From assembly GCA_947652605.1 (NCBI GenBank), contig OX393583.1, positions 8,907,222-8,971,221 of the forward strand: 64,000 bases of DNA, read 5' to 3'. The stretch comes from Elmis aenea. Lineage: Eukaryota > Arthropoda > Insecta > Coleoptera > Elmidae. Each line of letters starts with the position of its first letter. Position 1 is the first letter of the stretch. Shown here in pieces: positions 1 to 64,000 of this stretch. Both the position numbers and the translations under genes were made by a program. Under the pieces are notes generated by a model. That model worked only from the letters and a program-made list of their open reading frames with translations. It was not told the DNA's origin and made no database searches.

Positions 1-3000
1 AAAACCAGCTCATTGAAAGACATATGCAAAACAATTTTTTTCATGTAAAGATGCTATGGGTAAACTCTTCCTGTGATATACAAGTCAATAATTAAAATTG
101 TTTAGAAATAGTCGCTCAAGGAACAGATGTATTATCTACAGCACGGTCGTTTTATGAAATTATTAAAAATTAAAACCAGCTCATTGAAAGACATATGCAA
201 AACAATTTTTTTCATGTAAAGATGCTATGGGTAAACTCTTCCTGTGATATACAAGTCAATAATTAAAATTGTTTAGAAATAATCGCTCAAGGAACACATG
301 TATTATCTACAGCACGGTCGTTTTATGAAATTATTAAAAATTAAAACCAGCTCATTGAAAGACATATGCAAAACAATTTTTTTTATGTAAAGATGCTATG
401 GGTAAACTTTTGCTGTGATATACAAGTCAATAATTAAAATTGTTTAGAAATAATCGCTCAAGGAACACATGTATTATCTACAGCACGGTCGTTTTATGAA
501 ATTATTAAAAATTAAAACCAGCTCATTGAAAGACATATGCAAAACAATTTTTTTCATGTAAATATGCGATGGATAAACTCTTTCTGTGATATACAAGTCA
601 ATAATTAAAATTGTTTAGAAATAGTCGCTCAAGGAATAGATGTATTATCTACAGCACGGTCGTTTTATGAAATTATTAAAAATTAAAACCAGCTCATTGA
701 AAGACATATGCAAAACAATTTTTTTCATGTAAAGATGCTATGGGTAAACTCTTCCTGTGATATACAAGTCAATAATTAAAATTGTTTAGAAATAGTCGCT
801 CAAGGAACAGATGTATTATCTACAGCACGGTCGTTTTATGAAATTATTAAAAATTAAAACCAGCTCATTGAAAGACATATGCAAAACAATTTTTTTCATG
901 TAAAGATGCTATGGGTAAACTCTTCCTGTGATATACAAGTCAATAATTAAAATTGTTTAGAAATAATCGCTCAAGGAACACATGTATTATCTACAGCACG
1001 GTCGTTTTATGAAATTATTAAAAATTAAAACCAGCTCATTGAAAGACATATGCAAAACAATTTTTTTCATGTAAAGATGCTATGGGTAAACTCTTCCTGT
1101 GATATACAAGTCAATAATTAAAATTGTTTAGAAATAGTCGCTCAAGGAACAGATGTATTATCTACAGCACGGTCGTTTTATGAAATTATTTAAAATTAAA
1201 ACCAGCTCATTGAAAGACATATGCAAAACAATTTTTTTCATGTAAAGATGCTATGGGTAAACTTTTGCTGTGATATACAAGTCAATAATTAAAATTGTTT
1301 AGAAATAATCGCTCAAGGAACACATGTATTAACTAAAGCACGGTCTTTTTAGGAAATTATTAAAAATTAAAACCAGCTCATTGAAAGACATATACAAAAC
1401 AATTTTTTTCATGTAAAGAAGCTATGGGTAAACTCTTCCTGTGATATACAAGTCAATAATTAAAATTGTTTAGAAATAATCGCTCAAGGAACACATGTAT
1501 TAACTAAAGCACGGTCTTTTTAGGAAATTTTTAAAAATTAAAACCAGCTCATTGAAAGATATATGCAAAACAATTTTTTTCATATAAAGATGCGATGGAT
1601 AAACTCTTTCTGTGATATACAAGTCAATAATTAAAATTGTTTAGAAATAGTCGCTCAAGGAACACATGTATTATCTACAGCACGGTCGTTGTATGAAATT
1701 ATTAAAAATTAAAACCAGCTCATTGAAAGACATATGCAAAACAATTTTTTTCATGTAAAGATGCTATGGGTAAACTCTTCCTGTGATATACAAGTCAATA
1801 ATTAAAATTGTTAAGAAATAGTCGCTCAAGGAACACATGTATTAACTAAAGCACGGTCTTTTTAGGAAATTATTAAAAATTAAAACCAGCTCATTGAAAG
1901 ACATATGCAAAACAATTTTTTTCATGTAAAGATGCTATGGGTAAACTCTTCCTGTGATATACAAGTCAATAATTAAAATTGTTTAGAAATAGTCGCTCAA
2001 GGAACAGATGTATTATCTACAGCATGGTTGTTTTATGAAATTTTTAAAAATTAAATCCAGCTCATTGAAAGACATATGCAAAACAATTTTTTTCATATAA
2101 AGATGCTATGGGTAAACTCTTCCTGTGATATACAAGTCAATAATTAAAATTGTTTAGAAATAGTCGCTCAAGGAACAGATGTATTATCTACAGCACGGTC
2201 GTTTTATGAAATTATTTAAAATTAAAACCAGCTCATTGAAAGACATATGCAAAACAATTTTTTTCATGTAAAGATGCTATGGGTAAACTTTTGCTGTGAT
2301 ATACAAGTCAATAATTAAAATTGTTTAGAAATAATCGCTCAAGGAACACATGTATTAACTAAAGCACGGTCTTTTTAGGAAATTATTAAAAATTAAAACC
2401 AGCTCATTGAAAGACATATACAAAACAATTTTTTTCATGTAAAGAAGCTATGGGTAAACTCTTCCTGTGATATACAAGTCAATAATTAAAATTGTTTAGA
2501 AATAATCGCTCAAGGAACACATGTATTAACTAAAGCACGGTCTTTTTAGGAAATTTTTAAAAATTAAAACCAGCTCATTGAAAGATATATGCAAAACAAT
2601 TTTTTTCATATAAAGATACGATGGATAAACTCTTTCTGTGATATACAAGTCAATAATTAAAATTGTTTAGAAATAGTCGCTCAAGGAACACATGTATTAT
2701 CTACAGCACGGTCGTTGTATGAAATTATTAAAAATTAAAACCAGCTCATTGAAAGACATATGCAAAACAATTTTTTTCATGTAAAGATGCTATGGGTAAA
2801 CTCTTCCTGTGATATACAAGTCAATAATTAAAATTGTTAAGAAATAGTCGCTCAAGGAACACATGTATTAACTAAAGCACGGTCTTTTTAGGAAATTATT
2901 AAAAATTAAAACCAGCTCATTGAAAGACATATGCAAAACAATTTTTTTCATGTAAAGATGCTATGGGTAAACTCTTCCTGTGATATACAAGTCAATAATT

Positions 3001-6000
3001 AAAATTGTTTAGAAATAGTCGCTCAAGGAACAGATGTATTATCTACAGCATGGTTGTTTTATGAAATTTTTAAAAATTAAATCCAGCTCATTGAAAGACA
3101 TATGCAAAACAATTTTTTTCATATAAAGATGCTATGGGTAAACTCTTCCTGTGATATACAAGTCAATAATTAAAATTGTTTAGAAATAGTCGCTCAAGGA
3201 ACAGATGTATTATCTACAGCACGGTCGTTTTATGAAATTATTTAAAATTAAAACCAGCTCATTGAAAGACATATGCAAAACAATTTTTTTCATGTAAAGA
3301 TGCTATGGGTAAACTCTTCCTGTGATATACAAGTCAATAATTAAAATTGTTAAGAAATAGTCGCTCAAGGAACACATGTATTAACTAAAGCACGGTCTTT
3401 TTAGGAAATTATTAAAAATTAAAACCAGCTCATTGAAAGACATATGCAAAACAATTTTTTTCATGTAAAGATGCTATGGGTAAACTCTTCCTGTGATATA
3501 CAAGTCAATAATTAAAATTGTTTAGAAATAGTCGCTCAAGGAACAGATGTATTATCTACAGCATGGTTGTTTTATGAAATTTTTAAAAATTAAATCCAGC
3601 TCATTGAAAGACATATGCAAAACAATTTTTTTCATGTAAAGATGCTATGGGTAAACTCTTCCTGTGATATACAAGTCAATAATTAAAATTGTTTAGAAAT
3701 AGTCGCTCAAGGAACAGATGTATTATCTACAGCATGGTTGTTTTATGAAATTTTTAAAAATTAAATCCAGCTCATTGAAAGACATATGCAAAACAATTTT
3801 TTTCATGTAAAGATGCGATGGATAAACTCTTTCTGTGATATACAAGTCAATAATTAAAATTGTTTAGAAATAGTCGCTCAAGGAACAGATGTATTATCTA
3901 CAGCACGGTCGTTTTATGAAATTAATAAAAACTAAAACCAGCTCATTGAAAGACATATGCAAAACAATTTTTTTCATGTAAAGATGCGATGGATAAACTC
4001 TTTCTGTGATATACAAGTCAATAATTATAATTGTTTAGAAATAGTCGCTCAAGGAACACATGTATTATCAACAGCAAGGTCGTTTTATGAAATTATTAAA
4101 AATTAAAACCAGCTTATTGAAAGACATATGCAATACAATTTTTTTCATGTAAAGATGCGATGGATAAACTCTTTCTGTGATATACAAGTCAATAATTATA
4201 ATTGTTTAGAAATAGTCGCTCAAGGAACACATGTATTATCAACAGCAAGGTCGTTTTATAAAATTATTAAAAATTAAAACCAGCTTATTGAAAGACATAT
4301 GCAAAACAATTTTTTTCATGTAAAGATGCGATGGATAAACTCTTTCTGTGATATACAAGTCAATAATTAAAATTGTTTAGAAATAGTCGCTCAAGGAACA
4401 GATGTATTATCTACAGCACGGTCGTTTTATGAAATTATTAAAAATTAAAACCAGCTCATTGAAAGACATATGCAAAACAATTTTATTCATGTAAAGATGC
4501 GATGGATAAACTCTTTCTGTGATATACAAGTCAATAATTATAATTGTTTAGAAATAGTCGCTCAAGGAACAGATGTATTATCTACAGCACGGTCGTTTTA
4601 TGAAATTATTAAAAATTAAAACCAGCTCATTGAAAGACATATGCAAAACAATTTTTTTCATGTAAAGATGCTATGGGTAAACTCTTCCTGTGATATACAA
4701 GTCAATAATTAAAATTGTTTAGAAATAATCGCTCAAGGAACACATGTACTATCTACAGCACGGTCGTTTTATGAAATTATTAAAAATTAAAACCAGCTCA
4801 TTGAAAGACATATTATGCAAAACAATTTTTTTCATGTAAAGATGCTATGGGTAAACTCTTCCTGTGATATACAAGTCAATAATTAAAATTGTTTAGAAAT
4901 AGTCGCTCAAGGAACAGATGTATTATCTACAGCACGGTCGTTTTATGAAATTATTAAAAATTAAAACCAGCTCATTGAAAGACATATGCAAAACAATTTT
5001 TTTCATGTAAAGATGCGATGGATAAACTCTTTCTGTGATATACAAGTCAATAATTAAAATTGTTTAGAAATAGTCGCTCAAGGAACTGATGTATTATCTA
5101 CAGCACGGTCGTTTTATGAAATTATTAAAAATTAAAACCAGCTCATTGAAAGACATATGCAAAACAATTTTTTTCATGTAAAGATGCTATGGGTAAACTC
5201 TTCCTGTGATATACAAGTCATTAATTAAAATTGTTTAGAAATAGTCGCTCAAGGAACAGATGTATTATCTACAGCACGGTCGTTTTATGAAATTATTAAA
5301 AACTAAAACCAGCTCATTGAAAGACATATGCAAAACAATTTTTTTCATGTAAAGATGCGATGGATAAACTCTTCCTGTGATATACAAGTCAATAATTAAA
5401 ATTGTTAAGAAATAATCGCTCAAGGAACACATGTATTAACTAAAGCACGGTCTTTTTAGGAAATTATTAAAAATTAAAACCAGCTCATTGAAAGACATAT
5501 GCAAAACAATTTTTTTCATGTAAAGATGCGATGGATAAACTCTTTCTGTGATATACAAGTCAATAATTATAATTGTTTAGAAATAGTCGCTCAATGAACA
5601 CATGTATTATCAACAGCAAGGTCGTTTTATGAAATTATTAAAAATTAAAACCAGCTTATTGAAAGACATATGCAATACAATTTTTTTCATGTAAATATGC
5701 GATAGATAAACTCTTTCTATGATATACAAGTCAATAATTATAATTGTTTAGAAATAGTCGCTCATGTATTATCAACAGCAAGGTCGTTTTATGAAATTAT
5801 TAAAAATTAAAACCAGCTCATTGAAAGACATATGCAAAACAATTTTTTTCATGTAAAGATGCGATGGATAAACTCTTTCTGTGATATACAAGTCAATAAT
5901 TATAATTGTTTAGAAATAGTCGCTCAAGGAACACATGTATTATCTACAGCAAGGTCGTTTTATGAAATTATTAAAAATTAAAACCAGCTTATTGAAAGAC

Positions 6001-9000
6001 ATATGCAAAACAATTTTTTTCATGTAAAGATGCGATGGATAAACTCTTTCTGTGATATACAAGTCAATAATTAAATTTGTTTAGAAATAGTCGCTCAAGG
6101 AACACATGTATTAACTAAAGCACGGTCTTTTTATAAAATTATTAAAAATTAAAACCAGCTCATTGAAAGACATATGCAAAACAATTTTTTTCATGTAAAG
6201 ATGCGATGGATAAACTCTTTCTGTGATATACAAGTCAATAATTATAATTGTTTAGAAATAGTCGCTCAATGAACACATGTATTATCAACAGCAAGGTCGT
6301 TTTATGAAATTATTAAAAATTAAAACCAGCTTATTGAAAGACATATGCAAAACAATTTTTTTCATGTAAAGATGCGATGGATAAACTCTTTCTGTGATAT
6401 ACAAGTCAATAATTAAAATTGTTTAGAAATAGTCGCTCAAGGAACAGATGTATTATCTACAGCACGGTCGTTTTATGAAATTATTAAAAATTAAAACCAG
6501 CTCATTGAAAGACATATGCAAAACAATTTTTTTCATGTAAAGATGCGATGGATAAACTCTTTCTGTGATATACAAGTCAATAATTATAATTGTTTAGAAA
6601 TAGTCGCTCAAGGAACACATGTATTATCAACAGCAAGGTCGTTTTATGAAATTATTAAAAATTAAAACCAGCTCATTGAAAGACATATGCAAAACAATTT
6701 TTTTCATGTAAAGATGCGATGGATAAACTCTTTCTGTGATATACAAGTCAATAATTATAATTGTTTAGAAATAGTCGCTCAAGGAACACATGTATTATCA
6801 ACAGCAAGGTCGTTTTATGAAATTATTAAAAATTAAAACCAGCTCATTGAAAGACATATGCAAAACAATTTTTTTCATGTAAAGATGCGATGGATAAACT
6901 CTTTCTGTGATATACAAGTCAATAATTATAATTGTTTAGAAATAGTCGCTCAAGGAACACATGTATTATCAACAGCAAGGTCGTTTTATGAAATTATTAA
7001 AAATTAAAACCAGCTCATTGAAAGACATATGCAAAACAATTTTTTTCATGTAAAGATGCGATGGATAAACTCTTTCTGTGATATACAAGTCAATAATTAT
7101 AATTGTTTAGAAATAGTCGCTCAAGGAACACATGTATTATCAACAGCAAGGTCGTTTTATGAAATTATTAAAAATTAAAACCAGCTTATTGAAAGACATA
7201 TGCAAAACAATTTTTTTCATGTAAAGATGCGATGGATAAACTCTTTCTGTGATATACAAGTCAATAATTATAATTGTTTAGAAATAGTCGCTCAAGGAAC
7301 ACATGTAATATCAACAGCAAGGTCGTTTTATAAAATTAATAAAAATTAAAACCAGCTTATTGAAAGACATATGCAAAACAATTTTTTTCATGTAAAGATG
7401 CGATGGATAAACTCTTTCTGTGATATACAAGTCAATAATTAAAATTGTTTAGAAATAGTCGCTCAAGGAACAGATGTATTATCTACAGCACGGTCGTTTT
7501 ATGAAATTATTAAAAATTAAAACCAGCTCATTGAAAGACATATGCAAAACAATTTTTTTCATGTAAAGATGCGATGGATAAACTCTTTCTGTGATATACA
7601 AGTCAATAATTAAAATTGTTTAGAAATAGTCGCTCAAGGAACAGATGTATTATCTACAGCACGGTCGTTTTATGAAATTATTAAAAATTAAAACCAGCTC
7701 ATTGAAAGACATATGCAAAACAATTTTATTCATGTAAAGATGCGATGGATAAACTCTTTCTGTGATATACAAGTCAATAATTATAATTGTTTAGAAATAG
7801 TCGCTCAAGGAACAGATGTATTATCTACAGCACGGTCGTTTTATGAAATTATTAAAAATTAAAACCAGCTCATTGAAAGACATATGCAAAACAATTTTTT
7901 TCATGTAAAGATGCTATGGGTAAACTCTTCCTGTGATATACAAGTCAATAATTAAAATTGTTTAGAAATAATCGCTCAAGGAACACATGTATTATCTACA
8001 GCACGGTCGTTTTATGAAATTATTAAAAATTAAAACCAGCTCATTGAAAGACATATGCAAAACAATTTTTTTCATGTAAAGATGCTATGGGTAAACTCTT
8101 CCTGTGATATACAAGTCAATAATTAAAATTGTTTAGAAATAGTCGCTCAAGGAACAGATGTATTATCTACAGCACGGTCGTTTTATGAAATTATTAAAAA
8201 TTAAAACCAGCTCATTGAAAGACATATGCAAAACAATTTTTTTCATGTAAAGATGCGATGGATAAACTCTTTCTGTGATATACAAGTCAATAATTAAAAT
8301 TGTTTAGAAATAGTCGCTCAAGGAACAGATGTATTATCTACAGCACGGTCGTTTTATGAAATTATTAAAAACTAAAACCAGCTCATTGAAAGACATATGC
8401 AAAACAATTTTTTTCATGTAAAGATGCGATGGATAAACTCTTTCTGTGATATACAAGTCAATAATTATAATTGTTTAGAAATAGTCGCTCAATGAACACA
8501 TGTATTATCAACAGCAAGGTCGTTTTATGAAATTATTAAAAATTAAAACCAGCTTATTGAAAGACATATGCGAAACAATTTTTTTCATGTAAAGATGCGA
8601 TAGATAAACTCTTTCTATGATATACAAGTCAATAATTATAATTGTTTAGAAATAGTCGCTCAAGGAACACATGTATTATCAACAGCAAGGTCGTTTTATG
8701 AAATTATTAAAAATTAAAACCAGCTTATTGAAAGACATATGCAATACAATTTTTTTCATGTAAAGATGCGATAGATAAACTCTTTCTATGATATACAAGT
8801 CAATAATTATAATTGTTTAGAAATAGTCGCTCAAGGAACACATGTATTATCAACAGCAAGGTCGTTTTATGAAATTATTAAAAATTAAAACCAGCTCATT
8901 GAAAGACATATGCAAAACAATTTTTTTCATGTAAAGATGCGATGGATAAACTCTTTCTGTGATATACAAGTCAATAATTATAATTGTTTAGAAATAGTCG

Positions 9001-12000
9001 CTCAAGGAACACATGTATTATCAACAGCAAGGTCGTTTTATGAAATTATTAAAAATTAAAACCAGCTTATTGAAAGACATATGCGAAACAATTTTTTTCA
9101 TGTAAAGATGCGATAGATAAACTCTTTCTATGATATACAAGTCAATAATTATAATTGTTTAGAAATAGTCGCTCAAGGAACACATGTATTATCAACAGCA
9201 AGGTCGTTTTATGAAATTATTAAAAATTAAAACCAGCTTATTGAAAGACATATGCGAAACAATTTTTTTCATGTAAAGATGCGATAGATAAACTCTTTCT
9301 GTGATATACAAGTCAATAATTATAATTGTTTAGAAATAGTCGCTCAAGGAACACATGTATTATCAACAGCAAGGTCGTTTTATGAAATTATTAAAAATTA
9401 AAACCAGCTTATTGAAAGACATATGCGAAACAATTTTTGTCATGTAAAGATGCGATAGATAAACTCTTTCTATGATATACAAGTCAATAATTATAATTGT
9501 TTAGAAATAGTCGCTCAAGGAACACATGTATTATCAACAGCAAGGTCGTTTTATGAAATTATTAAAAATTAAAACCAGCTTATTGAAAGACATATGCAAT
9601 ACAATTTTTTTCATGTAAAGATGCGATAGATAAACTCTTTCTATGATATACAAGTCAATAATTATAATTGTTTAGAAATAGTCGCTCAAGGAACACATGT
9701 ATTATCAACAGCAAGGTCGTTTTATGAAATTATTAAAAATTAAAACCAGCTCATTGAAAGACATATGCAAAACAATTTTATTCATGTAAAGATGCGATGG
9801 ATAAACTCTTTCTGTGATATACAAGTCAATAATTATAATTGTTTAGAAATAGTCGCTCAAGGAACACATGTATTATCAACAGCAAGGTCGTTTTATGAAA
9901 TTATTAAAAATTAAAACCAGCTTATTGAAAGACATATGCAAAACAATTTTTTTCATGTAAAGATGCGATGGATAAACTCTTTCTATGATATACAAGTCAA
10001 TAATTATAATTATTGTTTAGAAATAGTCGCTCAAAGAACACATGTATTATCAACAGCAAGGTCGTTTTATAAAATTATTAAAAATTAAAACCAGCTTATT
10101 GAAAGACATATGCAAAACAATTTTTTTCATGTAAAGATGCGATGGATAAACTCTTTCTGTGATATACAAGTCAATAATTAAAATTGTTTAGAAATAGTCG
10201 CTCAAGGAACAGATGTATTATCTACAGCACGGTCGTTTTATGAAATTATTAAAAATTAAAACCAGCTCATTGAAAGACATATGCAAAACAATTTTATTCA
10301 TGTAAAGATGCGATGGATAAACTCTTTCTGTGATATACAAGTCAATAATTATAATTGTTTAGAAATAGTCGCTCAAGGAACAGATGTATTATCTACAGCA
10401 CGGTCGTTTTATGAAATTATTAAAAACTAAAACCAGCTCATTGAAAGACATATGCAAAACATTTTTTTTCATGTAAAGATGCGATGGATAAACTCTTCCT
10501 GTGATATACAAGTCAATAATTAAAATTGTTAAGAAATAGTCGCTCAAGGAACACATGTATTATCAACAGCAAGGTCGTTTTATGAAATTATTAAAAATTA
10601 AAACCAGCTTATTGAAAGACATATGCAAAACAATTTTTTTCATGTAAAGATGCGATGGATAAACTCTTTCTGTGATATACAAGTCAATAATTATAATTGT
10701 TTAAAAATAGTCGCTCAAGGAACACATGTATTATCAACAGCAAGGTCGTTTTATGAAATTATTAAAAATTAAAACCAGCTTATTGAAAGACATATGCAAA
10801 ACAATTTTTTTCATGTAAAGATGCGATGGATAAACTCTTTCTGTGATATACAAGTCAATAATTATAATTGTTTAGAAATAGTCGCTCAAGGAACACATGT
10901 ATTATCAACAGCAAGGTCGTTTTATGAAATTATTAAAAATTAAAACCAGCTCATTGAAAGACATATGCAAAACAATTTTTTTCATGTAAAGATGCGATGG
11001 ATAAACTCTTTCTGTGATATACAAGTCAATAATTATAATTGTTTAGAAATAGTCGCTCAAGGAACACATGTATTAACAACAGCAAGGTCGTTTTATGAAA
11101 TTATTAAAAATTAAAACCAGCTTATTGAAAGACATATGCAAAACAATTTTTTTCATGTAAAGATGCGATGGATAAACTCTTTCTGTGATATACAAGTCAA
11201 TAATTATAATTGTTTAGAAATAGTCGCTCAAGGAACACATGTAATATCAACAGCAAGGTCGTTTTATAAAATTATTAAAAATTAAAACCAGCTTATTGAA
11301 AGACATATGCAAAACAATTTTTTTCATGTAAAGATGCGATGGATAAACTCTTTCTGTGATATACAAGTCAATAATTAAAATTGTTTAGAAATAGTCGCTC
11401 AAGGAACAGATGTATTATCTACAGCACGGTCGTTTTATGAAATTATTAAAAATTAAAACCAGCTCATTGAAAGACATATGCAAAACAATTTTTTTCATGT
11501 AAAGATGCGATGGATAAACTCTTTCTGTGATATACAAGTCAATAATTAAAATTGTTTAGAAATAGTCGCTCAAGGAACAGATGTATTATCTACAGCACGG
11601 TCGTTTTATGAAATTATTAAAAATTAAAACCAGCTCATTGAAAGACATATGCAAAACAATTTTATTCATGTAAAGATGCGATGGATAAACTCTTTCTGTG
11701 ATATACAAGTCAATAATTATAATTGTTTAGAAAAAGTCGCTCAAGGAACAGATGTATTATCTACAGCACGGTCGTTTTATGAAATTATTAAAAATTAAAA
11801 CCAGCTCATTGAAAGACATATGCAAAACAATTTTTTTCATGTAAAGATGCTATGGGTAAACTCTTCCTGTGATATACAAGTCAATAATTAAAATTGTTTA
11901 GAAATAATCGCTCAAGGAACACATGTATTATCTACAGCACGGTCGTTTTATGAAATTATTAAAAATTAAAACCAGCTCATTGAAAGACATATGCAAAACA

Positions 12001-15000
12001 ATTTTTTTCATGTAAAGATGCTATGGGTAAACTCTTCCTGTGATATACAAGTCAATAATTAAAATTGTTTAGAAATAGTCGCTCAAGGAACAGATGTATT
12101 ATCTACAGCACGGTCGTTTTATGAAATTATTAAAAATTAAAACCAGCTCATTGAAAGACATATGCAAAACAATTTTTTTCATGTAAAGATGCTATGGGTA
12201 AACTCTTCCTGTGATATACAAGTCAATAATTAAAATTGTTTAGAAATAGTCGCTCAAGGAACAGATGTATTATCTACAGCACGGTCGTTTTATGAAATTA
12301 TTAAAAATTAAAACCAGCTCATTGAAAGACATATGCAAAACAATTTTTTTCATGTAAAGATGCGATGGATAAACTCTTTCTGTGATATACAAGTCAATAA
12401 TTATAATTGTTTAGAAATAGTCGCTCAATGAACACATGTATTATCAACAGCAAGGTCGTTTTATGAAATTATTAAAAATTAAAACCAGCTTATTGAAAGA
12501 CATATGCAATACAATTTTTTTCATGTAAAGATGCGATAGATAAACTCTTTCTGTGATATACAAGTCAATAATTATAATTGTTTAGAAATAGTCGCTCAAG
12601 GAACACATGTATTATCAACAGCAAGGTCGTTTTATGAAATTATTAAAAATTTAAACCAGCTTATTGAAAGACATATGCGAAACAATTTTTTTCATGTAAA
12701 GATGCGATAGATAAACTCTTTCTATGATATACAAGTCAATAATTATAATTGTTTAGAAATAGTCGCTCAAGGAACACATGTATTATCAACAGCAAGGTCG
12801 TTTTATGAAATTATTAAAAATTAAAACCAGCTTATTGAAAGACATATGCAATACAATTTTTTTCATGTAAAGATGCGATAGATAAACTCTTTCTATGATA
12901 TACAAGTCAATAATTATAATTGTTTAGAAATAGTCGCTCAAGGAACACATGTATTATCAACAGCAAGGTCGTTTTATGAAATTATTAAAAATTAAAACCA
13001 GCTCATTGAAAGACATATGCAAAACAATTTTTTTCATGTAAAGATGCGATGGATAAACTCTTTCTGTGATATACAAGTCAATAATTATAATTGTTTAGAA
13101 ATAGTCGCTCAAGGAACACATGTATTATCAACAGCAAGGTCGTTTTATGAAATTATTAAAAATTAAAACCAGCTTATTGAAAGACATATGCAAAACAATT
13201 TTTTTCATGTAAAGATGCGATGGATAAACTCTTTCTATGATATACAAGTCAATAATTATAATTATTGTTTAGAAATAGTCGCTCAAAGAACACATGTATT
13301 ATCAACAGCAAGGTCGTTTTATAAAATTATTAAAAATTAAAACCAGCTTATTGAAAGACATATGCAAAACAATTTTTTTCATGTAAAGATGCGATGGATA
13401 AACTCTTTCTGTGATATACAAGTCAATAATTAAAATTGTTTAGAAATAGTCGCTCAAGGAACAGATGTATTATCTACAGCACGGTCGTTTTATGAAATTA
13501 TTAAAAATTAAAACCAGCTCATTGAAAGACATATGCAAAACAATTTTATTCATGTAAAGATGCGATGGATAAACTCTTTCTGTGATATACAAGTCAATAA
13601 TTATAATTGTTTAGAAATAGTCGCTCAAGGAACAGATGTATTATCTACAGCACGGTCGTTTTATGAAATTATTAAAAACTAAAACCAGCTCATTGAAAGA
13701 CATATGCAAAACAATTTTTTTCATGTAAAGATGCGATGGATAAACTCTTCCTGTGATATACAAGTCAATAATTAAAATTGTTAAGAAATAATCGCTCAAG
13801 GAACACATGTATTATCAACAGCAAGGTCGTTTTATGAAATTATTAAAAATTAAAACCAGCTTATTGAAAGACATATGCAAAACAATTTTTTTCATGTAAA
13901 GATGCGATGGATAAACTCTTTCTGTGATATACAAGTCAATAATTATAATTGTTTAAAAATAGTCGCTCAAGGAACACATGTATTATCAACAGCAAGGTCG
14001 TTTTATGAAATTATTAAAAATTAAAACCAGCTTATTGAAAGACATATGCAAAACAATTTTTTTCATGTAAAGATGCGATGGATAAACTCTTTCTGTGATA
14101 TACAAGTCAATAATTATAATTGTTTAGAAATAGTCGCTCAAGGAACACATGTATTATCAACAGCAAGGTCGTTTTATGAAATTATTAAAAATTAAAACCA
14201 GCATATTGAAAGACATATGCAAAACAATTTTTTTCATGTAAAGATGTGATGGATAAACTCTTTCTATGATATACAAGTCAATAATTATAATTGTTTAGAA
14301 ATAGTCGCTCAAGGAACACATGTATTATCAACAGCAAGGTCGTTTTATGAAATTATTAAAAATTAAAACCAGCTCATTGAAAGACATATGCAAAACAATT
14401 TTTTTCATGTAAAGATGCGATGGATAAACTCTTTCTGTGATATACAAGTCAATAATTATAATTGTTTAGAAATAGTCGCTCAAGGAACACATGTATTATC
14501 AACAGCAAGGTCGTTTTATGAAATTATTAAAAATTAAAACCAGCTTATTGAAAGACATATGCAAAACAATTTTTTTCATGTAAAGATGCGATGGATAAAC
14601 TCTTTCTATGATATACAAGTCAATAATTATAATTGTTTAGAAATAGTCGCTCAAGGAACACATGTATTATCAACAGCAAGGTCGTTTTATGAAATTATTA
14701 AAAATTAAAACCAGCTCATTGAAAGACATATGCAAAACAATTTTTTTCATGTAAAGATGCGATGGATAAACTCTTTCTGTGATATACAAGTCAATAATTA
14801 TAATTGTTTAGAAATAGTCGCTCAAGGAACACATGTATTATCAACAGCAAGGTCGTTTTATGAAATTATTAAAAATTAAAACCAGCTTATTGAAAGACAT
14901 ATGCAAAACAATTTTTTTCATGTAAAGATGCGATGGATAAACTCTTTCTGTGATATACAAGTCAATAATTATAATTGTTTAGAAATAGTCGCTCAAGGAA

Positions 15001-18000
15001 CACATGTATTATCAACAGCAAGGTCGTTTTATGAAATTATTAAAAATTAAAACCAGCTTATTGAAAGACATATGCAATACAATTTTTTTCATGTAAAGAT
15101 GCGATAGATAAACTCTTTCTATAATATACAAGTCAATAATTATAATTGTTTAGAAATAGTCGCTCAAGGAACACATGTATTACCAACAGCAAGGTCGTTT
15201 TATGAAATTATTAAAAATTAAAACCAGCTTATTGAAAGACATATGCAATACAATTTTTTTCATGTAAAGATGTGATGGATAAACTCTTTCTATGATATAC
15301 AAGTCAATAATTATAATTGTTTAGAAATAGTCGCTCAAGGAACACATGTATTATCAACAGCAAGGTCGTTTTATGAAATTATTAAAATTTAAAACCAGCT
15401 CATTGAAAGACATATGCAAAACAATTTTTTTCATGTAAAGATGCGATGGATAAACTCTTTCTGTGATATACAAGTCAATAATTATAATTGTTTAGAAATA
15501 GTCGCTCAAGGAACACATGTATTATCAACAGCAAGGTCGTTTTATGAAATTATTAAAAATTAAAACCAGCTTATTGAAAGACATATGCAATACAATTTTT
15601 TTCATGTAAAGATGCGATAGATAAACTCTTTCTATGATATACAAGTCAATAATTATAATTGTTTAGAAATAGTCGCTCAAGGAACACATGTATTATCAAC
15701 AGCAAGGTCGTTTTATGAAATTATTAAAATTTAAAACCAGCTCATTGAAAGACATATGCAAAACAATTTTTTTCATGTAAAGATGCGATGGATAAACTCT
15801 TTCTGTGATATACAAGTCAATAATTATAATTGTTTAGAAATAGTCGCTCAAGGAACACATGTATTATCAACAGCAAGGTCGTTTTATGAAATTATTAAAA
15901 ATTAAAACCAGCTTATTGAAAGACATATGCAAAACAATTTTTTTCATGTAAAGATGCGATGGATAAACTCTTTCTGTGATATACAAGTCAATAATTATAA
16001 TTGTTTAGAAATAGTCGCTCAAGGAACACATGTATTATCAACAGCAAGGTCGTTTTATGAAATTATTAAAAATTAAAACCAGCATATTGAAAGACATATG
16101 CAAAACAATTTTTTTCATGTAAAGATGTGATGGATAAACTCTTTCTATGATATACAAGTCAATAATTATAATTGTTTAGAAATAGTCGCTCAAGGAACAC
16201 ATGTATTATCAACAGCAAGGTCGTTTTATGAAATTATTAAAAATTAAAACCAGCTCATTGAAAGACATATGCAAAACAATTTTTTTCATGTAAAGATGCG
16301 ATGGATAAACTCTTTCTGTGATATACAAGTCAATAATTATAATTGTTTAGAAATAGTCGCTCAAGGAACACATGTATTATCAACAGCAAGGTCGTTTTAT
16401 GAAATTATTAAAAATTAAAACCAGCTTATTGAAAGACATATGCAAAACAATTTTTTTCATGTAAAGATGCGATGGATAAACTCTTTCTATGATATACAAG
16501 TCAATAATTATAATTGTTTAGAAATAGTCGCTCAAGGAACACATGTATTATCAACAGCAAGGTCGTTTTATGAAATTATTAAAAATTAAAACCAGCTCAT
16601 TGAAAGACATATGCAAAACAATTTTTTTCATGTAAAGATGCGATGGATAAACTCTTTCTGTGATATACAAGTCAATAATTATAATTGTTTAGAAATAGTC
16701 GCTCAAGGAACACATGTATTATCAACAGCAAGGTCGTTTTATGAAATTATTAAAAATTAAAACCAGCTTATTGAAAGACATATGCAAAACAATTTTTTTC
16801 ATGTAAAGATGCGATGGATAAACTCTTTCTGTGATATACAAGTCAATAATTATAATTGTTTAGAAATAGTCGCTCAAGGAACACATGTATTATCAACAGC
16901 AAGGTCGTTTTATGAAATTATTAAAAATTAAAACCAGCTTATTGAAAGACATATGCAATACAATTTTTTTCATGTAAAGATGCGATAGATAAACTCTTTC
17001 TATAATATACAAGTCAATAATTATAATTGTTTAGAAATAGTCGCTCAAGGAACACATGTATTACCAACAGCAAGGTCGTTTTATGAAATTATTAAAAATT
17101 AAAACCAGCTTATTGAAAGACATATGCAATACAATTTTTTTCATGTAAAGATGTGATGGATAAACTCTTTCTATGATATACAAGTCAATAATTATAATTG
17201 TTTAGAAATAGTCGCTCAAGGAACACATGTATTATCAACAGCAAGGTCGTTTTATGAAATTATTAAAATTTAAAACCAGCTCATTGAAAGACATATGCAA
17301 AACAATTTTTTTCATGTAAAGATGCGATGGATAAACTCTTTCTGTGATATACAAGTCAATAATTATAATTGTTTAGAAATAGTCGCTCAAGGAACACATG
17401 TATTATCAACAGCAAGGTCGTTTTATGAAATTATTAAAAATTAAAACCAGCTTATTGAAAGACATATGCAATACAATTTTTTTCATGTAAAGATGCGATA
17501 GATAAACTCTTTCTATGATATACAAGTCAATAATTATAATTGTTTAGAAATAGTCGCTCAAGGAACACATGTATTATCAACAGCAAGGTCGTTTTATGAA
17601 ATTATTAAAATTTAAAACCAGCTCATTGAAAGACATATGCAAAACAATTTTTTTCATGTAAAGATGCGATGGATAAACTCTTTCTGTGATATACAAGTCA
17701 ATAATTATAATTGTTTAGAAATAGTCGCTCAAGGAACACATGTATTATCAACAGCAAGGTCGTTTTATGAAATTATTAAAAATTAAAACCAGCTTATTGA
17801 AAGACATATGCAAAACAATTTTTTTCATGTAAAGATGCGATGGATAAACTCTTTCTGTGATATACAAGTCAATAATTAAAATTGTTTAGAAATAGTCGCT
17901 CAAGGAACACATGTATTATCAACAGCAAGGTCGTTTTATAAAATTATTAAAAATTAAAACCAGCTTATTGAAAGACATATGCAAAACAATTTTTTTCATG

Positions 18001-19383
18001 TAAAGATGCGATGGATAAACTCTTTCTGTGATATACAAGTCAATAATTAAAATTGTTTAGAAATAGTCGCTCAAGGAACAGATGTATTATCTACAGCACG
18101 GTCGTTTTATGAAATTATTAAAAATTAAAACCAGCTCATTGAAAGACATATGCAAAACAATTTTATTCATGTAAAGATGCGATGGATAAACTCTTTCTGT
18201 GATATACAAGTCAATAATTATAATTGTTTAGAAATAGTCGCTCAAGGAACAGATGTATTATCTACAGCAAGGTCGTTGTATGAAATTATTAAAAATTAAA
18301 ACCAGCTCATTGAAAGACATATGCAAAACAATTTTTTTCATGTAAAGATGCTATGGGTAAACTCTTCCTGTGATATACAAGTCAATAATTAAAATTGTTT
18401 AGAAATAATCGCTCAAGGAACACATGTATTATCTACAGCACGGTCGTTTTATGAAATTATTAAAAATTAAAACCAGCTCATTGAAAGACATATGCAAAAC
18501 AATTTTTTTCATGTAAAGATGCTATGGGTAAACTCTTCCTGTGATATACAAGTCAATAATTAAAATTGTTTAGAAATAGTCGCTCAAGGAACAGATGTAT
18601 TATCTACAGCACGGTCGTTTTATGAAATTATTAAAAATTAAAACCAGCTCATTGAAAGACATATGCAAAACAATTTTTTTCATGTAAAGATGCGATGGAT
18701 AAACTCTTTCTGTGATATACAAGTCAATAATTATAATTGTTTAGAAATAGTCGCTCAAGGAACAGATGTATTATCTACAGCACGGTCGTTTTATGAAATT
18801 ATTAAAAATTAAAACCAGCTCATTGAAAGACATATGCAAAACAATTTTTTTCATGTAAAGATGCTATGGGTAAACTCTTCCTGTGATATACAAGTCAATA
18901 ATTAAAATTGTTTAGAAATAATCGCTCAAGGAACACATGTACTAACTAAAGCACGGTCTTTTTAGGAAATTAATAAAAATTAAAACCAGCTCATTGAAAG
19001 ACATATGCAAAACAATTTTTTTCATGTAAAGATGCGATGGATAAACTCTTCCTGTGATATACAAGTCAATAATTAAAATTGTTTAGAAATAATCGCTCAA
19101 GGAACACATGTATTAACTAAAGCACGGTCTTTTTAAGAAATTTTTAAAAATTAAAACCAGCTCATTGAAAGACTTATGCAAAACAATTTTTTTCATGTAA
19201 AGATGCGATGGATAAACTCTTTCTGTGATATACAAGTCAATAATTAAAATTGTTTAGAAATAGTCGCTCAAGGAACACATGTATTATTTACAGCACAGTC
19301 GTTTTATGAAATTATTAAAAATTAAAACCAGCTCATTGAAAGACATATGCAAAACATTTTTTTTCATGTAAAGATGCTATGGA
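1..19383. repeat. 171-bp satellite array, about 113 monomers
   Basis: Head-to-tail tandem repeat with an exact 171-bp period (monomer starts at 1, 172, 343 and so on). It runs from the window edge to a sharp end inside a monomer at about 19383. Monomers are AT-rich, have stops in every frame and are not coding. Three variant types are visible: type A (GATGCTATGGG, AATTAAAATTG, CAGATG, CAGCACGG), type B (GATGCGATGGA, AATTATAATTG, CACATG, CAGCAAGG) and type C (TTAACTAAAGCACGGTC then TTTTTAGG). A 3-bp insertion occurs near 4813, a 13-bp deletion near 5765 and a 3-bp insertion at 10011 and 13263. Several blocks of monomers are duplicated as units. The next exon downstream is internal to TRRAP, so the array is probably intronic. 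Confidence 0.97.
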
Positions 19384-19498
19384 TGATTAAAAGTAATCTA
19401 GGGAGTTATACGTTTTAAATGACAAATATAAAAAATAGATAAAAATAATTTGTTTACGTAAAATTGTAGTCTCGCATGTTTTTTATATAATATATAAG
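19384..19498. other. short AT-rich junction after the satellite
   Basis: Unique AT-rich sequence between the last satellite monomer and the first fold-back element. No exon, RNA gene or repeat is recognised. Confidence 0.5.
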
Positions 19499-20118
19499 TA
19501 CAGGGTGGCCTATTTTCGAGATAGAAAAAAACTAAGTATGTAGTCTCGATTTCTTTTTTCGATAGAAATTCATTGCCGTAAACAGATTTTTGATATCTTT
19601 TTAATTTTCGAAATATAGCCAAAAACCGATTTTCGGCAATTTTCAAAAATGTTAAATATCTCGCTTAAACGAAAAGATAGAGAAAAACTTTAAAGACATT
19701 TTTTGCATGGTTTTTTGTCCTTAATAATATAGCGATATTCAATTTCTTTTTACTCATACAAATATTGATATATTACACCTAACTTTCTTATTTTAAATGG
19801 CAACCATAGTTGGCTTTGACATAAATCGAAAGCTTATTTGTTGCACTTTTCAAAAATATATAATTTGCTTATGTTTGCCATTTAAAATAAGAAAGTTAGG
19901 TGTAATATATCAATATCCCTATGAGTAAAAAATAAATTAACATCGCTATATTATTAAGGACAAAAAATCATGCCAAAAATGTCCTTAAAGTTTTTCTCTA
20001 TCTTTTTGTTTAAGCGAGATATTTAACATTTTTGAAAATTTTCGAAAATCGGTTTTTGGCTATATTTCAAAAATTAAAAAAGATATCAGAAATATCTGTT
20101 TACGGCAATGAATGTACT
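19499..20118. mobile_element. fold-back (long-TIR) element, TACAGGGTGGCC family
   Basis: It starts TACAGGGTGGCCTATTTTCG at a TA. The left arm (about 19499-19805) is the inverted copy of the right arm (about 19872-20118). The arms share ATAGCCAAAAACCG/CGGTTTTTGGCTAT and ACACCTAACTTTC/GAAAGTTAGGTGT. The right end lacks the terminal CCCTGTA, so it is probably truncated. There is no ORF of transposase type. A second, better preserved member lies at 50791-51281. Confidence 0.8.
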
Positions 20119-20208
20119 TCCTCCTAAGGTAAAGTAGCCCAAGGAGATAACGTCTGTTGACAGCAGCATACATCTTTCTATCGTCTCAACTAAAAACAAA
20201 CTATTCAG

Positions 20209-20302
20209 CGGCAGCGGTAATGCCGTCGTGTGTGAAAGACTCGAACTTCCGATGCCGCTACCGCTGGCGGCAACGGCAGCGGCATTGCCGTCGTGTGTGA
20301 AA
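20209..20302. repeat. GC-rich direct repeat, 2 copies of 29 bp
   Basis: Two copies of CGGCAGCGGYAWTGCCGTCG followed by TGTGTGAAA lie at 20209-20236 and 20274-20302, separated by a GCCGCTACCGCTGGCGG segment. This is a small GC-rich island in AT-rich surroundings. It may be the terminus of an unidentified element. Confidence 0.5.
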
Positions 20303-20310
20303 ACGGCCTA

Positions 20311-20660
20311 ACCCCTTGTTTAAAAAATTCCCCGGACAATAAACCCCTGTTTAAAAAAAAAACCAATTTAAAAACTCCCCGGACAATAACCCCTTGTTAA
20401 AAAAATTCCCCGGACAATAACCCCCTGTTTAAATAAACCCCGGACAATAACCCCCTGTTTAAAAAAAATCCCAATTTAAAAACTCCCCGGACAATAAATA
20501 ACCCTTTGTTTAAAAAATTCACCGGACAATAACCCCCTGTTTAAAAAAACAAATTTGGAAACCTCCCGGAAAATAACCCCTGTTTATAAAAACCCAATTT
20601 AAAACCATCCTAAGCAATAACCCCTTGTACAATAACCCACTGTTTAAAACCGCCCGTATA
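20311..20660. repeat. minisatellite, about 30-bp unit (CCCCGGACAATAA..CCCCTTGTTTAAAAAA)
   Basis: About eleven degenerate copies of a roughly 30-bp unit built on CCCCGGACAATAACCCC and TGTTTAAAAAA. Copies vary by small indels. Not coding. Confidence 0.85.
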
Positions 20661-21600
20661 AATATAAAGAAGTTAAATAAAATTTTCTTGACACAACAAT
20701 GGATACAAAAATTTATTTGATGTAATAAATGTGTTAAAATAAATATTCTAACAAATATTTACTGGATTCACAAAATATGGATGACGGTCATTAACATTTG
20801 AAATTGAATGTGCATTCAAATATAACACCTGAAGAAGATATAATTTTTATTTTGTATTCTATTTATTTTTTGTTATTGCAAATTTAACACTTTACATTGC
20901 CGATATTTCAAATGGTAGGAGTTAATCATCTGTTTTTTTTTTAATTTGGGGGGTTAATTGTCAGGGTTTTTGATTACCTGGGGGTTTTAAAAAGGGGGTT
21001 AATAGTCCTGTTACGACTAGTTACACATCATCTAAAAAAATACAAATACAAAATTGATTCAATAGCTACTATACAATTTTTAATGTATTGAAAAGTATGA
21101 CTTTTATTCATTTTGTATTTTTGTTAAAACCCTGATAATATAAATAACATTTCACGTACGTATCAACAAAATTTTTAAAAAATCGTTTTTTAATGGCTCT
21201 TAAGTTAACTATGATTAGTGATTAAAACAATTGAGGTTTGGTTTGTAACTCTTTGGCTGCTCAACTTTTAAAATTAATGATATTTCTATCATAATTTCTG
21301 TAAAATTATCTAAAAGTTACTTTTAAAGAATTTTCTTCTCTGTCATAGTTAAAAACATATTCGCATTTAATGCTTTTGTAGTTTTAAAATTGTTTTTGTG
21401 CTGACTCAGTGAGTCTTCTTTTTTTTAACATCTATGAATGTTGCCCAACAACATTCAGTAACTATTATGACATTGGAAAAGTCGTTTAATAAAAATTTTG
21501 TGTAATTTGGTAGATCTTTGCCTTAAGTATACATAATATTTAAAAAACACATTAACGAGTGTGTTAACTTTATTTTTATATTTCTTTATAATTTTTACAG
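20661..21600. other. intronic sequence upstream of the first visible TRRAP exon
   Basis: AT-rich sequence with no supported exon and no recognisable RNA gene. It ends in the splice acceptor TTTTTACAG at 21600. No start codon or promoter arrangement is seen that would make this the 5' end of the gene, and the phase of the next exon shows that coding sequence lies further upstream. Confidence 0.6.
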
Positions 21601-21839
21601 TGACGATCAGTTGAAACAGACCGAGCTGACATCTAAGTTGGAGCCTGCTTTCCTGGCCGGCTTGAGGTGCAGTCAGCCCCAGATAAGAGCCAAATTTTTC
21701 AAAGTTTTCGATTCGTCCATGCGTAGACGGCTGCACGATCGTTTATTGTACATCACGTGCTCGCAAAATTGGGACGCCATCGGTGCACATTATTGGATCA
21801 AGCAGTGCATCGAACTGTTGATAGTTACTGTCTCATCTG
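21601..21839 (+). CDS. TRRAP exon 1 of window
   Basis: Internal exon; it starts one base before a codon boundary after TTTTTACAG. Landmark LRCSQPQIRAKFFKVFDSS and HYWIKQCIELL match the conserved HEAT region before FAT. The donor is GCAAGT at 21840, a GC-AG intron. With this donor the protein between IELL and the ILPDIT motif of the next exon keeps the same length as the vertebrate protein. Confidence 0.95.
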
Positions 21840-24800
21840 GCAAGTTTTTTTTTTTTTTTTAATAGCTCGCCAATATTTTTAAATAATACAGACCTAACGA
21901 GAAAAAAAATTGAATTATATTCATAACATGGAAATGTAATGGATATAAATTTTTAAAAAACTTCGCAAATTTCAAATATGAATTGAAAAACAATTGACGA
22001 ACTAGTACAGCCAAACTAAAATACTGCTGGGCTTTGTTTAAAAACATTTGAAGTCTTGCTCACAAAGCAAAAACATTTGAAGTGTTACATAACAAAAACA
22101 TTTAAAGTGTTACATATTATAAAATATTTGCTGTGACAAAAACATTTGAAGTCTTATTCCCCAAGCAAAAGCATTTGAAGTTTTACATTCAAAGCAAAAA
22201 CATTTGAAGTCTTACTTCCAAAGCAAAAACATTTGTGAAGTCTCACTTCCACAGCAAAAACATTTGAAGTCCCACTTCCAAAGCAAAAATATTTGAAGTT
22301 TTTTTTCCAAAGCAAAAACATTTGAAGTCTTACTTCCAACATAAAAACATTTGAAGTCTTACATAGCAAAAACATTTGAAGTCTCACTTCCAAAGCAAAA
22401 ACATTTGAAGTCTCACTTCCAAAGCAAAAACTTTTGAAGTCTTACGTCCAACACAAAAACATTTGAAGTCTTACTTCCAACACAAAAACATTTGAAGTCT
22501 TACTTCCAAAGAAAAAACATTTGAAGTCTTTCTTCCAATGCAAAAACATTTGAAGCCTTATTCCCCAAGCAAAAACTTTGATTTTGAAGCATTCTAAAAT
22601 TTTTTGGAGTTTGTTTTTGTATCAAAAATAATTTACTATTATTTTTTTCTGTTTTGTAAACAAACAAAACAACTTTGTTTATTTTTTTAAAGAAACGAGA
22701 ATCCAAATGTCGCAAGAAAGCAGCATCCTACCAGACATCACAGGAGTTATAAATTCGGGTGATCCTCAAAAACGAGACGAATTCTACGCAATGAAGCACG
22801 AGAATCACGATTTATACGAATCAGTGGAAATAAAAGAAGTTAGTATGAACCCATGAGTAAAATTAACCACCAATACTAATATTGTAACACTGTTCTTTAG
22901 GAAGTCTTGGACATGGACTTATCGAACGTGGAGTCGAATCAAATTATTGAAGAAAAACCAATAAACAGGGTCGAGACTATAACTAAACACATTTCCAAGC
23001 ATTACGAATTTATAGAAGTGTGCAGGAACGTGACTACGGATCAGTTTTTGGTAGCAGCTGCTCAACTGTGCCACATGGATACGAATTTAGCTGAACAAGT
23101 TTGGTTGCAATTGTTTCCAAGGTTGTGGGAGGTCTTGGATGAAGCTCAACGTAGTGTAAGTACTGTGATATTTAACTTTGACATGTTTGTTGTTCATAAT
23201 AATTTTGTTTAATCCATAAATGATGGTAAATGGTACACTGCTCAATGTTTTTACATTCAAAATTATTCGCAAGCAAACCCTTGGGCAGATTTTTTCAACC
23301 TTTTTGTGTTTGTGCCCTTTTTTTATTTTATTGGGCCCCCCTTTCCATATCTATTTTTATTCCGCCCCCCTTTCAATTCTTTTGTTCTGCCAAAACACTA
23401 TTTGTTTTAATTTCTCAACCGTCCTTTGACCGAGTGTATTATTTTTAAAATGTAGGGACTTTTAATACTCAATGTTTTTACATCCAAAATTATCCCGCAG
23501 CAAACCCTTGGGCAGATTTTTTCAACCTTTCTGTGTTTGTGCCCCCTTTTTTTATTTTATTGGGCCCCCCCCTCCATATCTATTTTTATTGTGCCCCCCT
23601 TTCAATTCTTTTGTTCTGCCAAAACACTATTTGTTTTAATTTCTCAACCGTCCTTTGACCGAGTGTATTATTTTTAAAATGTAGGGTCTTTTAATACTCA
23701 ATGTTTTTACATCCAAAATTATCCCGCAGCAAACCCTTGGGCAGTTTTTTTCCACCTTTTTGTGTTTGTGTCCCCTTTTTTTATTTTATTGGGCCCCCCT
23801 TTTCATATCTATTTTTATTGTGCCCCCCCTTCAATTCTTTTGTTCTGCCAAAACACTAATTGTTTTAATTTCTCAACCGTCCTTGAACCGAGTCTATTAT
23901 TTTTAAGTGGCTTTGAAATCATAGATGAAAAATACATGCAAATGATCCTTTTCTTTTAATTAATATTTTTCGCTGTTTCTCCAATTAGTCCCATGCCTTT
24001 GCTTTTGTTAATTTTTATTTTTATTTCAATCTGTAATAGATTTTGTTTATTTGATTATGTTTTGTTTTTGTCTCTCGTTTTAGCTAATAATACTTATCAT
24101 CTCTTCATAGTAGGCTTTACGTCAGGGGTTCCCAACCTTTTTTAAGCCTCGACCCTTCATTTAAAAAAATTATAACATCGACCCCTTTTTTTTCAAGTAT
24201 CATTGAACCCCAAACGACCCCTACAGGTTCATCAACCCTATTCAAGTTTTCATCGACCATGTTGGGAACCTCTGCTTTACGTCAGTCATTAATTAATACT
24301 ACTCTATAATGTTTTCTTAAATATGTATGTACAGGGTGTTCCAAATTCGATGGGATTACACGGATATCTCGCTTAATATTCGAGATAAAAAATTGGTTAA
24401 ATTATCAAAAATGTGCAGTTTTTTGAGACAAACTCAGAACCGTTTTCAAAAATTTTCGATCATTTCCAGTTTCTGAGTTATTAAAAAAAAGGGTGTTTCT
24501 TTTGTCATATTAATAATGTGTCGTATCTCAGTTATTGTTGTAAATATGGAAAAAGATTGTGTAGATTATTTTTATGTAAAATTCGATTACACTTTTTTTT
24601 TAAATTACACTCGCCGTTAAAAAGTTGTGACACAAACTTCGTTTTTCTAAATTGAAGCTATAGTTGGCCATGACTTATTTAAATTCCTTATTTTTTTCTT
24701 ATTCCAAATATGTAAGTGTTGATGTAGTTATTTTCAATAATACGTAAGTTACAGAGGATAGACTAGGGTACCTCTATATAACAGGGTATGGCCAAGCTAC

Positions 24801-27800
24801 ACGAACCCTCCAACTTTCTCATAGCGGCAATTGGATTATATAGGATTTCTTTTAATAATTCAATTTTTAAACGAAATTTGAAGGTAAAAACTCAATTGGC
24901 ATGTGGAAATAGATGCAATAGTAAGTAGGTACCTATAGCAACTAAAAAGTGAGGAAAATGAAGGCTTAATAATTGTTATTAGCTATTAATGTTTAAAAAA
25001 CATAATACGGAGCGCGTATTTCCACTGTAAGCATGCAACCCATGATACACGCAGTTGCAAACAATTGTTTACTTAATTCCTGTTTTAAAGTCCAATGAGC
25101 AACTGAAAAGTATAGATTCATCAATTTAATTTCATATATTTAATGACAAAATTACTATTAATTCCAATCATTGCTATTAAATTGATGTAGACAAATAATT
25201 ACAATGCACATTTTCTTATAAATTAAAAAAATAATTGTATTTAACTTAACTTATGAAATTTACGTATGGTAATAACTTACACAACTATCACTAATGTCTT
25301 TTTAAGTCTTGGATCACACTTAAACACCCTGAACAAGCAAGAAAAAAATAAAATCTGTAAAACTCCGTATCAACGCAATGCAAATTATATAAAATCTGGA
25401 GGTCGCAGCCTAGTGGCAAGCGAAACTCAACCGTATATACAATAGAAACTTGTCCATCGCTTGTCCGTACCCTGGTTATAATGCCGAATTTACATTGGTA
25501 TAGTAGCTAAAGCAAGTTACTAAATCAAGTAGCTAAAGCAAGTCACTAATCAAGTAGCAAAACTTGTCAAAATTTTGGTTTAGTGAGTGTTTACACAATA
25601 TATACGTGGTCTACACCCAATTTAAGGAAATTGTTTAGTATTTGACAATAAATGAAGTATAGTATGCAAGTAAATAGTAATGATTTCTATTTACTTTACT
25701 CAAAAAGTCACTAAATTGTTTACTTGCGCAAGTACTAAACAAAACTGTCTACACAGTGCAAGTAGCTAAATTTAGTTACTTGATTTAGTTACTTGCATTA
25801 GCTACTATACCAATGTAAATTCGGCATAAAGGTACCCTAGGATAGACTAGCAAGGGTTGAAATAAAACAATTGTAGTCGGCTATTGTTTTTTCCATGGCC
25901 ACGTTGATTTTTATCTTGGGATTTTGCATTTTTTTAGGTTGTTTCGCCTATTTTTAAAAATAAACAAATAAAATATTGTATCATTGTAAAGAGCAAAAAA
26001 ATCATTTTTTATTCATTGAATAGGAACTCGCAGCATATCGCATTTTTTTTCGTTATTAAAGTTCCTTTTAACGAATTTATTAATGCGACAAGTAACAGGC
26101 TTTCAAAACTTTTAGTTTGTTGATCGGTTGTCATGGAAACAACATAAACTACAATGACCGGCTACTTGTTGTTTAAAACGCATATTTTCAAATTTGACAA
26201 TGAAAGAAGGAGTAAAATGCCATGTGTGATACATCAATGGATTCAGAAAAATAAATGCTATTTGATTATGTAAATAGCAAAAATTGCGTCCATAAGAAAA
26301 AACAAAGTTGGTTGTCATAAAACAAAAACGAATCGATCTAGGAAAACTTTGTGACCTTCATCCTATTCGGCTCAAATAGTTGCTTGGGCAATGTTTTTAC
26401 ACATTTAAAATATTTCAAACTCCAAAGGAGTTATAGAGGATTTTCAAAAATCGTATTTTCCAGTTTTTTCTTATTTTCTCGGATACCGTTTGAGATATTT
26501 CCAATTTCTCTTTGAATTATTAATGAGCACCAAATTTAGCAACTTTGCCAAATTTAAACCTATACTCTAGCTATTATAATAAGCGAGATCCCCATGCTTA
26601 AACTCGAATATCAATCACCCTGTATACTACATACATAATTTTTATTCATAAAAATTAATTGATTTGGCACAAAGGATTTAAACGTTATTGTAGTAAAAAA
26701 AAATTACACGTCGAATTTATAATGCAAATAAATAAAATGCAATAACATAAACTTACCCAATTTGCATAAATGGCGGTAGTAGGTGGGAGATGTTAAGCTC
26801 TTTGACGTTTTTAAATGTATATTTTCTGTAGTTCAACATAGATGGCGCAATTTTTCTAATATTATGGGTGAAACTGTATAATATTAGTATACTACACTGT
26901 ATATGGCGCTACTATATGAGAACTATGACTAATATCACTTTATATGGTATGTATCATATCTGATACAATATGCGGTAAGGGGTTAAGCAAGATACCCCAC
27001 GTAATCCCATGAAATTTGGACCACGCTGTACTATTTATAATTTGGAGGTGTTAACATATTATTAATTTGTATTGCATTTTTTTAATTGTTATTGTATTTT
27101 TCTCATTAATGATTGTTTGTAATTTAAACTGCATGTATTATTTTTTTTGTTTTGCAGACATTGACACAAGAAATTCTCCCGTTTATCACATCAGGAACGC
27201 ATATAATCCAAAAGGACTGCCATCCAAGTGCAGTCAACACATTCGTCGAAGCTTTATCGAGGTGCAACCCGCCTGTACTAGTTGCGCCGTAAGTATTGTT
27301 TGATGTTAAAAACAAATTGAATGTTTGTGTTGAATGTGGCCTCGAAGGGCAGAGTTTTTGATAGGGGAAAAACATTTCGAGAATTTTTCCCGCCCTTCAT
27401 TTTATGGGCGTTTTGATGTAACGTGAAATTTGTTTATGTTCACAGGCCTCTCATGAAATATTTGGGCAAGTCGCACAATCTCTGGCATCGGATGGCGTTG
27501 GGCTTGGAGCAGATGGCCTTCGATCCAAGCTCAGCCCCAAAGTCGATCAATCCTGCAGCCTGCTACGATTTCGAACCCGATCAAACCCCAAAGAGTGTCA
27601 GTACATAATTTTTTGCCTCGATTTACATTTATCGTTGTCTCAAATTCGTTTTTCTTTCTAATAGGAATTATTGGACTCTTTGGGTGAACTGTACTCGTTG
27701 TTGTGCGAAGACGATCTCTGGGCAGGCCTGTGGCAGAAGCACGCGCATTACAAAGAAACGAGCATAGCCATGGCGTACGAGCAACACGGTTTCTTCGAAC

Positions 27801-30800
27801 AAGCCCAAAGCGCCTACGAAAATGCCATGGCTAAACACAAGCAAGATAATTCTATGGGTCCTCTATCGGCCTACACTCAACGTGAGGTTCTTCTTTGGAC
27901 GGAACATTGGATAAGGTAAGTTTTGCTACACGTCCAGAAGCTAATGATGGAGGTTCCATGGCAAGATTTATTCGGTTGGGATCGAAATGGTTCCGGCTAA
28001 AGAACTTTTTGTTAAGTAGATAGGTAATCGGTTCGTTCTTTCTGTGCAGATGTGCCAAGGAATTGAATCAGTGGGAGATTCTTCTGGAGTATGCGAAAAA
28101 TGGTGTTTACGATCCTTACCTCATGCTCGAGAGTTCGTGGAGGATTCCAGCTTGGGACGTGATGAAGGAAGCCTTATCCAATGTCGAGTTCAACTGTCCC
28201 AAAGAATTAGCTTGGAAGGTATGTAATGTACACACAGTACCTATGTAGCACTATTTTTTCCCACCTCTAGGACCTCAATAATTGTAAGAGATACAGAGAC
28301 AGTTAAAAGGCAAGAATTAAATAATTTTTTAAATTTCGTGTAATCCAAACTGTTTTGAAAATAAAAGAAAAAAACTGAAGTATTCAGCTTTTAATTATCC
28401 TGAATAATTCTTTCGTTTTTTTGGTCAGGTTAATTTTATGTGAATGTTTTTTTTTTGTTTGAAGTGTGAGCAACTGAACATTTGTTTTTTTGGATCTCTT
28501 CAAATGTTTTCTAGTAGGTGATAGTCAACTGTTTTATTTCTTATAGACGCTATATCGAATTTTCACAATAATGTACGAAAAATATAACTGTACAACCAGG
28601 GCTGCGGAGTCGGTAAAAAAAAAGTCGACTCCAACTCCTGATAATTTTAGAAGTTTGACTCCGACCCCGACAAAATTAAATACTAAGACATTTTATGGTG
28701 TGTAATATAAAAAAAGTAATATAATCAAATTATTTAAAATTTGAGTTTAAATTTTGTGGCAAAGGACCACCTCGCAATTTTTTGTTGTGCTCAGAGTCGG
28801 TACATTTTTTCCGACTTTGACTCCACTGACCAGAAATTCCTCCTAAACTCCGACTCCACAGCCCTGTGTACAACATCGTATATCATAGCATTGTTTTTTT
28901 TTTGTTGTTAAATGTGTGAAAAATTATAAAAAATTAAAAAGTTCATTATCGCTCGGAAAACATTTGAATTGAAGAGGTTCTGAAAATAAAAGGAAACTGA
29001 AAAAGTCAATTTTTAATTTTTCCCTATATCTCTATTGTTTTTTGGCACAATTTCATGTACTTATCGAATTTGAGCAACTAAATGGTGGCATTTGTTTTTT
29101 GATGTTTCTTCAAATGTTTTCTAGAAGGTGGTAGTCAACTGTTTTATTTGTTACAGAGCTCATATCAATTTTTACAATAATAAAAAAAAAATATAACTGT
29201 TGTGTATAATATCGTATATCATAGCATTGTTTTTTGTTATTAAATGTGTGAAAAATTATAAAAATGAAAGTTGAATATCACCTGGAAAACATTTGAATTT
29301 AAGAGGTTCTGAAAATAAAAGGAAAACACTGAAAAATTCAATTTTCAATTTTCCCCACTATCTCTTGTTTGGTGTAATTATGTTTGTTTTTTTTTTTAAT
29401 TTAATCCCTAATAGAGTTTTATTATAATTTTATGTAAATTAAGTATTTTATGTTATGGAATGTTAGCAGCTAAACGGTGGCATGAGTTTTTTGATGTCTC
29501 TTCAAATCTTTTCTAGAATGTGACAGTCAGCTGTTTTATTTCTTATAGATGCCATATTCAATTTTTACAATAATGTATGAAAAATATAATTTTGTGTATA
29601 ATATTGTATATAATACCATTGTTGATTTGTTATTAATAATGTGAATGTTTATAAAAAATTAAACATTTCACTATCGCCTTGAAAATATCTGAATTGAAGA
29701 GATATCAATCAACCAATGCCTACTTATATTACATAATGTAAATATACCCATTTTTGTAAAGTTATCTGTAGAAAAACAGGAGATATACTCAAAAAAATAA
29801 TTATTCATGTTTTGGCTTTTATTTTTGGAACAGAAATTTGAAAACAGATGGCTCAAAAATGTGCGCATTTTTGCCAATTTATTTCATTCTTTTGCCGAAA
29901 TCTTAGAAGTGAAAAAGTATAGTATGTTTTTAACAATATTTGATATTTTTGTATGAAGTAATGTTCGAGAAATTGTCACAATTTGATCATATTTTTAAAA
30001 TTTTTGTATCTTATAGGTCACTCTGTATGGAGGATTTTTGCTGATCTGCAATCCCGAAGATAAGCCCCTCAAATTTGCCGAACGTTACGTGGAGACCGCC
30101 ACCATGATGTGTCTGAGTGAGTGGCGTCGCCTGCCTCACATAGTTAGCCATATCCATCTGCCGTTTTTGCAAGCCGCTCAACAGGTATGTTTTGTTTTTA
30201 CTGCTTCCCTGTTTATTACTGCTGTTTACTGCTTCTCTGTATGTTATTTTCTGAATTCAATATTTGTGATTTTTCAATTGTTACCCCCCCCCCCCAAAAA
30301 GAATCAAAAGAAGTGAGATCTAGAGATCTTGGAGGACATTCAAAAGCTTTTTTGGCAACTTTCCTAGTGACAAGAAAATTCATTGAAACTAAATTTATTT
30401 TATTGCAACAGAATTTTCACTCCTACCTTTCAAATGTGAAAAAGGAAATTAAAATTGCATATGTTGTTTATGAAATATAATTTTTTAACAGGTTTATATG
30501 TGATTTGTAAACACTCTGTGCAGCGCCGGTTCTGGCCTGTTAGTAGTCTGCGTGCGAGTATTAATTACATTTTTATATTTTGAGTTTATGTAATTTATAT
30601 TGAAAATACACTAACTAGATTACAGGGTGGATCAAATTCAAATGTTTTACTGGTTACCTATCTCGATTACCGCAATAGTTAGTGAAAATCTATTTTTTTT
30701 ATCGCTTTTCATTATGGCACTACAGATGAAAAATGAAATTTCATCGTTTTTTTAAATTTATTTGCCTGACAGGATAGACATTCGCTAAGATTTTATTTTT

Positions 30801-33800
30801 AATAATTAAGATAAGTGATTTTTTAATTAAATTCATATACGTGGTGTATCAAAATTATGGTAACACACTTTAAAAATTTACATATATAAACAGCATACGC
30901 AGTTTTAATTTTTTTGGTCACATTTTAAAGCTAATAAACAATTTTTTTTACAATAATGTACGGTGTGGTCCAAATTCGATGGGATTGCATGGGTATCTCG
31001 GTTAATATTTAAGATAGAGAAACGGTCAAAAATGTGCAGTTTTTTGAGACAAACTCAGAACCGTTTTCAAAAATATTCTATCATTTCCGGTTTTCGAGTT
31101 ATCGAATAAAAAGTGTTTTTTTGTCATATTAATAATGTCACATCTCCGTTATTGTTGTAAATATCAAAAATATTAATTAAGATTATTTTTGGATATTTTT
31201 ATGTTGAATTTGATTATACTAAAAAAAAAAATTTACGCTCGCCGTTAAAAAGTTATGACACAAACTTACCTTTTTTTAAATGGAAACGATAGTTGGCTAT
31301 GACCTATTTAAATTCCTTATTTTTTTCTCATTCCAAATATATAAGGGTCGATGTATTTATTTTTAATATTACGCAAGTTATGAAGGTTTTTTAGGTTTTT
31401 TTTCTAAGAAAATCATAGTAGGCTGTGAAATCAAAAAATAAACAAGGTGTAAAACCTTATAAAACTCATGTGGTACAAGTTACCAAGGTTTTTTAATTTG
31501 CTATTGAGATAAATACGAAATTTTTTGAACATAAGATAAACAACAATATCCTACATTACTGCTGATACCGACTATATCGTTGTTTTCTTATTTTCAAATA
31601 TTTACAATGTTTATCTCCACAACAAATTAAAAAACCTTGGTAACTTGTACCACATGAGTTTTGTAAGGTTTTACACCTTGTTTGGTTTTTGTTTTCATAG
31701 CCTACTATGATTTTCTTAGAAAAAAAACCTAAAAAACCTTCATAACTTGCGTAATATTAAAAATAAATACATCGACCCTTATATATTTGGAATGAGAAAA
31801 AAATAAGGAATTTAAATAGGTCATAGGTCCATTTAAAAAAAGGTAAGTTTGTGTCATAACTTTTTAACGGCGAGCGTAAAAATATTTTTTTTAGTATAAG
31901 CAAATTAAACATAAAAATATCCAAAAATAATCTTAATAAATATTTTTGATATTTACAACAATAACGGAGATATGACACATTATTAATATGACAAAAAAAC
32001 ACTTTTTATTCGATAACTCGAAAACCGGAAATGATAGAATATTTTTGAAAACTGTTCCGAGTTTGTCTCAAAAAACTGCACGTTTTTGGTCATTTAACCG
32101 TTTCTCTATCTTAAATATTAACCGAGATACCCATGCAATCCCATCGAATTTGGACCACCCTGTAAATGTGTGCTTCCGTGTATATTATTTTCTGAATTCA
32201 ATATTTGTGATTTTTCAATTGTTCCTGCCCAAAAAGATTCAAAAGAGGCGAGATCTGGAGATCTTGGAGGGATTCAAAAGCTTTTTTGGCAACTTTCCTA
32301 GTGACAAGAAAATTCATTGAAACTGAATCTATTTTATTAATGTTTTCACTCCTACCTTTCAAATGTGAAAAAGGAAATTAAAAATAACATTTTTATATTT
32401 AGAGTTTAGGTAATTTATATTGAAAATACACTAAATAGATTACAGGGTGGACCAAATTGAATGTTTTACTGGTTACCTATTTCGATTACCATAATAGTTA
32501 GCGAAAATCTATTTTTTTGAGAAAAGAACACCAGTATAATTAGATTTTTTATATCGCTTTTCATTTTGGCACTACAGATGAAAAATGAAATTTCATAATT
32601 TTTGAAAATTTACTATAACTTCTTTGTTTACTAAAATAGAACAAGAAGTTATTAAGGTTTTTGATTAACATTTCGATGCTTAATTTAAAAACAAAATTGA
32701 AACTTCAAGTCTGTCGCCCATGAGAAATTAAAAAGTTGGTACCCATAAAACAAAACAGAATCGGCACAGCAAAAAATTGATGGCACCATTAAAAGTAAAA
32801 TAAAAAGTGGCCAAGTAAAAGTTTTCACAAATTTAAAAAAAAAATTATAAAAAAGTTATAGCAAAAAAACGAAGTTTTTCCAGTTTTTTTCAATTTTTTC
32901 AAAAACAGTTGAAGGTATTTCAAATCTGTTTTGATAATATTAATGAGCATAAAATTTAGCAACTTTGCCAAGTTTAAACCTACCCTCTATCTTCAGTAAC
33001 TAGCGAGATCCCCACGGTCGTCCTCGAATTTAAATCACCCTGTATACTGTATTTAAATTTTTTTTAAATATTTATTTGTGATTTTACAGATTATGGAATT
33101 GCAAGAGGCCTACCAAATACACAAAGGCCTCTTACAGGGGCATCAGAATTCACTACACGACATGAAAGCCATAGTTAAAACTTGGCGCAATCGTCTGCCA
33201 GTTATTGCCGACGACCTGACCCACTGGAACAACATCTTCACGTGGAGGCAGCACCATTACCAGTTCATCGTCAGCCATTACGAAAATTTACGTGAAACGA
33301 GTCACACCAATTCCATGCTCGGGGTCCATGCATCTGCGCAGGTATTTGAACATTTCTTAAGTCGTTGCCTCTTTGTCTATCTGTTTATTTCGTTAACAAG
33401 TCGAGACTGACTTTGGTTCGTCTCACATGAGTTCAAAAACCGTGTTCTTCATTTTAAATTGTTGATATTATTTTGACCGATAATTAAAAGTGTTCGTCTT
33501 CTCTCCTGGATTATTCCTGTTTTTATGCTCCCTTCATTTACAGTACTTACAATTATCCGTATATCAATGAAATGAGAAAAAAAATTATTTATGATGAGGT
33601 AATAGCCATCTATGATTGTTATTTAAAACAATGTTTTATTTATACAGGGTGTTTCGTAAAAAATGCAAAAAAATTCTGGTGGTGATTCCTTTTTGAAAAT
33701 TAAGGGGGGTCTTTTATCTAAAAATTTTTCTTTAGACGTCTCTTTTCGGAGTTACACCCCCCTATAGGTGAGCGGTAAAATTAGGGTTTTATTTTATTTC

Positions 33801-36800
33801 TCAAATTTGGATAAATGTAGGATAATGATATTTGGTAGAAGTTTTATACTTATTGAAAGGTTTCCCTTGGTATTATTTTTCATCGTCTCCCATCTTCACA
33901 GGGGGCTGAAAAGTACGACCTCTGGCGCTTTTTTAATCAGAACTTTTTGGTGGGTTGAAATTTCGCAATTAAAAATATTTTTTTTTAAAGCTTGGTTTCT
34001 TTAAAAACTTTTTTTATGCTTTAGTTTTTTTCGTAAAACGTACCTTTTTTGAGTAAAAAATAAAATAAGTAAACATGAACCAACAAATATTCCTATATAA
34101 AACAATTCGTTTTGGTGGTTGCCATGGTTTGTTTATGTTCGTTGGATAGAATTGACGGGCGTTTTAGCGTTGCCGCCACATAAACGTCAAAATGAATTAC
34201 ACCCATCAATTATACCCATTATGAACATAAACAAACCATGGCAACCACCACAATGAATCGTTTTATATTAGAATATTTCATGGTTCATGTTTACTTATTT
34301 TATTTTTTACTCAAAAACCGTAGGTTTTACGAGAAAAGTTAAAAAACAATTTTTTTTTTAATAAATCCAGCCTTTAAAACAAAATTTTTAAATTGCAAAA
34401 TTTCGACCGACCAAAAAGTTCTGATTAAAAAACCACCAGGGGTCGCACTTTTCAGCCCCCTGTGAAGGTGGTAGATGATTAAAAAGATAACTTTAGGAAA
34501 CCTTTTAATAAGTATAAAACATCTACCAAATATCATTCTCCTACATATAACCAAATTTGAGAAATAAAATAAAAACCTAATCTTACCGCTCCGCTTTAGG
34601 GGGGTGTAACTACAAAAAAATACGTCTAAGGAAAAAATGTTACATAAAAGACCCTCCTTAATTTTCGATAAGGAATCACCACCCAAATTTTTTCGCATTT
34701 TTTACGAAACACCCTGTATACAGGGTATCCCAGTTTGGTGTTTGCACCCTTATTAGTACTAAACCATTTAACAGGATAATAAAACTGGTACGCTTATATC
34801 GTAAACAATTGAACATCTCTTGGCACTACTTCGACGTGCATTTATTCATTTGTTTATCTGTTGTGTCGTCATTTTTTTCAAATTGCACCTTGAGCCGAGT
34901 TGGACATCATTTTAAAGAAAATTTCTTTCTTAATATTAGTTAAAATATTAGCAATTTTATCATAATCTGCAAACAGTTGTTTAAAAATCATGTTTTTTTA
35001 CACTTTCCTTAAAAGCTGGCAACACTGGTTACATTTTTGACGTGCTATTGAACTTCCCATGTAATTCTGTCCAACTTGCTAATTAAACCGATTATTTAAT
35101 TATTATCATAATAACTTTACCCATGTAGCACATTAGTTTTATGTCACCCTGTATACAGGGTGTCCCAGATAACATTTCCAGCATGGGGATCTCGCTTTTT
35201 ATAAGAGATACAGGTTTGTTTAAATTAAATGAATTATTCCTTAGTATGAGAGGAGCCACAATCAATTTTTAAAAGTACAAAATTCCTCGTGCTTCAGATG
35301 TTATAGCAAAATATAATATGAAAATGTCGAATTTCTTTTTTCTCTCATAACTTTTTTGTGTTAATCATAAGAACAATTGTATTTGTACTTTCTGAAGGTA
35401 CTTTTTAATGGAGAATGTAACTGTTATTTTAGTTTTTTTTTTATCATTTACCATTTTAGAGATATTACCCCTAAGTTAATTTTTTTTCTTATGGGCCGTG
35501 AAGGTGACTATGGAATAGCTAATATGTTTTTTTTCCTCTTTTAATAAATGAGATATAACTTGCTATGCCTATTTTTATAAATTAGTCACAAAATCAAGAA
35601 AAATCGTATTTTACCAATCACTTATCAAGCTGTCTATGAAAATAAAAACAAAAGCAAACTAAATAAATGTTAGATGACAGTATCAATTGTCTGCGGTATC
35701 ATTTATTGAAATTTATAGCATTGTTGTGTAATTTGATAGTCCTTGTGGTAATTGTTATAATTGTTGCTACATTTAAAAATAACGAAAATTTTGGCATGTT
35801 GAGATGCTACATTCTTTGCCATAAAAACTGGGTAGAAGCTGAGCGAATATACTCAGAGCTGTATCCCGAGAGACGGCAAGGAAGTGCGCGTAATTACAGA
35901 AATTTGGAAATAAATTTAAAAGGATATGGTTTCTTCCACAAACCAACCCAAAATTTAAAACAAATCGATGAAGAGTTAGAATTATTTGTGTTTACACAGT
36001 TTCTATGGCAAAGAATGTAGCATCTCAACATGTAAATTTTTTTATTAGTTGTAAATCTGACCATAATTATTATATGTTAACAAATTGGTGACAAACAGTG
36101 ACGTAGGCAGAATGCTTCCATGGGGGGGGTTAATAAACGCAAAAAGAGCTGAGGACCTATTTTTTTAGGTCACCACTCTCTTTCAAGTTTTTTTAGCAGC
36201 AGGGTGTTTGATGATTTTATCATGGAGGGGGGTTAATAAACGGTAAAAAGAGCCGAAGACCTTTTTTTTGCTACAAAATTTACAGGTCTCTAAGGACAAA
36301 TTGCGAACCTATGGGGGGTCTGACCCCCCTTCCTACGCCACTGGTTACAAAGGCTATCGAATTACACAACAATGCTATAAAATTTCAATAAATGATACGG
36401 TAGACCAGGGGTCGTCAAACTTTTTTGATCATCGACCCCTATATAATTTTTCAAAATCTCCATCGACCCCCATAAAAGTAATTTTCAGTTAATTAAAATA
36501 AAACTATCTATTAGGTGCTGTGTTTGTACATTTATTTTATGATTTTAAACATTTATTAAAGTAATTTTATATTGTGTAACAATAGTTTTATGAAAAATAT
36601 CTTAATGTTGAAATATTAATACCTTAATATTTATTAAATAATTAGTAATTATAAATAAGTAAAAATAATAAGTAAAGTAACTACAGCCAGAAGTGCAGAG
36701 TTAGCGCCACTGCACGCTGGTACGTAAATACTTGTTTCACCCGAATAAATATACGTTTATTAATTTATTTTCTATAAAGAAACTGATATTAAGTCAATTA

Positions 36801-39800
36801 TAAAAACATTCACAAATTTTACATACGCAGTTAGGTATGTGTGATTTGCGTATGAAGAATTGTTTTTCCTTCGACCCCCTGGCTCTGATTGACCCCTACT
36901 TTTGTTAAATAGACCCCTGGGGGTCTATATAGACCACTTTGGCGACCTCTGCCGTAGACAAATGGGCATTATTTAATTAGTTGTTTTTGTTTCTTTTTTA
37001 TAGATAGCTTGATAAGTGATTGGTAAAATACGATTTTTCTTGATTTTGTGACTTATTTATAAAAATAGGTACAGCAAGTAATATCTCATTGAAAAGAGAA
37101 AAAAAAGCACATATAACTTTTCCATAGCCAACTTCGCGACCCATAAGAAAAAATGAACTTGGGGGTAATATCTCAAAAATGGTAAGTGATAAAAAAAAAC
37201 TAAAATAACAGTTACATTCTACATTAAAAAGTACCCGAAGAAAGTGCTAATAAAATTAACCTAGTGAATAAAACAAAAAAGTTGTGGGAGAAAAAAAAAG
37301 AACATCAAATTTTTCATATTTTTTGCTATAACATCTGAAGCACGAGGAATTTTGTACTTTTAAAAATTGATTGTGGTTCCTCTCATACTAGGGAATAATT
37401 CATCTAATTTAAAGAAACCTGTATCTCTTATAATAAGCGAGATCCCCATGCTGAAAATATAATCTGGGCATGGGCGTCCACAGAAAATTTTCCAGGGGGG
37501 GGCAAACCATAGAGACTAATAATAATATGTATATATACATTTTAATTTAATTGTTTAATTTTGATGATTTGTTTTTACAAGTACTATTTTTTACTCAATC
37601 CCAGGGGAGGGCAAGTGCCCCGTTTGCCCCTCCCTGCGGACGCCCATGAATTTGGGATACCATGTATGTCATTGGATTCGTAATATTTAATTAATGTGAA
37701 CACAAAATTCATTGAATTAATTGAGTTCTGTGTAAATTTGCCAATAACCAGAATTTTTTTATAATCCCACCAAATCCTGTTTTGAATCCTTGTATTTTTG
37801 TCTAACCTGTCCTTTCTCCTTTTTATTTTCCTCAGGACTATCTTTTTGATGAAGAAGTTTTTTTATTGGAGTATTATTTAATACCAGATCATCAAGAATT
37901 TAAATTTAATATACAAAATATTGAGAAACTAGTTCCAGCTGTAAGTTTGTATATTATAATTAAAATGATTTGATTATTGTGCCATCAATCGTTTTTGCAT
38001 TTGAATTCTAGTGTTTTAATGTTCTTCAATTAATTTTAGTCGATAATACACTTCGGAAAAATAGCGAGGAAACACAAAATGACCAACGTCTGTCTGGAAT
38101 CGTTGAACAGGATATATACTATAGCTAGTGTGCCGATTGTCGACTGTTTCCAAAAAATCAGACAGCAGGTGAAGTGTTACCTACAGATGGCGTCCCTGAA
38201 CAACAAGAACGAACTGCAAGAGGGCTTGGAAGTTATCAATAATACCAACGTGAAATATTTCACCAAGGAAATGACGGCAGAATTTTATGCACTGAAAGGA
38301 ATGCTGTACCATCTAAGTAGTGAGTACTTTGAAAAAAATTTTAACCTCCAGTCGTTGAGTTATTGTTGAATGTGTGCATTTTTAATGCAAACGAAGTTCT
38401 TTTGTTTTTGAAGTGTTGTGCTATTAAATCACTAAAAAATTATGTAAAATTGCAGGATGCGCTTTTTGGATCTCAAAAATTTTGATTCTAAATATATTTT
38501 GAGTTAAAAATTTGTTGAAGAGATTAAAAAAGTTTAAATTACTATTTTTAATCATTGTATGCAGCTTTTTTTTTTGTTTAATAACATACAGTGCGCGGCA
38601 AAAGTATGGAATACATTTATTAAAATCGAAACAATTTTTTTTAAAAATATTTTTTAAGAACTTAATTCTTGATCTTTATTTGTTTTTTGAGTAATGATGT
38701 CCTTGACTGTTTTTATTAAATGGTAACACCCATATTTTTGTCTTGATTCTGATAAGGCTTTTAATTCTCCAAATGACAGTATAAAAATTTTGTCAACCTT
38801 ATATAGGGTGATTGATTGGGACCGTGCATCAAAAATATATGGAGAATGAAAAAGGGTAATGATCCGAAATTTTGGTTATGGCCATAACGGCATATGATCG
38901 GTTTAACGAAAATATTTTCAAGATGGCGGCACTTCCGGAAATACTGGAAGTTGACATCTACTTTCTTATTTCAAATACAATGGTCTATTTTTTATTACGT
39001 TTTTGGATTTAAAACGTTATTTTAGAGGGATTTTTGATAGCATTCCCTATACCCAAGTGCAGTAGATTTTTAGATTTTTGGACTTTTTTAAAAAAATTTT
39101 GATTTTCGTCGCAATGCTTAATATTATCTACCGCCTCCGTTTTTGAAGTTAAAACGCTTAAATTGAGACTATGCATAGAAGAAACTTTGTAGTACATCCT
39201 GGAATTTTTGCAATCGATGCATTACTTACAGGGTGGTCAAAATTTAATTTTCTTTTAATACAACTTTAGACCACTAAAACTCGTTTTTTTCAAATACAAT
39301 GCCCAAACTTTTTTTTCATTTTTTAACGCAAAATTACATTTTGCTTCAATCTGTATTAGCGTTTCCTATACCTATCTGCAAAAATTTTCGAGTTATTAAG
39401 AATTTTTGATAAAGTTAAGAGAAACTGCAACATTTTTAAGTAGTAAGCCTTGGAAATGACAACAAATGCCAATAATAATAATAACTGTCAAACACTTTTA
39501 TCGCGTTTGTCTGAAGTATCCATGAAAATGGAATACTAAGAGTATTCAAACAGATATTTTGAACTGATAAGAAAATTGAAAAACCTAATAGTTATTATTA
39601 ACAAAAATTAATCAAACAGCAGAGAATATTCTCACTGGGTGGTTGAGGGACATACGTAACATCCACAGAAATTAAATGTGTGGACAGGAATATTCGACAA
39701 TAGGCCCGATTTTCTTTAAAGAAAACCTCACAGGAAAAAGGCACTTGAAGTTTTTGAGGAAGGAACTTTTACCTCGATTGCGTGTCCACCAAGGTCTCCA

Positions 39801-42800
39801 GACCTTACACCCCTTGATTACTTTTTATGGGGTTTGAAGTCGAAAATGTAAGTCGACCGACCACAATATAGAACAGTGTTCTCAAAGTGTGGTCTGTGGA
39901 CCCCGGGGGTTCCCGAATCCTTTTAGAAGGGTACTCCGAGCCTCTTCATAGTGTTCGAAAATCATTCAAAGTTATTTGTTTCATTGTTTTTTCATATTTA
40001 TTTAGTTATTCAATAAAAATTTTATTACTTATCTATACATTGACTTTGTACAAAAAATAACGGTAAATTATGATGAAAATAGAAAACTAAAATATTGTCT
40101 ACAAAACAGTTCATTGGGGTAGAAGCTTTTGTTTCTGGAAGCGGTCCTCAGAGTAAAAAGTTTGAGAAACACTGATATAAAAGATTTAAAAAATCAGATT
40201 AGATACGAAATCTGCAGAATTAGCCCAGAAGTTCATTCAAAAGGCACAAGAAGAATTTGTAAATAGGCTTGCTTGTGGTTAGGGAACCAATGGATTCGAA
40301 CATTTAAATTTGATTAGCAATTGTTTTTGATTAATTTTTGTTAATAATAAAATTTAGGTTTTTCATTTTCAATTGTTTTGTTCGAAAGTTTTCGGATGTA
40401 AATTGGAAATATTTTTATACCTTCATTTAGAGCAGTGTTTAACAAAGTTTGGTACACGTACAGGGAGTACACGAACCCCTGGGGGTATCCAAAAGGGTTT
40501 CAAGGGGTACGCAGCTGAAGTTTTTATTTTACTCTAGCATTTTTTTACTGTAAGAAACAAATCATTTTAATTGAATATATGAGAAACTAGTCCTATTTCC
40601 TGCCAAGAGGGGTACGCCAGTAAGGCTAAACTCTCTAAAGGGGAACGAGATGATTGTTAGTTTGGTAAACACTCCGATGCGGCATTTGCAGCTTAATGCT
40701 GGCAGCAAAATATGTCTTTAAATGTGAGTTATGGAAAGGGCTAGTAGGCCACTGAGTTTTGTTTTATCGCATATAAAAACAATTATTTAGCATTTGCTCT
40801 TACATAATTTTTCCTTGAATACAGTCAGTTTTTTTTAAAACTTTTTACAACAATAAATAGTAAATCAAATTCCAAATACTAAGATGTACAACATAATTTT
40901 GATTTTTAATAAATATAAAAGATGGAATCAAATTCAAAAGTATATTAAGGTAAAGATTATTTATAAAGATGAAATAATAATGACATATCAGCCAGTGGCG
41001 TAGGCACTGGCGGATATGGGGGGGGTTAATAAACACAACAAGATCTTTTTTTAGGTCTGTAGTCTATTTTTTTTTGTTTTTAGCAGGGGATGTTTGATGC
41101 TCTTATTATGGGTGGGGGTTAATAATCGGCAAAAATAGTTTGGGACCTTTTTTTAGGTCACCAGTCTCCTTTTTCGTTTTTTTGCACAACATTGACAGTT
41201 TTTCGGTCCTATATCAATTTATTACGATTCTATAGGGGGGGTCTGACGTCTGACTCCCCTAAACCCCCTGCCTACGCCACTGATATCAGCGTGCCGCAGC
41301 TAAAGTCGATACAGCCATCTAATAATTATATCAACCCAAGTATCATAGCAACCAACCACGGTCCTAGCAACGATTTAATACAGCAGCCTTGCAAAATGTA
41401 TTTCCTTATAAATTTTTTGATTGATCCATGTTTGCATGTGTATTTAAAATGATTTATCTTATCAAACTATTTCCGCTGTCGTATCTGTTCTGATATCAGT
41501 TTGACGACCATCCCACATGCAATAAAAAATAATAATCACGAATATAATTGTTGTAAAAAGTTTTAACAGGTGTTCAGATAAATCAGGAGCGTTTTCAGAC
41601 ACTCGAAGATAAAATAATTAAAAGCAGATTACAATAAAATAATTGAGCACAATCTGTAAAATCGATTAAGTGGAGTGGATTGCTATTAAAATTATTGTAC
41701 TTGAGATATTGCTTTGGGTTTTATTCACCTTTAAATTTCAAGGATATTCGTTGGTCTAAAAACGATTATCAGAGGCAATAAAAATTATTGCGCTTGCCAA
41801 ATTCGTTTACTGATAACCCACTCATAGTTCAGTATCCCATGATCAAACAGTTGCATAGTGTAGTTAAAAAAAATTGTGAAAATGTGGATTCTGTTCGTTC
41901 CATACTTAATAAACTTTTTTTTGGCCGTCAATTGCCAAACTTTTCCACCACCATGCACCAGCCAAATTTACTGTTACGGACAACTGTTGGATACTGTGCA
42001 ACGGTCGAGAGTGTTCGACGATTCCAAGACGTTCGTCGACATGAAAATGATTAACGCGGAAGCCGACATACTGTCTAACTTCGACACGCTGATGACATCG
42101 ACCGGGGGCAGCCCGACCAAAGAACAAGTGGAACAGTTCGTAACGGAAAACTTCGAGGCCGGAAACGAACTCGAAGACTGGGTACCGACGGATTACGATC
42201 CGGCCCCGGGCTTCATCAACGAAATCGGAAACGCCACCGTGAAACAGTTCGCGACTGACTTGGTAGCGATTTGGCCTTCCTTGGCGAAGAAAGTCAAGGC
42301 CGAAGTCTCGCAAAATCAAGACCGGTACAGCTTACTGCCGATACCGAACGGTTTTATCATACCCGGTGGACGCTTCAGAGAGTACTACTACTGGGATTCG
42401 TACTGGATCATAAAGGGCCTGCTCGTGTGCGGAATGGGCGATACCGCCAGGGGCATGATCGAAAATTTCTTCTCCCTGGTGGAAACCTACGGGTTCATCC
42501 CTAACGGAGGACGAGTCTATTACCGGAATCGGTCGCAGCCGCCTCTTTTAACCTCCATGGTTTACGATTATCAGTTGTATTACCCGGACGGGCAGTGGTT
42601 GGGCGGGATCATCCAGAATTTGGACCGGGAGCTGTCGTTCTGGCTCGATAACCGAATGGAATACATCGATGTGGACGGAAATTCATACATGGTGTTCCAT
42701 TACAAGGCGGAAAGTTCGGGGCCCCGTCCGGAATCGTACGTCGAAGACGTGGCCACGACGGAAATGTTCACCGATGCGGCGCGACGCGAACAGGCGTACG

Positions 42801-45800
42801 CCGACCTGAAAAGCGGGGCCGAAAGCGGTTGGGACTTTTCTTCCCGTTGGATCTTCGATGAAGACGGCGGCAACCAGGCCAACCTCTCGTTCATCCAAAC
42901 CAGACGGGTTGTGCCGGTCGATTTGAATGCCTACTTGTGCCGATCTTTCAACGATTTATCGCAGCTGTACTTGCAAACTGGAGATAGCCTAAACGCCCAG
43001 TTCTGGGCCTATCAAGCCACGGAAATACAAATGTCCATACAAAACCTTTTATGGAATGACGGCGACGGTATCTGGTACGACTACGATTTGGACATGGGTC
43101 GTTCACGAAAAAATTTCCATCCCAGCGGCTTGACCCCCCTGTGGGCTCGCTGCTATGACATGTTCGAAGGCCCGACCATCGGTGGTCGAGTCATGGACTA
43201 CCTCAACGATAACAACATTTTCGATTATCTCGGTGGCGTGCCGACGTCCCTGCAAGAAACCGGCGAGCAGTGGGACCTCCCGAATGCGTGGCCCCCGTTG
43301 CAGGATATCGTGGTCGAAGGTCTCCGTAATACCGATAACACGGATGCGGTGGCCGCTGCGAAAACACTTGCCGAGCGATGGGTCAGCGCTAATATTATCG
43401 GGTTCAAGAATACGGGTTCCATGTTTGAGAAGTATGACGCGGTCAATCCCGGGCAGTACGGGGGCGGCGGGGAATATCCGGTTCAAAAAGGATTCGGTTG
43501 GAGCAACGGTGTGGCCTTGACGTTCATTAATGATTATTTTAGAAGTGCGAATAAAGAAAATAATTATGTTAGATAACTTCAAATGTAAATAAAAGCATGT
43601 TTTTTTTGTACAGATAAAAACAAAATACCTAGCTTTTTATTTTTTTTAAGTTCTTCATATTTTTTTTTAAACCTGATGTTTTTTTTTCTTTACCAATATC
43701 CTAAATACTCGAATGTTGCTAATTAATTTGTAACAAGTTTATTTTAAGGTATAAAAGTATCTTTTAGCCCAAAAGTGTTTTTGATTCCGGCATTGTTTAG
43801 AAATTTGAGTATCTTATGTTTAATGTATCATGGAATTTTTTTATATACTGATTTTTATAATGCAAGTATAGACACTTCTTTTATAATCAGTTGGTTCAAG
43901 TCGTTGTTTCTCAAACTTCAGATATCCGTGTTCTCCTTCTTAAGTTTTTATTATTACCAAGTACTCCCGTATTAAAATAATAGTAATAATAAATAATAAA
44001 TAAATAATAAAAAATAGGAAGAATAACAAATGAATGAATATGAATGAGAGTATGAATGAGAATATGAATGAGAATATGGATGAGAATATGGATTAGAATA
44101 TGGATGAGAATATGGATGAGAATATGAATGAGAATATGAATGAGAATATGAATGAGAATATGAATAAGAATATAAATGAAGATGAATGAAGATGAATGAA
44201 TATGAATGAATATGAATGAATATGAATGAATATGAATGAATATGAATGAATATGAATGAATATGAATGAATATGAATGAATATGAATGAATATGAATGAA
44301 TATGAATGAATATGAATGAATATGAATGAATATGAATGAATATGAATGAAGATGAATGAAGATGAATGAAGATGAATGAAGATGAATGAATATGAATGAA
44401 TATGAATGAATATGAATGAATATGAATAAAAATGAATAACAATTATTAAGAAATAAATAACAAGGTCAGGTTGTAACGTAAATGTCTATTTTATGTAAAT
44501 GCAAACAAAAAAATAGGATTTTTTTTAATAGAACAAAATTTAGAAATAGACAAAGTTTTTACTTTATTTAAATAATTTAACATTAACGAAAGGAGTGATT
44601 TTTGGAATCGAATTAAAATAATCAGTCTTATTTATTGTACTTTTTGTTAGTTACAGTTCCTGTACAGTTCCACAGTTTTGGACTTCTTAGTCAATAAAAT
44701 TTAAAAAAAAATGCATTTCCTCACAAACATTTAGCAACAATAATACCCGACAAAACAAATGATTTTGACAAAATAAATTTGTTAAAATAATTTGATAATT
44801 ATGCACATAAAATTACAAATGTTTTCTCAATATTGTCGTATAAGGTACACAATGGGTTTTTGATTTAATTTAAAAAAAAACTTAATTTCCAATTCAATTT
44901 GATTGTTTATGTTTATTGTTAATTAAAATTGCATTTTGAGACTAAATTGACATACAAATTTTTTTTTTGAATTTCGAGATTTTGTACAACTCATGCGAGA
45001 TACAAAAGTAACTTTCTAATTTTTGCATTATCGTAATCTGCATTATTTTTGGGATTGTGAAACAAACGTGATGTTTACGTAATGCCTCGTTTGTTTTAGA
45101 TAAATCTGATGAGGCAAACAAGGCGTTTTCGGCGGCCATACAAATGCACGACGCTTCCGTTAAAGCGTGGGCCCTGTACGGCGATTACCTCGAGCAGGTG
45201 TTCACAAGAGACCCAAGACAAATCCACTTGGGCGTCAACGCGATGACGTGTTTCTTGCACGCCTGCAGACACCAGAACGAATCCAAGGCCAGGAAATATT
45301 TGGCAAAGGTTCTGTGGCTTCTAAGCTACGACGACGATAACTCAAGGTGCGATTGTTCATGAAATAAGTACGTTGTGGTTTTGATGTTGGTGTTTTTTTA
45401 GCCTCATGGATGCGTTGGACAAATATGCTGCCGGGGTACCTCCCGCTTTGTGGTTGCCATGGACACCGCAGTTACTCAACTGTTTGGTGCAATATGAAGG
45501 GAATGTAATTTTGAATTTGGTGTGCCAGGTGAGAATTTTGCTTTAATCAGCAGTTTTCAAACTTTTACATTGGTACCATTTGTTGATGAAATGCGGAATT
45601 AGTAGCTACAGAGGGTTTGTTCCAGCAGACGATTTTGTACTAATTCATGAACTGGTTTATGCACTTGCATCAACTGCTTAATTGTAAATGATATTTGTGT
45701 CTCCATTAGGTTCATTGAAATCGCATTTGAGAACTGCTGGGTCAAAAAATTCCTGCAAATTTGTGGCTGCAATTCCTGCGATTTTTTTTTGCATTATTTA

Positions 45801-48800
45801 ATTATTTTCAGGTTGGCCGTTTGTTTCCACAAGCCGTCTACTTCCCCATCAGGACCTTATATTTAACCCTACGCACGGCCACCGCGAGAAAAACGAATAC
45901 GGTGCAGGTACGTCTTGCGTTTGTTTTGCTGTGGCCTTAGCAACGCCGGTGACCGTTTAATTTTTGTTTAGCAGCTGTCGCAAGAGTCGCAAAGCGAGTC
46001 TAGTCAAACTCAAACCCCCGCGCAAGAGAGTGCCGCGATGAGCGGTTCGAATACGACGACGGCCGAAGCTGCCGCGATCAAGGCAACGCCTGCCATGATT
46101 CGGTGTTCGAAGATAATGAAGATGCAACGTGATATCCACACGACCGTCCTGTCTAGTTTGGAAGGCATCGCTGATCAGGTGAGTTTAATTTTATCAGCGA
46201 ATTGGGAAAAATATTGTTGCAGTGCGTTTTCAAAAAAATAAAAATTGTTGATATTTTTTGGACGCAAAACTTTTTAATCCGCTTTTCTTAAAAATGCATT
46301 TTAGAATTTTGGCAATGGTCAGGTTGTATTTAAAACTTGTAGGTATGTAAAATTTTTAGGAAAGCTGTCTCTTTTTGAAATTGGAAAAATTTAAGTATTT
46401 GTAAATGGAGAAAGTGTATTCAATTGTTTTTAATTTTTTTTTCTCACTTTTTTTAAGTTCAATTGTTATAAGGTAAAAAAAAATAATGGGTAACTTTACT
46501 GTTTTAGCGTCCCTTATTATTAGACCAAGTTTTACTCGCTGCCACCGCACACATCCATATCGTATCAATTGCTACTCTGCTTAACACAGCATTAAAAAAA
46601 ATATTTTACTGGCCTCTAACCTGGCCCTCTCTTACTGATATAAACAGTGTCCATAGCAGTGCACGGTGGCAAATACCAAAAGTTGGTCTAATAATAAGGG
46701 ACAAATATCTCCCAAAACAACAACTTAACTTAATTTTTGTTGATTTTTATAGGAGGTTGTAACTTCATACGGTAATCTACTGTTTTAGCGTCCCTTATTA
46801 TTAGACCAAGTTTTACACGCTGCCACCGCACACATCCATATTGTATCAATTGCTACTCTGCTTAACACAGCATTAAAAAAAATAATTTTACTGGCCTCTA
46901 ACCTGGTCCTCTCTTACTGACTTAAACAGAGTGTCCCTATCAGTGCACGGTGACAAATACCAAAAGTTGGTCTAATAATAAGGGACAAATATCTCCCAAA
47001 ACAACAACTTAACTTAATTTTTGTTGTTTTTATAAGAAGTTGTAACTTCAAACGGTAATCTACTGTTTTAGCGTCCCTTTTTATTAGACCAAGTTTTACT
47101 CGCTGCCACTGCACACATCCATATTGTATCAGTTGCTACTCTGCTTAACACAGTATTAAAAAAAATAATTTTTCTGGCCTCCAACCTGATCCTCTCTTAC
47201 TGATCTAAACACAGTGTCCATAGCTGTGCACAGTAACATAATACCAAAAGTTGGTCTAATAATAAGGGACATAAAAGAGAAAAGTACGGTAATCTACTGT
47301 TTTAGCGTCCCTTATTATTAGGCCAAGTTTTAGTCGCTACCACCGCACACATCCATATTGTACCACTACTCTGCTTAACACAGCATTTAAAAAAATAATT
47401 TTACTTGCCTCTAACCTGGTCTTCTCTTACTGATCTAAACAGAGTGTCCATAGCAGTGCACGGGGTGACAAAAAACAAAAGTTGGTCTAATAATAAGTCA
47501 CATAAAGCAGCAAATTTCTCCCAAAACAACGACTCTACTTAATTTTTGTAGATTTTTATAGGAGTTCTGATGAACTAAAATAAGTTGATCGATATACAGG
47601 GTGTCCCAAAAGTCACTAACTATTTTGGTGAATTTAAGTGTATTTTAGAGAATTTTTATTTTGGTACAATGGTATGTCCATTATTATACAAATTTATTTA
47701 TTGAAAAAAATTAAATTTCTTTAAAAGTTTTATATTTTCTTAAAATTCATTGTTCTTCCTACTTTTTATGCTGCTTGTTATCAATCAATGATATGTCTAA
47801 AAAGCAAATAAAAAATTAAACAAAAAAATCGTGTAAACAAAGGTACATCTTAAAATACATAAATTTGGACAAAGTATTGGACCAAATACTTTTTTTTTTA
47901 AATACACTAATTCACCAAAATAGATGGTGGCTTTTGGGACACCCTGTATATCGATCAGCTGTATTTCTGTTATTCCGAATTCCTATAAAAATCAACAGAA
48001 ATTATGTAGAGTTATTCTTTTAGGGGTACTGTTTTAGGGTCCCTTATGACTGGACCAACTTTGGTCATTTTTAAATTCTTTATAATAACATCCATGTTTT
48101 TTTTTTTTAAAATTAATTCTGTGGACAGAGTTCAAAACACTAACTAATTTTATTATCATTTATGGAGACAGCAAAGCAAATATTATTTTACAATTGAAGG
48201 GTTTGGTGCAAGAATCAGCTACACGTAGTTTTGAGAAAAACTAAAAAAACTCTTTGCAGTCCTTGTGTTTGGGGAATAATATACTATGTTTCATGACAAA
48301 AACATTTTCTTATTCAAAACATGGACGATTCTTACACCAAACGATGTTAAAAAAATTTCTACACAATAATAGATCTAAAACTCGTTTTGCTCGAAAATGG
48401 CGTTTAGCCGGTTAATGCACCAAGCCCTTCAATTCAAAACAAATGAAAATCTGCTATCTGAAACAAAACTCATTAATGTGACTTTTGTATTTAACAAAAC
48501 AAATGAGCCATAAAAGATTGCTAATTATATTTCTTGGCTGTAATTAAGAACTGGGTACAATGATTTAATTAAATTAGTACCCTTAAATGCCACAAAATTA
48601 ATTAAATTTTGAAAAGTTACTCAGAAAAATTGGTAAAAATCAAAATGTTCCATAAAATTCGTCAGTTTTTTATTGTATGAACATGTTTAGATGGAATGGT
48701 TCCGTGAAAATTGGTACGAAGAAGTAGTCAGGCAACTCAGACAGGGCCTAACGAAATGTTACGCGATCGCTTTTGAAAACCGCGAAACGGTGAACGAAGC

Positions 48801-51800
48801 AAAAATCACCCCTCACATTCTCAGTTTCGTCAAGAAACTTGTGTCGACGTTCGGCATAGGAGTTGGTAAGAAAACGACCGCGAAAATTAATTTCTATGCC
48901 GGTACCAACTTTTCCGTTTATTCCAGAAAACATATCCAGTTCAGTGAACGTAACGTTCAATTCGGCGGCTTCCGAGAGCTTGGCTCGACGAGCCGAAGCG
49001 ACATATCAGGACCCGGTGTTCAAGGAGATGAAGCTGGAGTTCACGAAAGATTTCGATTTCTCCCAATCGAACGCGATGCGATTGCACACGCTGATATTCA
49101 AGCTCAAAAAGTGGATCAAGATCTTGGAGAACCGGTCGAAAATGTTGATCCAGTGAGTCGGCGGCGTTAATTCTGGGTTTGCGGTTTTTAATCCGGTGAT
49201 TTTCGTTCCAGGTCGTTTTTGATCGAGGAAAAGTGTCGTTTCCTGTCGAATTTTACGTTGAAAACGGCCGACGTCGAACTGCCCGGCGAGTTCTTGTTGC
49301 CGAAGCACACGCATTATTACGTGCGGATCACGAGGTTCATGCCACGCGTCGACATCGTCCAGAAACACAACTGCGCTGCTAGGAGGTTGTATATCAGGGG
49401 CCATAATGGTAAAATTTACCCGTATTTGGTTGTGAATGATTCCGGGTTGGCAGACGCGAGGAGGGAAGAGAGAGTCATCCAGCTCCTTCGTATGTTGAAC
49501 CATTATTTAGGAAAGCAGAAGGTAAAAATACATTTTTATTAACACTTTTAGCGTTTCGACTAGGGCGCGGAGTCGGTAAAAAAAAGTCAACTCCGACTCC
49601 TGATAATTTTAGTAGCTCGACTCCGACTCCGACAAAATTAAATACTACGACATTTTATGGTGTGACCAGAAATTCCTTCTAAACTCCGACTCTGACTCCA
49701 CTGACCAGAAATTCCTTCTAAACTCCAACTCCAACTCCACTGACCAGAAATTCCTCCGACTGACCAGAAATTCCTTCTAAACTCCGACTCCACTGACCAG
49801 AAATTCCTTCTAAACTCTGACTCCACTGACCAAAAATTCCTTCTAAACTCCGACTCTCACTCCACTGACCAAAAATTCCTTCTAAACTCCGACTCTGACT
49901 CCACTGACCAAAAATTCCTTCTAAACTCCGACTCCAACTCCACTGACCAGAAATTCCTCCGACTCCACTGACCAGAAATTCCTTCTAAACTCCGACTCCG
50001 ACTCCACTGACCAGAAATTCCTTCTAAACTCCGACTCCGACTCCACTGACCAGAAACTCCTTCTAAACTCCGACTCCGACTCCACAGCTCTGGTTTCAAC
50101 AAATGATTAATATTGTGTATTTTCCATCATTTAACTGATGGTTGCGAATTTTCAGGAAACTTCCAGAAGGTTCCTCCATTACACCGTTCCTCGAGTTGTC
50201 GCCATGTCTCAACAAATTCGATTAGTGGAAGATAATGCCGCCTCCATATCGCTGCTGGATATTTTCAAGAGGGGTTGTACGAAATTAGGTATGTCAGCTT
50301 GCTTTAATCATTAAAATTCATATACAGGGTGTCCCAGTTACTGTGTACAGGGTTGTCCAAATTCGGTAAGTTCATGTCATAACTTTTTAACGGCGACAGC
50401 AAAAAAATTATTTTTTAGTGTCATCGAATTTTACATAAAAATATCTAAAAGTAATCTCCATAATTTTTTTCGATATTTACAACAATAACGGAGATACGAC
50501 ACATTATAAATACGACAAAAAAACACTTTTTATTCAATAACTTGAAAACCGGAAATGACGAAATATTTTTGAAAACAGTTCCGAGTTTTTCTCAAAAAAC
50601 TGCACATGTTTGGTAATTCAACCGTTTCCCTATCTTGACTATTAAGCAAGATATCCATGTAATCCCATCGAATTTGGACCACCCTGTACAGGGTGGACCA
50701 AATTCGAATGTTTTACGGGGTGGTATCTCGGTTACCGCAATAGATAGCGAAAATCTGATTTCGGTTTTTTAGACAATTCCTTTTTATAAGTACAGGGTGG
50801 CCTATTTTTGATGCCCATACAGGGAGAGTATCTGGGTTATTATCAGAGATGGAAAAAAACTAGGTACGGTGTCTCCATTTCTTTTTCTGAGAGGAATTCA
50901 TTGCCGTAAACAGATTTTTGACATCTTTTTGTTTTCGAAATATAGCCAAAAACCGATTTTTGGCAATTTTCAAAAATGTTAAAATATCTCGCTTTAACGA
51001 AAAGATTGAGAAAAACTTTGAAAACATTTTTGTCATGATTTTTTGTCCTTAATAAGATAGCAATATTCAATTTTTTTTTACTCATACAAATATTGTTATA
51101 TTACACCTAACTTTCTTATTTTAAATAGCAACCATAAGCAAATTATACAGGGTGTGTAAAAATCTGTTTACTGCAATGAATTTCTCTCGAAAAAAGAACT
51201 CAAGACTACCTATTTAGTTTTTTCTATCTCTGATAATAACCGAGATACCCTGTATGGGCATCGAAAATAGTCCACCCTGTACAATGACCGGCCAACCTGA
51301 TTTATAATGGTTATTGTTTAAAACGTATTTTTTCAAATTTGACAGTGAAAGAAAAAGTAAAATACCATGTGTTGTGATACATCAATGGATTTAGAAAAAT
51401 AAATACTATTTGATTATGTAAATAGCAAAAATTGCAAAAAGTGCCCCGGGCGGCACATTTTTTGGGGCGGCACTTTTAGTCTACCCAAATGGGGTAAAAA
51501 TGAGAATCTCGAGGTGATCAAGGATCAGTAGATATAATAATCAGTACCGGCACTGGCGCTATTAAATTCATAAAAATTAATTTTAAAAAAATAATTCTTA
51601 TCGAAGTTAGAGGATAAAACGCGCTACTTGACCTTGCTTCACTGAAAACCCGCCCCCTTGTAACGACAGAAATTCCAAGTTCTAATAAAATTTATGATAC
51701 GGTACCAACCATTCAATAAAATTATGAAACAATTCATTTATTTTAGGCATTAAATTCCATGCAGTTTTAAACTCTATTGTAACAGGGATTTTCACCCTTA

Positions 51801-54800
51801 TTAAAAATAATTTCGTGGGAGTGGGGGCGATCTGATTAAAGAAAATAATAATCAGAAAAGTAAACTGTAAAGTATACTGTAAAACTGTAATTTTGGAAGA
51901 TGGTTAAGTATTTTACATTATCTAGCTTTGCATTAAAACGCGTTTGAACGTCTAAAATTTAAAAAAATTCGCCTGCGGCGCATTTTTTTTACCCCCCCAC
52001 ATTTTTGTGTCGATCTCTGCTTGGTTTTGGAAAAATCAAAATTTAGCGACTCTTTTTATAGGGGCGGCAAATTCAGGGACCGTCCCGGGCTGCACAAACT
52101 CTAGCTACGCCACTGCATACCCCCTTTGAGAGTTTAGTCTCACTGATGTACCCTTCAGCCGAAAGACTAGTCCAGGGTTGTTTTAAGTAAAACTATTTTA
52201 TCTAGCTACATTTAGTCTCACTGATGTACCCCTCAGGCGAAAGACTAGTCCAGGGTTGTTTTAAGTAAAACTATTTTATCTAGCTACATTTTTTCAGCTA
52301 AAAAAATATAAAAAGTTCTGTCACGTACTCCTGTGGTTACGCTTACCACACTTTGGTAAACACTGATGCACGTGATGAGAAATTTAAGGCCTTCAGTTGG
52401 TCTGTTTAAAGGTACGGCGGGGTGCTGTTTAAAACAAAAAGTCCAATACTGGGCTGTCTTTTAATTCACGGCATTCTAGTTTTACTGGGACTTTTTTTTT
52501 ATTAGCTCTCAAATATTTAATTAATACTAAACTATAATATAAAGAGAAAAAGACCTTTTTTTTTACAAATAGTTTTTAGTAACCATTGTAAAGAATATTT
52601 TAAGTAACCATTGTAAAGAATATTTTAAGTATTTAATGATTTTGGTTTTTTGACCTATAAAATGTTTTGTCCCATTTGAATGACTTTGTATCTATTATGG
52701 GTTAGATACTAATGATAAACCTTGAAATTCTGGCAAACGTTATTTTTTTTTTCAAAAATTAGCAAAAAAATCCATGGACGTAAACCATTGATGACATTTT
52801 TTGTAGGTATCGAGCATGATGCTCCTATACATTACTACTACGAGAGATTAGCTGCCGTTCAAAGCAGGGGCATCAAAGCCAGCCATCAAGTATACAGAGA
52901 CATCCTAAAAGGTGTCCAAACCAACATGGTCCCACGAACATTATTCAAACAGTGGGCAGTTTCCACTTTTCCCTCAGCTACCGATTACTGGCAGTTTAGA
53001 AAAATGGTAAATATTAATATACTTACTTACCTTTTGTGATTCAATTTATTAATGTTGGCAAATGAATAATTTTAATAACTTAAGTATTTAATAATGCACT
53101 ATCTTGTCATTGTTTTGTTTTAAAATATTTTGTTCTGCAATCATTTGTTTTTGTTACAGTTTACATTGCAGCTGGCCCTCGCTTGTTTTGCAGAATACGT
53201 TTTACATCTGACCAGGTTAAACCCCGACATGATGTACATACATCAAGATTCTGGACTTGTTAACATTTCGTATTTTAAGTTTGACGTGGATGACAGCACT
53301 GGTAAGTCATGACGAATTATTTTGAAGTGTCCTTAATTTTAGGGTTGTCAGAAGTTGAAAGTGTAAAAAGAGAACTTATTTTTTGTGAACACTAGTAGAG
53401 AGTAACACTTATTCTCTACTGAAATGGTCTAAAATAAATTTCTTAATAACCTATTCCTTATCTTAAATATTTTAAATTTTGTTCAAGTTCTCGATTGACT
53501 TAGTACAGTATACTTCAGAAATTCATATTTCTTAACAACTTATTCATAACCATCAATTTTACAAAGATTTTTAAGCTGTTCAAGTACACATTTTGACCTA
53601 AGATTGTCAGAAAGTCTATGCAAAGAAGTTACCGTTCAATAAATTTCATTTATATAGCAGTTTTATCATAATAGACTCCTAAAACCATCTCCAAAATGTT
53701 GTAAATCGGCAGGACCCACAAACAACCTTTAATTTAAATATTTTGAGCTCATAAAAGCTAGGGGGTCAAGTTTTTTGGCTTTAAAACATAGATAATAACT
53801 TGGTTCTTGCTACTAGACATTAATTTTTGCAAAATAATTATTTTTAATTAAGTTATTACAGTATTTAACAAAATTAAGAAAACATAACCTCTTTTTGTCA
53901 AGTCAGTTTTTGGCTTGCTGATTAATAAATATGCAATTAATTTAATTTTTAAGGTATGTGCTGTAAGTTTTATGCATTAAGGATTAGTTTCTTGATATAT
54001 TAAATGAAAAACAAACAAACAAATTTTAGTTAACATTTACTCTTCAGCTAGGGTTGCCAGAAGTTGAAAGTGTAAAAAGAGAACTTATTTTTTGTGAACA
54101 AATACTCTCTACTGAAATATTTAATGGTCTAAAACAAATTTCTTAATAACTTATTCTTTATCTTAAATATTTTAAATTTTGTTTAAGTTCTCGGTTGACT
54201 TAGTACAGTATAGTTCAGAAATTCATATTTCTTAACAACTTATTCGTAACCATCAATATTTTAAATTTTAGGCAAGTTACAGATTAACTTGATACAATAT
54301 ACTTCATAAATTCATATTAGACACACAAAGACTGTATCATTTAATTGTTACTGGATTTTTACTGATACATGTGTTTCGACAGCTCTGATTCAAAACAAAA
54401 TTTTTAATAACTTAATCGTTACTAGATCAATTTTAATTTTAATTTCTTTTTTCGATTGAGTTAGTCCAGTGTACTTATAAAATCATATTTAAGACATAAA
54501 TATTCCATCGTTTCATTTTTATTGGATTTTTACTAACAAATTGTGTTTTGACAGTTCTGGTCTAAAACAACCTTTTTAATCATTTAATCGTCACCAGATA
54601 TGGTTTGATTTTTATTTCTTTTTTCGATTGAGTTAGTGCAATATACTTTATAAATCCATATTTGAGACATAAATATTGCATTGTTTAATTTTTATTGGAT
54701 TTTTACTAATAAATGTGTTTTGACAGTTCTGGTCCAAAACCAAATCTTTAGTAACTTAATCTTAAGCCAATTTATTTTAATTTTTATTGCAGTTTACGAT

Positions 54801-57800
54801 TACCTTGGTACTGTATACTGCAGAAATTAATTTTGTTTGTCATAAGAACAATATTGTTCAGTTTTTATTGTAATTCATAATTACAAAACGCAACCCACTT
54901 AACACTTTGCGCCTACATGGGTATGCAGTGTGCTAAAGAAAACGCCTACTTTTCTAATTTTTAGACAGCCTGCGTAATTGTTATGTCAAATTAGTTGCAT
55001 GTCTATTTAGGCGTTTTGTGTCGTGGTTGCCTATCAATAGGCGCAACGTTTAGTGGGTTGCATACTGTACATTACGCCTACATGGATATGCAATTAATTT
55101 AACGTCATTTCTACGCAGGTTGCCTGAAAATTCCGAAAGTAGGCGTTTTGTTAAGCACATTGCATACCTATTTAGGCGCAACCTGCTAAGTGGGTTGCGG
55201 TTTGTATTTCAGTAGGCGCCTGTTATCAATAAATATATTAATTATGTTTGGGCTTTTTTTGCTACATAGTAAATAAAAATACGATTTGTAAAAAAATTAA
55301 GTTTTTATGTAAACATATATTACTTTATCAAACAAAGCAGAACATAAGTAAAAAATTGTATGACCTAGTATATTTTTGGAATAATTGTTTATTCTGAAAT
55401 AAATAACTTATTATTCGAGGGTCAACATTTTTTTTGACATTTAATGCTGTTAAACCTAATTATTAATGAAATTGGTTTTAAACATAGAAAGTTAAACATC
55501 AATCAAGTGCTTTGGCACTAAAATTTTAAAAAAATCATAAAGTGGAGTTTATTGCTGTGCACTTTGGCCTGTAAACGACTCAGTTCTATAATTTTTTAAT
55601 AAATCTGACCAGAAGTAACTAAGGAAAAAAGAGGACAAAAAGTATCAGAATAAAAAAAGAGAGTGAACAAAAAGATCGGGACAAAAAAGAGTACATGTTC
55701 TCTTTAAAAGACATATTCTGGCAACCCTACTTAATTTAGTTTTGTAGTTATTTTATTGTATATGTTTTATGGCTGAATTATCTGAACAAAATAATTTTTT
55801 TTCATGTGGCTTATAATTTTATAGGTGAACTAGATACAACGAGACCAGTGCCTTTCAGACTGACGCCGAATATTATCGAGTTTTTGTCCGTAATTGGAAT
55901 TAGTGGGCCCCTCACGGCGTCCATGATAGCAGCTGCCAGGTGTTTCGTGTATCCTAATTTCAAGGTAAAATTTTATTGTTTAATTTCGTTGATGCTAGAG
56001 ACACAATTAGGCTTTAATTCAGCGTTTCTCAACCTTTTTGTATTTGCGCCCCCCTTTTTTCAAATAATTTTTATTGTGCCCATTTCCAATCCTCTTTCCT
56101 TGCCTAAACACTATTTTTTTTTTGGACAGTACTTTCGATTTCCAATGTTCTTTGTGTCCCCCTTTAGATATTTCGTGCCCCTGGGGGGGGGGGCGCCGTA
56201 TAGTTTAGGAATCACTGTTTTACTGTGTAAATAAAATTATTGTTTTAACTCTTAGCACTTGATATGTCTTGTTAAAATATTTTTAGCATGATCATGTTTT
56301 AATCCGCATTTATTGTTTTTTCCAGGTTCAGTCCATTTTGCGAACGATCCTTAGAGACGAAATGGTTCTGTCTAGAATAAAGAAACCCGAAGATCCGGAA
56401 GCGGTTGGTCAAGAAAAATTAACGGATGGAGAGCAGCTCGTGAATATGGTCAATAGGGCGGTAACAGCCGTGACGAATCGACTCAACAGCCTGGCGCACT
56501 TTGACGGCCTTGATAGTAAAGTAAGTACACCAAATTATACATATTTTGCGAGCTTATATCACTGCAAGATTATCTAATACCATTTGTCGGGGGGAAAGTT
56601 TAGTTTGTCATTTGTTTTTAAAACAATTGAAGTACAGAAAATTATACATATTTCGGGGCTAATGTCACTTTGTACTTTTCCTATTTTTCACCAAAAATTA
56701 AATATCCTATTTAAGAACTAATAATCCTTAATTTGGCTATAAATAACGTGTATACAAAGTTTAAAGCGATTTGCCTTAGTATTAAGAAAATCAATTTTTT
56801 CTTTGAAAAAAGTGCAAAGACTATAGTCTTTGTACTTTTCCCATTTTCCACCAAAAATTAAATATCCTATTTAAGGACTAATAATCCTTAATTTGGCTAT
56901 AAATAACGTGTATACAAAGTTTAAAGCGATTTGCCTTAGTATTAAGAAAATCGATTTTTTCTTTGAAAAAAGTGCAAAGACTATAGTCTTTGTACTTTTC
57001 CCATTTTCCACCTAAAATTAAATATCCTATTTAAGAACTAATAATCCTTAATTTGGCTATAAATAACGTGTATACAAAGTTTAAAGCGATTTGCCTTAGT
57101 ATTAAGAAAATCAATTTTTTCTTTGAAAAAAGTGCAAAGACTATATATAGTCTTTGTACTTTTCCCATTTTCCACCAAAAATTAAATATCCTATTTAAGG
57201 ACTAATAATCCTTAATTTGGCTATAAATAACGTGTATACAAAGTTTAAAGCGATTTGCCTTAGTATTAAGAAAATCAATTTTTTCTTTGAAAAAAGTGCA
57301 AAGACTATAGTCTTTGTACTTTTCCCATTTTCCAACAAAAATTAAATATCCCATTTAAGGACTAATAATCGTTAATTTGGCTATAATTAACGTGTATACA
57401 AAGTTTAAAGTGATTTGCATTAGTTTTAAGAAAATCGATTTTTTTGTCGAAAAAAGTGCAAAGACTATAGTCTTTGTACTTTTCCCATTTTTCACCAAAA
57501 ATTAAATACCTATTTAAGGACTAATAATCCTTAATTTGGCTATAAATAACGTGTATACAAAGTTTAAAGTGATTTGCATTAGTTTTAAGAAAATCGATTT
57601 TTTCTTTGAAAAAAGTGCAAAAGTCTTTGTACTTTTCCCATTTTCCACCTAAAATTAAATATCCTATTTAAGAACTAATAATCCTTAATTTGGCTATAAA
57701 TAACGTGTATACAAAGTTAAAAGCGATTTGCCTTAGTTTTAAGAAAATCGATTTTTTTGTCGAAAAAAGTGCAAAGACTATAGTCTTTGTACTTTTCCCA

Positions 57801-60800
57801 TTTTTCACCAAAAATTAAATACCTATTTAAGGACTAATAATCCTTAATTTGGCTATAAATAACGTGTATACAAAGTTTAAAGCGATTTGCCTTAGTATTA
57901 AGAAAATCAATTTTTTCTTTGAAAAAAGTGCAAAGACTATAGTCTTTGTACTTTTCCCATTTTTCACTAAAAATTAAATATCCTATTTAAGAACTAATAA
58001 TCCTTAATTTGGCTATAAATAACGTGTATACAAAGTTTAAAGCGATTTGCCTTAGTATTAAGAAAATCAATTTTTTCTTTGAAAAAAGTGCAAAGACTAT
58101 AGTCTTTGTACTTTTCCCATTTTCCACCTAAAATTAAATATCCCATTTAAGGACTAATAATCCTTAATTTGGCTATAAATAACGTGTATACAAAGTTTAA
58201 AGTGATTTGCATTAGTTTTAAGAAAATCGATTTTTTTGTCGAAAAAAGTGCAAAGACTATAGTCTTTGTACTTTTCCCATTTTTCACCAAAAATTAAATA
58301 CCTATTTAAGGACTAATAATCCTTAATTTGGCTATAAATAACGTGTATACAAAGTTTAAAGCGATTTGCCTTAGTATTAAGAAAATCAATTTTTTCTTTG
58401 AAAAAAGTGCAAAGACTATAGTCTTTGTACTTTTCCCATTTTTCACTAAAAATTAAATATCCAATTTAAGAACTAATAATCCTTAATTTGGCTATAAATA
58501 ACGTGTATACAAAGTTTAAAGCGATTTGCCTTAGTATTAAGAAAATCAATTTTTTCTTTGAAAAAAGTGCAAAGACTATAGTCTTTGTACTTTTCCCATT
58601 TTTCACCAAAAATTAAATACCTATTTAAGGACTAATAATCCTTAATTTGGCTATAAATAACGTGTATACAAAGTTTAAAGCGATTTGCCTTAGTATTAAG
58701 AAAATCAATTTTTTCTTTGAAAAAAGTGCAAAGACTATAGTCTTTGTACTTTTCCCATTTTTCACTAAAAATTAAATATCCTATTTAAGAACTAATAATC
58801 CTTAATTTGGCTATAAATAACGTGTATACAAAGTTTAAAGCGATTTGCCTTAGTATTAAGAAAATCAATTTTTTCTTTGAAAAAAGTGCAAAGACTATAG
58901 TCTTTGTACTTTTCCCATTTTCCACCTAAAATTAAATATCCCATTTAAGGACTAATAATCCTTAATTTGGCTATAAATAACGTGTATACAAAGTTTAAAG
59001 TGATTTGCATTAGTTTTAAGAAAATCGATTTTTTTGTCGAAAAAAGTGCAAAGACTATAGTCTTTGTACTTTTCCCATTTTTCACCAAAAATTAAATACC
59101 TATTTAAGGACTAATAATCCTTAATTTGGCTATAAATAACGTGTATACAAAGTTTAAAGCGATTTGCCTTAGTATTAAGAAAATCAATTTTTTCTTTGAA
59201 AAAAGTGCAAAGACTATAGTCTTTGTACTTTTCCCATTTTTCACTAAAAATTAAATATCCTATTTAAGAACTAATAATCCTTAATTTGGCTATAAATAAC
59301 GTGTATACAAAGTTTAAAGCGATTTGCCTTAGTATTAAGAAAATCAATTTTTTCTTTGAAAAAAGTGCAAAGACTATAGTCTTTGTACTTTTCCCATTTT
59401 CCACCAAAAATTAAATATCCTATTTAAGGACTAATAATCCTTAATTTGGCTATAAATAACGTGTATACAAAGTTAAAAGCGATTTGCATTAGTTTTAAGA
59501 AAATCGATTTTTTTGTCGAAAAAAGTGCAAAGACTATAGTCTTTGTACTTTTCCCATTTTTCACCAAAAATTAAATACCTATTTAAGGACTAATAATCCT
59601 TAATTTGGCTATAAATAACGTGTATACAAAGTTAAAAGTGATTTGCATTAGTTTTAAGAAAATCGATTTTTTTGTCGAAAAAAGTGCAAAGACTATAGTC
59701 TTTGTACTTTTCCCATTTTTCACCAAAAATTAAATACCTATTTAAGGACTAATAATCCTTAATTTGGCTATAAATAACGTGTATACAAAGTTAAAAGCGA
59801 TTTGCATTAGTTTTAAGAAAATCGATTTTTTTGTCGAAAAAAGTGCAAAGACTATAGTCTTTGTACTTTTCCCATTTTTCACCAAAAATTAAATACCTAT
59901 TTAAGGACTAATAATCCTTAATTTGGCTATAAATAACGTGTATACAAAGTTAAAAGCGATTTGCATTAGTTTTAAGAAAATCGATTTTTTTGTCGAAAAA
60001 AGTGCAAAGACTATAGTCTTTGTACTTTTCCCATTTTTCACCAAAAATTAAATACCTATTTAAGGACTAATAATCCTTAATTTGGCTATAAATAACGTGT
60101 ATACAAAGTTAAAAGTGATTTGCATTAGTTTTAAGAAAATCGATTTTTTTGTCGAAAAAAGTGCAAAGACTATAGTCTTTGTACTTTTCCCATTTTTCAC
60201 CAAAAATTAAATATCCTATTTAAGAACTAATAATCCTTAATTTGGCTATAAATAACGTGTATACAAAGTTAAAAGCGATTTGCATTAGTTTTAAGAAAAT
60301 CGATTTTTTTGTCGAAAAAAGTGCAAAGACTATAGTCTTTGTACTTTTCCCATTTTTCACCAAAAATTAAATACCTATTTAAGGACTAATAATCCTTAAT
60401 TTGGCTATAAATAACGTGTATACAAAGTTAAAAGTGATTTGCATTAGTTTTAAGAAAATCGATTTTTTTGTCGAAAAAAGTGCAAAGACTATAGTCTTTG
60501 TACTTTTCCCATTTTTCACCAAAAATTAAATACCTATTTAAGGACTAATAATCCTTAATTTGGCTATAAATAACGTGTATACAAAGTTAAAAGCGATTTG
60601 CATTAGTTTTAAGAAAATCGATTTTTTTGTCGAAAAAAGTGCAAAGACTATAGTCTTTGTACTTTTCCCATTTTTCACCAAAAATTAAATACCTATTTAA
60701 GGACTAATAATCCTTAATTTGGCTATAAATAACGTGTATACAAAGTTAAAAGCGATTTGCATTAGTTTTAAGAAAATCGATTTTTTTGTCGAAAAAAGTG

Positions 60801-61092
60801 CAAAGACTATAGTCTTTGTACTTTTCCCATTTTTCACCAAAAATTAAATACCTATTTAAGGACTAATAATCCTTAATTTGGCTATAAATAACGTGTATAC
60901 AAAGTTAAAAGTGATTTGCATTAGTTTTAAGAAAATCGATTTTTTTGTCGAAAAAATTTAGTCGTGTTGTTTAAGCTTTTAGAAGCTAAATCAAAACTGT
61001 TTGGTTTGTTTTAGGTCAGCACTTTGGTGGCAGCGGCCAGCAGTCATGACAATCTTTGCAGGATGGATCCAGCCTGGCATCCGTGGCTATAA
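21601..61092 (+). CDS. TRRAP / Nipped-A (Tra1 homologue), 3' part, 23 coding exons
   Basis: PIKK-family pseudokinase and scaffold subunit of the SAGA and NuA4/TIP60 histone acetyltransferase complexes. It acts in the nucleus, where it binds transcription activators. The joined exons give 1438 residues in one frame, roughly the last 37 percent of a protein usually near 3,800 residues. In order they hold the end of the HEAT region (about 1-230), the FAT domain (about 240-830), a Ser/Gln-rich linker (about 838-870), the pseudokinase region (about 1030-1400) and a FATC tail ending CRMDPAWHPWL. The PIKK catalytic and DFG loops are replaced by HLTRLNPDMMYIHQ and SYFKFDVDD, as in other TRRAP proteins, so kinase activity is not expected. 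Joins: 21601-21839, 22693-22838, 22901-23155, 27158-27288, 27446-27596, 27665-27915, 28050-28218, 30017-30184, 33090-33341, 38040-38319, 45100-45346, 45402-45528, 45812-45907, 45972-46178, 48691-48865, 48927-49152, 49212-49521, 50156-50288, 52807-53006, 53160-53301, 55825-55964, 56326-56520, 61015-61092. The first base finishes a codon begun upstream. No stop or frameshift was found. Confidence 0.97.
22048..22575. repeat. 29-bp minisatellite (GCAAAAACATTTGAAGTCTTACTTCCAAA)
   Basis: About 18-20 imperfect copies of a 25-30 bp unit with core AAAACATTTGAAGT, inside the 853-bp intron after exon 1. The minus-strand open frames across it (LQMFLLWK-like periodic peptides) follow from the repeat and are not genes. 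Confidence 0.92.
22693..22838 (+). CDS. TRRAP exon 2 of window
   Basis: Landmark SSILPDITGVINSGD, aligning with the conserved LPSITNVINLAD region of TRRAP. It completes a split codon at its 5' end and ends in phase 0 at donor GTTAGT. A 62-bp intron follows. Confidence 0.92.
22901..23155 (+). CDS. TRRAP exon 3 of window
   Basis: Phase 0 at both ends; acceptor TTCTTTAG, donor GTAAGT. Landmarks LAEQVWLQLFPRLWEVLD and HISKHYEFIEVC, at the border into the FAT domain. The following intron is 4.0 kb and filled with repeats. Confidence 0.96.
23236..23915. repeat. three tandem copies of a 227-229 bp unit
   Basis: Copies begin near 23241 (CTCAATGTTTTTAC), 23468 and 23697. Each carries TTGGGCAGATTTTTTC, TTGGGCCCCCC and CTGCCAAAACACTA. 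The GCCCCCC-rich core resembles the hAT-like element at 56018-56220. Short open frames here are repeat-derived. Confidence 0.88.
23916..24114. other. unassigned intron sequence
   Basis: AT-rich spacer between the three-copy repeat and the hAT MITE. No feature recognised. Confidence 0.5.
24123..24274. mobile_element. hAT-type MITE (CAGGGGTTCCCAACC) with perfect 8-bp TSD
   Basis: A 152-bp element with inverted ends CAGGGGTTCCCAACC / GTTGGGAACCTCTG. It is flanked by identical CTTTACGT at 24115-24122 and 24275-24282. The 8-bp duplication and CAG..CTG ends indicate hAT mobilisation. Internal CGACCCC motifs are shared with the larger element at 36406-36951. Confidence 0.92.
24330..27030. mobile_element. 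composite fold-back element (TACAGGGTGTTCCAAATTCGATGGG ends) with nested insertions
   Basis: The left end (TACAGGGTGTTCC, then ATTCGATGGGATTAC) and right end (GTAATCCCATGAAATTTGG, then ACCACGCTGTA) are inverted relatives of the 30959-32164 element. The body contains other repeats. An inner pair, GGATAGACTAGGGTACC near 24757 and GGTACCCTAGGATAGACTAG near 25831, brackets a palindromic MITE. A segment at 26140-26300 recurs at 51283-51433. The 26390-26630 piece is the end of another TACAGGG element (CACCCTGTATAC). No intact transposase. Confidence 0.65.
25482..25828. mobile_element. palindromic MITE (GCCGAATTTACATTGGTATAG)
   Basis: The ends GCCGAATTTACATTGGTATA and TATACCAATGTAAATTCGGC are exact inverses. 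Inside each arm are repeats of AAGTAGCTAA or AAGTTACTAAA and their complements. Total length about 347 bp, no ORF. It is nested in the composite element at 24330-27030. Confidence 0.88.
27158..27288 (+). CDS. TRRAP exon 4 of window
   Basis: Acceptor TTTTGCAG, donor GTAAGT. Starts in phase 0 and leaves two bases for the next exon. Landmark QKDCHPSAVNTFVEALSRC matches the conserved FVEALSQC segment near the start of the FAT domain. Confidence 0.95.
27446..27596 (+). CDS. TRRAP exon 5 of window
   Basis: Acceptor TTCACAG, donor GTCAGT. Landmark LMKYLGKSHNLWHRMALGLE (FAT domain). Flanked by short introns of 157 and 68 bp. Confidence 0.95.
27665..27915 (+). CDS. TRRAP exon 6 of window
   Basis: Acceptor TCTAATAG. 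Landmarks ELYSLLCEDDLWAGLWQKHA and AYEQHGFFEQAQSAYENAM, the most conserved TPR-like part of the FAT domain. It ends with AG of a split Arg codon at donor GTAAGT. Confidence 0.97.
28050..28218 (+). CDS. TRRAP exon 7 of window
   Basis: Acceptor TGTGCAG; completes the split Arg codon (WIR-CAKELNQW). Landmarks CAKELNQWEILLEYA and MKEALSNVEFNCPKELAWK. Ends phase 0 at GTATGT. Confidence 0.96.
28219..30016. repeat. intron with three direct copies of a roughly 340-390 bp unit
   Basis: The 1.8-kb intron carries three diverged direct copies, recognised by TTCAAATGTTTTCTAG followed by TAGTCAACTGTTTTATTT near 28517, 29131 and 29525. They also share GAAGAGGTTCTGAAAATAAAAGG and ATATCATAGCATTGTT. The first copy is lengthened by the MITE at 28597-28866. 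No ORF or exon is supported. Confidence 0.8.
28597..28866. mobile_element. hAT-type MITE (CAGGGCTGCGGAGTCGG) with perfect 8-bp TSD
   Basis: A 270-bp element with ends CAGGGCTGCGGAGTCGG / CCGACTCCACAGCCCTG, flanked by identical TGTACAAC at 28589-28596 and 28867-28874. A second copy with an internally expanded tandem repeat lies at 49561-50092. Confidence 0.93.
30017..30184 (+). CDS. TRRAP exon 8 of window
   Basis: 168 bp, phase 0 at both ends; acceptor CTTATAG, donor GTATGT. Landmark EWRRLPHIVSHIHLPFLQAA (FAT domain). Confidence 0.97.
30230..30755. repeat. left copy of an intronic direct duplication
   Basis: Homologous to 32171-32605. Shared blocks include ATTTTCTGAATTCAATATTT, TTGGCAACTTTCCTAGTGAC and TACAGGGTGG..CAAATTC. 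This copy has about 110 bp (30458-30565) absent from the other and a C12 run near 30286. Confidence 0.85.
30959..32164. mobile_element. complete fold-back element, arms about 550 bp
   Basis: Left arm about 30959-31511 begins TACGGTGTGGTCCAAATTCG. Right arm about 31611-32164 ends CGAATTTGGACCACCCTGTA. The arms pair almost throughout (AAACAAGGTGTAAAACCTTA / GTAAGGTTTTACACCTTGTTT, AACGGCGAGCG / CGCTCGCCGTTAA), leaving about a 100-bp loop. No transposase ORF; likely mobilised in trans. Open frames across it are repeat-derived. Confidence 0.9.
32171..32605. repeat. right copy of an intronic direct duplication
   Basis: Direct repeat of 30230-30755; the fold-back element at 30959-32164 lies between the two copies. 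It continues into a TACAGGGTGGACC element whose other end, CACCCTGTATAC, is near 33044. Confidence 0.85.
32606..33089. mobile_element. remnant of TACAGGG-family element
   Basis: AT-rich body followed by AATTTAGCAACTTTGCCAAG and TAGCGAGATCCCCACGG, then CACCCTGTATAC. The same right-end block occurs at 26525-26625. Exon 9's acceptor TTTTACAG follows. Confidence 0.6.
33090..33341 (+). CDS. TRRAP exon 9 of window
   Basis: 252 bp, phase 0 at both ends; acceptor ATTTTACAG, donor GTATTT. Landmarks NSLHDMKAIVKTWRNRLPVI and WRQHHYQF; ends SMLGVHASAQ. It joins directly to SIIHFGKIARKH of exon 10, as in TRRAP of other animals. Confidence 0.97.
33342..33642. other. unassigned intron sequence
   Basis: About 300 bp of intron before the fold-back cluster; nothing recognised. 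Confidence 0.5.
33643..34718. mobile_element. complete fold-back element, 1.08 kb, TACAGGGTGTTTCGTAAAA family
   Basis: Ends TACAGGGTGTTTCGTAAAA / TTTACGAAACACCCTGTA, flanked by TA on both sides. The arms of about 500 bp pair through GGGGGGTCTTTTATCTAAAA-like, CAGGGGGCTGAAAAG/CTTTTCAGCCCCCTG and AAACAAACCATGG segments. It has no coding capacity beyond repeat-derived frames. Confidence 0.92.
34719..35153. mobile_element. small TACAGGG element abutting its neighbours
   Basis: It starts TACAGGGTATCCCAG directly at the end of the 33643-34718 element and ends GTCACCCTGTA directly before the next element. About 435 bp, short inverted ends, no ORF. Confidence 0.8.
35667..36020 (+). CDS. DUF4817-like transposon ORF fragment, 117 aa
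   Basis: ATG at 35667, stop at 36018-36020. Residues about 30-60 are hydrophobic (LCNLIVLVVIVIIVATF, a chance membrane-like run). They are followed by NWVEAERIYSELYPERRQ and a NYRNLEINLKGYGFF stretch. This resembles the DUF4817 helix-turn-helix found at the N terminus of mariner-related insect transposon proteins (pattern A-x-x-x-Y-x-E-x-x-P-x-R). The DDE domain is missing, so the ORF is a truncated relic inside the long-TIR element. Expression is not supported. Confidence 0.6.
   Translation: MLDDSINCLRYHLLKFIALLCNLIVLVVIVIIVATFKNNENFGMLRCYILCHKNWVEAERIYSELYPERRQGSARNYRNLEINLKGYGFFHKPTQNLKQIDEELELFVFTQFLWQRM
36096..36343. mobile_element. hAT-type MITE (CAGTGRCGTAGG), TSD 7/8
   Basis: A 248-bp element with ends CAGTGACGTAGG / CCTACGCCACTG. 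Flanks are GTGACAAA (36088-36095) and GTTACAAA (36344-36351). Internal GGGGGGGTTAATAAACG blocks occur twice. Same family as 40993-41282. Confidence 0.88.
36406..36951. mobile_element. hAT-type element (CAGGGGTCGTCAAAC), TSD 7/8
   Basis: A 546-bp element with ends CAGGGGTCGTCAAAC and TTTGGCGACCTCTG. Flanks are CGGTAGAC (36398-36405) and CCGTAGAC (36952-36959). CGACCCCTATATAA near the left and GGGTCTATATAGACC near the right are internal subterminal repeats. Confidence 0.88.
37469..37648. mobile_element. hAT-like MITE (CATGGGCGTCCRCAG), TSD 7/8
   Basis: A 180-bp element with ends CATGGGCGTCCACAG / CTGCGGACGCCCATG. Flanks are AATCTGGG (37461-37468) and AATTTGGG (37649-37656). It sits in the right arm of the DUF4817 element, 18 bp from that element's end. 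Confidence 0.9.
37836..37940 (+). other. candidate in-frame cassette exon between TRRAP exons 9 and 10
   Basis: A 105-bp open segment (35 codons, no stop, phase 0 at both ends). It lies between a strong pyrimidine-rich acceptor (CTCCTTTTTATTTTCCTCAG, with a CTAAC branch-like motif upstream) and a consensus donor GTAAGT. It would encode DYLFDEEVFLLEYYLIP, then PDHQEFKFNIQ and so on. Both neighbouring exons also meet in phase 0, so inclusion keeps the TRRAP frame. It would however split the conserved VHASA-SIIHFG segment, and I recognise no homologue. It could be an alternative exon, an exon of an unrecognised nested transcript, or chance. Confidence 0.4.
38040..38319 (+). CDS. TRRAP exon 10 of window
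   Basis: Acceptor AATTTTAG, donor GTGAGT; ends after the first base of an Asn codon. Landmarks VPIVDCFQKIRQQVKCYLQM and FTKEMTAEFYALKGM (FAT domain). The 6.8-kb intron that follows contains the trehalase gene. Confidence 0.97.
38320..39599. mobile_element. transposon remnants in the host intron of trehalase
   Basis: Contains a Tc1/mariner-like left terminus, TACAGTGCGCGGCAAAAGTATGG near 38589, without a matching right end. Two TACAGGG- or ATAGGGTG-type element edges lie near 38803 and 39229, each followed by related sequence (TTTCAAATACAATG near 38975 and 39290). No intact ORF. Confidence 0.55.
39600..40310 (+). pseudogene. broken mariner-like transposase
   Basis: Conserved pieces of a DDE transposase are readable on the + strand. 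NVWTGIFDNRPDFL (near 39680) ends in a stop and resumes with GKRHLKFLRKELLPRL in another frame. CPPRSPDLTPLDYFLWGLK (near 39782) is in a third frame and is the second-Asp region of mariner-like elements. At least two frameshifts are present, and a 301-bp hAT MITE at 39874-40174 interrupts the C-terminal part. It may belong to the same broad family as the DUF4817 fragment at 35667. Not functional. Confidence 0.82.
39874..40174. mobile_element. hAT-type MITE (CAGTGTTCTCAAAGTG), TSD 7/8
   Basis: A 301-bp element with ends CAGTGTTCTCAAA / TTTGAGAAACACTG. Flanks are ATATAGAA (39866-39873) and ATATAAAA (40175-40182). It is inserted in the transposase pseudogene and so is younger than it. Confidence 0.92.
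40433..40674. mobile_element. hAT-type MITE (CAGTGTTTAACAAAGTTTGG)
   Basis: Ends CAGTGTTTAACAAAGTTTGGTA and TAGTTTGGTAAACACTC, with GGGGGTA and GGGGTACGC internal motifs. About 242 bp. No convincing 8-bp duplication. A relative ends near 52365. Confidence 0.65.
40993..41282. mobile_element. hAT-type MITE (CAGTGGCGTAGG) with perfect 8-bp TSD
   Basis: A 290-bp element with ends CAGTGGCGTAGG / CCTACGCCACTG, flanked by identical ATATCAGC at 40985-40992 and 41283-41290. Internal GGGGGGTTAATAA occurs twice. It is inserted about 600 bp upstream of the trehalase start. Confidence 0.94.
41291..41400 (+). other. coding-like fragment upstream of trehalase, unassigned
   Basis: A short stretch of less AT-rich sequence, open on the + strand. 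It reads LKSIQPSNNYINPSIIATN, then HGPSNDLIQQPCK, after a possible acceptor GTGCCGCAG, and ends near a possible donor AATGTATTT. It lies directly right of the hAT MITE's target duplication. It may be a 5' exon of the trehalase transcript, a relic exon or chance; no homology recognised. Confidence 0.2.
41882..43576 (+). CDS. trehalase, secreted (Tre-1 type), intronless
   Basis: Alpha,alpha-trehalase (GH37, EC 3.2.1.28), 564 residues, hydrolysing trehalose to two glucoses. ATG at 41882 is followed by a signal peptide (MWILFVPYLINFFLAVNC, 1-18). Trehalase signature 1 is PGGRFREYYYWDSYW (161-175) and signature 2 is QWDLPNAWPP (463-472). ESGWDFSSRW carries the likely catalytic acid D318, EKYD the likely base E516, and GGGGEYPVQKGFGWSNG follows. 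The 198-residue D-E spacing agrees with that reported for a lepidopteran trehalase. Sequons are NAT, NRS and NLS. There is no C-terminal membrane helix, so it is the soluble Tre-1 rather than the membrane Tre-2 type. The gene is much GC-richer than its surroundings, uninterrupted, and lies in a TRRAP intron on the same strand. AATAAA is 12 bp past the stop. A TCAGTA initiator-like motif lies at 41829. Confidence 0.97.
   Translation: MWILFVPYLINFFLAVNCQTFPPPCTSQIYCYGQLLDTVQRSRVFDDSKTFVDMKMINAEADILSNFDTLMTSTGGSPTKEQVEQFVTENFEAGNELEDWVPTDYDPAPGFINEIGNATVKQFATDLVAIWPSLAKKVKAEVSQNQDRYSLLPIPNGFIIPGGRFREYYYWDSYWIIKGLLVCGMGDTARGMIENFFSLVETYGFIPNGGRVYYRNRSQPPLLTSMVYDYQLYYPDGQWLGGIIQNLDRELSFWLDNRMEYIDVDGNSYMVFHYKAESSGPRPESYVEDVATTEMFTDAARREQAYADLKSGAESGWDFSSRWIFDEDGGNQANLSFIQTRRVVPVDLNAYLCRSFNDLSQLYLQTGDSLNAQFWAYQATEIQMSIQNLLWNDGDGIWYDYDLDMGRSRKNFHPSGLTPLWARCYDMFEGPTIGGRVMDYLNDNNIFDYLGGVPTSLQETGEQWDLPNAWPPLQDIVVEGLRNTDNTDAVAAAKTLAERWVSANIIGFKNTGSMFEKYDAVNPGQYGGGGEYPVQKGFGWSNGVALTFINDYFRSANKENNYVR
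43588..43593 (+). terminator. trehalase polyadenylation signal
   Basis: AATAAA 11 bases after the trehalase stop codon, followed within 30 bp by TGTTTTTTTTGT. This implies a very short 3' UTR and 3'-end formation inside the TRRAP intron. Confidence 0.7.
43594..43965. other. intron sequence downstream of trehalase
   Basis: AT-rich; no exon, RNA gene or element recognised. Small open frames have no coding character. Confidence 0.5.
43968..44440. repeat. microsatellite: (AAT)n then (ATGAATGAAT)n
   Basis: A short AAT/AATA tract is followed from 44031 by about 400 bp of ATGAATGAAT-type 10-12 bp units with GAGAATATG and GAAGATGAATG variants. The long minus-strand frame across it (HIHSYSFIF repeats) is produced by the repeat and is not a gene. 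Confidence 0.95.
44441..45099. other. AT-rich end of the trehalase host intron
   Basis: No supported feature until the acceptor TTGTTTTAG at 45099. Confidence 0.5.
45100..45346 (+). CDS. TRRAP exon 11 of window
   Basis: It supplies the last two bases of the Asn codon split by the 6.8-kb intron (HLS-N-KSDEANKAF). Landmarks CFLHACRHQNESKARKYLAK and VLWLLSYDDD. Donor GTGCGA, weak but frame-consistent. Confidence 0.97.
45402..45528 (+). CDS. TRRAP exon 12 of window
   Basis: Follows a 55-bp intron (the shortest here); acceptor TTTTTTTAG. Landmark ALDKYAAGVPPALWLPWTPQ. Ends phase 0 at GTGAGA. Confidence 0.96.
45812..45907 (+). CDS. TRRAP exon 13 of window
   Basis: 96 bp, phase 0 at both ends; acceptor ATTTTCAG, donor GTACGT. 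Landmark GRLFPQAVYFPIRTLYLTLR, the end of the FAT domain. Confidence 0.96.
45972..46178 (+). CDS. TRRAP exon 14 of window (Ser/Gln-rich linker)
   Basis: 207 bp, phase 0. It starts with QLSQESQSESSQTQTPAQES, a low-complexity linker longer than the vertebrate one, then returns to conserved sequence (MIRCSKIMKMQRDI, LSSLEGIADQ). The acceptor is TAGCAG, a tandem NAGNAG site, so the first Gln could be optional. Confidence 0.93.
46179..46490. other. start of the intron after exon 14
   Basis: AT-rich sequence after donor GTGAGT; nothing recognised. Confidence 0.5.
46497..47510. repeat. tandem array of a palindromic MITE-like unit, 4 copies (period 291, 273, 234 bp)
   Basis: Each unit begins GTTTTAGCGTCCCTTATTAT (46501, 46792, 47065, 47299) and ends with the inverse TTGGTCTAATAATAAG(GGAC). 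TIRs of about 20 bp (GTCCCTTATTATTAGACCAA) therefore bound each of the units of about 190 bp. Spacers carry ATCTCCCAAAACAACAACTT. A fifth, partial left end (GTTTTAGGGTCCCTTATGAC) is at 48031, beyond another inserted element. No ORF. Confidence 0.88.
47595..47948. mobile_element. TACAGGGTGTCCCAAAAG fold-back MITE, 354 bp
   Basis: Ends TACAGGGTGTCCCAAAAG / CTTTTGGGACACCCTGTA, flanked by TA. Second inverted block ACTATTTTGGTGAATT / AATTCACCAAAATAG. The flanks TTGATCGATA and TATCGATCA form a palindromic target. It splits the MITE array at 46497-48031. Confidence 0.93.
48191..48435. mobile_element. palindromic MITE (AATTGAAGGGTTTGGTGCA)
   Basis: Ends AATTGAAGGGTTTGGTGCA / TGCACCAAGCCCTTCAATT, with a second inverted block AGAATC / GATTCT followed by TTACACCAAAC. 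About 240 bp, no ORF. Confidence 0.7.
48436..48690. other. intron end before exon 15
   Basis: AT-rich; only the acceptor ATGTTTAG at 48690 is recognised. Confidence 0.5.
48691..48865 (+). CDS. TRRAP exon 15 of window
   Basis: Landmarks MEWFRENWYEEVVRQLRQGL and ITPHILSFVKKLVSTFGIGV. Ends after one base of a Glu codon at donor GTAAGA; a 61-bp intron follows. Confidence 0.96.
48927..49152 (+). CDS. TRRAP exon 16 of window
   Basis: Acceptor TATTCCAG. Landmarks NSAASESLARRAEATYQDPV and LKKWIKILENRSK. Ends with CA of a Gln codon at GTGAGT; a 59-bp intron follows. Confidence 0.96.
49212..49521 (+). CDS. TRRAP exon 17 of window
   Basis: Largest exon here (310 bp); acceptor GTTCCAG. Landmarks FLIEEKCRFLSNFTLKTADV, FMPRVDIVQKHN and AARRLYIRGHNGKIYPYLVV, the start of the pseudokinase region (N-lobe). 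Donor GTAAAA. Confidence 0.97.
49561..50092. mobile_element. hAT-type MITE with internal minisatellite expansion
   Basis: A 532-bp relative of the 28597-28866 MITE: begins TAGGGCGCGGAGTCGG, ends CCGACTCCACAGCTCTG. Flanks are GTTTCGAC (49553-49560) and GTTTCAAC (50093-50100). From about 49662 to 50085 the segment CTCCACTGACCAGAAATTCC plus TTCTAAACTCCGACTC is repeated about eleven times, whereas the other copy has it once. The minus-strand frames (RSLEGISGQWS repeats) are repeat-derived. Confidence 0.92.
50156..50288 (+). CDS. TRRAP exon 18 of window
   Basis: Acceptor TTTTCAG. Landmark FLHYTVPRVVAMSQQIRLVE and RGCTKLG. Ends after one base of a Gly codon at GTATGT. Confidence 0.96.
50323..50790. 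mobile_element. abutting TACAGGG element fragments
   Basis: Edges at 50323 (TACAGGGTGTCCCAGTTAC) and 50345 (TACAGGGTTGTCCAAATTCGG) and a right end CGAATTTGGACCACCCTGTA at 50687, immediately followed by TACAGGGTGGACCAAATTCG. The 50360-50687 part is the right arm of the 30959-32164 family (AACGGCGA, ACAATAACGGAGATACGAC). Several truncated copies are joined at their termini. Confidence 0.75.
50791..51281. mobile_element. TACAGGGTGGCCTATTTT fold-back element
   Basis: Starts TACAGGGTGGCCTATTTTTG and ends CGAAAATAGTCCACCCTGTA. An inner inverted pair also pairs, GATGCCCATACAGGGAG with the ACCCTGTATGGGCATC block. 491 bp. Same family as 19499-20118 next to the satellite. Confidence 0.88.
51282..52115. 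mobile_element. element remnants, including a hAT right end
   Basis: 51283-51433 repeats the segment at 26140-26300 (ATACATCAATGGATT, TTTGATTATGTAAATAGC). From about 51437 a GTGCCCCGGGCGGCAC-bearing block runs to CTACGCCACTG at 52115, a hAT terminus like that of 40993-41282. The matching left terminus is missing. No ORF. Confidence 0.55.
52133..52288. repeat. 78-bp tandem duplication
   Basis: Two near-identical copies starting TTTAGTCTCACTGATGTACC at 52133 and 52211, within a hAT-like remnant that ends TTTGGTAAACACTG at 52365. Confidence 0.85.
52366..52806. other. intron end before exon 19
   Basis: AT-rich; includes a 27-bp tandem pair (AGTAACCATTGTAAAGAATATTTT... near 52577 and 52604). Nothing else before the acceptor TTTTTGTAG. 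Confidence 0.6.
52807..53006 (+). CDS. TRRAP exon 19 of window
   Basis: Completes a split Gly codon (KLG-IEHDAPIHYYYERL). Landmark KASHQVYRDILKGVQTNMVP and TFPSATDYWQFRKM (pseudokinase). Ends phase 0 at GTAAAT. Confidence 0.96.
53160..53301 (+). CDS. TRRAP exon 20 of window
   Basis: Acceptor TTGTTACAG, donor GTAAGT. Landmark FTLQLALACFAEYVLHLTRL. This exon spans the position of the PIKK catalytic loop and DFG motif, where it has LNPDMMYIHQDSG and ISYFKFDVDD instead, consistent with a pseudokinase. Confidence 0.96.
53302..54050. other. intron 20, left part
   Basis: AT-rich. 53341-53560 is a direct repeat of the left end of the element that starts near 54049 (AAGTTGAAAGTGTAAAAAG in both). No ORF. 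Confidence 0.6.
54049..55732. mobile_element. 1.68-kb TIR element (TAGGGTTGCCAGAA)
   Basis: Ends TAGGGTTGCCAGAA and TTCTGGCAACCCTA, with subterminal AGAGAAC / GTTCTCT. TA could be the duplicated target. The interior is AT-rich without a transposase ORF and carries a palindromic MITE at 54890-55208. Internally, three similar segments around TTGAGTTAGTCCAGT or TTGACTTAGTACAGT occur between 53490 and 54640. Confidence 0.7.
54890..55208. mobile_element. palindromic MITE (CGCAACCCACTTA)
   Basis: The ends CGCAACCCACTTAACACTTTG / AGTGGGTTGCG-type arms pair, including GCGCCTACATGGGTATGCAG versus the inverse of the TGCATACCTATTTAGGCGC block, and AAAACGCCTACTTT / AAGTAGGCGTTTT. About 310 bp, GC-richer than its surroundings, nested in the 54049-55732 element. 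Confidence 0.88.
55825..55964 (+). CDS. TRRAP exon 21 of window
   Basis: Acceptor TTTTATAG. Landmark RPVPFRLTPNIIEFLSVIGI and GPLTASMIAAARCFV, highly conserved in TRRAP. Ends phase 0 at GTAAAA. Confidence 0.97.
56018..56220. mobile_element. hAT-like MITE (CAGCGTTTCTCAACC)
   Basis: Begins CAGCGTTTCTCAACCTTTTTG and ends TTTAGGAATCACTG, imperfect inverted ends. Contains GCGCCCCCC and GTGCCCCTGGGGGGGGGG. No clear target duplication. Related to the 23236-23915 repeat. Confidence 0.6.
56326..56520 (+). CDS. TRRAP exon 22 of window
   Basis: 195 bp, phase 0 at both ends; acceptor TTTTCCAG, donor GTAAGT. Landmark VQSILRTILRDEMVLSRIKK, then LVNMVNRAVTAVTNRLNSLA, the segment just before FATC. Confidence 0.97.
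56669..60956. repeat. 159-161 bp satellite array, block 1, about 27 monomers
   Basis: Tandem repeat filling the last TRRAP intron, from 148 bp after the exon 22 donor to 58 bp before exon 23. Monomers run TTTGTACTTTTCCCATTTTT to GTGCAAAGACTATAGTC. Two main types alternate in the left and middle parts: AATCAATTTTTTCTTTGAAAA and AATCGATTTTTTTGTCGAAAA. The right third (about 59500-60956) is almost uniformly the second type. Most monomer junctions carry the perfect palindrome AAAGACTATAGTCTTT. No coding potential. Confidence 0.97.
61015..61092 (+). CDS. TRRAP terminal exon 23 (FATC tail)
   Basis: 25 codons plus TAA at 61090-61092; acceptor TTTGTTTTAG. Encodes VSTLVAAASSHDNLCRMDPA followed by WHPWL, the conserved TRRAP C terminus and FATC motif. 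Only 58 bp separate it from the satellite. Confidence 0.97.
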   Translation, partial: VSTLVAAASSHDNLCRMDPAWHPWL

Positions 61093-62060
61093 AGTTTTGT
61101 GTTTTTTTAAAAACTGTTATCAAAATATTTTATAGTTCCAATTATGAATTATCCACAAGTTAAAAGAAATGAACTTGTTATCAACACAACAGAAACAAAA
61201 CAACACCAAAACAAAATACTATCGACAAAAACTGACATGATGTAGGTACATATAAAACAATTGTTTAACAGCAGTGTACTGATGGCAATTGTGATAAACA
61301 AAAGTTATTTGTTGAAAACTTAATAGTTGGTGATCTATGTGTACAACTTCTTCTGCTGGGCTCTTTGATAAATCAGTGTCTTTTTCATTATTTTCAAAAC
61401 TATTTCTTTAGGAACACACAATAATTGCATTACTATGTTAATATTTGGGAAACTTCCTTCTAGAATTTCTCCTGATCAAAACTTAAGTTTCAAAGTAAAA
61501 ACTATTTTTGTTTTTAAAGATTAGTGTGTTTTTTTGTTGTATTACTCATTAATAGTTTTTATTATCTTTCATAATCTCAGTGTGTGTGGAGCAAAAAGGT
61601 AATTCCATTGTTTTTTGCCACTTCCTGCATATTATAATCCTCTTATGTACAAAAGTTAGGTGATTTTAAATTTAGTAGAATATTGAAATAGATAGTTTTA
61701 TACTTAAATGTACTCACTTAAAAATATAACTTATTGTTAACTACGTTTAAAAGCGTTCCATAATACAAGTGTTAAAATAGGATTTTGATTTTGAGTTAAT
61801 AGATATTTTTTTATGCCTTGATAATCGATGGCTACATTTTTCACATGATATCAATATGAGTGCAACCATAATATTTTTGTGATTTGTATTGATAATAAAA
61901 TTACAAAGGCGCCGTATGTTTTATATTGTAAAATGTGTTTGTTTTTAAATGGTAGGTGGAGTTAACTTTTCACCTCGATAATTTCAGTATTATTTATAAA
62001 TGTTCATCTTGTGTTATTAGATTGTAAATGTTTAATAAATACATTTTTAATGTCAATTGT
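61093..62060 (+). other. TRRAP 3' UTR and 3'-end region
   Basis: Unique AT-rich sequence after the stop. Candidate poly(A) signals AATAAA lie at 61894-61899 and 62034-62039, the latter followed by a T/G-rich stretch (TTGTTTATTGTTTC). The true cleavage site cannot be read from sequence alone. Confidence 0.65.
62034..62039 (+). terminator. likely distal TRRAP polyadenylation signal
   Basis: AATAAA in GTTTAATAAATAC, with a U/GU-rich element about 20 bp downstream. Another AATAAA is at 61894. Confidence 0.55.
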
Positions 62061-62420
62061 TTATTGTTTCATTTGTTACACCTATACATTTTTCGTTTCG
62101 CATTATTTTTTAAGGTAAGTAACGGTTGTTCACGATAACATAATAATTATTTCTTCAGTTTGTGGTTGAAAAAAAATCGAAAAAGTGCAGACTTTTATAG
62201 GATCACTTTGTATTGGGATGCTCTTTATATTTTCTGAAAATGTAGACACTCTAAGCCTAACCAATGCATTTCCACCTTCGGTTCGTTCAAAAACAATCTA
62301 AAACAATTTCTTACAGCTACTCAAAGTTTTTAAAAAAGTTCCAAGTACAGTCTTGCAATATTTTTCAGAAAAAAATCCATTGTTTAAGGATAGTCTTTAT
62401 ATTTTGTGAAAATGTTAAGG
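62061..62420. other. intergenic spacer between TRRAP 3' end and satellite block 2
   Basis: No gene recognised. Near 62170 the string AAAAATCGAAAAAGTGCAGACTT looks like a decayed edge of the 159-bp satellite. Confidence 0.5.
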
Positions 62421-64000
62421 ACTTCTCATTTTTCACCAAAAATTAAATATCCTATTTAAAGACTAATAATCGTTAATTTGGCCATAAATAACGTGTATAC
62501 CAAGTTTAAAGCAATTTGCATTAGTTTTAAGAAAATCGATTTTTTTGTCGAAAAAAGTGCAAAAACTATAGTCTTTGTACTTTTCCCATTTTTCCAAAAA
62601 TTAAATATCCTATTTAAGGACTAATAATCGTTAATTTGGCTATAAATAATGTGTATACAAAGTTTAAAGCGATTAGCATTAGTTTCAAGAAAATCGATTT
62701 TTTCTTTGAAAAAAGTGCAAAGACTATAGTCTTTGTACTTTTCCCATTTTCCACCAAAATTTAAATATCCTATTTAAGAACTAATAATCCTTAATTTGGC
62801 TATAAATAACGTGTATACAAAGTTTAAAGCGATTTGCCTTAGTATTAAGAAAATCAATTTTTTCTTTGAAAAAAGTGCAAAGACTATAGTCTTTGTACTT
62901 TTCCCATTTTCCACCAAAATTTAAATATCCTATTTAAGAACTAATAATCCTTAATTTGGCTATAAATAACGTGTATACAAAGTTTAAAGCGATTTGCCTT
63001 AGTATTAAGAAAATCAATTTTTTCTTTGAAAAAAGTGCAAAGACTATAGTCTTTGTACTTTTCCCATTTTCCACCTAAAATTAAATATCCTATTTAAGGA
63101 CTAATAATCCTTAATTTGGCTATAAATAACGTGTATACAAAGTTTAAAGTGATTTGCATTAGTTTTAAGAAAATCGATTTTTTTGTCGAAAAAAGTGCAA
63201 AGACTATAGTCTTTGTACTTTTCCCATTTTTCACCAAAAATTAAATACCTATTTAATGACTAATAATCCTTAATTTGGCTATAAATAACGTGTATACAAA
63301 GTTTAAAGTGATTTGCATTAGTTTTAAGAAAATCGATTTTTTCTTTAAAAAAAGTGCAAAGACTATAGTCTTTGTACTTTTCCCATTTTTCACCAAAAAT
63401 TAAATATCCTATTTAAGAACTAACAATCCTTAATTTGGCTATAAATAACGTGTATACAAAGTTTAAAGTGATTTGCATTAGTTTTAAGAAAATCGATTTT
63501 TTCTTCGAAAAAAGTGCAAAGACTATTTTTTTGTACTTTTCCCATTTTTCACCAAAAATTAAATATCCCATTTAAGGACTAATAATCGTTAATTTGGCTA
63601 TATATAACGTGTATGCAAAGTTTAAAGTGATTTGCATTAGTTTTAAGAAAATCGATTTTTTTGTCGAAAAAAGTGCAAAGACTATAGTCTTTGTACTTTT
63701 CCTATTTTTTCCAAAAATTAAATATCCTATTTAAAAACTAATAATCCTTAATTTGGCTATAAATAACGTGTATACAAAGTTTAAAGTGATTTGCATTAGT
63801 TTTAAGAAAATCGATTTTGTTGTCGAAAAAAAGTGCAAAGACTATATATAGTCTTTGTACTTTTCCCATTTTTCACCAAAAATTAAATATCCTATTTAAG
63901 AACTAACAATCCTTAATTTGGCTATAAATAACGTGTATACAAAGTTTAAAGTGATTTGCATTAGTTTTAAGAGTCTTTGTACTTTTCCCATTTTTTCCAA
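62421..64000. repeat. 159-161 bp satellite array, block 2, about 10 monomers, open at window end
   Basis: Same orientation and family as block 1 and still in register at the right window edge. Monomers here are more diverged than the right part of block 1. The palindrome is lost near 63525 (GACTATTTTTTTGTAC) and a deletion of most of a monomer's tail lies near 63972. Confidence 0.95.

What the first reader, a model, noticed from the sequence alone, without database searches (positions are those of the whole stretch)
1..21600. A satellite of at least 19.4 kb appears to sit inside a TRRAP/Nipped-A intron
The first exon after the array begins within a codon and within the protein (about residue 2,500 of the family). 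The rest of the gene must therefore lie left of about 113 satellite monomers. Splicing over such an array in an essential gene is unusual. An assembly misjoin is the main alternative.
Basis: partly seen in the sequence, partly recalled or inferred. Interest (0 to 1): 0.75.

Follow-up and report, generated by a model that had tools for sequence, protein, structure and literature searches.

The report
Satellite array inside an essential gene's intron
In a beetle chromosome, a 19.6-kb block of about 114 near-identical DNA repeats sits inside a small transposon copy within one intron of an apparently intact TRRAP gene, so the cell should have to splice across it; the placement looks real rather than an assembly error.

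Summary
The 171-bp array runs C8:8907046-8926605 (window -175..19384), 19,560 bp, about 114 monomers. Upstream TRRAP coding pieces lie directly to its left, in the order of human residues 9-2425; the exon at 21601 resumes at human 2427. The exon before the array joined to the 23 exons after it gives one open frame of 1,495 codons, matching human TRRAP in one stretch to its C-terminus. The 270-residue part searched occurs once in the genome.

A misjoin is very unlikely. No N run lies in C8:8807222-9002141. The array separates the two halves of one transposon copy with 47-bp terminal inverted repeats and matching TAA target duplications. Six other copies fetched carry no satellite, and the exact left junction occurs once genome-wide.

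Best reading: satellite DNA entered a MITE already resident in the intron, perhaps through 10-bp microhomology, and expanded locally; transcripts are spliced over it (inferred, no RNA available). The last intron is 95% a second, 160-bp satellite. Intronic satellites and satellite-bearing transposons are known; length and base-resolved nesting are the unusual points.

The parts
1..19384 (+). 171-bp satellite array (continues 175 bp left of the window; 19,560 bp in all, about 114 monomers)
   Evidence: monomer statistics
19385..20308 (+). right 924 bp of the MITE copy that holds the array: 546-bp foldback and the 3' terminal inverted repeat; target duplication TAA at 20309-20311. The left 216 bp are at window -391..-176, with TAA at -394..-392
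20312..20655 (+). CCCCGGACAATAACCCC minisatellite into which the MITE inserted (same repeat at window -884..-392)
21601..21839 (+). first TRRAP exon right of the array (starts within a codon; human residue 2427 onward; followed by a GC donor)
22693..56520 (+). TRRAP exons 2-22 of the window: 22693-22838, 22901-23155, 27158-27288, 27446-27596, 27665-27915, 28050-28218, 30017-30184, 33090-33341, 38040-38319, 45100-45346, 45402-45528, 45812-45907, 45972-46178, 48691-48865, 48927-49152, 49212-49521, 50156-50288, 52807-53006, 53160-53301, 55825-55964, 56326-56520
   Evidence: with exon 1, 1,413 codons without a stop; domains
56668..60956 (+). 160-bp satellite filling 95% of the terminal TRRAP intron (56521-61014)
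   Evidence: multi-locus family
61015..61092 (+). last TRRAP exon (VSTLVAAASSHDNLCRMDPAWHPWL, stop)
62423..64000 (+). 160-bp satellite resuming downstream of the TRRAP stop codon (to 64184 in the chromosome)

Best explanation
The window is the 3' half of an apparently intact beetle TRRAP/Nipped-A gene. In its intron at human position 2426/2427, a MITE (a short non-autonomous DNA transposon with 47-bp inverted ends and a 3-bp target duplication) first inserted into a local minisatellite. Later, a piece of a genome-wide 171-bp satellite entered that MITE copy, perhaps at a 10-bp stretch shared by MITE and satellite, and grew by unequal exchange to about 114 monomers. The pre-mRNA is then spliced over a 22.6-kb intron that is 86% satellite. 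Shown by sequence: position, open frame across the array, single copy of the part searched, MITE boundaries, an empty site elsewhere, unique left junction, private monomer variants against the arrays sampled. Inferred: order of events, microhomology-driven entry, local expansion, and splicing in the animal.
For: Upstream: 13 aligned stretches among 34 hand-picked open-frame pieces (window -46089..-1028) follow the order of human TRRAP 9-2425 (E 1.2e-286 and 0). Exon -1198..-1029 plus the 23 exons after the array: 1,495 codons, only the final stop; 21 GT donors, 1 GC donor, 23 AG acceptors. Joined protein aligns in one stretch, 1-1446 to 2401-3848 of 7kts_A, 2003 bits. One copy of the 270 residues searched. 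MITE ends, TIRs and TAA/TAA duplication. 7 of 7 compared MITE copies, the window's included, have matching 3-bp duplications; L030 joins the same two halves with no array. Exact left junction: 1 place among 78,374 hits with up to 3 mismatches; 4 near-miss places fetched are plain satellite with no MITE end. 10-bp shared run at the left junction, reached in 1.8e-4 of all MITE-position x monomer-phase combinations. 109 of 109 monomers nearest to their own array. Edges more diverged (8.3 and 7.0 differences per 171) than the middle (3.8). Longest exact internal repeat 2,041 bp.
Against: No RNA or long reads were available, so splicing and the exact copy number are unproven. Of the two junctions only the left shows microhomology; the right has none that is clear, and the 1.8e-4 is not corrected for having looked at both. 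Monomer diversity (4.17% pairwise) exceeds the MITE copy's private change (11 of 1,132 sites), so growth from one monomer after MITE insertion does not fit; a multi-monomer seed or faster satellite change is needed. Three of the 34 upstream pieces (starting -31068, -27918, -18429) have almost no aligned residues, one stretch (human 1729-1761) is weak, and human 177-210, 897-940 and 1691-1728 are uncovered, so upstream integrity is not fully shown. The right-junction search did not complete.
Confidence: 0.82

Rival explanations
1. The whole 20.7-kb unit (MITE ends plus array) transposed into the intron as one element, so the satellite is transposon cargo.
For: The array is exactly bounded by intact ends and a TAA duplication; satellite-bearing elements exist in oyster and Xenopus (PMC7492417, PMC12628747, passages seen).
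Against: 6 of 6 other copies fetched are 1.17-1.79 kb without satellite; the exact left junction occurs only once in the genome, and 4 of 4 near-miss places fetched are plain satellite. Most of the 186 candidate copies were not read.
Confidence: 0.1
2. Assembly misjoin: an array from elsewhere was joined between two parts of the gene, or the two sides are not neighbours.
For: Arrays of this family are abundant (78,374 monomer-like hits) and a 200-N scaffold gap lies 30.9 kb right of the window.
Against: No N run across the locus; consecutive exons on both sides in one open frame, searched part single copy; both edges run into halves of one MITE copy with identical target duplications in the same minisatellite; monomers private to this array against those sampled, 109 of 109.
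Confidence: 0.02
3. The gene copy is a decayed pseudogene or partial duplicate, so nothing has to be spliced.
For: None beyond the odd intron content and the three short uncovered stretches upstream.
Against: 1,495 codons around and after the array with no inner stop and usable splice sites; four Pfam domains above cut-off, FATC included; one copy of the searched part.
Confidence: 0.02
4. The array is a functional part of TRRAP, for example an intronic heterochromatin or RNA-binding platform that tunes expression or splicing.
For: Y-linked Drosophila genes with satellite introns depend on intron-binding proteins (PMC12965833, passages seen); satellite repeats are reported to modulate gene expression in Tribolium (PMC4537270, start of abstract).
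Against: Nothing here points to function: the array's lack of splice-like signals is uninformative because it is one repeated monomer, and conservation was not tested.
Confidence: 0.06

Closest known systems
TCAST satellite repeats in Tribolium castaneum euchromatin and introns (PMC3411249, PMC5844308; passages seen)
   Same: Beetle satellite repeats inside introns; some embedded in elements with inverted ends and 3-bp target duplications.
   Different: In the 2012 study the tandem pieces reach at most four monomers (1,440 nt); here about 114 monomers, 19,560 bp.
Satellite-bearing non-autonomous elements: oyster Cg_HINE (PMC7492417) and Xenopus miDNA4 MITE (as told in PMC12628747); passages seen
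   Same: A tandem array enclosed by transposon ends; AT-rich microhomology proposed for miDNA4.
   Different: The oyster arrays sit in many element copies and are short (longest 29.3 monomers); here the left junction is unique, so this array has not spread with the element.
Satellite-containing gigantic introns of Drosophila Y-linked fertility genes (PMC12965833, passages seen)
   Same: Introns rich in satellite that must be spliced.
   Different: Those are Y-linked fertility genes with introns up to megabases; this is a broadly used gene (recalled) on a 34-Mb chromosome with a 22.6-kb intron. Sex linkage of C8 was not tested.
Drosophila Nipped-A, the fly TRRAP gene, treated in a review of heterochromatic genes (PMC9563267, passages seen)
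   Same: Orthologous gene family; the review says heterochromatic fly genes are large because of transposon-rich introns.
   Different: The fly intron content was not compared here; whether the beetle locus is heterochromatic was not tested.

Membership tests
TRRAP/Tra1/Nipped-A | Tra1 HEAT ring, FAT, PI3K-like and FATC domains in order | tested here: met
   PF20206, PF02259, PF00454, PF02260, all above curated cut-offs
TRRAP/Tra1/Nipped-A | Collinearity with solved TRRAP along the protein | tested here: met
   to the C-terminus; for human 9-2425 with three short gaps, on open-frame pieces rather than finished exons
Satellite DNA | Long head-to-tail array of a monomer found at many loci | tested here: met
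PIF/Harbinger-like MITE | Terminal inverted repeats | tested here: met
   47 bp, 43 of 47 identical
PIF/Harbinger-like MITE | 3-bp target duplication, usually TWA | tested here: met
   7 of 7 have 3-bp duplications; 6 of 7 are TAA or TTA, one is ATA. The TWA rule is recalled; the 3-bp duplication is in the abstract of PMC2213677 (listing)
PIF/Harbinger-like MITE | Related autonomous element with DDE transposase | not tested
   no search for one was made
Intron spliced across a satellite | mRNA joining the flanking exons | not testable with these tools
   no RNA data available; supported only by frame and homology

The most novel reading that the evidence does not exclude
A recent, possibly polymorphic satellite invasion of an essential gene: capture of satellite DNA into a resident MITE by microhomology, followed by expansion within the intron, and in the same gene a second satellite filling the last intron, so that TRRAP expression now depends on splicing over satellite introns, a parallel of the intron gigantism of Drosophila Y genes.
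Probability: 0.15. Interest if true: 0.7.

Novelty: new member of a known kind. Interest (0 to 1): 0.42.

Why it matters
It is a base-resolved case of how a satellite array can settle in a gene: the empty transposon site, both junctions and the private monomer variants are all visible. It also gives a natural test of whether an essential gene tolerates about 20 kb of satellite in an intron without the special splicing help reported for Drosophila Y-linked genes.

Tried and rejected
Misjoin: rejected on the MITE halves with shared target duplication, the absence of gaps and the single copy of the searched part. Satellite derived from the MITE itself: disfavoured, no match at E 1e-4 between the monomer and six MITE copies. 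Transposon cargo: disfavoured by the unique left junction; a near-miss place that could have been a second junction (C296:10998, 1 mismatch) and three more were fetched and are plain satellite. Selection against splice or polyA signals in the array: counted on the sense strand (0 GTRAGT, 0 YYYYYYNCAG, 3 AATAAA, 259 ATTAAA) but uninformative because it is one monomer repeated. Array 3 (C8:9011580-9050403) inside another foldback element: inverted repeats of 79-82% between its flanks, not pursued. The last TRRAP exon was first thought to lie beyond the second array (note); corrected when it was found at 61015. The window's species was not identified; beetle, perhaps elateroid, is inferred from trehalase matches.

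Full report
Where the window lies. It is C8:8907222-8971221 (+) of a 516.4-Mb assembly in 302 contigs. A trehalase frame in the window has as its best named matches beetle proteins, such as those of Exocentrus (47%), Ignelater (52-58%), Lamprigera and Photinus (50-56%); one cockroach is among the 120 listed. The species was not identified.

The array. Tandem Repeats Finder reports 1-19384, 171 bp, 113.4 copies, 96% match. Adding 100 kb on each side shows the whole array: C8:8907046-8926605, 19,560 bp, 114.4 copies. The only N run in the 264 kb is 200 N at C8:9002142, outside the locus. The longest exact repeat inside the array is 2,041 bp, so long accurate reads could resolve it; which reads were used is unknown.

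The gene. From 21601 on, 22 exons give 1,413 codons without a stop, and a 23rd, last exon lies at 61015-61092. Together they match Tra1_ring, FAT, PI3_PI4_kinase and FATC. The exon just left of the array (-1198..-1029) joined to all 23 gives 1,495 codons with only the final stop; donors are 21 GT and 1 GC, acceptors 23 AG. Further left, I hand-picked 34 open-frame pieces from window -46089 to -1028, out of 312 plus-strand frames of 38 residues or more in the stretch scanned. They give 13 aligned stretches in the order of human TRRAP 9-2425. One stretch (human 1729-1761) is weak, three pieces have almost no aligned residues, and human 177-210, 897-940 and 1691-1728 are not covered; these are frames, not finished exons. 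The protein joined across the array aligns in a single stretch to the end of chain 7kts_A (2401-3848, 2003 bits). A 270-residue query spanning the array finds only this locus: 9 of 9 candidates scored, 4 matches, all here.

How the array sits in the intron. The intron is 22,629 bp, 86.4% satellite. The array is not in bare intron. Its left neighbour is a 216-bp sequence that begins with a 47-bp inverted repeat, and its right neighbour is a 924-bp sequence that ends with the partner repeat (43 of 47 identical). Both ends abut TAA, inside a CCCCGGACAATAACCCC minisatellite. The 216-bp end has 186 candidates genome-wide; the 40 scored, the window's own included, all match over at least 215 bases at 97% or better. 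Six other copies were fetched; all have both ends, are 1,171-1,794 bp long, carry matching 3-bp duplications and no satellite. The nearest, L030, differs from the window copy at 17 of 1,137 sites (K2P 0.0151) and runs straight through the point where the array sits. The left junction shares 10 bases between MITE and monomer; such a run or longer occurs in 1.8e-4 of all MITE-position x monomer-phase combinations. At the right junction there is no clear microhomology.

Origin of the array. A pattern over the left junction, up to 3 mismatches, hits 40,453 + 37,921 places against 0 for the reversed control. An ordinary monomer has exactly 3 mismatches to it (my count), so this is in effect a monomer count: at least 78,374, or about 13.4 Mb, 2.6% of the assembly (my arithmetic). 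The exact junction occurs once; four near-miss places, of the 99 others listed, were fetched and are plain satellite without a MITE end. Monomers of exactly 171 bp from this array (109; four intervals of other length dropped) were compared with those of array 3 on C8 (219) and of pieces from C4 and C6 (96). All 109 are closest to their own array; the consensus differs by 15 of 171 from array 3, 85 kb away, and by 3-5 from the C4 and C6 pieces. Other arrays were not sampled. Pairwise diversity is 4.17%, while the MITE copy has only 11 private changes in 1,132 sites, 0.97%. I read this as entry of several monomers at once, then local growth and homogenising; faster change in the satellite is an alternative.

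The second satellite. A 160-bp family fills 56668-60956, 95.4% of the terminal intron (4,494 bp), and resumes at 62423-64184 after the stop codon on the same strand. It too is a multi-locus family (C1, C3, C6, C7, C8, C252); among the places listed, other copies here are 93-99% and copies elsewhere 91-95% identical to the query (22 of 659 candidates scored).

What is known. T. castaneum satellite pieces near genes reach four monomers in the 2012 survey (PMC3411249, passages), and TCAST repeats taken together are enriched in introns (PMC5844308, passages). Oyster elements carry arrays of up to 29.3 monomers (PMC7492417, passages). Microhomologies were proposed to drive array growth in the Xenopus miDNA4 MITE (as told in PMC12628747, passages). 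Drosophila Y genes have satellite introns that are hard to splice (PMC12965833, passages). Fly Nipped-A is treated in a review of heterochromatic genes (PMC9563267, passages). I saw no earlier report of this locus in the listings, which cover open-licence papers only and could not be searched by species name.

Limits. No RNA, no reads, no relatives. Copy number rests on the assembly. The right junction's uniqueness, the chromatin state and sex linkage of C8 are untested. Verdict: a real and well-bounded case of a known kind of event, notable for length, for nesting and for the gene it is in.

Noticed in passing
window 41864-43576 and 65343-67079: Two trehalase frames on the gene's strand, 64.9% identical over 569 residues: one uninterrupted inside a TRRAP intron (38320-45099), the other 4.25 kb after the TRRAP stop. 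Probably tandem duplicates.
   Followed up: partly
window 56668-60956 and 62423-64184: A 160-bp satellite flanks the last TRRAP exon on both sides in the same orientation.
   Followed up: partly
C8:9011580-9050403 (window 104359-143182): A 38.8-kb array of a different subfamily of the 171-bp satellite ends 714 bp before a frame that reads like an exon of a sugar transporter (by eye), so it may also be intronic.
   Followed up: partly
L035 4409-5954: A 171-bp array on C4 is interrupted by about 1.5 kb of other sequence that may be coding or transposon-derived.
   Followed up: no
window 21840: The intron after the first post-array exon appears to use a GC donor (gcaagt).
   Followed up: no
window 22137-22581, 44030-44437, 46489-47271, 49663-50085: Other TRRAP introns hold shorter tandem repeats of 29, 10, 283 and 39 bp.
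   Followed up: no
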